Source of the DNA: Lachnospiraceae bacterium | GTDB taxonomy: Bacteria > Bacillota > Clostridia > Lachnospirales > Lachnospiraceae | DNA: 64,000 bases | Assembly: GCA_017635395.1 (NCBI GenBank) | Contig: JAGBLN010000042.1 | Span: 19,360 to 83,359, forward strand | Reading direction: 5' to 3' | In this document: positions 1 through 64,000 of the stretch, piece by piece | Layout of the letters: each line of letters opens with the position of its first letter | How positions within the stretch are numbered: the stretch's first letter is position 1 | The notes under the pieces: generated by a model | What the model was told of the DNA's origin: nothing | Databases searched by the model: none | Seen by the model: only the letters and a program-made list of their open reading frames with translations | Translations under genes and position numbers: made by a program

Positions 1-3000
1 CAGTATAATATATTTCCTCATCCCCGCTGTACTCAAGGCCATGTTCATAGTTTATGCCGTGAATCCGCTCGTACCAAGGCGTGTCAGCCGTGTTCTCACT
101 TATCGGGCTTTTCTCTATTGCGCCATCTTCAGCACTGGCTTCATCCGTCACGGCATCAGTTTCATGCTCTGCCGTCTCTGTCTCATTCAGTTCATTTTCA
201 TGTTTTTCAGCAGTATCCTTACGTGATATTTCCGGCTCATATTCGTCTGTTGTGACAGGCGATACCGTCTCCTGTTCTTTCGTATCCGAATCATCGTCCA
301 TTTCTGCACTCTCTGTTATGAACATATTGCCTATATCATTGCCGAATCTTTCTGCTGATATATAATTAAATGCCAGTGCTCCTTCTCCGCTCTTTATTAT
401 CATGGTAGCTGAAGCTTTCTGGAATATTATATTCTTGAAATTGCAATGCCTGCATATCTGCGCCTTCATCTTCTCTACCTCATCTGCAGAGAGACCTGAA
501 TAGGCAACTATCAGTACATCCGTATTAGGATGCGCAAACCTGGGAAACGCATAGGAGATATACTTTTTATAACATGCCTCCTGTTCTCCCATGGTAATTC
601 GTCCCATAACAAAGTGTCCGTTCCGGATCCTTATCACAGTTCTGAGGTTCAAAATCCTGATTACATTATAAATGCTCTTGTCAAAAAAGCTTTTTCCGCG
701 CTTAAAGTATGCACCGTCAGTTATCAGGCTGTAATACATCTTGTCCCTGACTGACTCCAGCTCATCTATTATCTTCTCAGGGCTCTTTCCCTGAGCACTC
801 ATGCGCTGCGCCATCAGGACTATCATTCCTAAGCATCCGGAGATATTTTTAGAATCAAAAACCCTTACATTGCCATAGGCCTTTGCCGCTTCCATAGCCC
901 TGGCATATTCATCACTTAACTCTGATGAAATAGTAATATAGATTAGATTGTGCGCCTTCTTAAGCTCCTGGCCGAAAAACTTTTCAAATTCCTCGACAGT
1001 TGGCGGTTCTGAATCAAATCTTACTCCTGACTGCATATAGCGGACCATTTCATCCACTCCCGCCTCCGGTCCGTCATAGAAAGTCCCACCTTCAGAATGA
1101 ATAGTGTACGGAATGGTATCTATCTGCTGTGCGGAAAGCACTGCTGCCGGCAGGTCGCATGTTGTATTAGTCGATATAAGCAAAGGGATCTTGCGGCTGT
1201 ACGTTCCGGTAGCATTGAGCTGCATCTTGACAAAATCCTTGTTTCCGGTTCTGATAACTTTGGAGGCCGGAAGATGAGTCATCACCACTTCCTCCAGCTG
1301 CCTTCCGGTAACAGGCTTTATCAGATATCCGTCAAAGCCGCTCCTGCTATACAGTTCACGGTTCTCGCTTCCTGCATTTGCCGTAAGTACGATTATGGGA
1401 ACATGGTTATTCAGGCCGTCATACTGCTTCCTTATATGCTGCGTGCATTCGATACCGTCCATGCCGGGCATAAGATGATCCATCAGTATCATGTCATAGC
1501 GCACTGCCTGTGTCATGGTAAGTGCCTGTTCGCCGCTTGTTGCAGTATCCACCTGTATCTCCGTGGAAACTATGAGCTTCTTTTCAACTTCCAGGTTCAT
1601 GGTATTGTCATCCACGATCAGAAGCTTGGCCTCAGGTGCTCTGAAATCAGGCTTGTATTTTCCATTGGCAGCTCCACCGCTTATACTGCTTATATTGACA
1701 TCACCTATAACCTCTTTCCTTGCTATTATCTGCCACAGGGTCACCGTAAATGTTGATCCCTGAGTATAAACACTGTTTACAGTGATCTTTCCGTCCATAA
1801 GTTCCACTAACTGCTTTACTATAGACAGACCCAAACCGGTGCCTTCGATATTTATGTTCTTTTCCTCATCCACACGTTGAAATGCATCAAATAGATAAGG
1901 CAGTACATCCTGCTTGATACCCATACCGGTATCAATGACCGAAAACATCAAGAGTATCTGGTCATCCTTAACATCTTCCTTTTCTATACGAAGAGTGACA
2001 CTGCCCTCGCTGGTATATTTCACCGCATTGTTAAGGAGGTTTACGAGTATCTGCTTTATCCTCACCTCATCACCGAAAAGCTCCGTGGGGATGGACGGAT
2101 CCACCTCCAGCTTTACCTCCAGCCCCTTCTGCTCAGCCCTGAGCCAGATCATATTGACGATTTCCGAAAGAAGCGCAGAAACACTGTAGTTTACAGGCAC
2201 TATATCCATCTTGCCAGCTTCGATCTTTGAGAAATCAAGAATATCGTTTATGAGTGCCAAAAGCATCCGGCCTGCACCCTGGATATTCCCGGCATCACGC
2301 TTTATCTCGTCCGTAGCTTCTTCCTGACGGAGTATGATTTCATTAAGTCCTAAAATAGAATTGATAGGAGTCCTTATCTCATGGCTCATATTTGAGAAGA
2401 AACGGTTCTGGGAGCGGTTTAATTCCTCAACCTTCCTGGTTTCTTCCCTTGCCCTTTTATTTTCCTGTATGTACAGAAGATTCTGAAACCAGGTCATGAC
2501 AAAGCATACAAGTCCAACCTCGATTACGCCTAACAGCAGGTCCATATAGAAAATTTCCCTGGAATGGGGGTAGATCAGTTCCGGAAATGTATAGCCAATA
2601 TAAAACAGTATAATGATGATCACAGTAAGCACCGCAATAAATACCAGACGCCACATACCGGTAACCACAAGACCTATATAAAGATAACTGAAGATCAGCC
2701 AGGGAATATCTCCACCCTCAAGGCCACCGCCGAAAATAAATATTACCGGCAAAATAACAAAGATCAGTCCGGCGGAGATAAGGCGCGACATAAGCGGCAC
2801 CTTTTTTGTCTTTATGGCAATGACCGTTGCCACAGGAACCATAACGGTAGTAACCGTCAGAAGTATTATCTCAATAATGTTCTCACCGTATATCAAGTCA
2901 CCTATAAGAGCAACTACGGCAACAACAACAGCCACTAAGGTCAACAGTATAAAGACCTTTTCGCTGAATTCCCTGGAGGGGTCATTAAGCAGTTTTTTCA

Positions 3001-3019
3001 GGCGTTCACTCAGTCTCAT
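1..3019 (-). CDS. Hybrid histidine kinase fused to receiver, DegV and Hpt domains (3' end outside window)
   Basis: At least 1006 residues, reading off the left edge. About 160 N-terminal residues form hydrophobic membrane segments. They are followed by a HisKA domain with the H-box FFSNMSHEIRTP (His near residue 212) and a HATPase with GTGLGLSIV. A receiver domain spans about 458-575 (phospho-Asp in MILMDHLMP, Lys in YLIKPV). Residues about 595-890 match the DegV/EDD lipid-binding fold: TNTTCDLP, YDGPEAG, EPPTVEEF, ITISSELSDEY, VFDSKNISGCLG and a closing GEGALAF. An acidic linker leads to GINYEHGLEYSGDEEIYY, which looks like the start of a histidine phosphotransfer domain. Its ATG overlaps the stop of the upstream kinase gene (ATGA), so the two are probably translationally coupled. 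The domains suggest a phosphorelay that senses or responds to fatty acid; that role is inferred. DegV and receiver calls are firm, Hpt is likely. Confidence 0.85.
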   Translation of the reverse strand, partial: MRLSERLKKLLNDPSREFSEKVFILLTLVAVVVAVVALIGDLIYGENIIEIILLTVTTVMVPVATVIAIKTKKVPLMSRLISAGLIFVILPVIFIFGGGLEGGDIPWLIFSYLYIGLVVTGMWRLVFIAVLTVIIIILFYIGYTFPELIYPHSREIFYMDLLLGVIEVGLVCFVMTWFQNLLYIQENKRAREETRKVEELNRSQNRFFSNMSHEIRTPINSILGLNEIILRQEEATDEIKRDAGNIQGAGRMLLALINDILDFSKIEAGKMDIVPVNYSVSALLSEIVNMIWLRAEQKGLEVKLEVDPSIPTELFGDEVRIKQILVNLLNNAVKYTSEGSVTLRIEKEDVKDDQILLMFSVIDTGMGIKQDVLPYLFDAFQRVDEEKNINIEGTGLGLSIVKQLVELMDGKITVNSVYTQGSTFTVTLWQIIARKEVIGDVNISSISGGAANGKYKPDFRAPEAKLLIVDDNTMNLEVEKKLIVSTEIQVDTATSGEQALTMTQAVRYDMILMDHLMPGMDGIECTQHIRKQYDGLNNHVPIIVLTANAGSENRELYSRSGFDGYLIKPVTGRQLEEVVMTHLPASKVIRTGNKDFVKMQLNATGTYSRKIPLLISTNTTCDLPAAVLSAQQIDTIPYTIHSEGGTFYDGPEAGVDEMVRYMQSGVRFDSEPPTVEEFEKFFGQELKKAHNLIYITISSELSDEYARAMEAAKAYGNVRVFDSKNISGCLGMIVLMAQRMSAQGKSPEKIIDELESVRDKMYYSLITDGAYFKRGKSFFDKSIYNVIRILNLRTVIRIRNGHFVMGRITMGEQEACYKKYISYAFPRFAHPNTDVLIVAYSGLSADEVEKMKAQICRHCNFKNIIFQKASATMIIKSGEGALAFNYISAERFGNDIGNMFITESAEMDDDSDTKEQETVSPVTTDEYEPEISRKDTAEKHENELNETETAEHETDAVTDEASAEDGAIEKSPISENTADTPWYERIHGINYEHGLEYSGDEEIYYT

Positions 3020-5079
3020 ACGCCAGCCCCCTTCCTGCCGTTCCTACTGGGAAGAACCTTGCTGACCGTCCTTTCGAACTCGTTGATATGTATGGGCTTA
3101 CTGATAAACTCATCAAAGCCTTCACGCAAAAACATCTCCCTGGCACCGCTTATTGCATTGGCGGTAAGAGCTATTATCCTAAGCACCCTTCCCTGATCTG
3201 AAGCCACTTCCTTTAAGTGCTTCATTGCCTCCACACCATCCATTTCCGGCATCATATGATCCATGAAGACTATGTCATATTCATTCTTTCTGTATTTCTC
3301 TATGGCTTCCTTGCCGCTGGCTGCAGTATCTATGTACATCCTATATTCCTTGAAAATACCGGTGGCCACCACAAGGTTCATGGGTTCGTCATCCACTACC
3401 AATGCCCTTATACCCTCGAGGACAGGGCGTCTTTCATCTTCGAGTCCCGGCATAAGTGATCCGCCAATGTCACCGTTCAGGACCTTGACTACGGGACATC
3501 CGTACAAAGGTTTCGGCATAACTATGACCCCGCTTCCGGCATTAACCTTAAAACCATCTTTTGCTGACACTGCCACAGTAAATCCTTTTACTACAAGGTC
3601 ATCAAAATAATCCGGGGCAGCCAAATATTCTTCCTGTCCCATAAATATATGGGTAATGTCACTGCGCTGGGTAAGCCTGTCAAGTTCAGCACGATCAGGC
3701 GCAGAATAAAGATTCATTCTGAGCCCCGAAGCCATGGAAGCTGCCATCATCCTATAGAAATCCCTTACCTTAGGCGTATCATACTTTTCAGGCATGACAT
3801 GGAAGGCTATGCTGGTATATTCCTCCCTGTCTACGCTTAGGCATGGCGACGGATCTATTACAGACTGTGCAATACTTACACGGACAGTAGTTCCCTCCCC
3901 CTTCCTGCTCTCGATATTTACGAAACCGTTCATCTTACGTACAAAACCGTATACAATGGAAAGACCTAAGCCTATTCCGCCGGTATTCCGGTTTCGTTTG
4001 GTATTTGCCTGATATATGCCCTGTGAAATCTTCTCAATATCAGACCGCCCCATGCCCTTTCCGGTATCCGTCACTTCAATGACGAGATTGACGCCATAGG
4101 ATCTTTTTATCGATGAAACTTTAAGATATACGCCGCCATGGTCGGTAAACTTAATCGCATTATCAAGAAGATGCAGTATCACGCGGCTTATCTTTCCTGC
4201 ATCGCCTCGCATCATGGCAGGCACGCTAGGATCTAAGTCCACGATAAGATCAATATTTTTATCCGGCTTAACCACCTGATAATTAGATATGATATCGTTC
4301 AAAAGCGATGTGATCATATACTTTTCTTCTTCCAGTATCACATCGCCCCGCTGTATCTCACTGTAGTCCTGAATATCCTCTATCTGGCCAGAGAGTCTGA
4401 GTCCCGCATCCCTTATTGAAACCACATCGTCCCTGTCTTCTTTCTTGAGGATCAGGCTGGACATTCCGTTTATAACATTGACAGGTGTACGCAGCTCATG
4501 GGAAATGTTGACAAGGAAATCCTCTGTCTCTTCCTTTGAAGCCTGCTGTTCCTTATACATTACCTCCAGCTCGTCCCTGTCCTTGCGGTTGTTCTTAAGA
4601 GCATCATTTAATCCCTTGTATACACCGATAGCAACCACACAATGGAATATTATCCTGAAGACGGTAAGCGAGTCTGCCTCACTCCCGTCGATCATAAACA
4701 TCATAACAGTCTGTATGATCATCAATACAAAGAATTCACCAAGAAGCAAGGCCAGAAACTCCCTGCGCCTTACCATTGAAAAAGTAGCCATAAGCAATGT
4801 GAATACGGCAATGATGTCAAAAAAGCTGGTACTGTGAACACCATGATAAAAGGCAACCAGCATGGAATAAATCAGAAAATAATTCTCTCTGGATGTCCAT
4901 GTGCCGATCTGTGCCACATGCAGCACCCATAAGGCTATGAGTCCTCCAAGGATCAGCGGCGGCACCCAGAATTCCCATCCCAATGATATGTTTACCAAAG
5001 CAGTCAGTACGCCTGCCACGGTTAAGATTATCGCAACGGAATTATGTATTCTTGCATTTTGTAATGATCTGTCGTTCAA
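3016..5079 (-). CDS. Hybrid sensor histidine kinase with C-terminal receiver
   Basis: 687 residues. Six to eight hydrophobic segments fill about residues 15-165 with no large extracellular sensor. A HisKA domain (FLVNISHELRTPVN, near residue 190) and a HATPase (N-box HLLDNAIKF, GGIGLGLSIV) follow. Residues about 430-560 have no clear motif and may be a degenerate receiver. The C-terminal receiver (about 568-680) has LVVDDEPMN, phospho-Asp in IVFMDHMMPEMDG, and the Lys in ISKPI. The start is taken as TTG because AGGAAGG lies just upstream and the next in-frame Met falls inside the membrane domain. The gene sits 56 bp after the GGDEF/EAL gene and overlaps the next kinase by 4 bp, so all three probably form one signalling operon. 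The input signal is unknown. Confidence 0.88.
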   Translation of the reverse strand: MNDRSLQNARIHNSVAIILTVAGVLTALVNISLGWEFWVPPLILGGLIALWVLHVAQIGTWTSRENYFLIYSMLVAFYHGVHSTSFFDIIAVFTLLMATFSMVRRREFLALLLGEFFVLMIIQTVMMFMIDGSEADSLTVFRIIFHCVVAIGVYKGLNDALKNNRKDRDELEVMYKEQQASKEETEDFLVNISHELRTPVNVINGMSSLILKKEDRDDVVSIRDAGLRLSGQIEDIQDYSEIQRGDVILEEEKYMITSLLNDIISNYQVVKPDKNIDLIVDLDPSVPAMMRGDAGKISRVILHLLDNAIKFTDHGGVYLKVSSIKRSYGVNLVIEVTDTGKGMGRSDIEKISQGIYQANTKRNRNTGGIGLGLSIVYGFVRKMNGFVNIESRKGEGTTVRVSIAQSVIDPSPCLSVDREEYTSIAFHVMPEKYDTPKVRDFYRMMAASMASGLRMNLYSAPDRAELDRLTQRSDITHIFMGQEEYLAAPDYFDDLVVKGFTVAVSAKDGFKVNAGSGVIVMPKPLYGCPVVKVLNGDIGGSLMPGLEDERRPVLEGIRALVVDDEPMNLVVATGIFKEYRMYIDTAASGKEAIEKYRKNEYDIVFMDHMMPEMDGVEAMKHLKEVASDQGRVLRIIALTANAISGAREMFLREGFDEFISKPIHINEFERTVSKVLPSRNGRKGAGV

Positions 5080-5135
5080 TGTCTTGTCTTCCTTCCTGTA
5101 CAGTGTCCGTTATCATCGGCAGATCCCGGGGGAAA

Positions 5136-8100
5136 TCACTCCCCGCCTTCAGCCTTAATTTTGTCTATGATCTCATCAATCTCCACCGGTCTGGAATAGT
5201 AATAGCCCTGGAAGCTCTGTACATTATAATTTATGAGAACTTCCCGCATTGCGGCATTTTCTATTCCCTCTACGCAGATCTTTGTGCCAAAGGATTCTGC
5301 CAGACTTGAGAAACTGTCAACCAATGCCTGTTCCTTTCTGTCTCTGTCCACGTGAAGAACAAAGCTCCTGTCAATCTTTATGATATCAAATGTGATATCC
5401 TTCAGAAGACCTACCGAAGCAAATCCCGTACCAAAATCATCAAGTGCTACTTTGATCCCTTTTCCTCTGAGATTAACTACAACATTCTTTAAAAGCTCCA
5501 TATCCAGAAGTCTGCAACGCTCCGTTATCTCCAGACAGATATTTTCGTTTGGCACACCGGTCTCTTTGATGATCGAAAAAACAGTGTCCAGAAAATCCGC
5601 CCTCTCAAGCTGGGAATATGAAAGGTTCACATTGACCGTAAAGTCCGGCCTGTACTCAAGTATAGGCTTTGCGGCAAGAAGTGCTTCCTTAAGTATCCAT
5701 TTCCCAAGCTCCGGGAAAAGAGGATCATTTTCCAGAATCGGAATAAACAGATCCGGCGGCACCACCTTGCCGTCTTCGTCCTTCCAGCGAAGCAGTGCTT
5801 CCATTCCTTTTATATATTCGTTATCCGCATCCACAACAGGCTGGTACAGCAGATAAAAGCCCTTGCAACCACGGCTTATGGACGCCCTGATGGAATGGAT
5901 CTTTTCGATCCGGACTCTGTCCTCTTCGTTCATAGCGTTCTGGAATTCTATCAGATCGCCCTGACGCTGGTATTTTGACTCATTATATGCATACTGAAGG
6001 CATGAGTAGATAGTCTTTTCGTCAATGGAAAAATGATCGATGGAAATGGCACCGGCATTAAGCTCCAACACCACCGACCTGCCTTCCACCTCAAAGCCCC
6101 TGCGGCAGAAACTCCGCATCTCTTCGTATCTTACGCGCATCTCAGAAACTGAAATAACATTTGTCATAACAACAAATCTCGTTCCGTCCAGACGGTAAAG
6201 GCTACCGCGGTTCCCCAGCCTTTCAAAGAAGATCCTTCCCAGCTTCTGCAGAACGCTGTTACCGAAATCATAGCCGTAAATTTCATTTATATCAGAGAAC
6301 CTCCTGATACCGATCATGAAAAGCCTTGTATCGATACCCTGGCTCATATTTCTGCGAAGATCATCAAAAAAGCCGTTCTGATTACGAAGTCCGGTCAAGG
6401 AATCCATATTGCCCTGCATTCCGTGGTTCCTGATAACTCCCGCGAAATAAGTGGGTATTCCCTGCTGGTTTCTCATTACCAGGCCCCTGCAGGTGCAGAC
6501 ATCATATTTTCCGCTGGGGCGCCTTGCCCTGTACTGCATATCATGGGCTTCCGAGCTGCCTGTAAAAACAGCATTTATTCCTTCGGCATATGCCGCCCTG
6601 TCATCGGGGTGTATCTTTTCCTCCCAGATGGCACCGGCATTGTACATATATTCCGAAGGAAGCTCAAAGGTATCTACCGCCGTCTTTGACCATCTGGAAT
6701 AGTCATATTTCATATCGCAGATAAAAACGTAGCTTCCCTCTGCCACAACAGAAAAAGCATCAAACAGGGAATCAAGCATTGCTTTATGAAGAGCATCGAT
6801 CTCACTTTGGGAATCTGACTCCGAATTTACCGTCTGATCATCCTCCCCTTTCAGTTCGCGCTTATTCAGGTACATCATATTATCAGCCCTGTCAAAGACA
6901 TCCGTCACCTTCTCATCTTTTGAGGGATCGAATACAGCCATACCGACAGCCGCCACCGGGCCATCTCCCGTCGCCTTATTCTCACATATCTGTTTCTTAA
7001 TCTTGTCAAAAAGGGCAATCCTTCTGCGGCAGTCTGACTTTCTCAGATAGACAACAAATTCATCACCGCCGATCCTGTATACATAGCTATGTGGAAATGT
7101 ATCTGACAGCAGCTGACATAACGACTTGATATATTCATCACCGGCCTTATGCCCCATTGAATCATTTACCAGCTTCAGATTATTCAGATCACAGACTACA
7201 AGGCATATTTCCGGTTCAAGACCATTATCGATTTTTTCCTGCAGTTCCTCTTCCAGTCTGCCATATGCATTTTTGTTATTTGCACCTGTCAGTTCATCCC
7301 TGGTCGCTCTTTCATTGGCAGAATTGATGGCATTGACACGCGCTCTCTCCCTGGCCACCTCTTCATCTATATTGATAACACCTATAACAATATGATTACG
7401 GTCGCTTACCTGTGCGATAGTCATCCGGGTATTCTGTATCTTCCCCTCGACCACCAGACGGTAATCCACGCTGTATGATTTTTTTCCGGCGATCAGTGAA
7501 AGGAGATTATTCTTTTCCACTATATTCCTCATCCTGAACCGGTCCTGAGGAAAAATGAGCATCTCTATATCCGCTATCGAATCCTCAAAGAAATCACCCG
7601 ACTTTTCCTTTATATCCAGACTGCCCGTTTCCGGATCATCCCTGAATTCGGAATACTTCCCGCTGTCAGGATCCACATAGTAGATTACATCATATTTCGC
7701 TGCCAGGCTTTCTACTATCTGGTTATAGATATCTCTCTCTGTTTCTGTCCGGTCAGCCAGCTTTCTCTCACGTATCCGCTCTTCCACATTCTGCACCCCC
7801 AGAACAAAAAACTCCTCCCCGTCATGGGAATCGCGGTTTATACGAAGCTGATGATAGACAAGCTTTCCATCAACATTAATCCTATATACAACAGCCAATC
7901 CTTTTCCGACCTCAAGTTCACTCAGCAGTTTTTCCTTCTGAAGGTCTTCTTTAAAGATATGAAGGTCCTCAGCACAAGCATGTGCCTCGGAATATTCCGA
8001 CATGAAACAAAAGAAATCATCCCCGCTCTTTTTTACCTCAAGGGATTTTGAATCCGGGGAAACAAAAAAGCAGACGTATTCATCCGTTTCAATATCAACG

Positions 8101-8171
8101 TAATAAACGCTGATAAAATCCGGTAATAATACCTCTGCTATTCTACGTAAACATTGTCTGCTATCGATCAT
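5136..8171 (-). CDS. Cyclic di-GMP protein: PAS-like repeats, GGDEF, PAS, degenerate GGDEF, EAL
   Basis: 1011 residues, no membrane segment. Two similar sensor domains (about 1-135 and 150-280; each has VYYVD or IYYVD near its start) precede an intact GGDEF domain (DELTGANN; RIGGDEF near residue 365). A PAS domain with HPDDRAAY (about 475-595) follows. The second GGDEF-like domain has RLDGTRF in place of the signature and is unlikely to be a cyclase. The EAL domain (about 770-1005) keeps the usual catalytic set: MEALLRW, NVNLSYSQL, CLEITE, ALDDFGTG, IKIDRSF, VEGIE. One protein may therefore both make and degrade c-di-GMP, with the dead GGDEF as a possible GTP-binding regulator. The first GGDEF has no obvious RxxD inhibitory site. 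Start ATG has GGGGAGG eight bases upstream. First gene of the signalling operon behind its own promoter. Confidence 0.9.
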   Translation of the reverse strand: MIDSRQCLRRIAEVLLPDFISVYYVDIETDEYVCFFVSPDSKSLEVKKSGDDFFCFMSEYSEAHACAEDLHIFKEDLQKEKLLSELEVGKGLAVVYRINVDGKLVYHQLRINRDSHDGEEFFVLGVQNVEERIRERKLADRTETERDIYNQIVESLAAKYDVIYYVDPDSGKYSEFRDDPETGSLDIKEKSGDFFEDSIADIEMLIFPQDRFRMRNIVEKNNLLSLIAGKKSYSVDYRLVVEGKIQNTRMTIAQVSDRNHIVIGVINIDEEVARERARVNAINSANERATRDELTGANNKNAYGRLEEELQEKIDNGLEPEICLVVCDLNNLKLVNDSMGHKAGDEYIKSLCQLLSDTFPHSYVYRIGGDEFVVYLRKSDCRRRIALFDKIKKQICENKATGDGPVAAVGMAVFDPSKDEKVTDVFDRADNMMYLNKRELKGEDDQTVNSESDSQSEIDALHKAMLDSLFDAFSVVAEGSYVFICDMKYDYSRWSKTAVDTFELPSEYMYNAGAIWEEKIHPDDRAAYAEGINAVFTGSSEAHDMQYRARRPSGKYDVCTCRGLVMRNQQGIPTYFAGVIRNHGMQGNMDSLTGLRNQNGFFDDLRRNMSQGIDTRLFMIGIRRFSDINEIYGYDFGNSVLQKLGRIFFERLGNRGSLYRLDGTRFVVMTNVISVSEMRVRYEEMRSFCRRGFEVEGRSVVLELNAGAISIDHFSIDEKTIYSCLQYAYNESKYQRQGDLIEFQNAMNEEDRVRIEKIHSIRASISRGCKGFYLLYQPVVDADNEYIKGMEALLRWKDEDGKVVPPDLFIPILENDPLFPELGKWILKEALLAAKPILEYRPDFTVNVNLSYSQLERADFLDTVFSIIKETGVPNENICLEITERCRLLDMELLKNVVVNLRGKGIKVALDDFGTGFASVGLLKDITFDIIKIDRSFVLHVDRDRKEQALVDSFSSLAESFGTKICVEGIENAAMREVLINYNVQSFQGYYYSRPVEIDEIIDKIKAEGGE

Positions 8172-8207
8172 ATACTATCCTCCCCTCAGGAAAATACAAT
8201 CTATAAC

Positions 8208-8236
8208 ATTATACGATATTTTTACTAAAAAGTCAC
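8208..8236 (-). promoter_or_regulatory. Promoter of the GGDEF/EAL-kinase operon
   Basis: On the minus strand GTGACT (8236-8231) and TATAAT (8213-8208) are separated by exactly 17 bases, giving a good sigma-A-type promoter in the 66-bp gap after the CotH gene. The -35 box nearly touches the CotH stop codon. It suggests that the signalling operon can be transcribed separately from the surface operon upstream. Confidence 0.65.
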
Positions 8237-8237
8237 A

Positions 8238-10046
8238 TCACAGCTCATCCTGAATAGGCCATATATATGCCGGCCTGTCATCCATAAAATCCTCAAATGC
8301 ATCTATCTCATCCAATGCCCCTTCTGTACTTCCGAGGTCCGGATAACGGGCAAAAAACTGGTCATAAAGCGGCTCGTATTCATCAGCGTACCGGTCGATA
8401 TAATCGTCCACATATTCCTCGGTAAATACATCCAGCGAGTAATCCCACAGGCACTGCTTATAGTCAGCCTTGAATTCTTCATTGGTCATAAGCAGTGCAA
8501 AAATCCTCACTGCCGGATTATCTGTGTCAGTATTGAGAAGCTCCTTTTTTTCAATCATATTTTCGCCGGGATTAAGGGCACAGCGGTCCAGATCCTGCAG
8601 TACGAAACGCCAGCGGCCGTCACCGTAACCATCATCCGTAACGGTCTTGCTGCGCCACAGGGACCAGTTAGTTGCCGGCCAGTCCTGGTTATCCAGCCAG
8701 ACCTCTAGAGCAAAATACTGCATTACATTCTCCGGGTCCACTACCTCGCAGAACGTCTCATAATCACCCTTGTCACTAAGGTCATCAAACCCGTCCATGA
8801 AAGCATTCAGCTCATCGATGTAATACATTTCATCATAGCCTTCCGGCACCTCTCCTTCGTCCAGCCTGCAGTCTCCGGTTCCGTAGGATTTATACAGTAC
8901 TGCGTCATCCTTTGCGAGCCCGCACACATCCTCGAAGTACTTTTCAGTATAGTCTTCCGTCAGGATATACAGCCCCCAGTATTCTCCGTTCAGATATACG
9001 ATGCAGGGCCTGGTCTGCTGGGTCGGAAGTCCGCTGGCCTCTGCCGACATGTCCTGCAGCATAGCGTCACCGAATTTTGCCTGCTCCGTAAATCCTTCCG
9101 AGCACCCGCTTCTTAACACCAAGTGCTTGAAGGAATCAGCCTTATATTCCTCACCAAAGAAGGGATAATTAAATTTCTTTGTTCCATATTCTTCCCTTGC
9201 ATAGAGCCTGAAACTCTTCTGCAGCATTGCCCGGGAATAGTTGCCCTGTATCCTTATGCCGCAGTCCTGGGAAAGAAGTTCCTTCACATAACCGTTGGCC
9301 GACACCGAAAGCGCATCCATGCGTACTGTACGTTCCCATTCGCGTCCTTTTCCTCTGTAGTTTGCATCAGCCCAGGGAAGGCTTATGCTGTCATCGTCTT
9401 CCAGCAGTTCCTGTGCCAGCTTATCGTCAAAAGCCTTTCCGGCCACATATATTCCGGTTTCGTAATCAAAGAAATCATTATAGTCTGCCTGAATGCTTAT
9501 GACTATCATGTCCCTGTCAGACGCTAAGCAGCTGTCCGTAAGCCCCTCAATATGCATTGTCATATTTCCGGCAAAATACACAGCGCTGACCTCGTCAGAC
9601 CATGTACCGCCGATCTTCCTGAAGGCTGCCCTTACGACAGTGCATTTGTCCACGTCACTATCCTTCGGAACAGTCACATCACCTGTCACCTTATCGTCCC
9701 CTTCCTTTACCTTGCCCAGACAGGGAGAAATAAGCAGCGGGTCGATTGCAGAGAGAACATTAGGATCCTTGCTCCTGTCCTTTATTTCTATAGGTTCTTT
9801 TTTCTTATACTTTACTGCCGTTTCAGATGTTCTGGGATCACTGCCGTCTGTGGTATACCAGATGCTTCCCCAGAAAGACTCGTCCGTAAGGGCAATAGTA
9901 GTCCCCTCAGCATAAGCACCGGAAGACGCAGAAAACACAGGCGCCGGCGGCAGCTCGCCTTCGTCACCGCAGGCAGTGAAAGCCACAGGAATAATAAGGG
10001 CCATACACATAACAGCTATATACATTATCTTCTTTTTAAATTTCAT
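8238..10046 (-). CDS. CotH-family kinase lipoprotein (copy 1)
   Basis: 602 residues. A signal peptide ends in the lipobox AFTAC, so the protein is probably lipid-anchored outside the cell. Residues about 35-75 resemble the chitobiase C-terminal-type domain (IWYTTDGSDP). From about residue 230 the CotH kinase-like fold follows: RIQGNYSRAMLQKSFRLYA, LVLRSG, IVYLNGEYWGLYILTEDY, VLYKSYGTG and VLQDLDRCALNPGEN. CotH proteins are atypical secreted kinases; Bacillus CotH phosphorylates spore-coat proteins. No spore genes lie nearby, so a cell-surface substrate is more likely here. SD GAGGAG. It follows the YidC fusion by 20 bp and is last in that operon. Copy 2 (14120-16057) is clearly paralogous along its whole length. 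Confidence 0.88.
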   Translation of the reverse strand: MKFKKKIMYIAVMCMALIIPVAFTACGDEGELPPAPVFSASSGAYAEGTTIALTDESFWGSIWYTTDGSDPRTSETAVKYKKKEPIEIKDRSKDPNVLSAIDPLLISPCLGKVKEGDDKVTGDVTVPKDSDVDKCTVVRAAFRKIGGTWSDEVSAVYFAGNMTMHIEGLTDSCLASDRDMIVISIQADYNDFFDYETGIYVAGKAFDDKLAQELLEDDDSISLPWADANYRGKGREWERTVRMDALSVSANGYVKELLSQDCGIRIQGNYSRAMLQKSFRLYAREEYGTKKFNYPFFGEEYKADSFKHLVLRSGCSEGFTEQAKFGDAMLQDMSAEASGLPTQQTRPCIVYLNGEYWGLYILTEDYTEKYFEDVCGLAKDDAVLYKSYGTGDCRLDEGEVPEGYDEMYYIDELNAFMDGFDDLSDKGDYETFCEVVDPENVMQYFALEVWLDNQDWPATNWSLWRSKTVTDDGYGDGRWRFVLQDLDRCALNPGENMIEKKELLNTDTDNPAVRIFALLMTNEEFKADYKQCLWDYSLDVFTEEYVDDYIDRYADEYEPLYDQFFARYPDLGSTEGALDEIDAFEDFMDDRPAYIWPIQDEL

Positions 10047-10066
10047 GCTATGCTCCTCAGATCATA

Positions 10067-13000
10067 CTAATCCCAGTCCTCAGTGGCCTGGATCCTCGTA
10101 AGTTCATTGTTTACCACCATCTCCCTCAGTGTATCACGGTTTCCGTCATAGGTGTATACATCGAAACCTGCATGGGGATATGCCGAGCTCCTCACTCTGC
10201 TTTCACCGGGGACATGATCGAAAATGGATGTACCGAAAGAACTGTAGTCCTCGCCAATCACGCTCAGTACGGTAGGAATAAAGTCCTCACTGCTTATGGG
10301 CGCAGCATTAACTGTCATGCTGTCCTGGGTCTGGCCGGCCGGCTTGATCAGGTAGATAGGCTGCAGGTCAAGGGAGTCGATGTACTGGCCATGGTCGGCT
10401 GTTATTATTATGGTTGCATCATCATATACGCCAAGTTCTTTTAGCTGTTCAAAATACTCTGCCAGTATTATATTCAGTCCCTGCTGAACCTGTTCTATGC
10501 TTACGCTGTCGTCTTCCACATGGTTTACATGCTCGTCTATTGTAAGGGGATTATGAATGCCGTTTAAGTGTGTAATGATCAGTGCATTCTGCATGCCTTC
10601 ATCGATATGCAGGCCATTCTCCATAAGGATATCATAATAGTCGCCATTATCCGATGTACATGTATCCGTTCCCTCAAAGGTCACCAGGCCGTCAAAGTAA
10701 AAACTCTGTACTTCAAGCTTAGGCTTGGCAACATAAGGAGCATATTTTAACAGGCTGGTCTTTGTCATAAGTTTGAACATCCTGTCGTAATGGATAACAT
10801 ATGCAACATCATCAAGCTCTGTTATATTATCCACGCTTCCAAGTAGTACGGAAGGATCCCTGTACACCGCGCGCCCCGAGCCCGTATAGAGATTGTAGGT
10901 GTAGCCGTGCTTATGCAAAAGCTCGTAAAATTCACCTGACCTTCCGTTTTCCCAGGCCTGCTCCTTGTAGTCATTGGCAGTCAGGCTGCAGTCCGGATCC
11001 ACCAGAGTAAGCATATAAGGTATGGACGGGAAAGTGTAATTGTACTTGCTGTTGGCATTATTATAATATGTGAAGTCCTTAAATATCTGCTCCGTTTCAG
11101 GATGGGCCTCCACCAGATTGTCAAAAGCTCCGTTACTGTATCTGTCAATGATCAGGAGTATGACATTGTCTCCATGCGCAAGCGCAAACTCGTCTTCGCC
11201 GGAAAGTGCATACATTTTGTCACGGGTAACAGTATACGGATTTGTAAACAGGAGGCTGCAGACTGCCACCAGCTGAACCGCTATAAGGAACAGGCTGACG
11301 CCTCCGAACAGCTTATCCCTTTTTTTTCTGAGGAAAAATGACAGCACGCATATTCCGGCTATCACCGCTATCCATACAATGGTATTGACGATGGTATACC
11401 CCCGAAACAGGCTCCAGTCCATCTTGCTTCCGTCAGTCTTTATAAGCTGCTTATTCAAAAACATATTCTGTGCATAGCACATTATGCTTACCGCAAAAAT
11501 AAGCGTATTTAAGACAGTGCGGATCTTTTCAGGGAACAGTGCAATGACCGCTGCGCCTGCTGCCACACCCAATAGCGATACTGCCAAAAACATCCAGAAG
11601 AAATCCTTAGTTCCGAAAAACAGCTCGCTCACATTGCCGGCATATATTTCAAGCGGTCCCAGTATGCCTATCATCATTGCCGGAAACAGCAGCAGGATAG
11701 CAGGAAGGGCCAGCCGCCCCGGATATCCCTTTATAAAGCCCTCTTTTGACCGTTCTTCGGATATGCTTCCTGATGATCCGTTATCTTCATTTACTCCGCT
11801 GTCTATGACTACGGACTCGTTCTCGTAACGCTTCTCTGTTTCCAGGAGACTGCGAAGTATATATCTCGTTCCTACTTCCGCACTTTTCCCCACATTATAG
11901 AGATACTTATCCCTTACATTACGCAGGGATTCCTTAGAATAAACTTCCTCAGTCAGAAGCCTGTTTACCCTGTCAGCTATTTCGTCCAGCTTATCAGGAG
12001 CCACGGAAATACCCACCTGGTCCCTTGCCTCTATATCAAAGGGAATCACGTCGATCTCCTTGTAATCGGGATTCATGATCTTCATGGGAGTATTTATGAA
12101 AAGCACAGGCTTTAAGGTGGTAAATGCATATTCGTAAGCTATGCCCGACCAGTCCGTTATCAGCACATCCGCATAAAACACAGTCTTATTTGATGAGAAA
12201 TCCAGCTGGAACTCAATACATGGATTCTCTTCATACTTCTTTGAAAGGTAATTAAGTTTATCTTCAAAATGACGTACATACTGGGGATGAGGACGGACGA
12301 TCACATGATAATCCCCGCCACCCAGACGGTCCAGAACTTCCTCTATGCACAGATCCATGATGTTGTCTGTCTGCCAGGAAGGTGCGATAAGTATATCAGG
12401 CTTACGATCCGGGCGTGTCTCATCAATTTTATCTTCACCATGCGACTCTCCGTAAGCAGCTATCATATTATCGATCAGTGCATAACCGTACTTGACCAGC
12501 TTTTTTTTAGGAAGGCCATATGCCTTTTCCATTGCACGCATTTCCATGGCCATGCGCTCATTCGTAACAAAAACCGTATCAAAGGCATCCAGCGCATGCT
12601 TACGCAAAGTCAGATTTGCACTGGCCACAGCGTGATCCATATAGATATACTCTGTATCATCACGTACCATAGAACGCTTTATATGGTATTTCTGCAGATC
12701 GGGAGTGGTCAGCACCACCACATCCGCATCCATTTTCATCATAAGCACGATCAGCTTATTCTCACCGATGTAGTACACCCTGAATCGTTCATCAGCAAGT
12801 TTAAATACATCATCATCAGGATCGCTTGTGATGTAATGTATCACCACATCAGAGCCTTCAAGGATTCCCTCTACGACATCCTTAAAATATTTATAGAATC
12901 CGTTCTTTTCAGAATAAAACACGACCTGCTTTCCCTCATACTCAAGGAAACGCTTATAGTCCGCCTTTTCTTTTTCTATGACTTCCTTTGGCCGCTTATT

Positions 13001-13741
13001 GTCCTTTTCACTGACCATGACCTGCATATCCGCAAGCTCCCTGCGGCTTTCGGACAGCGCCTCATAGTCAATATACTTCTTGGGATCAATAAAGAAATTA
13101 AGCAGATACATCTGCACTATGGACAGGAGGTTGCTGACTACCCAATAGAGGCCCATTCCCGAAGGAACAAAAGCCCCCAGGTAAAGAGACAGCCCCACGC
13201 TTAAGATAAGGGTGATCCACTGGTTTGCCTTGCTCTGCTCTGACTGAAGGACATTGGAACGGTTCTGGGTAAAGCACATAAGCCAGGCTGATGCCGCTGC
13301 GATAACCGGCACACAAAGATATATACCACCGGTCTCATAGGGGATCCTGCCCAGATCCAGGCCGCAGAAAAACATATCAAGAGCCGGATCCTTAAGATAT
13401 CCCGCAGGCTGCCTTATTACATCCGCCACGCCCATCAGGATTATAAGCTGAGCCACCACCGGCACGATATCAAGCATGGGGTGGTAGTTATTCTTTTTAT
13501 AAAGGGCGTACTGCTCCTCGGAGATCATGTCCTTGTTTCCGAAGCACCTTACCTTGATGCGATTAAGCTCCGGATACATCTGCACCATCTTGATGCTGTT
13601 TTTCTGCACCAGAACAGAAATCGGCAAAAGAATTACCTTTGTGACAAGAGTAAAGAGAATAATAGTCGGGCCGTAAAAAGGAAGCATCCGATAGCACAGA
13701 TACATACACCACCCGAAAAATTGTCCTACAGCGCCCATCAT
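10067..13741 (-). CDS. Fusion: YidC-like insertase + TagF-like transferase + membrane sulfatase-fold domain
   Basis: 1224 residues joining three normally separate families. Residues about 1-235 are YidC/Oxa1-like (TLVTKVILLPISVLVQKNS, then PELNRIKVRCFGN and NYHPMLDIVPVVAQL); the groove Arg usual in this motif is Lys. Residues about 265-640 resemble CDP-polyol phosphotransferases of the TagB/TagF group: VIVRPHPQY near 484 and ITDWSGIAYEYAF near 532. About five membrane segments (684-830) lead to an extracellular alkaline-phosphatase/sulfatase-type domain with VILLIIDRYSNG (about 864), candidate nucleophile Thr in NYTFPSIPY, and ITADHGQY (about 1115), as in LTA-synthase-like enzymes. The reading frame is open throughout, so this is not an assembly of fragments. 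Its ATG overlaps the stop of the small membrane gene (ATGA) and a CotH gene follows. A role in making or modifying a phosphopolymer across the membrane is inferred. Confidence 0.85.
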   Translation of the reverse strand: MMGAVGQFFGWCMYLCYRMLPFYGPTIILFTLVTKVILLPISVLVQKNSIKMVQMYPELNRIKVRCFGNKDMISEEQYALYKKNNYHPMLDIVPVVAQLIILMGVADVIRQPAGYLKDPALDMFFCGLDLGRIPYETGGIYLCVPVIAAASAWLMCFTQNRSNVLQSEQSKANQWITLILSVGLSLYLGAFVPSGMGLYWVVSNLLSIVQMYLLNFFIDPKKYIDYEALSESRRELADMQVMVSEKDNKRPKEVIEKEKADYKRFLEYEGKQVVFYSEKNGFYKYFKDVVEGILEGSDVVIHYITSDPDDDVFKLADERFRVYYIGENKLIVLMMKMDADVVVLTTPDLQKYHIKRSMVRDDTEYIYMDHAVASANLTLRKHALDAFDTVFVTNERMAMEMRAMEKAYGLPKKKLVKYGYALIDNMIAAYGESHGEDKIDETRPDRKPDILIAPSWQTDNIMDLCIEEVLDRLGGGDYHVIVRPHPQYVRHFEDKLNYLSKKYEENPCIEFQLDFSSNKTVFYADVLITDWSGIAYEYAFTTLKPVLFINTPMKIMNPDYKEIDVIPFDIEARDQVGISVAPDKLDEIADRVNRLLTEEVYSKESLRNVRDKYLYNVGKSAEVGTRYILRSLLETEKRYENESVVIDSGVNEDNGSSGSISEERSKEGFIKGYPGRLALPAILLLFPAMMIGILGPLEIYAGNVSELFFGTKDFFWMFLAVSLLGVAAGAAVIALFPEKIRTVLNTLIFAVSIMCYAQNMFLNKQLIKTDGSKMDWSLFRGYTIVNTIVWIAVIAGICVLSFFLRKKRDKLFGGVSLFLIAVQLVAVCSLLFTNPYTVTRDKMYALSGEDEFALAHGDNVILLIIDRYSNGAFDNLVEAHPETEQIFKDFTYYNNANSKYNYTFPSIPYMLTLVDPDCSLTANDYKEQAWENGRSGEFYELLHKHGYTYNLYTGSGRAVYRDPSVLLGSVDNITELDDVAYVIHYDRMFKLMTKTSLLKYAPYVAKPKLEVQSFYFDGLVTFEGTDTCTSDNGDYYDILMENGLHIDEGMQNALIITHLNGIHNPLTIDEHVNHVEDDSVSIEQVQQGLNIILAEYFEQLKELGVYDDATIIITADHGQYIDSLDLQPIYLIKPAGQTQDSMTVNAAPISSEDFIPTVLSVIGEDYSSFGTSIFDHVPGESRVRSSAYPHAGFDVYTYDGNRDTLREMVVNNELTRIQATEDWD

Positions 13742-14049
13742 GGATAAAGATCCCCGTCTGACGGTCCGTCCTCAAGCAGCTTTGTCAGGTGTATTTTCCG
13801 GCGGTTTTTCCTGCCCTTCCCTTTGTTGAAGAAACTTCCAATCTTATGGCGGAAAACTGTAAACATGGCTCCGGCAGCGATTGCTACTGCTGCCACGGCC
13901 TGTATCATATATGTTACTGCACTGGGATCAATATATGCATTGGCGTAACATGTGAAAACAAAAAAAAAGCAGACAAAGAAATACGTACTGCCGGCCAGAT
14001 AGAAAATTACATCCTTTATTTTGCCATGCCCTGTCTTTTTATAATCCAT
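13738..14049 (-). CDS. Small two-segment membrane protein with AYIDPSA motif
   Basis: 103 residues. A hydrophobic segment (about 13-36) ends in YANAYIDPSAVTYMIQ, followed by a second segment rich in Ala and Val and a basic tail (RHKIGSFFNKGKGRKNRRK). Variants of the YIDP(G/S) motif are common in small membrane proteins beside sulfatase-fold and glycan genes. Here the gene overlaps the start of the YidC-TagF-sulfatase fusion by ATGA, which fits a partner subunit. SD is weak (AGGAAA about 19 bases upstream), so translation may depend on read-over from the CotH gene 70 bp upstream. Function not known. Confidence 0.75.
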   Translation of the reverse strand: MDYKKTGHGKIKDVIFYLAGSTYFFVCFFFVFTCYANAYIDPSAVTYMIQAVAAVAIAAGAMFTVFRHKIGSFFNKGKGRKNRRKIHLTKLLEDGPSDGDLYP

Positions 14050-14119
14050 AACAATCTAAAACATTTTCCTAATGCGCCGATTTCCGGCGCCATCAGGATC
14101 GTTCATTCATATACCCATC

Positions 14120-16057
14120 CTACAGTTCATCCTGCATTGGCCAGATATACACCGGCCTGTCAGACATGAACTGCCTGAGCTTTGCAAAATGTTCCCTTGC
14201 CATATCAACACTTCCCTCCGAAGGATAACGCTGATAGTGCTGCTCCAGCAGGTCATCACACATAAGATGCTCATATTTGGAGAAATATGTATCCACATTT
14301 TCCTCACTGAAAGTATCCGCAGACAGATCGAGCAGCTTTTCCTTGTACCTCTGCTTGAACCCTTCGTTAGTCATCAGATAAGCAAATACCCTGACAGCTA
14401 TGTAGGGAGTATCCTTTGCCAACAGGCCTTCCTCTCGCTGTGTAAATGAATCCTTTATGGTATTCCTGCCTGCCTCTCCGTCAAAGCTGCCACACTGGTC
14501 AAGATCATTTAAAGCCATACGCCATCTGGTATCACCGTAACTGTCATTTTCTTTTTCTATGGTACGCCACATGATCCAGTTACCGTCCGGCCAGTCCACA
14601 TTATTGAGCCATACTTCCGCCGCAAAGTAATCCAGGAATGAATCCGGATCCACCAGCTTGCAGAATTCCTCATAGTCAGAGTCATCCTCAAGACTGTCAA
14701 CAGTCTCAAAGAAATGCATCAGATCCCTGTAGTAATACAGCTGGTCGGTGATATTCTCAGGCAGTCTTCCGCTGTCCAGCGTAGGGTCATCACCGTCTAT
14801 CATCTTGTATACCACCACATTGTCCTTCTTGAGTCCATGCAATTCTTCAAAATACTGGGTATTATAATCAGCAGTAAGCATATATACTCCCCAGTACTCA
14901 CCGTTCAGGTAGATCACGCAGGGACAGGCTTTCTGGAAATCCGTATCGATCTTGCCACTGTCAGAGAGCATTTCCTGGAGCATGGCATCCTCACACTTTG
15001 CCATGTACGCAGGACCATTAAAGCACGAACGGAGTATCATAGTATCAAAGCAGTCAACACTTTCACCTTTGTCATTCTTTAACTCATCACCCCAGTAAGG
15101 GAAATTGAAATCAGCCGTGCCATAGTCCATGCGGGCATACAGACGGAAACTCTTCTGCAGTAAAGACCTGCTGGCATGCCCCTGAATCCTAAGTCCGCAG
15201 TTCTGGTTAGTAACTTCAGTTATTTTTCCGTCTGCAGAACATGAAAGTATATTGAGCGCAGCGCGTTTCTCCCACTCTATGCCGCGCATGTTATAGTTAG
15301 CCGGCGTCCAAGGGTCAACATGCGCAAGCACTTCTTCCTGTGAAAGGCCATTATCCTCAAAAACCTTCACAGCCGAGTCATACTGCACTCCTTTTACATA
15401 TATGCCAGTATGATGGTCAAAAAGGTCATTTTCATCCATCTGAATATTTACGATATAGAAATTCCAGCCGTCAGCAGCGCTCTGTACCGCACCTGCCACA
15501 TGACCGGAAACATCGCCAATGAAATAGCAGGCCTGGTTTTCATTAAACACCTCACCCTTATCCGTAACACAGACCGCCCTTATGGCAAAGCATTTATCAA
15601 CATCGTCATTTCCAGGAAGTTCAGCGGTATTAACAAAACTGCCATCGGCAACAGCCATATGGTCTATGGTGATCAGAGCGGGATCAATTACGGACAGCTT
15701 ATTTTCTGTCCCCCTCATATCCTTTACGGTAAGCGGTGCGTCATAAAGTATCCTGGTAGAACTGACTGCCGGATCACTGCCGTCCGTTGTGTAGTATATG
15801 CTCACCCCGGCCGCATTGCTTATGACATCCGGATTCATGCTCAGCTCAAGCTCGAATTCATTGTCATAAAAGCCTGAAGGTTCAGAAAAGACCACGCTCT
15901 TGTCCGCAAGAAGTTCAGCCTTGGTGCGGCCGTTTATATCCTTTAAGGGGTCAGCAACTCCGCCTTCACAGGCAGTAAGGAAAAAAGCAAGCATGAGAAC
16001 CATGACGCCTATGCCTTTTATGAAATTGTGGGCATTACTTTTTTTAAGCATTAACAT
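14120..16057 (-). CDS. CotH-family kinase lipoprotein (copy 2)
   Basis: 645 residues, same plan as copy 1: signal peptide with lipobox FFLTAC, a domain with IYYTTDGSDP (about 85), then CotH motifs LRIQGHASRSLLQKSFRLYA, MILRSCF, CVIYLNGEYWGVYMLTADY, VVYKMIDGDDP and ALNDLDQCG, ending in DRPVYIWPMQDEL, nearly the same as the copy 1 tail (DRPAYIWPIQDEL). The two copies have diverged enough to suggest an old duplication with separate substrates. It opens the operon that continues with the small membrane protein, the fusion and copy 1. The start may be this ATG or the one two codons later; AAGGAAG fits the second better by spacing. No convincing promoter was seen in the short gap after the guaB terminator. 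Confidence 0.87.
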   Translation of the reverse strand: MLMLKKSNAHNFIKGIGVMVLMLAFFLTACEGGVADPLKDINGRTKAELLADKSVVFSEPSGFYDNEFELELSMNPDVISNAAGVSIYYTTDGSDPAVSSTRILYDAPLTVKDMRGTENKLSVIDPALITIDHMAVADGSFVNTAELPGNDDVDKCFAIRAVCVTDKGEVFNENQACYFIGDVSGHVAGAVQSAADGWNFYIVNIQMDENDLFDHHTGIYVKGVQYDSAVKVFEDNGLSQEEVLAHVDPWTPANYNMRGIEWEKRAALNILSCSADGKITEVTNQNCGLRIQGHASRSLLQKSFRLYARMDYGTADFNFPYWGDELKNDKGESVDCFDTMILRSCFNGPAYMAKCEDAMLQEMLSDSGKIDTDFQKACPCVIYLNGEYWGVYMLTADYNTQYFEELHGLKKDNVVVYKMIDGDDPTLDSGRLPENITDQLYYYRDLMHFFETVDSLEDDSDYEEFCKLVDPDSFLDYFAAEVWLNNVDWPDGNWIMWRTIEKENDSYGDTRWRMALNDLDQCGSFDGEAGRNTIKDSFTQREEGLLAKDTPYIAVRVFAYLMTNEGFKQRYKEKLLDLSADTFSEENVDTYFSKYEHLMCDDLLEQHYQRYPSEGSVDMAREHFAKLRQFMSDRPVYIWPMQDEL

Positions 16058-16118
16058 TGGTCTTCCTTAAACAGATATGCGCATCCGTACTCTTGCTACC
16101 CTCGACGGCTTATCGCAT

Positions 16119-16153
16119 AAAAAAGTCACAGCGTCCCGAGGGCCGCCGTGACT
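16119..16153 (-). terminator. Rho-independent terminator of guaB
   Basis: On the minus strand AGTCAC pairs with GTGACT at the base of a GC-rich hairpin, followed by a run of six T. It lies 14 bp after the guaB stop and separates guaB from the CotH operon. Confidence 0.88.
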
Positions 16154-16166
16154 GATAAATCATTAC

Positions 16167-18162
<1,996 letters not shown>

Positions 18163-18163
<1 letters not shown>

Positions 18164-19763
18164 TATTTTCTGTCCCACTTATCTGATAGTGAATTGATCT
18201 GGTCGGCAAACTTCGCCATATCCTTATTCGAAAGTCCCTCGTTTTTATAAATAACAGCCATAAGCCTCTGGCCCGCTGCAATAAGCCTTGCAAATACCTC
18301 GGAGATACGTGCAGCCTTCTTCTTGACGGGAATAGGCTTGCCTTCATAGATGAACTCGCCGGTTATCATATTGAAGACCGTACCGCTGTAAGGTGCATAT
18401 GCATCATACCCGTACTCGCTCTTTAAGCACTCCGTGAAAAGCTTGGCTGAGTCATCATCGCCATGCACCACGAATACTTTCTGGGGCTTTTCACCGATAT
18501 TCTGAAGCCACTCAAGAAGGCCGTTCTTGTCAGCGTGTCCGCTCATTCCGGCAAGAGTCCTTACATCAGCCCTGACCTCGATTTCTTCACCAAAGAGCTT
18601 AACTTCTTTTTTACCGTCTACAAGGATGCGTCCCAAAGTACCCACAGCCTGGTATCCTACGAAAAGGATTGTACTCTCAGGCCTCCACAGGTTGTGCTTC
18701 AGATGGTGCCTGATACGGCCCGCATCACACATTCCCGATGCGGAAAGAATGACCTTGGGTTCATTCTCGAAGTTGATCATCTTTGACTCTTCACTGGTGA
18801 TGCTCAAATGAAGGTTCGTAAAAGTGATCGGATTTATTCCCTTGTGAACAAGCTCAAGAGCTTCATCCGAGAAGCAGTTCTCTATGTTTCTATGGAAAAC
18901 CTCCGTAGCTTCAACCGCCAGCGGACTGTCCACATATACCGGGAAATCCGGAAACTCCGGAACAAGCTTTCTTTCCTTTATCTCACGTATGTAATAAAGC
19001 AGCTCCTGGGTACGTCCTACCGCAAAGGAAGGAATTACCACATTACCGCCCTTGAAAGGGTTTCGGAAATAATAGCTGCAAGCTCTCCCACATAGTCAGG
19101 CTTCTCTGTATTATGAAGCCTTGCGCCGTATGTGGATTCCATGATGACATAGTCAGCTCCTTCCACATACTGGGGATCCCTTATAAGGGTACTCTTCTTA
19201 TTTCCTATATCGCCGGAAAATACTAACTTCTTGGTAACTCCGGATTCAGTGATCCATATCTCAATACTTGCTGAGCCAAGCAAATGTCCCACATCAGTGA
19301 AGCGGAACTTTATGCCGTCACAGAGCTCTTCTATCTCATCATAGGGGAAAGGCACCAGATGCCTGATGGCACCGTCTGCATCCTCCATGGTATAAAGCGG
19401 TTCCAATACAGAATTATTTGCAGATCTCTGTGCCTTCCTGTTACGCCACTCAGCTTCCTGCATCTGTATGTGTGCAGAATCCCTGAGCATTATGCTGCAC
19501 AGATCTGCTGTTGCCTCCGTAGCCATTATCTGGCCCCTGAAACCTCTTGCATAGATCAAAGGCAAAAGTCCCGAGTGGTCGATATGAGCGTGGGAAAGCA
19601 GCACATAGTCGATCAAGCCTTCCTCAAAGGGCAGCTCCGCGTTCTCAAACACGTTCGTGCCCTGCTCCATACCACAGTCCAGAAGTATCTTCTTGCCGCA
19701 GGCCTCCAGTACATGGCAACTGCCGGTAACCTCATGATCCGCTCCGATAAATGTAAGCTTCAT
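18163..19763 (-). pseudogene. MBL-fold/beta-CASP RNA-processing hydrolase, frameshifted
   Basis: The two halves of a roughly 534-residue metallo-beta-lactamase/beta-CASP protein lie in different frames. The 5' part (19763 down to about 19050) has GADHEVTGSC, the zinc motif HAHIDHSG, DVGHLLGSA, SGDIGN and MESTYG. The 3' part (to 18163) begins at VIPSFAVGRTQELLYYI and carries YVDSPLAVEA, ASGMCDAGRIRHHL and the late HGDDDSA. The expected junction would read SRGGNVVIPSF; it needs one more G in the GGG run at 19049-19051. As given, frame 1 ends MW-stop at 19035. The cause could be a true one-base loss or a sequencing error in a homopolymer. Family members are RNA endo/exonucleases. SD GGAGGG precedes the ATG. 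Confidence 0.88.
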
Positions 19764-19824
19764 AACCGTAACCCTCCGTTTTCATACAAGGCGCATCCAC
19801 GCCCGCCGTCTCAACTTACTATCA

Positions 19825-20718
19825 TCAGCATATTATGGTGATCGCGCCCTCCCTTATGGAAAACTTATTCACCCTGGAACCCTTCTCATATTCGCCGTCC
19901 AGTGACCAGTCCGGCATATCCTTACATGCGATCTTTACATTTTTTACTTTTATCATACTTACGAGTCCTGTGGAGAAGTCACGCTCCACAAGAGCCCTCC
20001 TGATGGAATCCAGCTCCAGTATGTCGTCAGGATTCATTATCATCAGAAGCTCAAAATAGCCGTCTGAAAGATCGACAGAACTCTCCTCGAAATTCATCAT
20101 GCCGCCCAGAGAATATGTATTGCACAGCGAAACCAGTGAATACACGCCTTCATACTGAACACCGTCAGCCTCTATGGTCATCTCCATAGGCGAAAACTCG
20201 CTTAAGTCCTTGATCCCCCCCATAACATATGCAAAATGCCCCAGCAGATTCTTTACAGCCTGAGGAGTCTCATATGACGTCTTGGAAAAAAGCCCGGTAG
20301 TAGCTGTATAGACAAAGCCCCTTCCGTTGAAAACCCCTGTATCTATTTTGCGTTCCTTACCTGTCATGATGCGGTGCGCCGCCTCATCCGGCTCTTCCGG
20401 AAGACCCAGGCTTGACGCAAAATCGTTGGTCGAGCCAGCCGGTATATAGCCTATGGGCTTTTCCCAGCCTATGCCGATGCAGCCCTCTATGACTTCATTC
20501 AAGGTTCCGTCACCGCCCATGCAGACAATAAGCGAAATATCATCACGGGCATGTTTTTTCACCAGTTCCGTGCCGTCACCGCTTTTCTCAGTGAAAAGGA
20601 TCACGGTCTCATAGCCGTAATCAGAGAACATGATCACTATCTCGCTGAGCCTGTTCTCCTTACGCTTTATGCCGGCATTTGGATTTATTATAAAAAGTAG
20701 TCGCTTGTAGGTTTCCAT
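19825..20718 (-). CDS. YegS/BmrU-type lipid (diacylglycerol) kinase
   Basis: 297 residues. N-terminal INPNAG motif, then CMGGDGTLNEVIEG and IPAGSTNDFASSLG, the nucleotide-binding signatures of diacylglycerol/sphingosine kinases of the YegS/BmrU/DagK group; C-terminal half with a SLDGEYE-like motif near the end. It would phosphorylate a membrane lipid, most simply recycling diacylglycerol to phosphatidate. The ATG at 20718 is chosen because an upstream in-frame TTG (20739) lies inside the promoter's -10 box. That promoter leaves almost no leader and no SD, so the mRNA looks leaderless. If the fusion at 10067-13741 uses phosphatidylglycerol as LtaS does, this kinase could recycle its diacylglycerol product; that link is a guess. 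Confidence 0.9.
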   Translation of the reverse strand: METYKRLLFIINPNAGIKRKENRLSEIVIMFSDYGYETVILFTEKSGDGTELVKKHARDDISLIVCMGGDGTLNEVIEGCIGIGWEKPIGYIPAGSTNDFASSLGLPEEPDEAAHRIMTGKERKIDTGVFNGRGFVYTATTGLFSKTSYETPQAVKNLLGHFAYVMGGIKDLSEFSPMEMTIEADGVQYEGVYSLVSLCNTYSLGGMMNFEESSVDLSDGYFELLMIMNPDDILELDSIRRALVERDFSTGLVSMIKVKNVKIACKDMPDWSLDGEYEKGSRVNKFSIREGAITIIC

Positions 20719-20727
20719 AATGTATAT

Positions 20728-20736
20728 ATTATAGCA
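20728..20736 (-). promoter_or_regulatory. Extended -10 promoter for a leaderless lipid-kinase mRNA
   Basis: TGCTATAAT on the minus strand is a perfect extended -10 element. The last base of TATAAT is only nine bases before the ATG at 20718, so transcription would start two to four bases before the start codon. The -35 position falls inside the htpG terminator and has no good match. Confidence 0.6.
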
Positions 20737-20737
20737 C

Positions 20738-20774
20738 AAAAAATCCCCCGCCGAATACTTTCAGCGAGGGATTT
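20738..20774 (-). terminator. Rho-independent terminator of htpG
   Basis: On the minus strand AAATCCC-T-CGCTG pairs with CGGCG-G-GGGATTT and is followed by a T run. It starts 12 bp after the htpG stop and abuts the extended -10 promoter of the lipid kinase gene. Confidence 0.85.
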
Positions 20775-20785
20775 ACGTTCAATAT

Positions 20786-22885
20786 TTATGCCAGCAGGGA
20801 CAGAAGCTTGTTGGACCTTGCAACGAACTTGGTCATTGCATCGGGATCCAGGGGCTCGTTCTGGAGACGGGCAAGATCGTAGAGCTGCTCGAAGAGAAGC
20901 TGTGAGTTCTCGCTGTCCTGATCTGCCAGTATCTTCTGGACAAGCTTATTTGATGTATTCAGGATAAGGGTCTGGCCTTCCTTCGGGAAGCCGCCCATAT
21001 CGAGACCGTTTGACGCATACATCTTCATCATATCCTGCATACGCCTTGACTCCTCGGAAACCGTAAGGAGCGAAGAAATATCCTTATTCTTGAGCTTGTC
21101 AGCCTTTACAGTGATGTTGTCCTTCTTGATAGTCTTCTTGAAGATCTTCTCAAGGATCTTGGTCTGTTCAGCCAGTTCCTCCTCTACCTTGCCGGACTTC
21201 TTAGCAGTCAGGTCATCGGTGATCTCAGCATCTATGCGCAGGAAGTGGATGTTCTCGTTTTTCCTCTCAAGCTGCTGCATGAAAGGCTGGTCGATATTGT
21301 CCTTGAGCACGACAGCAGTCTTTTTTGCCTTCCGGAACATATTCACATACTGGCTCTGCTGCTGCATGTCGGTTACGTAGAATATCTTCTTTTCCCTAGG
21401 CTCTTCAGCTTCAGCCTCATCATCCGGTGACTTCTTCTCGTCATCGCTTACGATCTCAGCCTCTACCTTGTTGCCGTCTTCATCAACAGCATTCTCTTCG
21501 GACTCACCGTCCTCTGTATCGATAGGCTTAACCTCAAGGCACTCAGGCAGTGTCATGTACTTGCTGTCAATGTCCTTAAAGAGGATGTAGTCAGTCATCT
21601 TCTCGCAGAACTTGTCATCCTTTAAGCAGCCATACTTGATGAAGGGGCTGATATCATCCCAGTACTTCTCGTACTCTTCACGCTCTGTCTTGCACATTCC
21701 GGCAAGCTTGTCAGCAACCTTCTTGGAAATGTACTCGGAAATCTTCTTTACGAAACCGTCATTCTGCAGTGCTGATCTGGAAACGTTAAGAGGAAGATCC
21801 GGACAGTCGATAACGCCCTTTAAGAGCATCAGATACTCAGGAATAACTTCCTTGATGTTGTCTGCTATGAACACCTGATTGTTGTAAAGCTTTATCACGC
21901 CCTCAATGGACTCAAATTCCATATTGATGCGGGGGAAGTAAAGTATACCCTTTAAGTTAAAGGGATAGTCCATGTTCAGATGTATCCAGAAAAGCGGCTC
22001 CTTATAATCGTGGAATACCTTTCTGTAGAAGTCCAGATACTCGTCCTTTGTGCACTCATTGGGATGCTTTGCCCAGAGAGGTGTGGTATCATTCAGGGCT
22101 ACAGGGCGCTTCTTTATCTTAAGCTTGTCCTCGCTCTTTTCCTTGCTGGTGTCTTCATTTCCATCAGCATCTTTAGGATATGTGCCGGGGATTTCTTCCA
22201 GTACCTCGTCTGTATCAAGCTTCTCAGAAACCTTGATGGTCTCGGTCAGCTCCTCGCCTTCTTTTGTAAGGAATATCTCATAAGGCATGAAGGAGCAGTA
22301 CTTCTTCAGTACGTCCTCAGCCTCATACTTATTACAGTACTTGGTGCAGTCCTCGGATACATGAAGGGTGATCTCAGTTCCCACTTCTGTCCTGCTGCCC
22401 TCTGTCATCTCATAATCGGTACCGCCGTTGCAGCTCCAGTGAACAGGCTTCTCGCCCTCACGGTATGAAAGGGTATCGATCTCAACTTCCTCGGCTACCA
22501 TGAATGCGGAATAGAATCCCAGACCGAAATGGCCGATAATCTGATCCTCATTAGCTTTATCCTTATACTTCTCAATGAAATCCGTTGCTCCGGAAAATGC
22601 GATCTGGTTGATATACTCCTCAACTTCCTTCTCGCTCATACCGAGACCGTTATCAATAACCTTGATGGTCTTGTTCTCAGGGCTTACGATGACCTCGATC
22701 TTACCCTTGTAGCCGTCAGGAAGGCTGTACTCTCCCATCATATCCAGCTTTTTTAATTTTGTGATGGCGTCAGAGCCGTTGCTGACCAGCTCCCTGTAAA
22801 AGATATCCTGATCAGAATACATCCATTTTTTAATGATCGGGAAAATATTCTCGCTGCTGATTGATAAGCTTCCCTTACTTGCCAT
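20786..22885 (-). CDS. htpG: Hsp90-family chaperone HtpG
   Basis: 699 residues from the ATG with AAAGGATG upstream; an in-frame start 30 codons earlier has no support. GHKL ATPase motifs: YRELVSNGSDAITKL (catalytic Glu and Asn), VIDNGLGMSEKEV, and GHFGLGFYSAFMVAEEVEI. The middle domain has PLWAKHPNE, GILYFPR and NVSRSALQND, and the C-terminal dimer domain ends the protein. An acidic, Glu-rich insert (about 490-530, DDEKKSPDDEAEAEEPREK) lies in the middle domain and makes it longer than the usual bacterial length of about 630. Upstream lie a sigma-A promoter and a perfect CIRCE operator, so the HrcA repressor should control it. Transcribed alone and divergently from the PAS-GGDEF gene. Confidence 0.96.
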   Translation of the reverse strand: MASKGSLSISSENIFPIIKKWMYSDQDIFYRELVSNGSDAITKLKKLDMMGEYSLPDGYKGKIEVIVSPENKTIKVIDNGLGMSEKEVEEYINQIAFSGATDFIEKYKDKANEDQIIGHFGLGFYSAFMVAEEVEIDTLSYREGEKPVHWSCNGGTDYEMTEGSRTEVGTEITLHVSEDCTKYCNKYEAEDVLKKYCSFMPYEIFLTKEGEELTETIKVSEKLDTDEVLEEIPGTYPKDADGNEDTSKEKSEDKLKIKKRPVALNDTTPLWAKHPNECTKDEYLDFYRKVFHDYKEPLFWIHLNMDYPFNLKGILYFPRINMEFESIEGVIKLYNNQVFIADNIKEVIPEYLMLLKGVIDCPDLPLNVSRSALQNDGFVKKISEYISKKVADKLAGMCKTEREEYEKYWDDISPFIKYGCLKDDKFCEKMTDYILFKDIDSKYMTLPECLEVKPIDTEDGESEENAVDEDGNKVEAEIVSDDEKKSPDDEAEAEEPREKKIFYVTDMQQQSQYVNMFRKAKKTAVVLKDNIDQPFMQQLERKNENIHFLRIDAEITDDLTAKKSGKVEEELAEQTKILEKIFKKTIKKDNITVKADKLKNKDISSLLTVSEESRRMQDMMKMYASNGLDMGGFPKEGQTLILNTSNKLVQKILADQDSENSQLLFEQLYDLARLQNEPLDPDAMTKFVARSNKLLSLLA

Positions 22886-22999
22886 TTTGATACACATCCT
22901 TTCTTTTATATGATTCTTTATAAATGCTTTTCTGTCTGCGATCCGTACCGGTTCTCCACTGCTCATCCCGGACATACGAACCGCTTTTTCATAATAAAG

Positions 23000-23028
23000 A
23001 GTTTAAGACCGGCAACGAAAAAAGTCAA
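23000..23028 (-). promoter_or_regulatory. Vegetative promoter of htpG
   Basis: TTGACT (23028-23023) and TAAACT (23005-23000) on the minus strand are 17 bases apart. The CIRCE element sits immediately upstream of the -35 box. Confidence 0.75.
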
Positions 23029-23035
23029 GAGAAAA

Positions 23036-23062
23036 TTAGCACTCATTTTTATTGAGTGCTAA
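23036..23062. promoter_or_regulatory. CIRCE operator (HrcA binding site)
   Basis: TTAGCACTC, nine bases, GAGTGCTAA: a perfect 9-9-9 inverted repeat identical to the CIRCE consensus. HrcA binding is known to repress groE and dnaK operons in many bacteria. Here the only downstream gene is htpG. Confidence 0.96.
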
Positions 23063-23161
23063 CAAATCATTTAAAACCACTCCCTCCTGATCCTGAGCTC
23101 CGTTGTACCAACACAATTCCACTCACACTCGGCTGCGGTGGAATGATTTGCTAAAATATGC

Positions 23162-23183
23162 TATAGTAAGCCAAGGCTTACTA
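23162..23183 (+). promoter_or_regulatory. Extended -10 promoter overlapped by a 20-bp palindrome
   Basis: TGCTATAGT (23159-23167) is an extended -10 element for the plus-strand PAS-GGDEF gene. A perfect palindrome, TAGTAAGCC-AA-GGCTTACTA (23164-23183, nine-base arms), covers the end of the -10 and the likely transcription start, the usual place for a repressor site. The regulator is unknown. The -35 region (near 23139) is poor. Confidence 0.55.
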
Positions 23184-23267
23184 CATTACCGTTATGCGTA
23201 TGCGTACATATCATACATATTACACAAATTATCAGAGAAATATAAAAATAGTACCGGAGATATTATT

Positions 23268-24689
23268 ATGGAAATGACAGTAGAGTTGTTTGACAGCATA
23301 ATAAACACATCGCAGGACTGCGTATTCTGGAAGGATAATGAACGCAGGTTTCTAGGTGTAAACCAGGCTTTTCTGGATTTCTACGGTTTTGAATCAGCAG
23401 ATATCCTCATTGGAAAAACCGACGAAGATATGGGATGGCATTCAGATCCTGAGCCTTTTAAACACGATGAACTTCTTGTCCTCTCCGGCAGAAGCACCTA
23501 TAAAGTCCAGGGAAAATGTTTTATCCGCGGTGAAGAAAGGGATATCATTGCATCCAAACGTCCTCTGTATGAAGGAGACAAAATAGTAGGACTTGTGGGC
23601 AGTTTCGTGGATATCACGGATGTGCTGCGCAGGAAAAACGGTGCGGACAGTTCCCAAGTCGTATATACGAGAGAGAGACTCCGTAAGTTCAGTTTCTTTG
23701 ACCACCTCATTGATGAGATCAGCCTGGATGAAATCCTGGATCCGCTGACTGGGGTCCTGTCACGCGCCTACTCCATGAAATTCGTCAGAGCGCTCATCGC
23801 TGATAAGACACCCTTTACTTTTACGATACTGGACCTGGATAATTTCAAATTCATCAATGACAGCTATGGCCACAGTGCAGGCGACACAGTATTAAAAACA
23901 GTTACAATGGAGCTGGCTGATTTTGCTGACGGCTTCGGACTGGTCGGGCGTTTCGGCGGAGACGAACTGTTGCTTATCGACCTTAAGAATACCGATCCGG
24001 ATTCAAAAATCAATTTCTTTGAAAAACTGTATACCAACTCCTCTGCACTGCGGATCAAAGTCCGCTTCGACAACGGTTCCTCTCTCATCACGGGAACTTC
24101 CGGATGTGCTACATTCCCCAATGATTCCGACAACTTTACGGATCTGTTCGGAATCGTCGACAAAATGCTCTATCTTGGGAAAAGCCGTGGACGTAACTGC
24201 TATACTATCTATGACGAATCCGAACACAAAAATGTAGAGATTTCCAAAATTGCAAAACATGGTGTTTTTTCTTCCATGCACAGGCTAAGGCTCGACACGG
24301 AAAATGCTGTGGGTTTTGAGAATAAAATGAAAACCGTAATGCCCCTGTTAGCAGATATACTGCAGGTACGTGACATGTACTATGTCCTTGAAAACAGAAG
24401 AATGAAAGCTGTCAACGACATTTCTTTCAACGGAGATGCCGGCGATATCGCACAGCTTATGACCGGAGACATCTTCTCCGAGAATACACTTGAACGTGTC
24501 GAGAAGGATTCCCCCATATTCTATGATACGCTTCAGAAGAACGGTTTTGAATCTGCAATGGTAGTCAGGATCAGAAAGTCAGACATCGTATACGGCTATC
24601 TCATCTGCGCCGTGGAAAGAAGCAACCGCATATGGCAGGAAAACGAATGTGCCATACTCTACTATCTGGCCGGATTGCTGTCGGAGTAA
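23268..24689 (+). CDS. PAS-GGDEF diguanylate cyclase with C-terminal GAF-like region
   Basis: 473 residues from the ATG with GGAG nine bases upstream; an earlier in-frame ATG (23103) lies upstream of the promoter. A PAS domain (about 5-120) has DCVFWKDNERRFLGVNQAFLDFYG. The GGDEF domain (about 155-325) opens with LDPLTGVLSRAYSM and carries DLDNFKFINDSYGHSAGD and RFGGDELLLIDL. The signature is GGDEL: the last position is Leu rather than Phe, but the catalytic Gly-Gly-Asp/Glu are kept, so activity is likely. No RxxD product-inhibition site is visible five residues upstream. The last 130 residues resemble a GAF-like sensor. It is the only large plus-strand gene, with its own promoter and a candidate operator. 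Confidence 0.9.
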   Translation: MEMTVELFDSIINTSQDCVFWKDNERRFLGVNQAFLDFYGFESADILIGKTDEDMGWHSDPEPFKHDELLVLSGRSTYKVQGKCFIRGEERDIIASKRPLYEGDKIVGLVGSFVDITDVLRRKNGADSSQVVYTRERLRKFSFFDHLIDEISLDEILDPLTGVLSRAYSMKFVRALIADKTPFTFTILDLDNFKFINDSYGHSAGDTVLKTVTMELADFADGFGLVGRFGGDELLLIDLKNTDPDSKINFFEKLYTNSSALRIKVRFDNGSSLITGTSGCATFPNDSDNFTDLFGIVDKMLYLGKSRGRNCYTIYDESEHKNVEISKIAKHGVFSSMHRLRLDTENAVGFENKMKTVMPLLADILQVRDMYYVLENRRMKAVNDISFNGDAGDIAQLMTGDIFSENTLERVEKDSPIFYDTLQKNGFESAMVVRIRKSDIVYGYLICAVERSNRIWQENECAILYYLAGLLSE

Positions 24690-24743
24690 GGCGGCTGATT
24701 TCTTCAGTAGATATTCCATATTTTTGGTTTATCAGAATGTATT

Positions 24744-24902
24744 TTATAAATCTTCTTCCCCGCTCTCTGCGCAGACAGCCACCGTAATTCCGAATGTATA
24801 ATCCTTATCCCTGATAGTTCTTGCCACATCCTTCTTCTGCAGAATATATCCGGACTCTTTTCTGCATTTTATGCAAAACTCTCTCCTGCATGTTTCTGCC
24901 AT
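24744..24902 (-). CDS. Short zinc-ribbon protein, likely remnant of an MqsA-type antitoxin
   Basis: 52 residues: MAETCRREFCIKCRKESG, a middle with VARTIRDKDYTFGITVAV, and CAESGEEDL-stop. The CxxC pair, the central beta-strand pattern and the final C-x-x-(C)GEE pattern match the N-terminal zinc ribbon of MqsA/YgiT-type antitoxins. The last zinc Cys is Ser (AGC instead of TGC), and the C-terminal DNA-binding domain is absent. The ATG is six bases after the stop of the 788-residue gene, with no clear SD, so any translation would be by coupling. Whether it is a working small protein or a relic cannot be told from sequence. Confidence 0.5.
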   Translation of the reverse strand: MAETCRREFCIKCRKESGYILQKKDVARTIRDKDYTFGITVAVCAESGEEDL

Positions 24903-24908
24903 AATTTG

Positions 24909-27275
24909 TCACGTACCAAGCCCTTCTTCAAAAGAACTCTTGAACTTATTCATGCTTTTCATTGCAATCTTCATCGCATGTGCTGACTCATCCATATTCT
25001 TTATCTCGGCCTTCAATTTTTTCTTTTCTTCTTTGGGCACAACATTTTCACGCAGCTTAAGTTCTACAGCTTTCTTTTCTAATTTGGCTATGTTTTCCAC
25101 ATACTTCTCGTATACATAATCAGAATATTCTATGTCATGTTCATCATTCAAAAAGATTTCATACATCGATACCATGAGTTTTGCTGACTGAAGTATAGTA
25201 GCCTTCTTTCCCATGACCCCGACAGCACTTACCGTGGCACCTGCACCTGCACCAACACCGATTCCATTCAGGGCTCCGCCACCAACAATAGCCATTGTCC
25301 CACCTGCCATTCCCATACCTCCAACTGCAATCGCCCCGCCGCCAAGATATGCAAGACATGCACTTGTAAGTGCGGCACCGCTAAGTCCTGCAAATTGCGT
25401 TCCAACCAGCGCAACTGCAATTGCCGGTGCAAACATTCCGGCAGTTGCGACTGTCGCAACTGCAATTACAGCCGTAACCGCAAATCCCGTTAATGTTGAT
25501 TTTAATACCTCATTCAGCTCTCTCACTACCCTATTGTATGTTTTCCGCAGCCTTGCAACATAACCGGCACTGCAAAATCTGTATGATAATTCCGTATCCA
25601 GAAAAGTATCACCTGCATCTTTTTTATATCCAACCATAGGATTACTAAGCGGCTGATATTTTTTACTAGGAACATCGTTGCCTTTCTTGTCCTTTTCAAG
25701 ACTAAGAGCATAGTAAGGCTCAAATAACATTGCCTCCAGAAGAACTAACCTGAACCAGGTTCCGTCCGGCTGCTTTGAAGCAATCAGTTTAATCAGTTCA
25801 TCCTGCTCATACCAGTGAAGCTTTACACTATTATCATTGACAAAGCTTGAAAAGCCCATTTCCATATAGCTTTTCCACTCTTTTACCCACTCAAGTTTCA
25901 GTTGCTTTGCCGCTTTGCCACTTCCAAGTGAACCGGTATTCCGTATATCATTCAGAGTCTTCAGAAGTTCTACATTATAAAGAATTTCCGTCTGCTCGAC
26001 TGTGAGGCCGAATTTCTCAACTCTGTCTGTATCCCCCAGCTTGTCGTATATTTTTCTATCAGCGTCAGTATATGTATTCCTTTGTATCTCCTCATACATA
26101 GCCTTTATCTGCTTAACATTACGGAGTTTTAAGTAATTTACGACCTCGCTACCAAGTGCAACAGTAAACCGTCCTACGCCCACATAATTTACCGAAATGA
26201 AATACTTCTCAGTAATAACAGCCTCTGTTAAATCTATGGCCGTAAATACACCAGTGGATACTAACAGCATTCTTGAAACCGTCTGATTATTAAAGGGAAC
26301 TATACTCTTCCAATTAATGCTTCCCATTTCAGCCAGCGACTTAACCCTGTTCTGCCGCATCAGCGCACAGAAACGGCGGACAAAATAAAATGTCCTCACA
26401 ACACATTCATTTGCGATTACGGGAAGTGCCTGTCTTCCAAGCTCTGCCACTGCACCAAGCTCACCACGAAAATCCATTTTAAGCTCTGTACCTTTTATAA
26501 GCTTTCCTGCTTTATCCCGTTTTGCAAACAATGTCCCATTAAATATTTTCGAAATGAATACTGACAGATTTTCATCATTTACGGAAATATCTCTTATAAA
26601 CGGAATTGATGATACTTCTTTAGCCATAGATAATACCGGTCCCGGTATGCCGGTTCCCCCACTTAGTCCGGCTGAGCCGCTTGACCCTGCCACATCACTT
26701 ACTAAATGGAAAAACCATATTACAGTACCTCTAAAAATTTTATCAGGTATATTTTTCCCGATAAAAATTTTACTTTTCTCCGGAACAGGAACAGCGATAA
26801 ACCTTCCTGATGTATCAGTTCCATACGATAAACCGGTGAACTGTGTCAAAAGCGAAAAAATCAATCCTGCAACGGTGGGGTGATGTGCGAAATCCCTCAA
26901 ATGATGCTGAAGTCCGCCTCCGAAATCCGGTGTATTTCCATCAGCCGGAATCGGGAACCTGGATTCAAGAAACTTTACCGCACCACCAATATCATTGCTC
27001 CTGCCGCCTAACAGTTTTGAAATGCTTATCACAAATTTTTCCACTTGGGAACTTGAACATGATCTTCCCCTCGCAAGGTTAAGTTCACCGACCCACAGAA
27101 TGTCCAATATGCCACTGATAATCCCCGCGGCAGTTGCGACAAAATAGTCTATCCTGTCTGCCTGACTCGATAATAACTCTATTTCTTTATCGAGTTCAAA
27201 TACCGTTTTTTCAATTTCAGCTGATGCAGCATGTCTGCCGTCAAGCAGCTCCACAGATATTTCATTTTTTGCCAT
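24909..27275 (-). CDS. Large protein with a glycine-rich hydrophobic C-terminal region (HerA cassette gene 4)
   Basis: 788 residues, family not recognised. No signal peptide. An early weak hydrophobic stretch (YFVATAAGIISGILDILWV, about 45-63) is followed by a long mostly soluble region. Residues about 590-700 are strongly hydrophobic and Gly/Ala-rich (FAVTAVIAVATVATAGMF; AYLGGGAIAVGGMGMAGG; GIGVGAGAGATVSAVGV), a glycine-zipper pattern known from proteins that insert into membranes. The tail is charged and probably coiled (KLEKKAVELKLRENVVPKEE). It is last of four genes in the HerA operon, 79 bp after the preceding gene. A membrane-acting effector is one reading, a structural membrane partner another. 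Confidence 0.65.
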   Translation of the reverse strand: MAKNEISVELLDGRHAASAEIEKTVFELDKEIELLSSQADRIDYFVATAAGIISGILDILWVGELNLARGRSCSSSQVEKFVISISKLLGGRSNDIGGAVKFLESRFPIPADGNTPDFGGGLQHHLRDFAHHPTVAGLIFSLLTQFTGLSYGTDTSGRFIAVPVPEKSKIFIGKNIPDKIFRGTVIWFFHLVSDVAGSSGSAGLSGGTGIPGPVLSMAKEVSSIPFIRDISVNDENLSVFISKIFNGTLFAKRDKAGKLIKGTELKMDFRGELGAVAELGRQALPVIANECVVRTFYFVRRFCALMRQNRVKSLAEMGSINWKSIVPFNNQTVSRMLLVSTGVFTAIDLTEAVITEKYFISVNYVGVGRFTVALGSEVVNYLKLRNVKQIKAMYEEIQRNTYTDADRKIYDKLGDTDRVEKFGLTVEQTEILYNVELLKTLNDIRNTGSLGSGKAAKQLKLEWVKEWKSYMEMGFSSFVNDNSVKLHWYEQDELIKLIASKQPDGTWFRLVLLEAMLFEPYYALSLEKDKKGNDVPSKKYQPLSNPMVGYKKDAGDTFLDTELSYRFCSAGYVARLRKTYNRVVRELNEVLKSTLTGFAVTAVIAVATVATAGMFAPAIAVALVGTQFAGLSGAALTSACLAYLGGGAIAVGGMGMAGGTMAIVGGGALNGIGVGAGAGATVSAVGVMGKKATILQSAKLMVSMYEIFLNDEHDIEYSDYVYEKYVENIAKLEKKAVELKLRENVVPKEEKKKLKAEIKNMDESAHAMKIAMKSMNKFKSSFEEGLGT

Positions 27276-27354
27276 CCAAATATTTCTCCAAATTTTATCC
27301 AGCTACCTGTTCAAATAAAATCAATGCGTTTCTCCCATCTATGCCGGCAAATAA

Positions 27355-28191
27355 TCAATCATCAAAAATAATTTCATCCGGAAGTTCAAGTTCTGCGTTG
27401 AATTCCACTATAGAAGATTTCATCTTTTCTGCTGCCTCGTCTCCTCCAAGTTCAGCCGCCTTGTTAATGGCGTTGCTAGCCATATCCTTCATGCTGTCCT
27501 TAAGCTGTTCAATTTCATCCGAATGTTCTTCAAGTATCACACCGCCGACATCTACTAATGTTCTATAAGCACCAACTGCAATAGTATATCCTACAGTCTC
27601 CCCCACCGCAGGAGCACCTTTTAAAACGCCATCGGTAAGCAGTTCAGCCGCAAGCCCCACTCCAAATCCTTCCAATCTGCCCAAAGTACCTGCTAAGTTT
27701 TCTCCAAGATCATAAGCCATTTCATTAAGACCAATCTCACCTTTGCCATACGCAACAACGAGATCGCAGGAAGAGATGCCAAATTCTACTAGCTTCTCAG
27801 GAATATCACATCCAAGATCTGTAAGAGATCCCAGTAATTTTTCAGCAGATGCTGTTAATATAGCTCCTACCTCATTAGAAATGAAACCTGTCCCGTCCTG
27901 ATTTTTTGCTTTGATATCTCCAATTGCCTGATCGATTGTTTTTTCCCCTTCAAAGCAATCAATTATTCCTTCAACAGTGGATGTTGCAGCAGCTATAGCC
28001 GATGAAACGTCAAAGTTTTCAATATCTGCTTCAGGTGATTTAAGTATCAGTTCTTCTGATTCATCAAAATCAGTATCAAGCTTTTCTTCTTGATCATCAA
28101 AATCAAATTTGATTTCCCCTATTTCATTTGATTCTGCCATCTCATTCAGTTCTTCTGCTGATCCCAGCTCATTATTAAATCCGTTATGCAT
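27355..28191 (-). CDS. Acidic protein with Gly/Ala-rich helical core (HerA cassette gene 3)
   Basis: 278 residues, family not recognised. Start ATG at 28191 is preferred: GGAGG lies eight bases upstream, whereas the GTG at 28200 overlaps that SD. It overlaps the ATPase gene by eight bases (ATGCATAA). The first 75 residues are very acidic (FDFDDQEEKLDTDFDESEE). The core has amphipathic to hydrophobic stretches such as AAELLTDGVLKGAPAVGET and VGYTIAVGAYRTLVDVGGV. The C-terminus returns to charged helix (DSMKDMASNAINKAAELGG). The pattern recalls immunity or chaperone-like partners of membrane-active proteins, which fits its place just before the glycine-zipper gene; this is inference. Confidence 0.65.
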   Translation of the reverse strand: MHNGFNNELGSAEELNEMAESNEIGEIKFDFDDQEEKLDTDFDESEELILKSPEADIENFDVSSAIAAATSTVEGIIDCFEGEKTIDQAIGDIKAKNQDGTGFISNEVGAILTASAEKLLGSLTDLGCDIPEKLVEFGISSCDLVVAYGKGEIGLNEMAYDLGENLAGTLGRLEGFGVGLAAELLTDGVLKGAPAVGETVGYTIAVGAYRTLVDVGGVILEEHSDEIEQLKDSMKDMASNAINKAAELGGDEAAEKMKSSIVEFNAELELPDEIIFDD

Positions 28192-31087
28192 TTTGTTCAC
28201 CTCCGTTTTTTATTGCATTACAAATTTTCTCAATCCTTCTTTTCCCTATACGGCCTACTTTTTTCTCTACAAAACTCCTTAACCTGCTCTCGCTCATTTC
28301 TTCATCTATTCCTAGTATTCCTCTTAACAGATGTCTTGTACGATTGTCGTTGCTTATATTCTTTTCTTTATTAGCCTCATATTCCCTTATTATTTCCTCT
28401 ATCTGGACTCTCGCCTCCGAATGTATATTTAAAACATCCAAAGCTTCCTCTATCTGCCATTTATGCACAGGAATAGAATCCGGCCTAATCAGTGCTCTGG
28501 CAATATTATGCCTTGCTCTTTGCTGCTCTTCTTTTTTCCCACGATAGATATTCTCATACGAAACATCTTCGTTAACCTCAGCCTTATTTATCATCGTCAA
28601 GACAGGATTCAGCCAGTCATTCTGATAAACTACTGCAACGCCCTTTTGCAGTCTTGATATTTCATTTATCTGATATTCAGTAAGACCCATTGATCTTCCG
28701 ACAGCATCCCTGTCGTGTGCTTCAGGTGTCCTTAATACTATCTTCGTATTGGTATTTTTGATAGCCGAAATATCAACAGACGAAGGAGACTGGTCAACAA
28801 TAACAAAACCTTCACCATATGTACGGATTTCAGCGATAGTCTGAGTAAGCATTTCTACAGATTTGCTTATTAATTCAGATTCTCTTCCGCCGGAAGTATT
28901 CTTAAGCAGATTATGTGCCTCCTCTAAAACTGTCACATGCTTAAGTTTACTGTTATTCGATTTCTTCTGATGCATCCTGTATTCATTGAGAGTATATACT
29001 ACAAGTCCCATTATCAAAGCCTTGGTCTCTGCAGATTTAACCCTGCTTATGTCCAGAATACAGTTCTCATCGAAGATTTTTTTGTATGGTGTCTGGCCTG
29101 ATGAAAATATCATCTCATTAAGGCCAACAGTAAGTGACTTTACCCTTGTAGTAAGTGCCCCGCGATAATTTGACTGTACATCTTTAGAATATCCTGAATG
29201 TTCAATCAGTTGATTAAGCTTGTCTACCAGTATCCTGAAATCCGGAAATTTTTCCCTGCCGGATTTCTCGTTTCGTGAAGCTGTAAGATCCCAGCCTACG
29301 GACTTGTATGATTCCAGTATAGCTTCTTTCAAAAATGCTGACATTGCGTCATACATCGGCCAGCATACGCTGAAAATCTCCACAAGACCATCAACATGCT
29401 CCAGCACATGTATAGTATTTGGAAAAGCAAATGGATTTATGTGGATAAGCTCAGCGACATCCGGATTGGTAGAAAAAACATTTACATCGTTTTTTGTTCC
29501 AAATACATCCTTGTACTCACCCTTTGCAGGTTCAACGACAAGAAATGGAATCCTATCCTGATACAGTTCATTAAGCATCTGGTAAACAGCATTACTCTTG
29601 CCGGACCCCGTAGACCCTGTAATGAATGTATGCATAGTCAGGCTCTTATTTTCCAATTCAACTGTTTTTTCAGTAGTACGCCCAAGGTCAAAAACCTTCC
29701 CCAAAGTCATTCTATCCTCAGGTGATTTGGCTAGTTCACGATTCGATAATGATACTTCCTTGCCGAATTCAGCATGCTCAATAACAGGAAGGCCAGGGAC
29801 TGATGACCGGGGAAATCCCAGATGAAGTCCTAACTCTTTTCCGCTTATCATAGTGGTAGCATCAGTACCTATATTAGTGTTATTTCCATATCGAAATCTT
29901 GGATGCATAAATCTTGACAGGTAATATGTCAGTTCCAAATAATCCCCACTATCCCCATCAACATCATTTCTCCATGAATTTATAGCTGATAATTCACGGC
30001 CTGTATCCTCTCCGCTCATTAAAGAGCGATAATTGCTGGCCGCAATTTCGGATGTTGACATGTCATTAGAGGCGAAATACCCTGCCACTTTCCACATCCC
30101 ATAACTATCAAATTCCGTTGTTCTTTTTAATGCACTATCAATCTGTTCCATCAGATCGCTTACTCTTTTATTCTCATAAGTTGATGATTTCTGCGAGGTA
30201 TTGGATGCCGAAACTGCCTCCCCCGGCACGAGCGATGCTACAAATCCACCAAGCATCCCTACCACCGGCACTCCTGCCTTTTGTGATATTGTTGCTACAG
30301 TTTCACCGATTTTGGCTGCCTTCTGCTTTCCGCTCATTTCCGCAAAAGATTTATCGCCGCTGCTACCCTTTACTTTGCTAGAAGAAATCTGAATACGCTG
30401 AAGCGGTGAAAGCTTAGTATACAAGCCTTGATAGATATTCCTAACAGATTGTATTTCCTGTGCTGATTGATGCTCCGCTATTACTAGGCCTATGTATTCA
30501 CGTCCCTGCATGGCGAGAATCAGTTTCTCTATTCCCTGTACAAACTGTTCATCGCTACGTATATAAACTTGTTTATCACTTCCGGCAACACTTACTGCTG
30601 CAACATTGTTCCTTTTTTTAATTTTCTTTGACAGCGCTATAATTCCTTTTCTGTCAGTTTTTTCCACCAATATTCCTGGGAAATTACCCACAAGTGTATT
30701 ATTCAAGGTATCGCCTAATGTAACCGTTGATCTTTTTCTTTCCTCGTCTTTTTCATTATTCCTAACGCCAATATAAAAACTAACCTTTTCGCCATCAGAA
30801 TCAATAACTATAAACACCGAGGAGGAATACGCTGACATTGTGTTAAAAACTGTTGTAAGCTTATCCGCTATCGGTTCTCCTTTGCGGTATACCATTTCAT
30901 TTACCTTATAAAGGCGAATATTATCAACTACATCTTCCGTTAAATCTATCCGATTATCTACTGGTAAAACCTGTGCATCACTAAGCCACGCAAGATATTC
31001 TTTTCTGACATATTCCTCTACTAAACTCAGAAAGATTTCTGAAGTATCCTCAGTATCCGTATTTTCTTTCTTCAATATATCTCTCAT
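28184..31087 (-). CDS. HerA/VirB4-like ATPase (DUF87 type; HerA cassette gene 2)
   Basis: 967 residues. The N-terminal 440 residues are family-specific, with one short Gly/Ala/Val-rich stretch (VPVVGMLGGFVASLVPG). The ATPase domain has Walker A TGSTGSGKSNAVYQML (about 490-505), VVEPAKGEYKDVF, Walker B VTVLEEAHNLL (about 719), VIVDQSPSSVDISAIKNTNT and KIVLRTPEAHDRDAVGRSMG, as in the HerA/FtsK superfamily of hexameric DNA or protein pumps. It starts four bases after the upstream gene, with the SD inside that gene's end. HerA-type ATPases occur in DNA repair with NurA, in conjugation, and in several phage-defence systems with variable partners. No NurA, Sir2 or DUF4297-like partner is apparent here. 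Confidence 0.85.
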   Translation of the reverse strand: MRDILKKENTDTEDTSEIFLSLVEEYVRKEYLAWLSDAQVLPVDNRIDLTEDVVDNIRLYKVNEMVYRKGEPIADKLTTVFNTMSAYSSSVFIVIDSDGEKVSFYIGVRNNEKDEERKRSTVTLGDTLNNTLVGNFPGILVEKTDRKGIIALSKKIKKRNNVAAVSVAGSDKQVYIRSDEQFVQGIEKLILAMQGREYIGLVIAEHQSAQEIQSVRNIYQGLYTKLSPLQRIQISSSKVKGSSGDKSFAEMSGKQKAAKIGETVATISQKAGVPVVGMLGGFVASLVPGEAVSASNTSQKSSTYENKRVSDLMEQIDSALKRTTEFDSYGMWKVAGYFASNDMSTSEIAASNYRSLMSGEDTGRELSAINSWRNDVDGDSGDYLELTYYLSRFMHPRFRYGNNTNIGTDATTMISGKELGLHLGFPRSSVPGLPVIEHAEFGKEVSLSNRELAKSPEDRMTLGKVFDLGRTTEKTVELENKSLTMHTFITGSTGSGKSNAVYQMLNELYQDRIPFLVVEPAKGEYKDVFGTKNDVNVFSTNPDVAELIHINPFAFPNTIHVLEHVDGLVEIFSVCWPMYDAMSAFLKEAILESYKSVGWDLTASRNEKSGREKFPDFRILVDKLNQLIEHSGYSKDVQSNYRGALTTRVKSLTVGLNEMIFSSGQTPYKKIFDENCILDISRVKSAETKALIMGLVVYTLNEYRMHQKKSNNSKLKHVTVLEEAHNLLKNTSGGRESELISKSVEMLTQTIAEIRTYGEGFVIVDQSPSSVDISAIKNTNTKIVLRTPEAHDRDAVGRSMGLTEYQINEISRLQKGVAVVYQNDWLNPVLTMINKAEVNEDVSYENIYRGKKEEQQRARHNIARALIRPDSIPVHKWQIEEALDVLNIHSEARVQIEEIIREYEANKEKNISNDNRTRHLLRGILGIDEEMSESRLRSFVEKKVGRIGKRRIEKICNAIKNGGEQNA

Positions 31088-31091
31088 ACAA

Positions 31092-32729
31092 TTAATCCCT
31101 CTCTATATGTCTCAGATTATCTTTTATATATTCAAGCCAATCGCTCTGGTTTCGGATTCTGCGTGCATCATCAGACAGCTGCTGTGACACATCCTTTTTT
31201 CTATCCGTTTCCATAGTGATACACTCCCTAAGATGTTCGCTATATGCATCGGCCAGCTTTTTTTCATAGTTTAACAAGTTTTCAAAATAATCATTTAAAG
31301 TCTTTTCTGCCAGCTCTTCTATAAGCCCATATACATAATCCCGCCATTTCTGCAGATAATATGCTTCCTCACAGACTATTTCAGACTTTTCTTCACTGCT
31401 ACTCAGAATTTTCCCTATTACATTTCCCTTCGCCTGTACATATTTTTTTTCTTTCATCTCCATAAGCGACTCTGAAAATGAAGGAACCATGGCTACTTTA
31501 ATTTTTATATCATCGGTTATTACCGGTCTGAAGCTATCACGGCAGTCCAGCTTCCAGTACCATGATTCGTACCGCGACCTCAACTCACTTTTAGTCTGGT
31601 CAAATACGATTTCTATTTCGTTTATAAATTTCGCATACTGCCTTTTTACATCTTTTTCAAAATTTCCTGAAAATAACAACGCATATTCTTCCGAATTGAT
31701 TTTTGTCGTTTTTTTGTTCCATTCATTGACGAAAACTAACAAAGCTTTTTTCTTTTTTTCACATGCCTGAGGAATAACAATATTATCCCTATTTTCAAAC
31801 TGCTCGCTAACATTCTTTAATTCGCAGATGTCTCCATCAAGTTCGTCTATTTTAATCTGGATTTCTTTATTTGACGAAGAAGCCTCATCTTTCTTTTTAT
31901 CCAAATCCTCTGATACCCTTTTTACTTCCCGCCTTAATACATCCAGCATCTCTTTTATGTAATTTGAGTAGGGATAAAGCTGCATATAGCATTTCACACT
32001 TGGATCAAAAACATTTGAAACAATCTGCGGATTCTTTATTCCAATATCTGCTATTGTTCTCTTTAACCTATTGTGTGAATCCTGATCTATTGACGCATCT
32101 ATCAAAAAGAACATCTGTGTTTCATCAACATCATCACGCTTTTCCAACTCCATAATTATTTCTGTAATCTTGTCATAAATGTCTGCTGTAATGTTAATAA
32201 CAATAGGCGTATCTGAAAGGCTGGTTGTCTTCAGTTCCTCCAAATCATCTATGTGTTCTATAACAATATCCTCCGGAACATCTGACATTTCCAGCATTCT
32301 TCCGTTTATCAGTTTTAGCGGATATTTTTCCTCAATCAGTTCCCTATTATCACGATTAAAATTATCCCAATTGAAAATTTCATTAGAAGAAAACTGAAAG
32401 TCTTTCAGCACCTCATCCAATTTTTCTTTTTTATCGGTTCGATTATTAAGCGTATTCTTTAGATTAAGACGAACTGACTTGTCGCTCACGCCGGCATTTT
32501 GGAAAACGCATTTCAACTGATTAAAATCCATTTCCGTTCCTGAAAAATCCAGATCAAAATCGTACCCATTCATCTCATCATAAAAGATTTCGGGAACTTC
32601 ATTAACCCATTCCCGCAATGGTCGATTTAAATATTTTTCCACTCTGCTATTTATTCGTGGGGCATTTCCATTAAACCAGATTTCTGTTTTTAACAAGTAT
32701 GGATTATATTTCATTTCCACCTTAACCAT
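31092..32729 (-). CDS. Coiled-coil protein of unknown function (HerA cassette gene 1)
   Basis: 545 residues, no signal peptide or membrane segment, family not recognised. Residues 1-130 look globular (MVKVEMKYNPYLLKTEIWFN). Residues about 160-260 look like an alpha/beta fold (DTPIVINITADIYDKITEII; MFFLIDASIDQDSHNR). A coiled coil at about 275-330 (RREVKRVSEDLDKKKDEASS) and more long helices to the C-terminus follow. SD GGAGGTGA is strong. It leads the operon and is followed after four bases by the ATPase gene, so it is likely a dedicated partner, for example a substrate-recognition or scaffold subunit. A+T content looks higher than in neighbouring housekeeping genes. Confidence 0.7.
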   Translation of the reverse strand: MVKVEMKYNPYLLKTEIWFNGNAPRINSRVEKYLNRPLREWVNEVPEIFYDEMNGYDFDLDFSGTEMDFNQLKCVFQNAGVSDKSVRLNLKNTLNNRTDKKEKLDEVLKDFQFSSNEIFNWDNFNRDNRELIEEKYPLKLINGRMLEMSDVPEDIVIEHIDDLEELKTTSLSDTPIVINITADIYDKITEIIMELEKRDDVDETQMFFLIDASIDQDSHNRLKRTIADIGIKNPQIVSNVFDPSVKCYMQLYPYSNYIKEMLDVLRREVKRVSEDLDKKKDEASSSNKEIQIKIDELDGDICELKNVSEQFENRDNIVIPQACEKKKKALLVFVNEWNKKTTKINSEEYALLFSGNFEKDVKRQYAKFINEIEIVFDQTKSELRSRYESWYWKLDCRDSFRPVITDDIKIKVAMVPSFSESLMEMKEKKYVQAKGNVIGKILSSSEEKSEIVCEEAYYLQKWRDYVYGLIEELAEKTLNDYFENLLNYEKKLADAYSEHLRECITMETDRKKDVSQQLSDDARRIRNQSDWLEYIKDNLRHIERD

Positions 32730-32751
32730 TGCTCACCTCCAAAACAAAGCT

Positions 32752-32757
32752 ATTATA
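32752..32757 (-). promoter_or_regulatory. Candidate -10 box of the HerA cassette
   Basis: TATAAT on the minus strand, followed by a leader of about 15 bases carrying GGAGGTGA before the ATG at 32729. No good -35 at 17 bases. A small CCACCA-TTT-TGGTGG hairpin lies just upstream (32788-32802), a possible operator. Confidence 0.45.
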
Positions 32758-32844
32758 GATTTTATCCCATTAACGCATTTTCCATCCCCACCATTTTGGT
32801 GGTAGTCTGAAGTTCCCTGTATTGCGTTTTCATATAATTTCACA

Positions 32845-32876
32845 CAAAAAAGTGCACAGCTTCCCCGTGCACTTTT
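32845..32876 (-). terminator. Strong terminator upstream of the HerA cassette
   Basis: AAAAGTGCAC pairs with GTGCACTTTT around a nine-base loop; on the minus strand the stem is followed by six T. The plus strand has a shorter T run, so it may also stop transcription from the left. Confidence 0.8.
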
Positions 32877-32976
32877 AAGTAGTCATATAAATTCTATGTA
32901 ATGTATGTACGAGCGTAATATTAATTATCATCGCTGCCAACACAAAATCCTATTATCCGTAACCCCTATAACCTAC
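32850..32976 (-). ncRNA. Candidate small RNA between promoter and terminator
   Basis: An extended -10 box (TGGTATAAT, TATAAT at 32988-32983) points leftward to the terminator at 32845-32876, predicting a transcript of about 125 bases. It contains one tiny reading frame, ATG at 32931 to stop at 32875 (18 codons, MIINITLVHTLHRIYMTT), without a Shine-Dalgarno site. The -35 is weak. Could be a small RNA, a decayed small toxin, or part of a longer leader. Confidence 0.35.
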
Positions 32977-33053
32977 AGCGATATTATACCACATTTACCA
33001 TCCCCGGTACCGACTTTAGTTCATAAAACTAATTCCGTCCATGTCTACACCAC

Positions 33054-33081
33054 TTGACATTTGAATTTCATTCTCTATAAA
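33054..33081 (+). promoter_or_regulatory. Strong plus-strand promoter upstream of the small toxin gene
   Basis: TTGACA (33054-33059), 16 bases, TATAAA (33076-33081). Transcription would start near 33088 and run to the hairpin at 33126-33154 or, if that is read through, on into the toxin gene at 33240. Confidence 0.65.
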
Positions 33082-33125
33082 AAAAAATAAAAGCTGTACA
33101 ATCATCGTTTGTAAATTAGGCTTTC

Positions 33126-33154
33126 AACGAACAATCAATCAGATGTTCGTTTTT
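33126..33154 (+). terminator. Hairpin with T run in the toxin leader
   Basis: AACGAACA pairs with TGTTCGTT and is followed by five T. It could end a short plus-strand RNA of about 65 bases, or act as an attenuator or protective 5' structure in the toxin mRNA. Confidence 0.55.
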
Positions 33155-33239
33155 CCAAAATCCATAATGTATTTATCCGGCAGTCAATGGGGTGGTTGCA
33201 TTCACCGACCTGAGCTTGAAAGGAAGGTGGTGTCTATGT

Positions 33240-33329
33240 ATGTATATAACAGTTTCGGATCTTATTGAATTCGTCATAATGTTGTGTGCAGTAATTACAC
33301 TGGTTATTGTTTGCATAAAGCGCAAATAA
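33240..33329 (+). CDS. Type I toxin-like small hydrophobic peptide
   Basis: 29 residues: MYITVSDLIEFVIMLCAVI continuing to TLVIVCIKRK-stop. One membrane-spanning helix with a short basic tail, the plan of TxpA/BsrG/Hol-Tox type I toxins, which depolarise the cell's own membrane. SD AAGGAAGGTGG is nine bases upstream of the ATG; an overlapping ATG at 33236 opens only a ten-codon frame. The stop codon leads straight into a bidirectional terminator, and a strong promoter on the opposite strand makes an RNA across the 3' end, completing a type I toxin-antitoxin layout. The peptide is too short for routine gene calling. Confidence 0.7.
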   Translation: MYITVSDLIEFVIMLCAVITLVIVCIKRK

Positions 33330-33369
33330 AAACGGCCACTCAGACTTAGGCGAGTCAGTTGCCGTTTTT
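33328..33369. terminator. Bidirectional terminator shared by toxin mRNA and antisense RNA
   Basis: AAAAACGGC (33328-33336) pairs with GCCGTTTTT (33361-33369), with an inner ACTC/GAGT stem. T runs follow on both strands, so it can end the plus-strand toxin mRNA and the minus-strand antisense RNA. Confidence 0.88.
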
Positions 33370-33424
33370 ATACGCTATTAATCGCCAGGTCGGAAGGGTA
33401 CCGCCTTCCTATTGGCTGCTTGAT
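33328..33424 (-). ncRNA. Candidate antisense RNA antitoxin
   Basis: A minus-strand promoter at 33458-33431 would start an RNA near 33424 that ends at the shared terminator, about 97 bases. It overlaps the 3' end of the toxin mRNA and includes a GGAAGG-CCTTCC hairpin (33391-33408 region); its CCTTCC could also pair with the toxin's GGAAGG Shine-Dalgarno. This convergent layout matches RatA/TxpA-type type I systems. No experimental support. Confidence 0.6.
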
Positions 33425-33430
33425 AAGTGC

Positions 33431-33458
33431 ATTATAACAAACTATTTTGATTTGTCAA
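33431..33458 (-). promoter_or_regulatory. Consensus promoter for the antisense RNA
   Basis: TTGACA (33458-33453) and TATAAT (33436-33431) on the minus strand, both perfect hexamers, 16 bases apart. There is no coding sequence between it and the shared terminator. Confidence 0.8.
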
Positions 33459-33535
33459 ATTACCCTATTTGTCTTTTTCTCACAACCAGTTTCAAAAACA
33501 AGGGCATCAAGTTTACATCACCATATTTTTTAATA

Positions 33536-33853
33536 TTAAATACCCGCATTCTTTCTAACAGCCTTAGAATTAAGTTTCCTCTTATAAACATCCATATCAA
33601 TATCTACTAGCGTTACTATGCTTTTACCGGCATCTGCAAATCTGCCTTTTGCCGGATCAAAATTGGCACTAGCCTTCGGATACTCATTCTCCGCTTTATC
33701 ATAAAGACTGCAACCAATATAATCCCTTGACATTCTTATAGCATCAGCCATACCATAACCTTCAGTCATACCATTAAGATCAGGTATCTCCACAAGACAG
33801 GTGTTTTTTTCATCATTTGTTTGTGTAATTATTACCGGATATACCATTGTCAT
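33536..33853 (-). CDS. HicB-like antitoxin, C-terminally truncated and without HicA
   Basis: 105 residues from the ATG preceded by GGGGGAAGG. The N-terminal part is a HicB partial RNase-H-like fold: YPVIITQTNDEKNTCLVEIPDLNGMTEG (in two halves), then DAIRMSRDYIGCSL and TLVDIDMDVYKRKLNSKAVRK. In full-length HicB the KAVRK segment continues into a ribbon-helix-helix DNA-binding domain (typically TIPxWLN); here the protein ends NAGI-stop. No HicA toxin lies on either side. The gene follows the ArsC-like gene by 17 bases. Probably a relic left by an older toxin-antitoxin module at the island edge, or a lone antitoxin that neutralises HicA elsewhere. Confidence 0.75.
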   Translation of the reverse strand: MTMVYPVIITQTNDEKNTCLVEIPDLNGMTEGYGMADAIRMSRDYIGCSLYDKAENEYPKASANFDPAKGRFADAGKSIVTLVDIDMDVYKRKLNSKAVRKNAGI

Positions 33854-33870
33854 ACCTGAACCTTCCCCCC

Positions 33871-34224
33871 TCACCCCAGCACTCCCCGCCAGGCATCTTC
33901 CTTGAATCCTGTGAGGACTTTCTTATTGGCCACGAGCAGCGGTCTTTTTACGAGCATTCCGTCCGATGCAAGGAGCGCAAACATTTCATCTTCGCTCATG
34001 GTCGGTAGCTTCTTAGAAAGTTCCAGCTCACGGTACAGCATTCCGCTGGTATTGAAGAACTTACGAAGTGGAAGTCCGCTCTGCTTATGGTACTTACGAA
34101 GCGTCTTCTCATCTGGGTGGTCTTCCTTTATGTCTATCAGCTTATACTCTATGCCATTGTCATCAAGCCACTTCAGGGCTTTCTTGCATGTCGTACATTT
34201 CGGATAACAGTATACTTTTACCAT
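33871..34224 (-). CDS. ArsC/Spx-family thioredoxin-fold protein
   Basis: 117 residues. N-terminal VYCYPKCTTCKKALKWLDD gives a CxxC redox motif at residues 10-13, with the family's downstream RPLLVANKKVLTGFKEDAW. Members include arsenate reductases, the transcription factor Spx, and uncharacterised YffB-like reductases. Spx also has CxxC at the same place, but the YffB/ArsC-like reductases are a better fit because no Spx-type RNA-polymerase-binding sequence is evident. Followed by the truncated hicB; otherwise alone. A TATAAT at about 34271 could be its -10. Confidence 0.85.
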   Translation of the reverse strand: MVKVYCYPKCTTCKKALKWLDDNGIEYKLIDIKEDHPDEKTLRKYHKQSGLPLRKFFNTSGMLYRELELSKKLPTMSEDEMFALLASDGMLVKRPLLVANKKVLTGFKEDAWRGVLG

Positions 34225-34410
34225 AGTTCTTCATTCCCCCTATTATTTGCTGGTATCTCATGACACTATTATATTAACCATGTTTCAACTATAAAAAATG
34301 TAAAAATTTTCCTACAGCACGAAACTTTTTGTACAGTATTACAACGATTCCTAAATCCTTGAACCGAATGCCTGTCCCGACTGAAAACATCTAAAAGCTC
34401 TAAACTCAAA

Positions 34411-35487
34411 TCACTCAAACAGCACGCCTTTGAAGCACACCTTAGGCCTTTCATTTTCATAATCCCAGCTATGATATGCTCCGCCCCTGCACCACTTTGC
34501 CTCCGGACAGGATGCACATTTTTCATTGCGATCGGATAAGGGATTGCGGAATATCTGAAAGCGTTCCTTCCATATCTTCGTAAAACTGTCCTCGTAGATA
34601 TTGCCCTGTATGGATTTTTCATTATGGGGAATATCCAGGCATGCAGTCACATCACCATTAACCAGTATACCAGCCACATATATTCCGGCATTGCAAAGGA
34701 AATACCAGTCACGGACTTCCGCCTCATACTTTGTTCCCAGGAAGTGACAGCACGAATATGTCACCGGGATTCTCTGCTCACGCTTTGCCTTAATGAACTC
34801 CATCAGATACCTATTGTCATCAGGTGTCAGCAGCATATTGGGAACAAGCTCCGCACGGCCTATGGGCTCTATGCCGGTAAGACGCCATTCGTTGATATCA
34901 ATGTTGTCGAATATCTCAAACAGCTGATCCAGTTCTTTTATGTTCTCATGATTAACTACAGTTGTAACCATAGTGGTAAAGCAGTCCTCATCCACCAGGT
35001 TCTGTATGCCCTGCATACCAAGTTTATACGCATCCTTTAAGCCCCTGTATCTGTCATGGGTTTCAGGAATACCGTCGATGCTTAAGGAAATACTGCGCAT
35101 GCCTGTCTCTTTCAGGCGGCGCGCCACTTCCTTCGTGATCAGGGTGCCGTTGCTGGTCATTCCCCAAGGAAAACCTAGCTTATGGATATACTCCACAAGC
35201 TCAAAAAAGTCAGGGTAAAGCAAAGGCTCACCGCCGGTTACGGCGATCAGCAGTTTAGTACCGAAGTTTGCCTTCACTTCATCCAGGATTTCTTTATATT
35301 TTTCCAAAGGAAGACCGTCCGGCAGATTGCCGGCACAGCTGCTGCCACAGTGGAAGCAGTGCTCATTACACTTCAATGTCAGCTCCAGAAAAAGCTGGCG
35401 CAGTTCAGGCTCACGGCAAAGTTTCCTCTGATGCTCCGCAAGCATATCCAGGTTAGCTACTTTTATCTCTTCTCTCGTCATGGCCAT
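34411..35487 (-). CDS. Radical SAM/SPASM peptide-modifying enzyme
   Basis: 358 residues. The radical SAM CxxxCxxC is at Cys40, 44 and 47 (CNEHCFHC), followed by AVTGGEPLLYPDF and SISLSIDGIPETHDRYRG. The C-terminal SPASM domain has a Cys in VNGDVTACLDIPHN and the motif CASCPEAKWCRGG, for extra iron-sulfur clusters. SPASM enzymes typically modify ribosomal peptides or proteins. The ATG overlaps the stop of the YGPP-repeat lipoprotein gene (TAATG), so the two are made in a fixed ratio and the lipoprotein is the obvious substrate. Family members known as FibroRumin-type act on repeat-bearing targets; whether this belongs there I cannot tell. Confidence 0.9.
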   Translation of the reverse strand: MAMTREEIKVANLDMLAEHQRKLCREPELRQLFLELTLKCNEHCFHCGSSCAGNLPDGLPLEKYKEILDEVKANFGTKLLIAVTGGEPLLYPDFFELVEYIHKLGFPWGMTSNGTLITKEVARRLKETGMRSISLSIDGIPETHDRYRGLKDAYKLGMQGIQNLVDEDCFTTMVTTVVNHENIKELDQLFEIFDNIDINEWRLTGIEPIGRAELVPNMLLTPDDNRYLMEFIKAKREQRIPVTYSCCHFLGTKYEAEVRDWYFLCNAGIYVAGILVNGDVTACLDIPHNEKSIQGNIYEDSFTKIWKERFQIFRNPLSDRNEKCASCPEAKWCRGGAYHSWDYENERPKVCFKGVLFE

Positions 35488-35870
35488 TATTCCACAGGAG
35501 GTCCATAGACATCGGCATTCTCATTATTATCGACATCCACTTCTTCAGGCGGACCGTACAGCGGAGGTTCCTCATTGTCACTCACTGTAGCGAAATCATC
35601 CGACACGGTATCGTCCTCACTCTCCTCCATCTCAAAGTCAGCAGGCGGACCATAAACAGCGGCTGGTTCATTATCATCTATATCAATATCAAAATCCACT
35701 GGGGGACCATAGACATCTTCCTGCTGATTGTCTTCTATGCCAAAATCAGTAGGCGGACCATAAACTGCAGGCACATCTGCACCCTGTCCGCAGGCACTAA
35801 AACCTCCGACACTGAAAAGCGTCACGGCTGCCATTCCGAAAACGGACGCTTTCTTCTTTGTCATTTTCAT
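35487..35870 (-). CDS. Lipoprotein with five YGPP repeats, candidate radical SAM substrate
   Basis: 127 residues from the ATG with GGAGGGG five bases upstream; the longer in-frame start lacks this. A signal peptide ends in the lipobox FSAC, so the mature protein would start at that Cys and be lipid-anchored. The rest is acidic and carries five copies of (V/L)YGPP: VYGPPTDFGI, VYGPPVDFDI, VYGPPADFEM, LYGPPEEVDV, VYGPPVE. Spacers are Asp/Glu/Asn-rich; no Cys follow the lipobox, so thioether chemistry is unlikely and the Tyr, Gly or Pro of each repeat are the candidate sites. Its stop overlaps the start of the SPASM enzyme. Own promoter within the cyclase gene's end. Confidence 0.8.
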   Translation of the reverse strand: MKMTKKKASVFGMAAVTLFSVGGFSACGQGADVPAVYGPPTDFGIEDNQQEDVYGPPVDFDIDIDDNEPAAVYGPPADFEMEESEDDTVSDDFATVSDNEEPPLYGPPEEVDVDNNENADVYGPPVE

Positions 35871-35933
35871 AATATCCCCTCCATAACGAACACTTTGTTC
35901 TTGCCGCACTTACGTGGCATAACCACCAGCATT

Positions 35934-35963
35934 ATTATAATATATTTACGCTTCAGCCTTCAA
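35934..35963 (-). promoter_or_regulatory. Promoter of the YGPP lipoprotein/radical SAM pair
   Basis: TTGAAG (35963-35958), 18 bases, TATAAT (35939-35934) on the minus strand; the -35 lies in the last codons of the cyclase gene. Gives a leader of about 58 bases before the lipoprotein ATG. Confidence 0.6.
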
Positions 35964-37884
35964 CTGACTTATTTTCACCTTCAGCCTCGTTCTCAGCATT
36001 CTCATTCTCCGGCATGTTCCCGGCCACGCAGTAAAGCGCACGGCGCCTTGCCATCTCTTCCGGACCAGGAGCAGGAATATCCTTGTGCACAGCCGTCACG
36101 GAATAAACAACAACACCGTTTTTCTTACCCTTCAGAGGGATGACGCCGACTTCTTCCACATCCACTCTTTCCTTTACGCGGGCATAGAGCACATCACTTA
36201 TATATACCTTTCCGGCGCCGGCATTTGCTTCAAGCCTGGCCGCTGTATTGACAGTATCGCCTATGGCGGTGTAGTCCATACGGAAATCACAGCCTATGTT
36301 ACCGGTAACGGCAGGTCCGCAGTTTACGCCCACACCAAATCCGATCTTTCGGCCGAACTGTTCCTCTATCTTCTGGTTCAAGGGTTCGCTTCCCATTGCG
36401 ATATCCATTGCCGCACAGACACTCTTAAACTCATAGTCATCCAGGTCGAAGGGTGAATTAAATACTGCCATTGTACAGTCACCCACGAACTTATCCAGGG
36501 TACCCAGATTGTCAAACACAGCCTTGGTGGTAAGTGCAAGGTACTGGTTCAATATGGCCACTACATCCTCAGGGCTTAACGCCTCCGACATGGTAGTGAA
36601 TCCTCGTATATCAACGAATAGCGCTGATATATCACGGCTCTCACCGCCGAGACTTACCTTATAAGTTCCTGTCTGCGCAATTTCCTCAATGATCTGAGGC
36701 GCCACATACTTGCTAAAAGCCTGCAGGATCCTGGCCTTATTTTTATATTCCTGAATATACCGTTTAGCCAAGCTATATACATAAAACAGAATGACCACTA
36801 TCGGGAAATATATGATGCTGATGACTATGCCCTTATTATTATGCATCATGACGCCGAACATCACTTCAGCCGCTATCATAAGCACAGCAGCAATTGACGC
36901 AATGACCACATGCAGCCTTCTGCATACTAATACTAACAGTGCAGCTACTATTGCAAAAATGATTGCATAGAGATAGGGATTTCCGTTTACTGAGAAACGG
37001 TTCTGCATGAAAGCCTGCAGGATGTTCGCGTGGATCTCCACTCCGTACATCTGCTTTGTTCCACCGGTTGGTACATTGAAATTATCCATCATGCCAGGCG
37101 CATATGCACCTACCAATACAATACAGTTGGAGAATGCCCTGGGATCGATTTTTCCCTCCAGCACATCTACCAAAGAAACATACTCATAGTCACCGGGGCG
37201 TCCGGAATAATCTATTATGGACCTGCCGTACTGGTCCTTGGAATAAGCAAGGGGCTCCACATGCTGATTCTCGCAGTATTTCTTATATATCATCCATGGG
37301 AAGCTTCTATAAACGGTACCATTATACTCAGTTTCCGTAGTTATACGGCGCACCGTTCCGTCAGAATCCTGGGAAACATTTGAGTATCCCATATAACACT
37401 CATCCGCAAGTTCCTGAAAAGGAAGATAAATATCCTTTACGGCATGATAGATATTTCCGTTGGGATCACGCAAAGGCATATCGTCATATTTAAACTGACC
37501 TACCACAACCACATTGCCGTATTCTCTGGCAGCCTCGGCAAAAGCCATATCCCCTGCCTCATCCACATGACCGGAAAACTGTATATCGAAACCTATGATA
37601 TCCGGTTCGTTTTCAGGATCCTCGGTCAGCTTTTTTATCAGGTCTGCATATATGGAACGGGACCAGGTATTTATGGGGCCGTACTTTTCAAGAGTGTTCT
37701 CATCCACACCTATTATCTTAATCTTGCTCGAAACGCCTCGTGGAGTCTGATACAGTGCATCAGTTGCCAGATAGTCAAGCCTGGAAAAAGCATTTGTTAC
37801 AGTAAGTATAAAAACAAGTCCTGCTGCCAGAAGCATGAACAGTATGTCGTATATGACTTCATTTATATTCTTTTTTTCTTTCAT
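35953..37884 (-). CDS. CHASE2-domain membrane adenylate cyclase (class III)
   Basis: 643 residues. A first membrane segment (about 11-30) is followed by an extracellular CHASE2 sensor (about 50-310: ATDALYQTPRG, IIGVDENTLEKYG, NCIVLVGAYAPGMMD), three more segments (about 315-390), and a cytoplasmic cyclase domain. The catalytic metal Asp are in ALFVDIRGFTTMSE and LDKFVGDCTMAVFNSP; MDYTAIGDTVNTAARLE carries the transition-state Asn-Arg. Lys in LDKF and Asp in MDYTAIGD are the adenine-selecting pair, so cAMP is the likely product. cAMP signalling is uncommon in Clostridia. CHASE2 cyclases often occur with FecR-domain proteins, and one lies upstream in this run. Confidence 0.92.
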   Translation of the reverse strand: MKEKKNINEVIYDILFMLLAAGLVFILTVTNAFSRLDYLATDALYQTPRGVSSKIKIIGVDENTLEKYGPINTWSRSIYADLIKKLTEDPENEPDIIGFDIQFSGHVDEAGDMAFAEAAREYGNVVVVGQFKYDDMPLRDPNGNIYHAVKDIYLPFQELADECYMGYSNVSQDSDGTVRRITTETEYNGTVYRSFPWMIYKKYCENQHVEPLAYSKDQYGRSIIDYSGRPGDYEYVSLVDVLEGKIDPRAFSNCIVLVGAYAPGMMDNFNVPTGGTKQMYGVEIHANILQAFMQNRFSVNGNPYLYAIIFAIVAALLVLVCRRLHVVIASIAAVLMIAAEVMFGVMMHNNKGIVISIIYFPIVVILFYVYSLAKRYIQEYKNKARILQAFSKYVAPQIIEEIAQTGTYKVSLGGESRDISALFVDIRGFTTMSEALSPEDVVAILNQYLALTTKAVFDNLGTLDKFVGDCTMAVFNSPFDLDDYEFKSVCAAMDIAMGSEPLNQKIEEQFGRKIGFGVGVNCGPAVTGNIGCDFRMDYTAIGDTVNTAARLEANAGAGKVYISDVLYARVKERVDVEEVGVIPLKGKKNGVVVYSVTAVHKDIPAPGPEEMARRRALYCVAGNMPENENAENEAEGENKSVEG

Positions 37885-37910
37885 TTCAATTTTTCCTGTA
37901 ACAAAACTCC

Positions 37911-40580
37911 CTATTTTTTAATAAACTTATATTCCTTATTTTCCTTTACATAGAATTTGTTTCCGCCTGTGTATACAGTATTGTCTACAACACCATCTGC
38001 TTCTACCATCCATTCGCTGTCGCCCTCAAAGGAATATGCAATATTCGACTTAAGGGTTACCACACGTCCTGTTGGCATTACATTATTGGACATCCACTGT
38101 GGTGAAAGTTCTATGGTAAATGTGTAGCTGTTCCCTGCCTTATCTGTCGCCACTACAACCCATGACTCAGTATCAGAGCCAGCATCAAGGGTTATTACGC
38201 TTTTTCCATTTGAGACCTCATACGGTTCGCCATTCACAGTCACCTTTTCAAGATTATCATCTTCCAGCGTGAAGGTAAGATTATCCAAAGTAACCTTTAC
38301 GGTCCCGCTCGGATTATTTATTCCAAGACTGCTGTCAAACTTTGCTACTGGAACCTTCGTGTCAACTTTTGCTGAAGGATCAAAATCTACCCCGTCGGTC
38401 ATCGCTCCGTCATCGCGTTTATAATATAGTTTCTCTATCTTATCGTTCCACTTTATGGAATCAGTATATCCAGTGCCAAGCGTGGTGCTTATGAGATACC
38501 CCTTCGGAGCCTTTATCTCAACATCAGACTTAAACCATCCGTCATTGCCTTTCTTGCCATCCAGGTAGGCCTTATCAGAAGGCGCTTCCAGATATACAAT
38601 CGAAAAGTTCTTGGTCTCGTTTACGGCAAGGTATAATCCCGACGCAGGTGCGCTAAACCTTACAGTGTAGTCTCCCGGTGTAATTGGCACTGTTCCTGAA
38701 TAGGCAGTATCAGGTGCCCCTGCCTTTTTGTATTCAATTTTCTTTTCCGCAGGCGATAGCGACGATGCGGTAACTTTTAGTTCCGTGCCATAATAGACTT
38801 TCGACGGCACCGTTAGGCTAATCTTATCGGTCAGATGATATTCAGCAAGCTTGACAGCCTCGGTAACTGCCTTATCCGCTTCACGCTTAAGATAAACAGA
38901 ACCGCCGGCCGCTTTCACCGCTGTATAAGATATCGACGATACAAAACCTTCATCAGCAGAAGACGATATGCTATAGCCTTCCGCAGGGATAACATTCACA
39001 TCCGTAACTGTCCCTGCACTGTTCTTAACTTCCTGATATGAATAAGGATTATCGGGCGCAGCCAGATAAGCGATCTCAAAATCCGAAGTATCTTCCGCTG
39101 ATGTATAATCATCTGTCTCGTCAAGAGTTACCCTTACCGTATATTTTCCGGGTTCCTTAGGCACCTTCTTTGAATACTCTTCGTCCTTGTCATCCTTTTT
39201 CTTGTATTCTACCGTTACATCGCCTTCTGAATTTTTTTCTATATCATATTTTATCTCAGTGCCTACATAAACAGGCTTCTTTAAATCTATATCAATTGTC
39301 CCTTTAGTCTTCTCTGTCCATATAGCATCAAATGTAAGTGGGCCAGATGTTAGAAAAACATCATACTCATCACCAAGACCATATTTCACGCCTTCCTGCG
39401 ACTTCCAACCTGTAAGCTTATAACCACCCCGTATAAAATCCGCTGATTTCAGGAGCGTAAAGCTGCCTTCATCATAGATATCCAGCTTCACAGACTCACT
39501 CTCGCTTATGGCTTCCCCTTTTCCACCGTTAGGTCTGTAGGTTACCAGTATATTAATGGTCGGAAGCTCTTCCCATATTGCATTAAAGTACAAGTCTGTG
39601 ACATCCGAAGAAAAACCGTAAGAATCACCTAAAGAATATGTATCCCCCGCTGAATCCTGCCAGCCTACAAGCCTGTATCCCTCCCGAGTCATTTCTGTTG
39701 TATTCCATAGACTAAAACTCCCTGTTTCAGGTGCACTGGCGGCAAGATCCACAGTCTTTGTCTGTGTCACCACTGATCCGTTACCTCCATTCGGATCATA
39801 GTGCACATTTATAGTAACAGAAGACAAGGGTTCCCAAACCGCATAAAAATCAAATGTCGCAGGGCTGCTAAATCCATAACTATACCCCGGAGCATACTCC
39901 ATGTCTCCACCGCCGTCTTCTCTCCACTTAACAAGCGTATAACCAGTTCTTGAAAAAGTATCTGCAGCGGCTAATTCAAAAGAATCACTTGAACTGTCAC
40001 TCTCAAACTGGGTCAGTACCGTATCTGTAGTAGTGGTGTTGCTTCCATCGTTCGAATGATAATTGACTGTAGTTTCATATTCTGCCACATAGACAACGAG
40101 AAAAATATATGGCGCAAGATTAGATCCGATTGGGAGCGGTGCCCGCACTTTTTTTTGGGATTCATACATTTTCCATGATTTTATACGACTTCCACTGGGA
40201 ACAGTTACAGAAGAGCCACTAACATAATTAACTTCTAATACTCTTTTTTCTCCATCGCAAGCATTAATACTAGCTATAGCATTATCTATCGAATCCGTGT
40301 TAGTTCCCACCGAATCATATGCATCACTTGCCATTGCCTCATGTTCGCAAAAAACGATATATGTTCCGGCCCAAGATTCAGTTAAACTGCCTGTGGGCGG
40401 AGTTGCCGTAAGGGTAGCTCCAGGGGTCAGTGTTCCGGAGAGATAAAGATCGAATTCCGAAGCTGCATATACACTTGTGTGTATGCATAGAAAATTTGTG
40501 CCGGACAATAAGCACAGCATAGTAAAAGCAGCCAACAGCATGCGCAATATTCTCTTTTTTGAACCATTACCATAACGCAT
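37911..40580 (-). CDS. Secreted surface protein with Listeria-Bacteroides B-repeats (copy 1)
   Basis: About 889 residues. Signal peptide to about residue 40 (LLAAFTMLCLLSGTNFLC ... VYAASEFD). An N-terminal domain without known motif (about 45-165) is followed by three B-repeats, InlB type (about 168-430): each has a YxPNGG or YHSNDG strand, then GYxLxxW and FxAxWE (VHYDPNGGNGSVV, FYAVWEPL, FDAIWTEK). Two KPVYVGTEIKYDIEKN/PSKVYYGTELKVTASS-like Ig-type modules and a final region with SLGINNPSG and WMSNNVMPTGR follow. No LPXTG sorting signal. The start may instead be TTG two codons upstream, which has a closer SD (AGGAG). Paralogous to 41118-43823. Confidence 0.85.
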   Translation of the reverse strand: MRYGNGSKKRILRMLLAAFTMLCLLSGTNFLCIHTSVYAASEFDLYLSGTLTPGATLTATPPTGSLTESWAGTYIVFCEHEAMASDAYDSVGTNTDSIDNAIASINACDGEKRVLEVNYVSGSSVTVPSGSRIKSWKMYESQKKVRAPLPIGSNLAPYIFLVVYVAEYETTVNYHSNDGSNTTTTDTVLTQFESDSSSDSFELAAADTFSRTGYTLVKWREDGGGDMEYAPGYSYGFSSPATFDFYAVWEPLSSVTINVHYDPNGGNGSVVTQTKTVDLAASAPETGSFSLWNTTEMTREGYRLVGWQDSAGDTYSLGDSYGFSSDVTDLYFNAIWEELPTINILVTYRPNGGKGEAISESESVKLDIYDEGSFTLLKSADFIRGGYKLTGWKSQEGVKYGLGDEYDVFLTSGPLTFDAIWTEKTKGTIDIDLKKPVYVGTEIKYDIEKNSEGDVTVEYKKKDDKDEEYSKKVPKEPGKYTVRVTLDETDDYTSAEDTSDFEIAYLAAPDNPYSYQEVKNSAGTVTDVNVIPAEGYSISSSADEGFVSSISYTAVKAAGGSVYLKREADKAVTEAVKLAEYHLTDKISLTVPSKVYYGTELKVTASSLSPAEKKIEYKKAGAPDTAYSGTVPITPGDYTVRFSAPASGLYLAVNETKNFSIVYLEAPSDKAYLDGKKGNDGWFKSDVEIKAPKGYLISTTLGTGYTDSIKWNDKIEKLYYKRDDGAMTDGVDFDPSAKVDTKVPVAKFDSSLGINNPSGTVKVTLDNLTFTLEDDNLEKVTVNGEPYEVSNGKSVITLDAGSDTESWVVVATDKAGNSYTFTIELSPQWMSNNVMPTGRVVTLKSNIAYSFEGDSEWMVEADGVVDNTVYTGGNKFYVKENKEYKFIKK

Positions 40581-40617
40581 AAGCAATTATTCTCCTGCTC
40601 AGGACTAACCTTGTATG

Positions 40618-41056
40618 CTACCTGGTGCTGAATTTATATGTTTTTGCATTTCTTACATAAAAACTGTTTCCGCCCTCATACAGAGTAGAGTCTCCATCCA
40701 CAGTCCACTGTTTTCCAGGTTCAAAACTATATTCAGTATTGCTTAGCAGCATTACATCACGGTCTAAAGGCATCACATTGCTTTCCATCCACGCAGAGTA
40801 GCATATGAGGTTGAACTATATATAGCGTAATGATGCTCTGTTAACGGCTCACCGCTGCCTTCTCCAGGATAATACGTAAACGGAACATCCAGTACAGCCG
40901 CATAGTCCGTGGCTGACATAGGACGCCATGCATATACGGTATAACCGCCCACAGAACTCGGGGTACGAACTTTTCCTCCCGAAGGAGTTACTTCAACATA
41001 GTTACTATCGCCAGCGACAATAAATATTTTGTTTTTTTCACATTGAATAACATCAT
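40618..41056 (-). pseudogene. Decayed third B-repeat surface gene with internal deletion
   Basis: Between the two B-repeat genes. The left part (stop 40618, up to about 40795) encodes WMESNVMPLDRDVMLLSNT and YEGGNSFYVRNAKTYKFSTR, clearly matching the C-terminal tail of the copy 1 neighbour (WMSNNVMPTGR, YTGGNKFYVKENKEYKFIKK). The right part is open in another frame for about 88 codons (NYVEVTPSGGKVRTPSS, VGGYTVYAWRPM), and before it a third frame encodes a signal-peptide-like MMLFNVKKTKYLLSLAIVTM at 41056. The tail is out of frame with the rest, so roughly 2 kb has probably been lost by deletion. The first two parts might instead be unrelated to the tail. Confidence 0.65.
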
Positions 41057-41117
41057 ATTTTCTTTTGTTAAGATTTCTACATACAAAACTTACCTGTTTT
41101 GCATCATTACAGATAAA

Positions 41118-43823
41118 CTATTTCCCCTTCACCGCAACAAAACTACATGTTTTATCAGTTTTGACATAAACAGTGACACCCTTTTCATAAACAGTAGCAT
41201 CCCCGGTTTTATCAGAAAACTTACACTTTGAGCTCAGTGTATACGGTTCACCACTTAATAACTGCACATCCATTTCCATTGGTATATCTCCGGACTGTCG
41301 CCATGCCGGGGTCAGCACTATTTCCAGGGTATATTCATTACCTGCTTCATCCGTAGCAATGACAGTATTCGTCTCCGATAACAGCCCCGGTTTCAGGACC
41401 ACAGTGCACTCACCATTCGAAACAGTATATGTATTTTTTCCCACCCGTACCGATTTAAGATGATCATCCTTTATCGTGAATGTCAGTGAATCTGCATAAA
41501 TACTTACACTCTTCTCCTTGCCGGTTATTCCCAGCGAACTGTCAAAAACAGCCGTTGGCATCTCTTTATCTATCTTTACATTAAAGGATACTTGTACAGC
41601 ACCTGTCTTAGCCTTATCGCTTGTCCTCTGGTAGTAGAGTTCAGTTATCCCTTCATTCCATTTTATGGATTCTCCGAATGTTCCGTCAGCTGACGTGCTT
41701 ATGAGATACCCTGCAGGTGCCTCCAGCGTCACATCAGACTTATACCATGACCCGTTACCCGGTGTACCTTTCAATTTAACTCCAGCCGCCGGAGCTTCCA
41801 GATACTCAATTGTAAAATCTGCTGTTTCATCCACAGCTGCATAAAAATCCGTTGCAGGTGCAGTAACCCTTACAGTATACTTGTCAGGTTTGGTAGGCAT
41901 AACTGCGGAATATGTGCCGCCTGCCCCTGCCTTCTTATACGTAATCGTCTTTTCTGCCGGTGAATGGGATGTGACAGTCACATTATACTGCGTACCATAG
42001 TATATCTTCCCTGATGCAGCCGATGCAGGCGTTACTGTTATGCTTGGCTTATCAGTTACGGTATATGCCGTCAGCTGTACCTGTTCCGTAATAGCGTCAT
42101 CATCACGTTTCAGATACACTCCCCCTGCTTTCTTTGCTGCTGAATAGAGTACACTTGATCCGAATGAAGCATCGGCTGCTCCTGTAAGCCCGATGCTGTA
42201 GCCTGATGTCGGCACGACATTCAGATCCGTAACCGTACCCGCGCTGTCCTTTATCTCCGTATATGTAAACGGTGACGCCGGTGCAGACAGATACTGCAGT
42301 TCAAAATCCACCGTATCCTCTGCCGATGTATACTCATCTGTTTCCTCGAGCGTAGCCCTTACAGTATATGTTCCGGGTTCTGTCGGTACCTTCTTTGTAT
42401 AGTCGTCATCCTTTGCGCCTTTTTTCTTATATTCAAGCGTAACATCTCCATCAGAATTCTTATCAGTGTCATACTTGAATTTCGCGCCCACATATACAGG
42501 TTTCTTAACATCTATCTCCACTTTGCCGGCTTTTTTAGCCGTCCAGACTGCGTCAAAGCTGAGATTTTTGCTTGTTTCATTGTCCGCCAGTGTAAAACTG
42601 TAGTTTGCACCCAGGCTATAAGTCTTGCTTCCGTCAGACCATCCCGTCAGCGTATACCCGGATTTTTTAAAATCAGCCTTATCAAGCAATGACATCTGGG
42701 CAGAATTGTTGCTGGCAGATACGCTCACCGTTTTATTCTGAATAACTGCATCACCGTTCCCGCCATTTGGCTTATACTGTACACTGACATCCACTGAAGT
42801 CCTTTCCCAGATTGCGTCAAAAACAAGGGTTTCTGAATTGGCAGAAAAAGTACATTCATCCCCTAAATCATATTCTTCTTTACCATCCGTCTTTTCCGGT
42901 TCAGTAATCTTCCATCCTGCCAAAGTATAGCCTTCCCTGGTAAAATCGGCAGATGACAAAAGATCTATGGTTCCGAAATCCCCGCCGGCATCAGTCTCGA
43001 ATTCTATGGTTTTATTCACAGCACTGCCGGTACCACCGTTTGGTCTGTATGTGACAGTTACTGTGGGGATTTCTTCCCACTGTGCCGTAAAACTAACAAT
43101 ATATGGGCCATATAAGTACAAGTCAAAGTTTTCACCCGGAGCACCTGTCTCATTATCACCAAAGTCAGACTGCCACCCAACAAGTTCATACCCCTCACGC
43201 GTAAAAGTATCTGCGTTTCTAAGTGTTATTGAAATAGGTGTAGTACTATCCTCAAAGACCATCGAAGAAGAATTATCTCGCACAGTATCACCTTCGGCGC
43301 CATCCCCGGGCAGATACCATACCCCAACAGAGAACTCGGCAACGTAAGCGGCAACATAACAATATCTGTTGTAGTCAGAATCAAATACTTTTTTATTGTC
43401 CTTTTGCACCCATGCATCAACACTGTATACACCGGAACCGTAATTTATCACGGATGGTACCGGTATAAAACATGCAAAAGGATTGTCGACATCATAATCC
43501 TGCTCCCCGCGCTCTACTTTCCCATAGTTCCCAAGATTTCCTATCTGGCTTTTATCACTCACACTGTTCAGTGCCTGCTCTGCTTTTTTTTCGCTATCAC
43601 AAAATACAACATAGCATCCATCGCACTTAGTTACATCCACGCTATCAGGAGTATATATAATACTACCGTTTGCAACTACTCTATCAGGAAAACTCACATC
43701 AGCTCTCGCCCGCAGAGTTCCTATCCCCTGCACACCTTCCATATTAACCAGCAGCCCCACTATCACCAGTGCCGCCAGCAGATTTTTTATAATATTCTTT
43801 TTTACCCAGGAAATATTACTCAT
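41118..43823 (-). CDS. Secreted surface protein with B-repeats (copy 2)
   Basis: 901 residues with the same order of parts as copy 1: signal peptide (NLLAALVIVGLLVNMEG), an N-terminal domain with CYVVFCDSEKKAEQA (compare YIVFCEHEAMASDA in copy 1), three B-repeats (about 170-440; VTYRPNGGTGSAV, VQYKPNGGNGDAV, FDAVWTAKK), Ig-like modules (KPVYVGAKFKYDTDKN; IYYGTQYNVTVTSHS), a SSLGITGKEKS segment, and the same-type tail (WRQSGDIPMEMDVQLLSGE). Internal repeat number is equal, so the two arose by whole-gene duplication and then diverged. No cell-wall sorting motif is visible. It follows the FecR gene by 25 bases. Confidence 0.85.
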   Translation of the reverse strand: MSNISWVKKNIIKNLLAALVIVGLLVNMEGVQGIGTLRARADVSFPDRVVANGSIIYTPDSVDVTKCDGCYVVFCDSEKKAEQALNSVSDKSQIGNLGNYGKVERGEQDYDVDNPFACFIPVPSVINYGSGVYSVDAWVQKDNKKVFDSDYNRYCYVAAYVAEFSVGVWYLPGDGAEGDTVRDNSSSMVFEDSTTPISITLRNADTFTREGYELVGWQSDFGDNETGAPGENFDLYLYGPYIVSFTAQWEEIPTVTVTYRPNGGTGSAVNKTIEFETDAGGDFGTIDLLSSADFTREGYTLAGWKITEPEKTDGKEEYDLGDECTFSANSETLVFDAIWERTSVDVSVQYKPNGGNGDAVIQNKTVSVSASNNSAQMSLLDKADFKKSGYTLTGWSDGSKTYSLGANYSFTLADNETSKNLSFDAVWTAKKAGKVEIDVKKPVYVGAKFKYDTDKNSDGDVTLEYKKKGAKDDDYTKKVPTEPGTYTVRATLEETDEYTSAEDTVDFELQYLSAPASPFTYTEIKDSAGTVTDLNVVPTSGYSIGLTGAADASFGSSVLYSAAKKAGGVYLKRDDDAITEQVQLTAYTVTDKPSITVTPASAASGKIYYGTQYNVTVTSHSPAEKTITYKKAGAGGTYSAVMPTKPDKYTVRVTAPATDFYAAVDETADFTIEYLEAPAAGVKLKGTPGNGSWYKSDVTLEAPAGYLISTSADGTFGESIKWNEGITELYYQRTSDKAKTGAVQVSFNVKIDKEMPTAVFDSSLGITGKEKSVSIYADSLTFTIKDDHLKSVRVGKNTYTVSNGECTVVLKPGLLSETNTVIATDEAGNEYTLEIVLTPAWRQSGDIPMEMDVQLLSGEPYTLSSKCKFSDKTGDATVYEKGVTVYVKTDKTCSFVAVKGK

Positions 43824-43848
43824 AAGATATTGTGTCCTAATATGTCCT

Positions 43849-44808
43849 TTATTCCGCTACCCAGTTAATCTCCGTATCTTCCTTTATCGGCGTAGTAAAC
43901 ACAAAATCCCAGTGTCCCTTCTCTGTAGGCATCAGCAGGGGTTCTCCCACCGTATCGCCTTTCTCCACCATTACAGTTCCGAACACCTTCTTGTCATTCA
44001 CGAATGTTATCTCGAATGGTCCCGGATCCTCAGTAAGTCCTTTATCTATCGCATCATCACTCACAGACATTTCTTTGTTGGAGTTCTCTCTTATCCAGTT
44101 CAGATAGAAGTACGTCTGATTTGAGAAAGTGTCCACATCGATATCCTTGACATCACCAACATAGTATACAAAATGCGTGTCACTGTATATCTGGACCCAT
44201 TTTCCGGCTATAAGCTTCACCTTGTCGTTGGCGGGCGTACCGTCATCATTCAGCAGGTCAGTCTCTATCTCGCCCTCCAGTGCCTGGGCATCCGTAACGA
44301 TTTCCCCATTTGCAGAAACTGTTACCTCAACTCTGTAAATCGTACCCCTTACAGACATGGTAGCATTCTGGGTATTCAGCTCGTAAACCGACTTATCAGA
44401 CAGCGGCTCGTCTATCTGGTTTATGACAGCCCCCTGCAGAAGCTGTATGCTTGTTCTTGAATTGGCTGCCGAACCGTCTGCTTCCAGGATTATCGTCGTA
44501 TTATTCTCCAGGTAGATATACTTATCCTCATCCGCCTTTATGATAAGCGTTCCTTCCACAAGGGATATCTGGTCACCGCTCTGAAGAAGCATATTCTCGT
44601 AAGGGGTCACCTCGCTGCCGTCATTGTGCACGACGCTGGCCTGACCCTCCACCTGGTAAATCTTCAGTACTCTGTATGTTTTCTCACCGAACATAAACAC
44701 TGCAGCGATCACTGCCGCAATTATCACGGCAGCAACAGCTGCTATGATAATGATGATATTCTTATTTATGCCCTTCTTTTCTGTATTTGCAGTATTTGCG
44801 GTATCCAT
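43849..44808 (-). CDS. Membrane-anchored FecR-domain protein
   Basis: 319 residues. One N-terminal membrane anchor (IIIIIAAVAAVIIAAVIAAV, about 18-37) leaves the rest outside. A FecR-type domain follows (VEGQASVVHNDGSEVTPYEN, LLQSGDQISL, YLENNTTIILEADG, LLQGAVINQ, QNATMSVRGTIYRV). The last 50 residues resemble one B-repeat half (FVNDKKVFGTVMVEKGD, ending INWVAE), linking it to the neighbouring surface proteins. In Gram-negatives FecR is an anti-sigma partner, but in Firmicutes this domain is usually an extracellular binding module beside CHASE2 sensors. Ordered upstream of the B-repeat and CHASE2-cyclase genes. Confidence 0.85.
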   Translation of the reverse strand: MDTANTANTEKKGINKNIIIIIAAVAAVIIAAVIAAVFMFGEKTYRVLKIYQVEGQASVVHNDGSEVTPYENMLLQSGDQISLVEGTLIIKADEDKYIYLENNTTIILEADGSAANSRTSIQLLQGAVINQIDEPLSDKSVYELNTQNATMSVRGTIYRVEVTVSANGEIVTDAQALEGEIETDLLNDDGTPANDKVKLIAGKWVQIYSDTHFVYYVGDVKDIDVDTFSNQTYFYLNWIRENSNKEMSVSDDAIDKGLTEDPGPFEITFVNDKKVFGTVMVEKGDTVGEPLLMPTEKGHWDFVFTTPIKEDTEINWVAE

Positions 44809-44844
44809 AGTCCCCTCGCTCTTTCAATAAAATATTACGATCAT

Positions 44845-45624
44845 TTACAGCAGTCCCTTTTCTCTGAGGAACAACAGTGACCTGCGCTGCGCTTCCACAC
44901 CGGTATTCTCTATCAGCACCGGTACGTCCTTCATATACCTGTCGTAATACCCCAGGAATTTATCCCAGTCCGTATCACCGTCACCCACAGGCAGATGAAG
45001 GTCTCTTCTGCCGTCGTTGTCATTGATATGTACATGTCTGATATACGGCCCCATGGCTTCCGACCATTCGTCTATGCCATGATCCCTGCCGAAGCATCCG
45101 GCATGGGCATAGTCATAACAGATTCCAAAGTTTTCAACATCCTTAAGCTTTTCCGCAAGACGTCTCATAGGCTCCGGATCTGAATCGAACATATTCTCAA
45201 GCCAGATCTGCTGATCCGGGAACTCATCGCATATGCTCCGCCAGCACTCTTCGTTACGGTCCACCCAGTTGTCTATATAACGGGGCAGGTAAAGCTGAGG
45301 GCAGATATTCGAATGGAATACCGTTCCCACAGCACCCAGCCTCTCTGAAATCCTTATGCTCTGCCTGATCCTCTTAATGCCGGTCTTTCTGATCTCTTCA
45401 TCCTCGCTGAATACCAGCACATCAAAGAAATCACCGTGATTGGTCAGCGGCCCCGGCACCTTGATATCCTTGTACTTTGCCACAATCTCATCACACCTTT
45501 TCTCATCATTCAGTACATTAGGCGTGAAAAAATCGTTAAATTCGAACCCCAATCCATATTCCCGGGCCAGCTCCAGACTGTCGTCCAGATGCACCTGATC
45601 CGGGATGATCTGAAATACCCCCAC
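44845..45624 (-). CDS. Sugar phosphate isomerase/epimerase-like TIM-barrel protein
   Basis: 259 residues, xylose-isomerase-like/AP-endonuclease-2 barrel. Metal-binding and active-site pattern: VFHSNIC, WLENMFDSDPEPM, NFGICYDYAHAGCFG, HVHINDNDGRRDLHLPVGDGD and VLIENTG. Substrate cannot be told. The start is GTG, two bases after the stop of the GAF-GGDEF gene, with AAGGAGGG spaced seven bases, so the two are coupled. No reason for its presence in a signalling and surface gene run is apparent. Confidence 0.85.
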   Translation of the reverse strand: MGVFQIIPDQVHLDDSLELAREYGLGFEFNDFFTPNVLNDEKRCDEIVAKYKDIKVPGPLTNHGDFFDVLVFSEDEEIRKTGIKRIRQSIRISERLGAVGTVFHSNICPQLYLPRYIDNWVDRNEECWRSICDEFPDQQIWLENMFDSDPEPMRRLAEKLKDVENFGICYDYAHAGCFGRDHGIDEWSEAMGPYIRHVHINDNDGRRDLHLPVGDGDTDWDKFLGYYDRYMKDVPVLIENTGVEAQRRSLLFLREKGLL

Positions 45625-45625
45625 G

Positions 45626-46840
45626 TCAGCCCTCCTTGACTACACGGTTTCTTCCGGTCTCCTTTGCAATATATAATCTCCTGTCGCAGACTGCGATATT
45701 CTCTTCTGCAGACTTGGCAGGATCCACCTTGCCGCATCCGAAGCTTACAGTAACGCTGATAGCAGTTCCGTCGAAGATACACTCAGATGCTTCTACAGCA
45801 GCCCTGATCTTTTCTGCAGTAGCCACTGCGCCGTCGATATCAGTATCGTTAAGAAGAACTATGAACTCCTCACCGCCCCATCTATATATGACGTCATCCT
45901 TCCTTATGGTGTTGGAAGCAAGAGTCGCAACATGTCTAAGCACAGCATCACCGGCATTATGTCCGTAAGTGTCATTTACTGCCTTGAAGTGGTCGATATC
46001 GCACATTATCATGGAACCGCCCACATTGTTTCTTCTGTCGATTCCGTCGCCGTACCTGATACTGAAATCATGATAGAAACCGATACGGTTGCGAACCTTT
46101 GTCAGACGGTCACGCTCAGCATCTGCAAGGAACAACTCGCTTTCCAGCGTAATGGAACAGATAAATGCAGCCAGTGAAAGCCTCTTGCAGTCTCTTCTGA
46201 TATTGAACTTTCCGTCTCCGTCTATCTTGTTGATAACCTGGTATGCACCGATATATTCGCCACGGCTGTTTGTTATGGGCATAACGAGTATGGACTTGGT
46301 CACATAACCTGTCTTTTTATCTACTTCCGCATTAAAGAAAGGATCGTTATAGGGATCATTTGTCACTATGGAACGCCCCTCTGTCAGAGCCTTGCCCACC
46401 ATACCTGTTCCGATGGGAATTTCAATCTTACCGGTACCTGTAGCAGACAGGGTCCAGATAGTTCCCGCCTCTTTATCCAGTCTCCAGAAGCTGGCCCTGT
46501 CAGCATTTACAAGGCGTCTGCCTAAGTCTGTAAGCAGCCTGATAATGGTAAGATGGTCCTCCTCAGCACTGGTAGCCGGATCGCGCATTTTGATATAAAG
46601 CTCATTTGATATCTCGAAGATATTATTGATCAGATCCTCGCTGTAAAAATCATCTAATCCAGTATCCGGTTCCTTAGAAACAGTCGCCGTAATCCCCGGT
46701 ACTGATTCCGGTATATTATCCGGTAATTTTCCTTCTGCCAGTCCGTAAGGCATGCCTCCCGGAACCATAGGTTTTTCAGGTATTGCTCCGAGTAATCCTG
46801 ATCCGTCTGCCGGGTTGAATTTCTGATTTGATGAGTCCAT
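45626..46840 (-). CDS. GAF-GGDEF diguanylate cyclase
   Basis: 404 residues, soluble. An unstructured N-terminus (about 1-55, Pro/Gly rich) precedes a GAF domain (about 75-230: GTGKIEIPIGTGMVGKALTE, NDPFFNAEVDKKTGYVTKSI), which often binds small ligands. The GGDEF domain (about 240-400) opens DRLTKVRNRIGFYHDF and has CDIDHFKAVNDTYGHNAGD and RWGGEEFIVLLND, an active-type signature. RKDD five residues before GGEEF is the RxxD allosteric inhibition site, which the other two GGDEF proteins in the window lack. First gene of the run to the rSAM enzyme; SD GGGAGGGG. Confidence 0.93.
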   Translation of the reverse strand: MDSSNQKFNPADGSGLLGAIPEKPMVPGGMPYGLAEGKLPDNIPESVPGITATVSKEPDTGLDDFYSEDLINNIFEISNELYIKMRDPATSAEEDHLTIIRLLTDLGRRLVNADRASFWRLDKEAGTIWTLSATGTGKIEIPIGTGMVGKALTEGRSIVTNDPYNDPFFNAEVDKKTGYVTKSILVMPITNSRGEYIGAYQVINKIDGDGKFNIRRDCKRLSLAAFICSITLESELFLADAERDRLTKVRNRIGFYHDFSIRYGDGIDRRNNVGGSMIMCDIDHFKAVNDTYGHNAGDAVLRHVATLASNTIRKDDVIYRWGGEEFIVLLNDTDIDGAVATAEKIRAAVEASECIFDGTAISVTVSFGCGKVDPAKSAEENIAVCDRRLYIAKETGRNRVVKEG

Positions 46841-47000
46841 CTTTGCCCCTCCCTTTTTTATTTTTACATGACAAAACGCACGGGTATAGCGTGCTCTGTT
46901 TGCAGTTCACAATTTTCCACGCTTATTTTATCAAAAAACGCTTTTTCTTAATATATCTTTTATGCCTTATTTTTACCTTTTGAGTCAATCTTACGGGACT

Positions 47001-48935
47001 TTAATCAGTTTCCGGCATGTCGGGGCGTTCTCCGTCAAAATCCGACTTCTCACCCTCCGGCCATTCACCATCAAAATCAGGTCTTTCTCCATCAGGCGGA
47101 GTCCCAAAATCAGGCTGCTCGCCTTCTGGCCACTCACCGTCAAAGTCAGGGGGTGTCCCAAAATCCGGTCCGCCTCCAGGACCTCCTCCGGGTGCGCCAA
47201 AAGTCTGCAGGTCACCGATGTAATTTACTATGCCCTCAATAGTAACGCTGCCCAAATCGGTTCCGTCAAGGTTTGCCGCAGCAGAGTTCCTGCTCTCAGC
47301 AGTGTATGTCTCACCGCTTTCGAATCCAAAACCTGCAAAGACAATTGCACTATAGCTTTTTGCCGGATAAAAGCTTACGGCTTCATTCCCGGCGCTGTCC
47401 TTTATCACAATTCCGGTTCCAGCCTCTGCGGATCCTTCATCGTGCCTGCCGGGGCCGTCATGACTGCTTTCACTATTGTCATCGCTACCATCGTCAGACG
47501 CTGCCGCTGCCACTGCTATACATGTTACCGTCGAGCTTTCTGATATGGTCTGCATCATTCCCGATGAACCGGCGCCTATAAGAGTTCCACCGGTCATTAT
47601 GAAATCTACGCCGTAGTCAAAGAAACCGTTGCCGGAATTCTCCGGTCCGTCCACCACAACATTGCCGCCCGTCAGATAGATGTAGCCGTTGCTGTCCAGG
47701 CCATCGCCAGAAGCATTCACATATACATTGCTGCCGTCCAGATAAATGACATTTCCTTCATTTCCTGCCATGAAATCCCAGGGTGCTTCATCACCGTCAT
47801 CCTCTGATTCCTCCGTATCGCCGGCAGCATTTAATCCGTCATCGGAGCTGTTCACATTCACTACGCTGCCCACCATGTCAATGACCGTGCCCTCGATGCC
47901 TTCCTTGCAGTTAGCCACATTTACATCCGTATCATACAAAAGCACCACCTTATCAGCATGAATCCCGTCGTCGCCGGCATTTATATCAACCTCTCCGCCG
48001 ACTATCATCACATCACAGTTGCAGTGTATCCCATCATCTCCGGCTGTGATGCCTATTGTACCGCCTTCAACATAGAAATAGCCTTTCTCCTCGTCTTCCT
48101 TTTCCGTGACTACCAGACCTTTGCCGCCTGCATTGATCGTATACGTCCCGCTGTAGACTTTTATGGAATCTTTTCCCTTAACGGCATCGCCGACAGCAGT
48201 TATGTCCAGGCTGCCGCTCCTGAGTATCAGGTCATCCTTTGTATGTATTGCCCTTGAATAATTGCCGCAGACTCTAAGCTTGCCGCCGCCGTTTATCACC
48301 ATGTCACAGTCTGCTGAAATAGCCGCAGATGCTTCAGATGTGGAATACTTGTCACTGTCGGATATGCTGTTTTCCGTTCCGTCAGCCATGGTTATATACA
48401 GATTCTTTGCACCTACAGTCCATATGGCAGGGCCGTCAGGCGATGTGATATCCACGCCGTTCAGAACCAGCCGGACATTCTTATCCTCTGTCTCAGCGTA
48501 AATCTGTCCCTCAAAATCCCCGGAAAGCACATATGTCCCTTTTCCGCCTATCTTAATTAGACCATCCGAAACGCTCACATCATCAGCATCATCACCCGTC
48601 ACTTTAGCCGTATTCCCCGACATTTCGATATATGTGGCTTTTTCATCCTTGTAACCGTAATAATCATAATTCTCGCTGTAAGCCGGGAAAGACAAGCTAT
48701 ATACCCTGTCTGAAAGATCAATACCTGCCACGCTGCCGTCCTCTGTTGTAGTATCTATATGTTCCACCTGAGTTACGCCTTCCGGCGCAGACGATTCACA
48801 GCCCGCATCCTGAGCCGAAACAGCCCCGTTGTCAGATGCCGCCTCATCACCGCTCACGGTGCTTCCGTTCTGGGTGCATGCCGTGAAAAACACGGCCACA
48901 AAACATATGCTTAACGCCGCTAATCTTTTCTTCAT
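47001..48935 (-). CDS. DUF4353-type carbohydrate-binding lipoprotein with Pro/Asp/Gly-rich tail
   Basis: 644 residues from the ATG with GGAGG; a start 19 codons earlier lies in the terminator hairpin. Lipobox FFTAC gives a lipid anchor. The main part (about 75-420) is a repetitive beta-helix-like domain: GGKGTYVLSGDFEGQIY, VRLVLNGVDITSPDGPAIW, GDDGIHCNCDVMIVGGEVD, NAGDDGIHADKVVLLYDTD. The last 70 residues repeat (D/G)FDGEWPEGE and PPDGERPDF, a low-complexity stalk. I recall this domain as DUF4353, described as carbohydrate binding, and often encoded near CotH, DUF4956 and VTC genes, as here. Confidence 0.82.
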   Translation of the reverse strand: MKKRLAALSICFVAVFFTACTQNGSTVSGDEAASDNGAVSAQDAGCESSAPEGVTQVEHIDTTTEDGSVAGIDLSDRVYSLSFPAYSENYDYYGYKDEKATYIEMSGNTAKVTGDDADDVSVSDGLIKIGGKGTYVLSGDFEGQIYAETEDKNVRLVLNGVDITSPDGPAIWTVGAKNLYITMADGTENSISDSDKYSTSEASAAISADCDMVINGGGKLRVCGNYSRAIHTKDDLILRSGSLDITAVGDAVKGKDSIKVYSGTYTINAGGKGLVVTEKEDEEKGYFYVEGGTIGITAGDDGIHCNCDVMIVGGEVDINAGDDGIHADKVVLLYDTDVNVANCKEGIEGTVIDMVGSVVNVNSSDDGLNAAGDTEESEDDGDEAPWDFMAGNEGNVIYLDGSNVYVNASGDGLDSNGYIYLTGGNVVVDGPENSGNGFFDYGVDFIMTGGTLIGAGSSGMMQTISESSTVTCIAVAAAASDDGSDDNSESSHDGPGRHDEGSAEAGTGIVIKDSAGNEAVSFYPAKSYSAIVFAGFGFESGETYTAESRNSAAANLDGTDLGSVTIEGIVNYIGDLQTFGAPGGGPGGGPDFGTPPDFDGEWPEGEQPDFGTPPDGERPDFDGEWPEGEKSDFDGERPDMPETD

Positions 48936-48948
48936 ATCATTCCTCCGT

Positions 48949-48987
48949 AAAAAGCGCCGATAGCTGCTGGTCGCAGCCCACCGGCGC
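48949..48987 (-). terminator. Terminator or attenuator immediately before the lipoprotein gene
   Basis: GCGCCG and CGGCGC enclose a second GCTGC/GCAGC stem on the minus strand, followed by five T. The T run ends only about five bases before the GGAGG of the lipoprotein gene, so either it terminates the VTC/DUF4956 transcript or it acts as an attenuator in the lipoprotein leader. Confidence 0.7.
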
Positions 48988-49053
48988 ATCATTGCATCGA
49001 TAATCTGTAAATATACCCTGTGGGTTCCTCAGATCATATTTTGTTAACGGTCC

Positions 49054-49731
49054 TTACATTTCTTCCGGCGCACGATTTACGGGCCTTGAACAGATAATGG
49101 TCAGGTTGCCGTTCTTAGTCCTGAGCTCATCCACGAATTCCTTTTCCTTTGCAGGATCCTTGATGGTGATCATATAGTTAAGCTCAAATATGCTGCCTAA
49201 ATCAGTAGTCTTAACCCTTACCAGCTCTGACTTGGTGAGATACTTTTCGAAAGTGTCATCAAATACCGTAGTATAATCGAGTGCCTCAGGTATAAGTATC
49301 TTCAGGCTCTTTTCACCCTTGTTGCCCTCACCGAACTTGGTCAGAACAAGCACAAGATAGATCACAGCCAGTACAAGCGTGGTGCCGCCGCTGTAGAAAA
49401 CATATCCCATTCCGTTTGCAAGGCCTACTGCCATTGCAAAGAATATGAAAGTAATGTCCTTTGTAGTTCCCGGCAGTGACCTGAACCTGATCAGGCTGAA
49501 CGCACCCATTACGGATACTGCCGCGCCAAGGTTTCCGTTTACTACTGTGATGACCACCTGAACCAGCGCCGGAAGAAGGATAAGACCTATGGCAAAACTC
49601 TTGGTGTAGCTGGACTTAAACATATACAGCAGTGAAATTATCAGTCCACATAATAGAGATGCAAGCAGACAGATCAAAGCTCCTGATGCAGTTACCTGTC
49701 CTGCCGTGTTAGTAAGTAAACTCTGAAACAT
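49054..49731 (-). CDS. DUF4956 membrane protein
   Basis: 225 residues. Four hydrophobic segments (about 15-130), with the family's signature VSVMGAFSLIRFRSLPGTTKDITFIFFAMAVGLANGMG between segments (given in pieces: SVMGAFSLIRFRSLPGTTK, then ITFIFFAMAVGLANGMG). A soluble C-terminal domain of about 80 residues resembles a ferredoxin-like fold (LVRVKTTDLGSIFELNYMI). DUF4956 genes usually stand next to VTC polyphosphate polymerases, as here (31 bp downstream of the VTC stop). It may form the membrane part of a polyphosphate-handling unit. Confidence 0.88.
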   Translation of the reverse strand: MFQSLLTNTAGQVTASGALICLLASLLCGLIISLLYMFKSSYTKSFAIGLILLPALVQVVITVVNGNLGAAVSVMGAFSLIRFRSLPGTTKDITFIFFAMAVGLANGMGYVFYSGGTTLVLAVIYLVLVLTKFGEGNKGEKSLKILIPEALDYTTVFDDTFEKYLTKSELVRVKTTDLGSIFELNYMITIKDPAKEKEFVDELRTKNGNLTIICSRPVNRAPEEM

Positions 49732-49762
49732 ACCATTACCTCACTTTTATTTTTAATTCTAA

Positions 49763-50554
49763 TCAGTCAGTGACACACACTGTTTCAGCCAGTCCGTTAA
49801 AGGCTAATTCAAGCTGCTGGGCTGTAAACCTCTGCTGAACGCATTCCGTGTCCTGGCTGGACTCCAGGTCATTCTTAAGCCTGCTCTGATAGACTCTCCC
49901 GTACTTAGAGAACGAGGACGAGCGTATCTTCAGCTCATCCATGATTTCCACAAACCACAGTGGAAGGGAATCCGGTGCCTTTATCTCTAAAAGCCTCATA
50001 TCTTCCTCATAAAGCTCGTCGCATGGAGTATCCTTACGGAGATCCATGTCTGTCTTCCTGCTGCGGATATGCTGGTCTATGGTAAATCTTATCTCCGGCA
50101 TATCCTTTACCACATATGCCATCCTGTCATATGCCAGAAATACATTAGGCCTTAAGTCATAAAACTTTATGGCGTAATCTATCTCCCTGAATATCTGGCA
50201 GTCATACTCCTCGGGATAGACTCCATCCTCAAGGTAGGCTGCGGCAACGCTCATGGGCATTCCCACCCTGCGTTTGTAAACCACGCCTTTCCACTTCTTC
50301 TTAAGCTCCAGGTATACCTTAGTATCATCCTTGGCAGTGCCATAGCAGCGCACACGGAATTTTTCCTTATACTTGGGCTTATCAAGAGATCTTCTGATCA
50401 GGTCGCAGTCCTTCGTGTCATAGTACACATTGCAGATAGTATAGTCCGTGTATTCATCCGGAATTATACGGTCGCCAAGCTTTTCAATAAAAGCCTCGCT
50501 CTTCTTTGCCGTAAGCAGATATTTTTTTTCAACTCTTTTAAAAATGCCTGCCAT
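49763..50554 (-). CDS. VTC-domain polyphosphate polymerase
   Basis: 263 residues. ATG with GGAG and eight-base spacing, fifteen codons after the longest possible start. The VTC catalytic core is recognisable: FKRVEKKYLLT (basic entry strand), TICNVYYDTKDCDLIRRSLD, KEKFRVRCYG, VYLELKKKWKGVVYKRR (Lys/Arg tunnel), REIDYAIKFYDLRPNVFLAYDRMAY, LLEIKAPDSLP. In yeast the VTC tunnel builds polyphosphate from ATP. Bacterial homologues lack the vacuolar membrane parts, so the DUF4956 partner may supply them. First gene of a two-gene unit with its own promoter. Confidence 0.9.
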   Translation of the reverse strand: MAGIFKRVEKKYLLTAKKSEAFIEKLGDRIIPDEYTDYTICNVYYDTKDCDLIRRSLDKPKYKEKFRVRCYGTAKDDTKVYLELKKKWKGVVYKRRVGMPMSVAAAYLEDGVYPEEYDCQIFREIDYAIKFYDLRPNVFLAYDRMAYVVKDMPEIRFTIDQHIRSRKTDMDLRKDTPCDELYEEDMRLLEIKAPDSLPLWFVEIMDELKIRSSSFSKYGRVYQSRLKNDLESSQDTECVQQRFTAQQLELAFNGLAETVCVTD

Positions 50555-50621
50555 GTGCCGTTCTCCATAAACACTTAAGCTTTCCTGCCTGCAGACCACA
50601 TTCCACCATTAAAACCCGTCA

Positions 50622-50650
50622 ATTTTACCACAAATTCATATTATCTGCAA
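50622..50650 (-). promoter_or_regulatory. Promoter of the VTC/DUF4956 genes
   Basis: TTGCAG (50650-50645), 17 bases, TAAAAT (50627-50622) with an upstream TGG, on the minus strand; immediately after the fprA terminator. Confidence 0.6.
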
Positions 50651-50656
50651 TCCCGC

Positions 50657-50705
50657 AAAAAAACGGCACCTGCAAAAGCCGTTACAGCCGTCTCAACAGG
50701 TACCG
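50657..50705 (-). terminator. Rho-independent terminator of the flavodiiron gene
   Basis: CGGTACCTG pairs with CAGGTGCCG (nine pairs, one G-U) around a long loop, and the stem is followed by seven T on the minus strand. Confidence 0.85.
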
Positions 50706-50779
50706 GTTCTTATCATTGTACGAAATAAATTTTATAATGACCTTTTAGTGTTTCTCATCCGCATTTTGCCGGTATCAGA

Positions 50780-51949
50780 TCATGCTTTTGCCATAGCCTT
50801 TGCAAGAGCCTCAAATGCAGGAGCATCGGAAGCCTTTCTTGTGGACTTGATGGTCACGATGGGCTCAACTACAGTGATGTCCTTCATGGCATCAAAGTAC
50901 TCCTTCATCTTCTTGCCTGCAACAGGTGCCCAGGAACCGTTCTCAATGATTCCCACCTTTCTGTTCTGGAAAGCCTTGATCTTAAGGTGATGAAGCAGGT
51001 CATTCATGGGCGGGAATATCTCGCCGTCGTAGGTGCAGGCACATACTATCATCCTGTCATAAAGGAAAGCCTGCTCTACAGCCTCTGTCACATCCTCTTC
51101 CGTAAGGTCCATGGTCTTTACTGTCTCACCCATAGCCTCAAGCTCTTTTGCAAATTCAAGAACAGCTTTCTTGGTATTGCCGTGAATGGATGCATAAGGA
51201 ATGAAGATTCCTTCCCTGTCAGGCTTGTAGCTGCTCCACTTGTCATAGGTCTCAACTATGAATGCTATATCATCCTTATGTACGGGACCGTGGAGAGGCG
51301 CGATAACAGCTATATCCAGTCCTGCTGCCTTCTTTAAAAGCTGCTGAACCGGTGCACCGTACTTTCCTACAATATTGAAGTAATAGTGGCTTGCATCAGC
51401 TATCCACTCTTCGCCGTTCTCAAGAGCACTGAATGTTCCGAAAGCGTCAGCCGAAAAAAGAACCTTCTCACTCTCCTCGTAAGTTACCATTACTTCAGGC
51501 CAGTGGATCATAGGTGCCATAATGAACCTCAATGTATGGCTTCCCAGTGAAAGGGTGTCATTTTCCTTAACGGAAATGCACCTGCCGGTGAAGTCATTTT
51601 CGAAGAACTGGGGCAGCATCTGGATGGTCTTGGCACTTCCCACGATCTCCATCTCCGGATACATATCCGCAAGCTTTCCGATATTAGCCGCATGATCCGG
51701 CTCAAGGTGCTGAACGATCAGATATGAAGGTTTCTTATCGCCTAATACATTTTTAAGATTTGTAAAAAACTGCTCAGTCCCCCTGGGATCAACGGTATCC
51801 ATTACAGCGATCTTCTCATCCAGGATCACATATGAATTATAAGATATACCCTCCGTAGGGTACTGGCTCTCAAAAATCTCAAGTTCGGGGTCATCCGCTC
51901 CCACGAACTTTATCGTGTCTGTTACCTGTACTCTGTCTAAGATGTTCAT
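50780..51949 (-). CDS. Flavodiiron protein (FprA-type oxygen/NO reductase)
   Basis: 389 residues from the ATG with GGAGGCTTAAA; a longer start would need 37 extra codons without SD. The N-terminal metallo-beta-lactamase domain carries the diiron ligands: HLEPDH (His81, Glu83, Asp85, His86), IHWPEV, SADAFG and PLHGPV. The C-terminal flavodoxin domain (about 255-385) binds FMN: IPYASIHGNTKKAV and ACTYDGEIFPPMND. It reduces oxygen or nitric oxide to water or nitrous oxide, protecting strict anaerobes. No rubredoxin is fused or adjacent. Confidence 0.96.
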   Translation of the reverse strand: MNILDRVQVTDTIKFVGADDPELEIFESQYPTEGISYNSYVILDEKIAVMDTVDPRGTEQFFTNLKNVLGDKKPSYLIVQHLEPDHAANIGKLADMYPEMEIVGSAKTIQMLPQFFENDFTGRCISVKENDTLSLGSHTLRFIMAPMIHWPEVMVTYEESEKVLFSADAFGTFSALENGEEWIADASHYYFNIVGKYGAPVQQLLKKAAGLDIAVIAPLHGPVHKDDIAFIVETYDKWSSYKPDREGIFIPYASIHGNTKKAVLEFAKELEAMGETVKTMDLTEEDVTEAVEQAFLYDRMIVCACTYDGEIFPPMNDLLHHLKIKAFQNRKVGIIENGSWAPVAGKKMKEYFDAMKDITVVEPIVTIKSTRKASDAPAFEALAKAMAKA

Positions 51950-51974
51950 TTTAAGCCTCCTTTTTTGTTCTGCT

Positions 51975-52013
51975 GATTTCCATGCCTGCAGCAAGTCTGA
52001 CAGCACGGAAATC
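51975..52013 (-). promoter_or_regulatory. Hairpin in the leader of the flavodiiron gene
   Basis: GATTTCCGTGC pairs with GCATGGAAATC (eleven pairs, one G-U) around a 17-base loop on the minus strand, between the lipoprotein stop and the flavodiiron SD. There is no T run, so it is not a simple terminator. Role unknown. Confidence 0.4.
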
Positions 52014-52023
52014 ATATAATTAT

Positions 52024-53364
52024 TTATTCTGCAGTTATAAATTTGCTGTGCTGGTCCCACTCACCGCTAAGGGTAGCCACAAGGAACATGCCCTCTGCAT
52101 CAGGCGTGCTTACCTGCATAGCTCTTGTAGGAACGCCTTCAGGCAGTACCATACTGAAAGCCATAGCCTCGCCCCGGTCCATCGTTTTTTCATAAAGCTT
52201 ATCCGATTCGGGATTCCAATGTATGTCACCGTCATCCGTGAAAAGCACCTCGCCATCCTCAAGCGTAAGCTTAGTATCCGGTTCAAGGGAAACAGCTATT
52301 ACAACATCGGAAGTAGCCTTATCAACCTGCATCGGTTCACCCACCAGTTCCATAAGGTCATCACCCGGATTGGTAATGATAAAAAGAACTGCATCGCTGG
52401 GAGCCGCACTGATAAAAGCTTTCCAGTTGGCCTGAGTCGGATCACGGTAGTAATCCTCAAAGAGGTACATTGCCTCGTCGTCGGGGACATAGGACTGGTC
52501 TATATCGTTCAGTTCCTGACCATATCCGCGTACCGGCAGCCATACGATCAGCTCGCATCTAAGCTCAAACTCATCCATGATCTGCTCAAACTCTTCCTCG
52601 CCTATATCCAGTTCATCGGAAATATCCATATCTGCAATTCCGCTGTCATTGGAGAATATGGCAAAGCTGCCGTCAGCCCTTCCTTCGGTAAAGCAGAAGG
52701 AATCCCAGATAACCTCTGTTCCGTCCTCACTTAAGTGGCACTCGCCGATAATGGTATTCATGGCGCCGCCTGAACCGATATTATAAAAATGGCCATCATC
52801 CATCAGCCTATAGCTGTTTCTTGCCCAACCCTCTATGGTCATAAAAGGCTTACCGTCTTTAATGGTATAGACTCCAACGATACTGTCCTCAATATGCATT
52901 TCCTGTTCGCCGGTTTCATAAACTTCACTGTAGCCTATAAGAAGCTCAGGAACCCCGTCACCGCTGTAATCCTCAAGCCAGTAACCGATCTCATCAGGAA
53001 GGCTGTCCTTTTCGCCATACATGAGCCTTTCAATGAGCCCTTCCGACAGATATTCATAAGATTTCTCATAATCATATCCTTCTTCTATGGTATTCATGAT
53101 CTCATCGATTACCGGCGAATAAAGAGCCTCGTAATCCTCCTGTGAAAGTTCCGCCGCTACATCCTGTTCTTCAGGCATTTCGCTGCTTTCTTCCCGGTCG
53201 TTTGCCTTACCGCTATCTTCATCTTCATTTTCAGCAGACTCTTCGGTAGGTTCAGTTTCCTCCTGCATCACCGGCTCAGCCCCATTACCGGGGTTAACTG
53301 CACAACCGCAGAGCATCACCGCACTCAGCAGTATGCCTGCAAGCTTCAAACTCCTCTTTTTCAT
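52024..53364 (-). CDS. Lipoprotein of unknown function
   Basis: 446 residues. Lipobox MLCGC after a short signal peptide, then a Glu/Asp-rich linker (about 30-75: EETEPTEESAENEDEDSG). Residues about 80-300 contain a LEDYSGDGVPELLIGYSE strand that resembles an EF-hand-like Asp box or beta-propeller repeat; the rest gives no recognisable motif. The C-terminal part ends FLVATLSGEWDQHSKFITAE. No gene family recognised. It lies between the flavodiiron and L,D-transpeptidase genes, all on the same strand, with 74 bp and 51 bp gaps. Confidence 0.75.
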   Translation of the reverse strand: MKKRSLKLAGILLSAVMLCGCAVNPGNGAEPVMQEETEPTEESAENEDEDSGKANDREESSEMPEEQDVAAELSQEDYEALYSPVIDEIMNTIEEGYDYEKSYEYLSEGLIERLMYGEKDSLPDEIGYWLEDYSGDGVPELLIGYSEVYETGEQEMHIEDSIVGVYTIKDGKPFMTIEGWARNSYRLMDDGHFYNIGSGGAMNTIIGECHLSEDGTEVIWDSFCFTEGRADGSFAIFSNDSGIADMDISDELDIGEEEFEQIMDEFELRCELIVWLPVRGYGQELNDIDQSYVPDDEAMYLFEDYYRDPTQANWKAFISAAPSDAVLFIITNPGDDLMELVGEPMQVDKATSDVVIAVSLEPDTKLTLEDGEVLFTDDGDIHWNPESDKLYEKTMDRGEAMAFSMVLPEGVPTRAMQVSTPDAEGMFLVATLSGEWDQHSKFITAE

Positions 53365-53415
53365 ATCTCCCCTTTCTGCCGCATATTATGCAGATACCAT
53401 TTATTATGTTATGCT

Positions 53416-54216
53416 TTATTCGGTCCCTGTTAACTCATCCATTGTATCGATCACAACCACGCAGTCAGGCTGTACCCTCTGCATGATAAGGTTCATTATA
53501 TTCTCGGGAACAGCCACACATCCGCCTGTATATGGTTTCTCCGGACCAAAGCAGTGAAGGAAGATCGCAGATCCCCTTCCCGGTGTTCCGGCATCATTGA
53601 AGCTTATATTAAGGCAGTACTGATACTGATAGTCATAGTCAACTATATGTTCACTATTTTCCATATCCAGATCAGGATAGTCCTTAATATCCACCATTTC
53701 ATTATAGTGCATGCCTTCATTCATGTCTCCGGACCAGTATGTGTCATCATCCACCTGCACATAGGGGATCGCACAGCCCGGATCAGGCGCTATGCCGAAA
53801 GCCTTATTGAATCCGTATGTTCCCACAGGCGTCTGACCGCAGCCCTCTGCATGATCTGCATCAGGACACAGACCGTTTCTACCAACAAAACCGGGAGTGG
53901 AAAGCACCTGTTTCCAGGTTCCGTCTTCAGCACGCTCATGCATCGTGATAGTGGCCGTAGTCTTATCCATCCCCATTGCAGCAACGATGAACAGCTGCGT
54001 GGCCGACTCATCCTGCGCAGCCGGAAGAGCGCTTACCCATTCCGGTGAATCTGTCACCTCATGTGTGGATGCATACAAAACATCCGATGACACAGCAGCA
54101 GCCGCTGTATCAGCATCCTGCGCCTGTACAGCCACATTTTCATCCGCCCCGCTGCATGCACAGGTCATTACCACCATCATCGCGACCAATATTAATGCAA
54201 GCCTTTTCTTTTTCAT
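53416..54216 (-). CDS. L,D-transpeptidase (YkuD-type), lipid-anchored
   Basis: 266 residues. ATG at 54216 is nine bases after GGAGG; an ATG three codons earlier abuts that SD. A signal peptide ends in the lipobox-like MTCAC. The catalytic region (about 225-245) is IFLHCFGPEKPYTGGCVAVP: His followed by the nucleophile Cys in TGGC, as in the YkuD family that makes 3-3 cross-links in peptidoglycan or attaches proteins to it. Upstream CPDADHAEGCGQTPVGTYGF matches the domain's TPxGxF strand. Members act outside the membrane, as the lipobox predicts. Confidence 0.88.
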   Translation of the reverse strand: MKKKRLALILVAMMVVMTCACSGADENVAVQAQDADTAAAAVSSDVLYASTHEVTDSPEWVSALPAAQDESATQLFIVAAMGMDKTTATITMHERAEDGTWKQVLSTPGFVGRNGLCPDADHAEGCGQTPVGTYGFNKAFGIAPDPGCAIPYVQVDDDTYWSGDMNEGMHYNEMVDIKDYPDLDMENSEHIVDYDYQYQYCLNISFNDAGTPGRGSAIFLHCFGPEKPYTGGCVAVPENIMNLIMQRVQPDCVVVIDTMDELTGTE

Positions 54217-54241
54217 TTTTATCATCCTCCCAGGTAAACCA

Positions 54242-54273
54242 CGGACAGATCCGTAAAAACCCCTGTCTGTCCG
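54242..54273 (-). promoter_or_regulatory. Hairpin in the L,D-transpeptidase leader
   Basis: CGGACAGA pairs with TCTGTCCG around a loop of about 16 bases, just upstream of the SD of the L,D-transpeptidase gene. No T run follows. Possible mRNA stabiliser or regulatory site. Confidence 0.45.
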
Positions 54274-54285
54274 CAACAGATACAA

Positions 54286-54382
54286 TTATACTACAATTGT
54301 TCGGCGCTCGCCATCCATGGCTCGCTGTTCCCTCACAATTGCTGTACAACATCCTTGTTATACTACAATTGTTCGGCGCTCG
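54286..54382. repeat. 25-bp direct repeat, two copies 72 bp apart
   Basis: The same 25 bases occur at 54286-54310 and 54358-54382 (start TTATACTACAATTG, end TTCGGCGCTCG). The next base differs, but CAT follows in both. On the minus strand each copy ends in a TATAAT- or TATAA-like sequence, so the promoter region of the L,D-transpeptidase gene may have been partly duplicated. Other parts of the 72-bp unit do not match well. Confidence 0.7.
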
Positions 54383-54396
54383 TCATTTTATAAATC

Positions 54397-55788
54397 TTAG
54401 GTCCGTACCAAAAGGCAGGCGGTTTCTATATTTCCTGTGAAGGGGAACATATCTACCATGCCCCATCTTTTTATTCTGTAGCCGGCATAACTTATAGCCG
54501 CCATATCCCTGGCAAGGCTGGTAGGCTTGCAGGAGATATAGACTATATTATCAACATTATATGCCAGTATCTTGCTTAAAGCCTTGGGATTTACTCCGTC
54601 TCTTGGCGGATCCAGGATTATGCAGTCGGGCTTTGCATCCTTAAAGTCATCAAGTACCTTCAGGACATCACCGGCAATGAATTCACAATTTGAAAGTCCG
54701 TTAGCTTTCGCATTCTCTCTTGCGGCGATCACTGCTTCTTCCACTATTTCCACGCCGACCACTTTTCCGGCAACCGGCGCCAGCAGCTGTGCAATGGTTC
54801 CCGTTCCGCTGTACAGGTCGAATACCATCCCGCCGCATATATGATCCCTGATATAACGCCTTGCCTTATCGTATAACAGCTCCGCTCCTAAACTGTTGGT
54901 CTGGAAGAATGAAAAGGGTGTTATCTTAAATTTAAGCCCCAATATCTCTTCTTCAAAATAATCCCGGCCGTAAAGAACTTCCATAGAATCGCATTTTACG
55001 GCATCTGCCTCTGAGTCATTTATTATATGCAGTATGCCTGAATAATGACCCGAAATATCTAAAAAAAGCAGTTCTTCCTTCCACGCTTCCCACAGACCAT
55101 CCTCAACACGTTCTGAAGATGTCACAAGAGCCGCCAGTATCTCACCTGTCTTTGCTGCCTTACGGAGAAGCAGGTGTCTTAATACTCCGTCATGATTCAT
55201 CCTGTGATAAAAGGGAACGTTTCTTTCCGCAAAGAATCTCCTGGTATGTTCCAGTATCATCCCGAAATCCCTGTCCGCTATCCGGCAGGCATCCGCATCC
55301 ACTATGTCGTAAAAGCTCCCGCGCTTATGAAGGCCAAGAGCCAGGGGACCGTCCTTATAGCTGTCCCCGAAGGTATATTCCATTTTGTTCCTGTAACCGC
55401 ATTCAAGTGGGCTTGCAGCGATCCCATCATATACGATGTCCGATGCCTCTATGTATCCCTTTAAAAGTCCCCTTACCTGCTCTTCCTTTATCCGCAAGGT
55501 CTCTTCATAGGGAAATCCCTGATACAGACAGCCACCGCATATTCCCGCGTTTGGGCACTTGTCGTCAGTCTCACATTCCGCCGGCTCTATGACTGACTTA
55601 AGCAATCCTTCCGCACGGCCATGGCTCTTCTTTGTAAGCCTGTACTCCACCATCTGCCCCGGAAGGGCATTCTTTACGGACACGAACTCAATGCCGTCCT
55701 CGTTTTCGACTGCCCGTACCCTTCCCTTATTCGGGAAATCCATCTTTTCTACTGTTCCATTGTAAATCTCGCCTTTTTTTAATCTCAT
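54397..55788 (-). CDS. rlmD: 23S rRNA (uracil-C5)-methyltransferase, RlmD/RlmCD type
   Basis: 463 residues. An N-terminal TRAM RNA-binding domain (about 1-60) precedes an iron-sulfur cluster motif CETDDKCPNAGICGGC (about 73-88). The SAM-dependent methyltransferase has VFDLYSGTGTIAQLLAP and VGVEIVEEAVIAARENAKANG, and the catalytic Cys lies in YISCKPTSLARDM after LDPPRDGVNP. It methylates uracil in 23S rRNA (U747 and/or U1939); the exact position cannot be told from sequence. Single gene, ATG with no strong SD in the few bases examined. Confidence 0.93.
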   Translation of the reverse strand: MRLKKGEIYNGTVEKMDFPNKGRVRAVENEDGIEFVSVKNALPGQMVEYRLTKKSHGRAEGLLKSVIEPAECETDDKCPNAGICGGCLYQGFPYEETLRIKEEQVRGLLKGYIEASDIVYDGIAASPLECGYRNKMEYTFGDSYKDGPLALGLHKRGSFYDIVDADACRIADRDFGMILEHTRRFFAERNVPFYHRMNHDGVLRHLLLRKAAKTGEILAALVTSSERVEDGLWEAWKEELLFLDISGHYSGILHIINDSEADAVKCDSMEVLYGRDYFEEEILGLKFKITPFSFFQTNSLGAELLYDKARRYIRDHICGGMVFDLYSGTGTIAQLLAPVAGKVVGVEIVEEAVIAARENAKANGLSNCEFIAGDVLKVLDDFKDAKPDCIILDPPRDGVNPKALSKILAYNVDNIVYISCKPTSLARDMAAISYAGYRIKRWGMVDMFPFTGNIETACLLVRT

Positions 55789-55840
55789 ACCCTAACCAAC
55801 CGATTTTTAACCAATCCTTACGAAGCCCGTGTGATAAGTA

Positions 55841-55868
55841 AAAAAAAGCGGGAACTGACTGTTCCCGC
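55841..55868 (-). terminator. Rho-independent terminator of the acidic-tail membrane protein gene
   Basis: GCGGGAAC-AGTCA-GTTCCCGC followed by seven T on the minus strand, just downstream of the stop codon at 55891. Confidence 0.9.
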
Positions 55869-55890
55869 CTTTAACAAAATTCATTTAAGA

Positions 55891-56175
55891 TCAGTCTTCA
55901 ATCTTCTTTGTCTCATCCTCAACAACATCATCGTCATCAAAGAAATCATCATCGAAGTCATCATCAAAATCATCATCGAAATCATCGAGATAATCAGGAG
56001 TCATGAACTTATAGATAGCAAATGCAACAACTGCTGCAACAACAACGATACCTAAAATGATAAGAACCGTCTTCCAAACATTCTTTGTTGCCTTCTCCTC
56101 TACTTCTTCCTCTTTCTTCTTTCTGAGGAAATCTGTTAACTTTACTGCTGCCAGCACATCATCCATCTTTAACAT
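55891..56175 (-). CDS. Small membrane protein with poly-acidic repeat tail
   Basis: 94 residues. A charged N-terminus (LRKKKEEEVEEKATKN), one membrane helix (VLIILGIVVVAAVVAFAIY, about 37-55), and a tail of repeated DDDF (YLDDFDDDFDDDF) ending in EDETKKIED. Family not recognised; similar small anchors with acidic tails occur widely in Lachnospiraceae. Followed by its own terminator. The repetitive DNA (GATGATGATTT-like) can expand or contract by slippage, so the tail length may vary between strains. Function unknown. Confidence 0.75.
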   Translation of the reverse strand: MLKMDDVLAAVKLTDFLRKKKEEEVEEKATKNVWKTVLIILGIVVVAAVVAFAIYKFMTPDYLDDFDDDFDDDFDDDFFDDDDVVEDETKKIED

Positions 56176-56273
56176 TATAGAATACCGCCTTTCATATTAT
56201 AGTTGTGAGACGATCTCGCCCCCCATATGCAAAATATATTACCACATTTTTTAACTTTTTACTATACGAATTT

Positions 56274-58607
56274 TCAGCACTTCTGAAGCTTCGCAAAACC
56301 TGCGTACATGATCTTCTGTCCGGCCGCATCAAAATTCACAGTCACCTGATAGTCCCTTGCGCCCTTCTCTATCGCCAGTACGGTACCCTCTCCGAATTTA
56401 ACATGCCTTACCCTGTCGCCCACCTCATAGTCGGGCTTTCCGAATTTCATTTCACCGGCTTTTTTAAGTACCACCGGCCGGCTTGTTTTCACCGTTTCCT
56501 GTTTCTTTTCATAAACAGGCCTGCTTTTGCTCTCCCCGCCTAATGCCGCCATTGCATTTTTCTTAAAGAGCCCCGATGCCGCCGCCTTTTCTATGTCAAC
56601 AGACTTCGGTATGGATGCATATCTTTCCGGCTCGCTCGCCCTGCTGCGACTGTAGTCAAGATAGCCCTTCGTGTCATCAGTATCAGCAGACAGAAGTTCC
56701 TCAGGAATTTCACGGACAAAACGGCTGACAGGATTATATGATGTTTCGCCCCTTACCATACGCCCCCTGGCAGCTGATATAAACAGGATGTCTTTTGCCC
56801 TGGTGATTGCTACATAGGCAAGCCTTCTTTCTTCCTCTATGTCTTCGTCATTGCCGCTGTTTATGGACATATATCCGGGGAATACTCCGTCTTCCATGCC
56901 GCACAAAAATACTATAGGGAACTCCAGTCCCTTTGCGGAATGTATGGTCATCAGCAATACCCTTGAGCTTTCATCATCTGCATTATCCAGGTCAGACACA
57001 AGGGCCACATCCTCAAGGAATTGCGACAGAGTTCCATCAGGATGGTCATTTTCAAACTGCTGCAGGGTGCTGATCATTTCGTCGATATTTGCCAGCCTGT
57101 CCTCGGCATCATCCTCGTCAGCTTTTCTTATTTCCTCATAGTAGCCGGTATCAGCTATTATTTTCTTTAAGGCCGCCGTCATGCCGTCTTTAGCCAGGCA
57201 CTCCCTAAAGGCCACGATCTGATCCACAAAACCTGACACCTTTGCCGCCGCCTTATTCAATCCCGGAATTTCTTCTGCAAGGGCACAGGCATCAAAGAAC
57301 CCAAGTCCGTTGCTATCCGCAAATGCCATGATTTTTTCAACAGTCGTGGGGCCGATGCTCCTTTTAGGCACATTTATTATGCGCTTTACGGACAGGTCAT
57401 CCCTTGCGTTGTCTATTGTCTTTAAGTATGCCAGCAGGTCCTTGATCTCTCGCCTGGAATAGAAGTTCACTCCTCCCACCAGATAATAGGGAATATTCCT
57501 TCTTACCAGCTGTTCTTCAAATTCCCTTGACTGGGCATTCGTCCTGTAGAGAATAGCAAAGTCCCCGAAATCTGCAACTCCCCTTCTCTTCATCCTCTCT
57601 ATCTGGTCCATGACCTCAGATGCTTCATCCCGCCCACTCTGATATACATTAAAATGAACCAGCTCCTCTTCATCCCTTTCCGTCCAGAGTTCCTTATTCT
57701 TCCTGCCCCTGTTATTCTTTATCACGGCATTTGCTGCATTAAGGATATTCTGGGTACTGCGGTAGTTCTGTTCCAGCTTGACAACCTTGGCGCCGGGGAA
57801 ATGTTCCTCAAAATTAAGTATGTTCTTAATATTCGCACCACGGAATTTGTATATGGACTGGTCATCATCACCCACAACGCACAGGTTCTTATTCTTTGAC
57901 GCCAAGAGACGAACCAGTTCAAACTGGGCGTCATTCGTATCCTGGTACTCATCCACCATGATATATTTGAACCTGTTCTGGTATGTTTCCAGCACATCAG
58001 GGCAGCGCTTAAAAAGTGCCACCGTCAGCCTGATAAGGTCATCAAAATCCAGGGCGTTATTATCCTTTAAAGTCTTCTGATACATTTCGTAGGCCTGGGA
58101 TATTTCACGCTTGTCATACTGACGGCCGTATTTTTCCGCATACTCATTAGGCCCCAGGCACTCATCCTTGGCATTGGAGATAGCCCTGAGAGCCGTAGCC
58201 TCCTTCAGGTATTTGGTATCGATGTTTAATTTCTTGAAGACCTCACGCATTACGGACTTGCTGTCATCCGAATCGTATATGGTGAAATTGTTGTCATAGC
58301 CAATATGGTCAATATGGCGCCTGAGTATCCGCACGCAGGTAGCATGGAAGGTCATTACCCATACAGCCTCACAGCCTTCTCCCACTATGCGGTCAACACG
58401 CTCCCTCATTTCCCCGGCAGCCTTATTGGTGAAAGTTATGGCCATGATATTGAAAGGATCGATCCCGCACTCCTTTATCATATATGCGATGCGGTGGGTA
58501 AGCACCCTGGTCTTTCCAGAGCCCGCACCGGCTATGATAAGCTGCGGTCCCTCCAGGTGGCTTGCCGCCTCATACTGTCTTTCATTTAATCCTTCAAGAA
58601 TACTCAT
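56274..58607 (-). CDS. pcrA: UvrD/PcrA-type superfamily 1 DNA helicase
   Basis: 777 residues from the ATG with GAGGAG; four codons later than the longest frame. Helicase motifs in order: LIIAGAGSGKTRVLTHRIAYM (motif I), MAITFTNKAAGEMRERV (Ia), IMVDEYQDTNDAQFELV (II), VVGDDDQSIYKFRGA (III), KLEQNYRST (IV), VLLMTIHSAKGLEFP (V) and LAYVAITRAKDIL (VI). A C-terminal Tudor-like segment (VGDRVRHVKFGEGTVLAIE) is typical of PcrA and binds RNA polymerase. Needed for nucleotide-excision repair and clearing replication barriers in Firmicutes. Lies 68 bp after purA; a purine-adjacent position without evident operon link. Confidence 0.95.
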   Translation of the reverse strand: MSILEGLNERQYEAASHLEGPQLIIAGAGSGKTRVLTHRIAYMIKECGIDPFNIMAITFTNKAAGEMRERVDRIVGEGCEAVWVMTFHATCVRILRRHIDHIGYDNNFTIYDSDDSKSVMREVFKKLNIDTKYLKEATALRAISNAKDECLGPNEYAEKYGRQYDKREISQAYEMYQKTLKDNNALDFDDLIRLTVALFKRCPDVLETYQNRFKYIMVDEYQDTNDAQFELVRLLASKNKNLCVVGDDDQSIYKFRGANIKNILNFEEHFPGAKVVKLEQNYRSTQNILNAANAVIKNNRGRKNKELWTERDEEELVHFNVYQSGRDEASEVMDQIERMKRRGVADFGDFAILYRTNAQSREFEEQLVRRNIPYYLVGGVNFYSRREIKDLLAYLKTIDNARDDLSVKRIINVPKRSIGPTTVEKIMAFADSNGLGFFDACALAEEIPGLNKAAAKVSGFVDQIVAFRECLAKDGMTAALKKIIADTGYYEEIRKADEDDAEDRLANIDEMISTLQQFENDHPDGTLSQFLEDVALVSDLDNADDESSRVLLMTIHSAKGLEFPIVFLCGMEDGVFPGYMSINSGNDEDIEEERRLAYVAITRAKDILFISAARGRMVRGETSYNPVSRFVREIPEELLSADTDDTKGYLDYSRSRASEPERYASIPKSVDIEKAAASGLFKKNAMAALGGESKSRPVYEKKQETVKTSRPVVLKKAGEMKFGKPDYEVGDRVRHVKFGEGTVLAIEKGARDYQVTVNFDAAGQKIMYAGFAKLQKC

Positions 58608-58634
58608 ATAACTCCTCAAACACTAATGCTGACA

Positions 58635-58658
58635 GTAGGTGGGGAAATCCCCACCTAC
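58635..58658. other. Long perfect hairpin between purA and pcrA
   Basis: GTAGGTGGGG-AAAT-CCCCACCTAC, ten-base arms and four-base loop. No T run on the minus strand after it, so it is a weak terminator at best; possibly a transcript-processing or pausing site. Confidence 0.5.
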
Positions 58659-58687
58659 CTAAGAAAGAAACATATTTATCAATCCGC

Positions 58688-59977
58688 TTATTTCAGCTTG
58701 CTTTCCCTGTAGATTATATCCTCTCTTGCAGGACCGTTGGAAACCATTGTGATGGGATATCCGATCTGTTCCTCTACAAAATCGATGTACTTCCTGCAGT
58801 TCTCCGGCAGGTCCTCATACTTGCGGATGCCCTGTATATCGCACTTCCATCCTGGAAGAGTCTTTATTACAGGCTTTGCCTTTTCCAAAAGATGTGTAAC
58901 AGGGAACTCGCCTGTCTCCTTGCCGTCTATCTCATATGCAACGCATACAGGAATCTCATCAAGATAGCCAAGAACATCCACAACCGTAAATGCCACATCG
59001 GTTGTTCCCTGAAGCCTGCAGCCGTACCTTGAAGCCACGCAGTCAAACCAGCCTACTCTTCTGGGCCTTCCTGTGGTAGCACCGTACTCGCCGCCGTCAC
59101 CGCCTCTGTCACGCAGCTCATTTGCCTCATCGCCGAAGATTTCGGAAACAAACGCACCGCCGCCTACTGCTGATGAATACGCCTTGCAGACAGTGATGAT
59201 CTGCTTGATCTCATAAGGCGGGATGCCTGCGCTCACTGCACTGTAGGATGCAATAGTATTTGACGAGGTAACCATAGGATAAATGCCGTGATCAGCATCC
59301 TTAAGGGTTCCCAGCTGTCCCTCCATAAGGACAGTCTTTCCGTTTTTTAGTGCTTCACCCAGGAATAATGCTGTATCACCCACATAAGGCCTTACCATTT
59401 CCCTATACTCGCAAAGAGTCTTGTAAAGCTCAGCTACGGAAAGCAGGGGCTTATGGTAAAGGTGCTCAAGAAGGACATTCTTCTGTACCAGCACTCTCTC
59501 AAGCTTGGTCTTTATAAGCTCATCATCAAAGAGCTCATTTACCTGGAAGCCGATCTTTGCAAACTTATCTGAATAGAAAGGAGCTATGCCCGACTTGGTG
59601 GAACCGAAAGCCGCTCCTGCAAGCCTTTCCTCTTCATACTGGTCGAAAAGAATATGATAAGGCATAACGACCTGAGCCCTGTCGGAGATCATTATCTTAG
59701 GCATGGGTACGCCCTTTTTCGTTATCTCCTCAATTTCCTCAAAAAACTTCGGAACATTAAGCGCCACGCCGCTTCCGATCACATTTACAGTATTCTCACT
59801 GAACACGCCGCTGGGCAGTGTATGCAGAGCAAACTTTCCGTATTTGTTCTTTATGGTATGCCCGGCATTGGCTCCGCCCTGAAACCTTACAACCACATCT
59901 GCATCGGTCGCAAGCATGTCAGTTATCTTGCCCTTGCCTTCGTCTCCCCAGTTTGCACCCACGACAGCCTTTACCAT
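58688..59977 (-). CDS. purA: Adenylosuccinate synthetase
   Basis: 429 residues. Makes adenylosuccinate from IMP, aspartate and GTP, the first AMP-specific step. GTP-binding GANWGDEGKGKITDM at the N-terminus, FQGGANAGHTIKNKYGKFALH, MEGQLGTLKDADHGIYPMVTSS, GEYGATTGRPRRVGWFDCV, and the C-terminal GYPITMVSNGPAREDIIY. The usual catalytic Asp and His (about 13 and 41) are present. Own promoter (60066-60094); purB lies upstream in the same direction. Confidence 0.97.
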   Translation of the reverse strand: MVKAVVGANWGDEGKGKITDMLATDADVVVRFQGGANAGHTIKNKYGKFALHTLPSGVFSENTVNVIGSGVALNVPKFFEEIEEITKKGVPMPKIMISDRAQVVMPYHILFDQYEEERLAGAAFGSTKSGIAPFYSDKFAKIGFQVNELFDDELIKTKLERVLVQKNVLLEHLYHKPLLSVAELYKTLCEYREMVRPYVGDTALFLGEALKNGKTVLMEGQLGTLKDADHGIYPMVTSSNTIASYSAVSAGIPPYEIKQIITVCKAYSSAVGGGAFVSEIFGDEANELRDRGGDGGEYGATTGRPRRVGWFDCVASRYGCRLQGTTDVAFTVVDVLGYLDEIPVCVAYEIDGKETGEFPVTHLLEKAKPVIKTLPGWKCDIQGIRKYEDLPENCRKYIDFVEEQIGYPITMVSNGPAREDIIYRESKLK

Positions 59978-60065
59978 CGTTGCTTCCTCCTTAAATTTCC
60001 TAAAACTGCATTCTTTTGTACGCCATCAGCAATAAGTGCTTCGGCTGTACCGAACAACATTTCAA

Positions 60066-60094
60066 AATATACCATACAGGCCTAACTGTTTCAA
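60066..60094 (-). promoter_or_regulatory. Promoter of purA
   Basis: TTGAAA (60094-60089), 17 bases, TATATT (60071-60066) with an upstream TGG, in the 142-bp gap between purB and purA. No purine riboswitch or PurR-box pair was recognised here. Confidence 0.65.
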
Positions 60095-60119
60095 GGTTAC
60101 AAAACTACAAGTTCAAATA

Positions 60120-61556
60120 TCATACCTTGATCTCGCTGCCTTCTACCTTCAGATCCTTTCTTGCATCCAGCACCGGCTGTACGAAGTCCTTAAGATACTT
60201 ATCAACCTGGATCGGTGAACGACCCACATAGTCTGCAGGATTCATCCTTGCATCCAGCTGTTCCTTGGTAAGTCCGAACATATCATCCTCAGCTATCAGC
60301 TCAAGAAGGTTATTCTCCAGGCCTTCCTTCTTAACATGAGCGCCGGCCTTCATGGACAGCTGTCTTATCTCTTCGTGAAGCTCCTGTCTGTCTCCGCCTG
60401 CATTTACGCAATCCATTATTATGTTCTCCGTAGCCATGAACGGAAGCTCGCTCAGAAGGTGCTTTGTTATAACCTTGTCATTAACAACCAGGCCATCCAC
60501 TACATTAAGCACAAGGTCAAGAATACCGTCTGTAGCAAGAAAAGCCTCAGCAACTGATATACGCTTATTAGCAGAATCATCAAGGGTACGCTCAAACCAC
60601 TGGGTTGCTGATGTTATAGCAGGATTTAACGCATCTATCATTACATATCTTGAAAGTGATGCAATACGCTCGGAACGCATGGGATTGCGTTTATACGCCA
60701 TTGCTGACGATCCGATCTGATTCTTTTCAAAAGGCTCCTCCACTTCCTTAAGATGCTGCAGCAGTCTGATATCGTTGCTCATCTTATGGGCACTTGCAGC
60801 AATTCCTGCAAGCACATTGCAGACCCTGGTATCAACCTTTCTGGAATAGGTCTGGCCTGATACGGGATAGCATGCCTTGAAGCCCATCTTTTCAGCGATC
60901 ATAGGATCAATCTTATCTATTGTTTCCTGGTCGCCATGGAAAAGCTCAAGGAAGCTTGCCTGGGTACCGGTAGTACCCTTTGAACCTAAAAGCTTAAGAG
61001 TTCCCATCACATACTCAAGATCCTCCAGATCCATCATAAATTCATTGATCCAGAGTGTTGCCCTCTTACCTACCGTAGTAGGCTGAGCCGGCTGAAAATG
61101 AGTAAAAGCAAGGGTAGGTACATCCTTGTATGTTTTGGCAAATGCAGCAAGTTCATCAATAGCACTTACAAGCTTCTTACGAACAAGCTTCAAAGCTTCA
61201 TTCATAACTATAATATCCGTGTTATCACCAACGTAGCAGGATGTTGCTCCCAAATGAATGATTCCCTTTGCCTTAGGGCACTGAACACCGTATGCATATA
61301 CATGGCTCATAACATCATGACGCACTTCTTTTTCACGTGCTCTTGCCACATCGTAATTGATATCATCCTTATGTGCTTTGAGTTCCTCTATCATCTCATC
61401 GGTTATTGCGGTAAGTCCCAGTTCTTTTTCTGTTTCTGCCAGGGCTATCCACAGTCTCCTCCAGGTACGGAACTTCATATCCTGAGAGAAGATATACTGC
61501 ATGTCCTTACTTGCATACCTTTCTGATAAAGGGCTTGAATAACTGTCTGTTGCCAT
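60120..61556 (-). CDS. purB: Adenylosuccinate lyase
   Basis: 478 residues. Cleaves adenylosuccinate to AMP and fumarate, and SAICAR to AICAR. Fumarase/aspartase superfamily signature GSSAMAYKRNPMRSERI (about 283-300) carries the mobile active-site loop; the His pair is in HDVMSHVYAYGV and GATSCYVGDNTD. The sequence is of the longer clostridial/eukaryotic-like branch. SD GGAGG. It lies 14 bases after the 393-residue gene, so it is probably co-transcribed with the DUF5716 set. Confidence 0.96.
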   Translation of the reverse strand: MATDSYSSPLSERYASKDMQYIFSQDMKFRTWRRLWIALAETEKELGLTAITDEMIEELKAHKDDINYDVARAREKEVRHDVMSHVYAYGVQCPKAKGIIHLGATSCYVGDNTDIIVMNEALKLVRKKLVSAIDELAAFAKTYKDVPTLAFTHFQPAQPTTVGKRATLWINEFMMDLEDLEYVMGTLKLLGSKGTTGTQASFLELFHGDQETIDKIDPMIAEKMGFKACYPVSGQTYSRKVDTRVCNVLAGIAASAHKMSNDIRLLQHLKEVEEPFEKNQIGSSAMAYKRNPMRSERIASLSRYVMIDALNPAITSATQWFERTLDDSANKRISVAEAFLATDGILDLVLNVVDGLVVNDKVITKHLLSELPFMATENIIMDCVNAGGDRQELHEEIRQLSMKAGAHVKKEGLENNLLELIAEDDMFGLTKEQLDARMNPADYVGRSPIQVDKYLKDFVQPVLDARKDLKVEGSEIKV

Positions 61557-61570
61557 TTTTTCCTCCTTAT

Positions 61571-62752
61571 TTATGTGCCTTCGTATCTGTCTACTATATC
61601 TGCTATTTCATCCGAATACTGGGGATATGCTCTTGCCAGCTCCTTGATCTTATCCTGGGCTTTCCTTGCCACATCCTCGTTGTATTCCAATTGTTCCCGT
61701 AATTTCTGCCGCCTTGCGATCAGCCCGTGGCGGACCTCAACCATTTCCCTGGGATCAACAAGCGCCGCCGTCTGCTTTATCCAAATCTCAGGATCCTCTA
61801 CTGAATGACGGCTCAGTACATCCGTCAGGGAATCGTAATAATACTCCAGTTCCTGCTTAAGCTCCTGATCCTTCTGCCTTGCCTTTACCTCGGCAGTATA
61901 TGTATTCCAGTAGTCCTCAAGCTCGTCGGCGGATTCCACGTCATATTTCATATACAGGTATGAGAGAAGCTTGGTATTGTTCACATACCGGATCTTTACG
62001 GTATTGTGAAGCGTTATCATATGGTTTCTGGTTTTCTCCAGCCGCTTTTTTTCCTTGCCTGCATCAGCATATCTGACAAAGAGTACCGTAAGTGTCAGGG
62101 CTCCTGCCGCACATATCATAAGGTATCCCCATATGACATCCATTTCATACCCAAGCTGTAACGCAGCCAGAAGAATAATGCTCACCAGCATCGCACCCAC
62201 GCATATTAATGCTATTCCCCTGGTATTAGCAATGGTTATGTTCGCTTCCCTAAGCTGATACCTGTAAGAATGCCTTTCGGCTTCCAGCTTCTTAAGATCC
62301 CTTAAGATCAGTTTCCTGTATTTTTCAGCATCCCTTATCTTGCCTATTCCTGCAGGAATTTCTTCCTCATAGCGTTCCATCAGGAGCAGCCGCTTTTCCT
62401 TCATGTTGCCGGTCTTTAGGAACAGTTCTCTTCTGGCCTTTTCCCTTTTTGCTATCTGGTCTGCCAGGTCTGCTATCTGAACCTTTACATCATTTGAGAG
62501 CTTTTCAATCTGCTCCATATCCATGAGCAATGATGTAACTGCCTCATATTCAGCCCTGCTCTGGTCGGCCTTGTCAGCCGCTTCTGCCATCTGTCCCAGG
62601 GCTTCAAGCACATAGACGGTCCTGGAATCCGCATCCCCCAGGTAATGCTCAGATTTGCGTGGGGCATCTTCATCCCATTCCTCCGGTTCTTCTTCAAAGT
62701 CACCGTAGTACCATTTTTCCCACTTCTTTTTAATAGCAGCGAAAATGTTCAC
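61571..62752 (-). CDS. Coiled-coil membrane protein, part of the DUF5716 three-gene set
   Basis: 393 residues from GTG with an AGGA site, four bases after the upstream stop. The N-terminus is acidic (YGDFEEEPEEWDEDAP). A long coiled coil (about 50-185) leads to two adjacent membrane segments (ALICVGAMLVSIILLAALQ and YLMICAAGALTLTVLFV, about 192-240), and a second coiled coil follows (KRLEKTRNHM to the end). No catalytic motif. Both ends are probably cytoplasmic with a hairpin in the membrane. Its place after the TPR and Hsp70-like genes suggests a membrane dock for them. Family name unknown to me. Confidence 0.75.
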   Translation of the reverse strand: MNIFAAIKKKWEKWYYGDFEEEPEEWDEDAPRKSEHYLGDADSRTVYVLEALGQMAEAADKADQSRAEYEAVTSLLMDMEQIEKLSNDVKVQIADLADQIAKREKARRELFLKTGNMKEKRLLLMERYEEEIPAGIGKIRDAEKYRKLILRDLKKLEAERHSYRYQLREANITIANTRGIALICVGAMLVSIILLAALQLGYEMDVIWGYLMICAAGALTLTVLFVRYADAGKEKKRLEKTRNHMITLHNTVKIRYVNNTKLLSYLYMKYDVESADELEDYWNTYTAEVKARQKDQELKQELEYYYDSLTDVLSRHSVEDPEIWIKQTAALVDPREMVEVRHGLIARRQKLREQLEYNEDVARKAQDKIKELARAYPQYSDEIADIVDRYEGT

Positions 62753-62756
62753 TATC

Positions 62757-63524
62757 CTACTCCATCATAAAGCTCCGGAATTCATCCTTCATCAAGTCGA
62801 TGCTTCGAATATTCCTACTCTGCTTAAACTCACCCTCTATGGCCTGCATCGTCTTTTCCACATTCATTATCTCCGTATATTCCGGAGGAAGCGTACCTAT
62901 GAACTTAAGGTATTCCTTTTCGCCAAGCTCCATCCTTTTGGCCGCAAGATAGGAAAACTCTGCCTGCTTATCGCCGGTCATATCATAGGATTTCTTGAAA
63001 TGCCATGCAGCTTCTTTATAGTAAAACAGCTTTGAAAAAATCACGCCAAGGTCATAGTATGCAAGGGCTAACAGCTTTTTGTTGCCTTCATTTGCAGGAT
63101 TGTTTATGATGCGTTCAAAACACTTAAATGCTAACGCCACCCTGCCGCTTTTCAGGAAATACTCAGCCAGCACCTGTTCCCTGCTGACGCCGTCCATATC
63201 ATGTGCCGAACGGACTACCTTTGCGGTATCCTTTATCTCACGCTCCGTCGCATAATGACAGTAGCTAAGTATCCTTTCCGCAAAAGCCTCCGGCCTGATG
63301 CTCTGACGCATAACCTGACGAAGCTCAGAAGCCAGATCCTTTAGGCTGCATTCCTCAGCCAGCCACTCAATAAGCTCATTGCCCGCAAAGGACTCATCTA
63401 TCATTTCCGCATTATGGAAAATATAAAAACAAAGCTCCTCCACACAATAAACGCGGATGTAGGTATTCTTTATCGTATATGGGGTTTCGGCATACCTGCC
63501 TATGCACTGATATATCTTACCCAA
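62757..63524 (-). CDS. TPR-like protein, part of the DUF5716 three-gene set
   Basis: 255 residues. The start is TTG with AAAGGAGA, 12 bp after the DUF5716-like stop. Residues about 115-205 form helical pairs of TPR type (SGRVALAFKCFERIINNPAN, LALAYYDLGVIFSKLFYYKEAAWHF). The N-terminal 90 residues have no motif I recognise. Adapter between proteins is the likely role. Transcribed together with the 393-residue membrane protein and the DUF5716-like gene. Confidence 0.75.
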   Translation of the reverse strand: MGKIYQCIGRYAETPYTIKNTYIRVYCVEELCFYIFHNAEMIDESFAGNELIEWLAEECSLKDLASELRQVMRQSIRPEAFAERILSYCHYATEREIKDTAKVVRSAHDMDGVSREQVLAEYFLKSGRVALAFKCFERIINNPANEGNKKLLALAYYDLGVIFSKLFYYKEAAWHFKKSYDMTGDKQAEFSYLAAKRMELGEKEYLKFIGTLPPEYTEIMNVEKTMQAIEGEFKQSRNIRSIDLMKDEFRSFMME

Positions 63525-63536
63525 AACAGTCTCCTT

Positions 63537-64000
63537 TTACAGAGTAAACTCGCTCTTCCATTCCAGGCCTGACGATGCATAAAGCTCGCCGAATCCCAGA
63601 TCGGTTATTTTTATCTCAGCTTTCGTTTCCGATGCCATCCGTATCTCAAGATGGATCCTTGAAGCCTTAGCCGGCCGCTTAGGAAATCCCTTAAGTTCTA
63701 TAGGAATCTTCCTGACATTCTTCCCGTTAAGAGGGGTCACTATTATCTCTATGGGACCTGAGTCCTCAAGGATAAGATCGCACTCCCTGCCTGAATCGAA
63801 CCAGTTCTTGCCAGCATCCAGCAATGCCATATAGGCATCCTGTCCTTCCCTTACTATATTCATTCCAAGGTTTGCTTTAAGCCTTTCCGGTCCAAGGAAT
63901 ACATAGCCCTTTTCTGCCTTTACGGATGAGTTCTTCTCTACAGCTCCCAAGCATGCGCCCTTTGAAAAAAGATTGCTTCCTAAGAATATCCTCCTGCCTA
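63537..64000 (-). CDS. DUF5716-like actin/Hsp70-fold protein (C-terminal part; 5' end outside window)
   Basis: The frame is open from the right edge: the visible part begins GRRIFLGSNLFSKGACLGAVEK and continues for about 154 residues to FTL-stop. The early line matches the GxNLFxKGACxGA turn of the actin/Hsp70-like family I recall as DUF5716. The remainder is a beta-rich C-terminal domain (GRECDLILEDSGPIEI, KIPIELKGFPKRPAKASRI). A shorter TTG start at 63950 would be inside this conserved turn and is not used. ATP-binding residues would lie outside the window. Confidence 0.7.
   Translation of the reverse strand, partial: GRRIFLGSNLFSKGACLGAVEKNSSVKAEKGYVFLGPERLKANLGMNIVREGQDAYMALLDAGKNWFDSGRECDLILEDSGPIEIIVTPLNGKNVRKIPIELKGFPKRPAKASRIHLEIRMASETKAEIKITDLGFGELYASSGLEWKSEFTL

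Follow-up and report, generated by a model that had tools for sequence, protein, structure and literature searches.

A YidC-TagF-LtaS-like fusion protein of Lachnospiraceae as a candidate for surface tailoring with 2-aminoethylphosphonate

A single open frame in a 64,000-nucleotide stretch of Lachnospiraceae DNA (the window) encodes a protein of 1224 aa, at 10067..13741 of the reverse strand, in which a YidC/Oxa1-like domain (Y), a TagF-type transferase (T), a five-segment membrane block (M) and an LtaS-like sulfatase-fold domain (S) are fused. Many Y-T genes belong to operons for the synthesis of CMP-2-aminoethylphosphonate, a context that is new here. We propose that the fusion may be a one-piece machine through which 2-aminoethylphosphonate (AEP) is added to the cell surface, a reading that we place slightly short of an even call. 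We infer its donor, lipid, acceptor and the role of Y as follows. T would act in the cytoplasm and, as gene context and family suggest, charge a membrane lipid, or a carrier linked to a lipid, with AEP taken from CMP-AEP; Y, in which a positive groove residue is kept, would let the loaded lipid cross the membrane; M would anchor S outside; and S, by its LtaS/EptA-like family and its active-site residues, would hand the AEP of the loaded lipid on to a polymer or glycolipid at the surface.

The frame starts at an ATG, and we regard the identities of Y, T and S as virtually beyond doubt. On the reverse strand, as are all features given here, Y spans aa 1-240 (13022..13741) and matches 60KD_IMP over aa 23-215 with 98.3 bits (Pfam, curated cut-off 35) and TIGR03592 with 86.5 bits against a cut-off of 84.3; T spans aa 262-640 (11822..12958) and matches Glyphos_transf over aa 268-621 with 51.6 bits (Pfam, cut-off 22.1); and S, aa 853-1224 plus the stop (10067..11185), matches Sulfatase over aa 859-1163 with 30.2 bits (Pfam, cut-off 25). 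A simple hydropathy scan places five strong segments in Y, within aa 27-214, five in M (aa 676-852, 11186..11716), and a single marginal one at aa 1-19; T and S have no segment. Between T and M lies a fast-evolving linker (aa 641-675, 11717..11821), with 29% identity to the ortholog in genome G031 and a dN/dS of 0.55. A sequence-only reading of the window had proposed that three families share this frame, cytoplasmic transfer being joined through the five-segment block to an extracellular domain for phospho-transfer or hydrolysis. That architecture is upheld: all three families exceed their curated cut-offs, the profile search places every one of them, and the motifs on which the reading relied are all present in the translation (PHPQY at H485, TDWSGIAYEYAF at D530, IIDRYSNG at D866 and TADHGQY at D1116/H1117).

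The fusion is real. It is not a misassembly, because the G031 ortholog is 87% identical across aa 1-1224 of the window fusion, each domain shows a dN/dS of 0.04-0.08 between the two, and complete Y-T-M-S proteins number seven, from six genomes of the genus. Four further proteins carry the same parts in the opposite arrangement, M-S-Y-T, which likewise rules out misassembly. Both orders show 5+5 segments, and they fall apart in the T-domain tree; the two fusion orders arose separately. Outside these fusions, Y-T and M-S are usually encoded apart. The earlier concern that relatives would hold the parts separately, with a misassembly here, was half right: Y-T and M-S are often apart, but misassembly is not the cause. 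The search for the same fusion that the earlier reading had called for returned the seven proteins above. T domains of the Y-T type occur in 5 of 150 genomes evenly sampled from the family and in 3 of 398 evenly sampled from the phylum (E <= 1e-60; the window's genome, G000, is included in both), one of the latter, G557, being without Y. A plasmid search gave partial matches only, in 27 records, none covering 80%, and a viral scan gave one fragment. The CotH neighbours of the window fusion recur beside one other Y-T-M-S gene (L098) and, judged by cluster labels, are not seen at any of the remaining five Y-T-M-S loci that were fetched. Among the matches listed in a literature search that most subscription journals lie outside, none describes the fusion or a transferase acting after CMP-AEP.

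Y shares with the YidC/Oxa1 family its Pfam and TIGR03592 matches, five segments and a positive groove residue, and it differs in being fused to enzymes and in having an extra polar loop, QNxxNVLQxEQ, between its segments 3 and 4 (aa 159-169, 13235..13267), which is invariant in Y-T types. In an alignment of 3wo7/3wo6, K35 (13637..13639) falls at the position of the groove Arg of BhYidC2. The sequence-only reading had noticed this Lys correctly and had taken it as a sign that general insertase function may be lost; the argument fails, because K or R is kept in all 73 Y-T proteins (K in 71, R in 2; K in 7/7 Y-T-M-S proteins), whereas of the 12 stand-alone YidC proteins chosen within the genus, 10 have Tyr at this position. 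Its broader suggestion, that Y is something other than the general insertase, is borne out in part. Of the 14 Y-T genomes examined, 11 also encode a stand-alone YidC, namely 6/9 in the genus and 5/5 elsewhere in the Lachnospiraceae (one split over two frames); none was found in G000, G020 and G031, in a search that misses some, since it was also blank in G012, G025 and G026, which are 97-100% complete.

Given the lipid scrambling that E. coli YidC shows in vitro (PMC10491306), Y may be a lipid translocator, a role that we put forward tentatively. Somewhat less probable is a role of Y as a dedicated insertase or as a scaffold for assembly, in which it would help to fold M-S or a small neighbouring protein, or keep T at the membrane near S. 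Y does score as YidC/Oxa1, and three genomes yielded no stand-alone YidC; moreover, the fusion partner of Y differs between lineages, being T in some and an S-like domain in others (Y-X-S), the S of the latter resting on a custom HMM, with L065, the one scanned, giving YidC alone in Pfam (E 0.001). The small membrane protein that adjoins the fusion could be its client: 103 aa long, with a YIDPS motif and no match in Pfam or NCBIfam, it overlaps the fusion start (13738..14049), and its relatives stand on the same strand directly upstream of Y-T or Y-T-M-S in 23 loci. However, most Y-T genomes hold a stand-alone YidC, the invariant loop is common to Y-T proteins and missing from general YidC, and T and S also occur without Y, in G557.

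The evidence for AEP comes from gene neighbourhoods, and the neighbour search that the earlier reading had suggested found Y-T relatives often in CMP-AEP operons. We compared 80 Y-T-type loci (79 fetched, plus the window), the best-ranked of 137 returned by a query with the window at its head, for which reason the shares of head-group types among them are not general. In these best 80 of 137, AEP genes lie within 9 kb of 44, with PEP mutase (PepM) at 41, AEP transaminase (PhnW) at 43, phosphonopyruvate decarboxylase (Ppd) at 37 and a PntC-like nucleotidyltransferase at 47. Since the loci are related, we give these as plain counts with no chance figure. PhnW shares its strand with Y-T at all 43 of its loci and at 34 of them starts within 60 nt downstream. 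At one locus, L132, three AEP-pathway enzymes exceed NCBIfam equivalog cut-offs. The sister of the Y-T-M-S clade in the T-domain tree (L045, strain NC2008; support 99) sits inside an AEP operon. PEP mutase is encoded in 6/6 Y-T-M-S genomes, and G000 holds the complete AEP set (PepM, Ppd, AEP transaminase and PntC) on contig C48, ordered PhnW-T-PepM-PntC-Ppd, three of the enzymes exceeding NCBIfam cut-offs and PntC being assigned by BLAST similarity only. In a distant family a single cluster (G557, L195) reads PepM-Ppd-nucleotidyltransferase-PhnW-T-S-S, which ties T and S to AEP genes. Several observations count against the AEP machine. AEP genes lie within 9 kb of none of the seven Y-T-M-S genes, and the AEP-T-S combination of G557 has no Y. 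Over 35 genus genomes the association of Y-T with PepM reaches only p 0.048 (two-sided). PepM is missing from one of the nine genus Y-T genomes (G014, 89% complete) and from three of the five other Lachnospiraceae ones (G579, G119 and G084). Of the 20 PepM loci in the genus, 8 show no T within the flanks that were fetched, three of these (G008, G020 and G034) ending at a contig edge just upstream.

That the head group is an aminoalkyl group and not a polyol seems to us very probable, and that it is AEP in particular, likely. In G000 and G031 the AEP operon contains a T of its own, distantly related to the window T, and the window protein could therefore serve another head group, moving phosphocholine, phosphoethanolamine or aminopropanol phosphate by the same chemistry, as certain relatives of the Y-T type seem to. 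Among the best 80 of 137 loci, a nucleotidyltransferase-aminotransferase (CobD-like) fusion occurs at 8, a choline-kinase type protein at 7 and a BCCT transporter at 4; 22 have no head-group gene in reach, some on short contigs. We consider this alternative unlikely: the nucleotidyltransferase-aminotransferase is found in 0/6 and the LicC-LicA type in 1/6 Y-T-M-S genomes (G031, 29% identity), with G000 only 73% complete, and the sister Y-T lies in an AEP operon.

A further possibility is that the fusion is a teichoic-acid-like synthase, T using CDP-glycerol or another CDP-polyol and S building or extending a polyol-phosphate polymer outside. T belongs to the Pfam CDP-glycerol glycerophosphotransferase family and shares with TagB/TagF the Glyphos_transf match and the HPQ and TDWS motifs, and the nearest solved structure to S is LtaS; T alone gave no PDB match up to E 0.1 (phmmer). 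H485 and D530 are invariant in 67 rows of the T alignment, rows in our alignments (A2-A4) having been chosen by hand from a set that still included near-identical sequences; the full-length mixed alignment, A2, was dropped, its M-S rows only 9-15% matching the first row. The context of T, in contrast to that of TagB/TagF, is aminoalkyl phosphonate or phosphate. CDP-glycerol as donor is weakened because TagD (TIGR01518, glycerol-3-phosphate cytidylyltransferase) exceeds its cut-off in none of the six Y-T-M-S genomes, of which G000 is 73% and G031 85% complete, in a search directed at the CDP-glycerol route. The sole TagD-profile match in G000 is the N-terminal domain of PEP mutase, and a TagD-like match in a 458-aa frame of G031 stays below cut-off (124 of 165 bits). 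With head-group genes beside Y-T that make aminoalkyl groups, of AEP, choline and aminotransferase type, and PEP mutase in every Y-T-M-S genome, the polyol-phosphate or teichoic-acid-like product that the sequence-only reading had favoured is not supported, and we judge it improbable.

For the outer half of the proposed AEP machine, a profile of M-S finds LtaS as its best PDB match (2w5q, E 2.5e-13). LtaS and EptA consist of five helices followed by a sulfatase-fold domain, the layout that M-S shares; M-S differs from LtaS and EptA/MCR in being fused to Y and T and in its predicted head group, AEP. Among the candidate active-site residues (D866, T903, H1058, H1063, D1116 and H1117), H1063 and D1116-H1117 fall within the significant stretch aligned to LtaS (52.7 bits) and show no variation across 50 rows; we take them to be the metal-site His and Asp-His positions in the C-terminal half of LtaS. 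T903, also invariant in 50 rows, stands opposite a LtaS Thr, but only in a 1.2-bit stretch; its region is covered by profile matches to YejM (E 3e-5) and MCR-1 (E 0.006). That S removes instead of adding, working outside the cell as a hydrolase of phospho- or phosphono-esters to edit or recycle the decoration, is quite improbable. In favour of this, a phosphonate monoester hydrolase tops the single-sequence PDB search with S (E 0.0057), and its chain reaches 3e-9 in the M-S profile search; against it stand the stronger profile match and the shared layout of LtaS.

In three-component glycosylation of the GtrA/GtrB/GtrC type, a lipid is loaded inside and flipped, and transfer takes place outside. 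Here a single protein would be at work, with a phosphono group in place of the sugar and a YidC-like domain in place of GtrA. We can only speculate that the YidC fold was repurposed as a translocator of lipid-linked phosphonate, and that Y-T-M-S is a complete load-flip-transfer machine supplying the missing last tailoring steps. The Pnt phosphonyl tailoring pathway comprises PepM-Ppd-AEPT-PntC (Rice et al. 2019, PMC6697681), and all four activities are found in operons with Y-T genes. That paper states that most bacterial phosphonate capacity serves cell-surface tailoring, calls the steps after AEP activation enigmatic and, for the neighbourhoods that it displays, points to LicD-like phosphotransferases or glycosyltransferases; in a word search, 'YidC', 'TagF', 'sulfatase' and 'glycerophospho' did not occur in its text. 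A further report (PMC12413058) describes AEP on the capsule of a Bacteroides. T and M-S, in the AEP operons of 44 loci (best 80 of 137), are candidates for the tailoring steps after activation, and the presence of a candidate in strain NC2008, which is not labelled a MAG, makes the question accessible to bench work. If Y moves lipids, it would provide a natural use for the lipid scrambling seen in vitro with YidC and other insertases (PMC10491306).

The 1224-residue protein encoded on the reverse strand at 10067–13741 is a single open frame with the order YidC/Oxa1 domain (Y), TagF-type transferase (T), five-segment membrane block (M) and LtaS-like sulfatase-fold domain (S). A Pfam search places all three families above cut-off, confirming the three-family fusion proposed by the sequence-only reading, and in NCBIfam the YidC part also matches TIGR03592, barely above cut-off (86.5 vs 84.3 bits). 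By hydropathy, Y has five strong segments (27–214) and M another five (677–833); a marginal one lies at 1–19, and T and S have none. Five-segment YidC proteins are N-out, C-in; if this holds for Y, T lies inside, M begins inside and S finishes outside. Compared with G031, another genome of the genus, dN/dS is 0.038 for Y, 0.058 for T, 0.082 for M, 0.041 for S and 0.55 for the T–M linker, rough figures because synonymous changes are near saturation.

We surveyed 35 genomes of the genus with domain HMMs made from the window protein. This search, which served as a check on misassembly, returned seven complete Y-T-M-S copies in six genomes (the window's own G000, G031, G016, G020, G030 and, twice, G013), and in G014 a T-M-S protein interrupted by a contig end. 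The order M-S-Y-T occurs in G014, G016, G020 and G030, with two compatible contig-end pieces in G013, while G003 and G033 carry Y-T with M-S as a separate protein. In both fusion orders, the 5+5 segment count puts T inside and S outside. In a quick T-domain tree of 107 rows, the seven Y-T-M-S rows form one clade (support 99), M-S-Y-T rows fall outside it, and a single group of both orders is rejected (p-AU 0.0008); in the M-S tree, sets of up to 14 rows around the window contain no M-S-Y-T row. Since both trees keep the orders apart, they indicate separate origins for Y-T-M-S and M-S-Y-T. The fetched stretches also hold 34 Y-X-S proteins (YidC match, membrane block and S-like domain, the last by its own HMM), in many cases close to a stand-alone T. 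Frames of ~850–1000 aa with a YidC match are greatly expanded in G027 (about ten), G023 and other genus genomes; fetched members such as L073 and L075–L077 also carry the S-like domain by that HMM, and some frames lie in clusters of the 2-aminoethylphosphonate (AEP), NTP-AT or choline types described below, with a stand-alone T.

Around the fusion, two CotH-kinase proteins with chitobiase-like domains lie on either side (8238–10046 and 14120–16057, reverse strand), and the Y-T-M-S gene of locus L098 is flanked by the same CotH cluster label. Elsewhere on the reverse strand, a 788-aa protein (24909–27275) has no Pfam match at E 0.01, and a 967-aa HerA/DUF87-type ATPase (28184–31087) sits between two proteins without Pfam match; the surrounding reverse-strand stretch, 27355–32729, may represent an island with a mobile or defence role.

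A scan of named genomes gave 137 relatives, and the best 80 loci were retained; their titles are mainly Lachnospiraceae; a smaller number name Oscillospiraceae or further Clostridia, and one is a Candidatus Saccharibacteria record (L166), whose Y-T gene possibly reflects a binning or labelling error. Omitting L104, which lacks Y, and adding the window leaves 80 Y-T-type loci. Within 9 kb of Y-T lie PEP mutase (PepM, 41), AEP transaminase (PhnW, 43), phosphonopyruvate decarboxylase (Ppd, 37), a nucleotidyltransferase like the CMP-AEP-forming PntC (47), separate M-S or pieces of it (43), a small YIDP membrane protein (26), a nucleotidyltransferase-aminotransferase fusion (NTP-AT, 8), a choline-kinase type (7) and BCCT (4). 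Self-set BLAST score limits class 44 of these loci as AEP, 7 as NTP-AT, 6 as choline type, 1 as both and 22 as none. A frequent same-strand order among fetched loci is (M-S) Y-T PhnW PepM PntC Ppd. In locus L132, PhnW, PepM and Ppd exceed their NCBIfam equivalog cut-offs (464/361, 411/320 and 440/312 bits), and its PntC has NTP-transferase domains with no equivalog match. The CobD-like part of NTP-AT scores 186 bits, under its cut-off of 290; choline-type loci encode a protein with a Choline_kinase domain. We infer that all three routes would yield CDP- or CMP-activated aminoalkyl head groups.

Within the genus, PepM occurs in 20 of 35 genomes, including all six with Y-T-M-S. NTP-AT is found in four of the 35, none of them a Y-T-M-S genome, and the LicC-LicA type in two, one being G031 (29% identity). 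The L045 gene of strain NC2008, sister to the Y-T-M-S clade, sits in an AEP operon. G000, a 73% complete genome, carries PhnW-T-PepM-PntC-Ppd on contig C48; here, as in G031, the AEP operon has its own T, from a distant branch, which would make the fusion an additional transferase in both genomes. T or Y-T lies in the fetched flanks of 12 of the 20 PepM loci. Among the eight without it, three (G008, G020, G034) have a contig end immediately upstream, G013, G016 and G030 have no T beside PhnW-PepM and do have Y-T-M-S, and G011 and G015 have no T there and no Y-T in the genome. The likely function is aminoalkyl tailoring of the surface, most likely with AEP; the polyol-phosphate synthesis proposed in the sequence-only reading is the less likely one, as TagD exceeds its cut-off in seven of the 35 genomes and in none of the six with Y-T-M-S.

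In G557, a genome of another family, the cluster PepM(+nucleotidyltransferase)-Ppd-nucleotidyltransferase-PhnW-T-S-S provides a second lineage in which T and S are linked to AEP. Its T matches the Y-T-type T profile at 343 bits and has no Y with it, the one YidC found in the genome being stand-alone; such a cluster can thus lack Y. By eye, the M-S protein of G579 starts with an unscored stretch resembling the small YIDP protein, and in L191, an IMG/VR contig, a T fragment with an M-type start (2851–4071) adjoins small ORFs resembling phage structural genes.

The groove Arg of BhYidC2 aligns with K35, in agreement with the Lys substitution noted in the sequence-only reading. Among 73 Y-T proteins the residue is Lys in 71 and Arg in 2, and it is Lys in 7/7 Y-T-M-S and 4/4 M-S-Y-T. 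Twelve hand-picked stand-alone YidC proteins have Tyr (10), Arg (1) or Lys (1), the exceptions being the YidC-like L088 and L089 of G015 and G008; Y-X-S proteins have Asn or Ser in 29/34. In the loop QNxxNVLQxEQ, Q159, Q166 and Q169 are invariant across 84 Y-T-type rows and never the commonest residue in the stand-alone YidC or Y-X-S sets compared; N163 is likewise invariant, yet Asn in 6/12 stand-alone proteins. These residues indicate that Y has retained a positive groove and acquired a specific polar loop. Stand-alone YidC is present in six of nine genus genomes with Y-T and was not found in G000 (73% complete), G020 (99%) or G031 (85%), by a search that also misses YidC in three other, near-complete genomes. 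These three, G012, G025 and G026, give no YidC family match at E 0.001; their missing YidC, and the missing stand-alone copy in G020, reflect either a divergent YidC or a search gap.

The top match of the M-S profile is LtaS (2w5q, E 2.5e-13), with H1063, D1116 and H1117 in the significant stretch; T903 lies opposite a Thr of LtaS, though only within a 1.2-bit stretch, and YejM/PbgA and MCR-1 match the profile around T903. All six S residues examined (D866, T903, H1058, H1063, D1116 and H1117) are invariant across the 50 rows of the M-S alignment. LtaS and EptA/MCR draw their group from membrane phospholipid, so that T would be expected to make a lipid donor for S. According to PMC10491306, lipid scrambling is seen in vitro and in simulations for E. 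coli YidC and for further insertases of the Oxa1 family, and by analogy Y may allow a loaded lipid to cross the membrane. The steps after AEP formation, except activation by PntC, are called enigmatic in PMC6697681; T and M-S are candidates for these steps beyond PntC.
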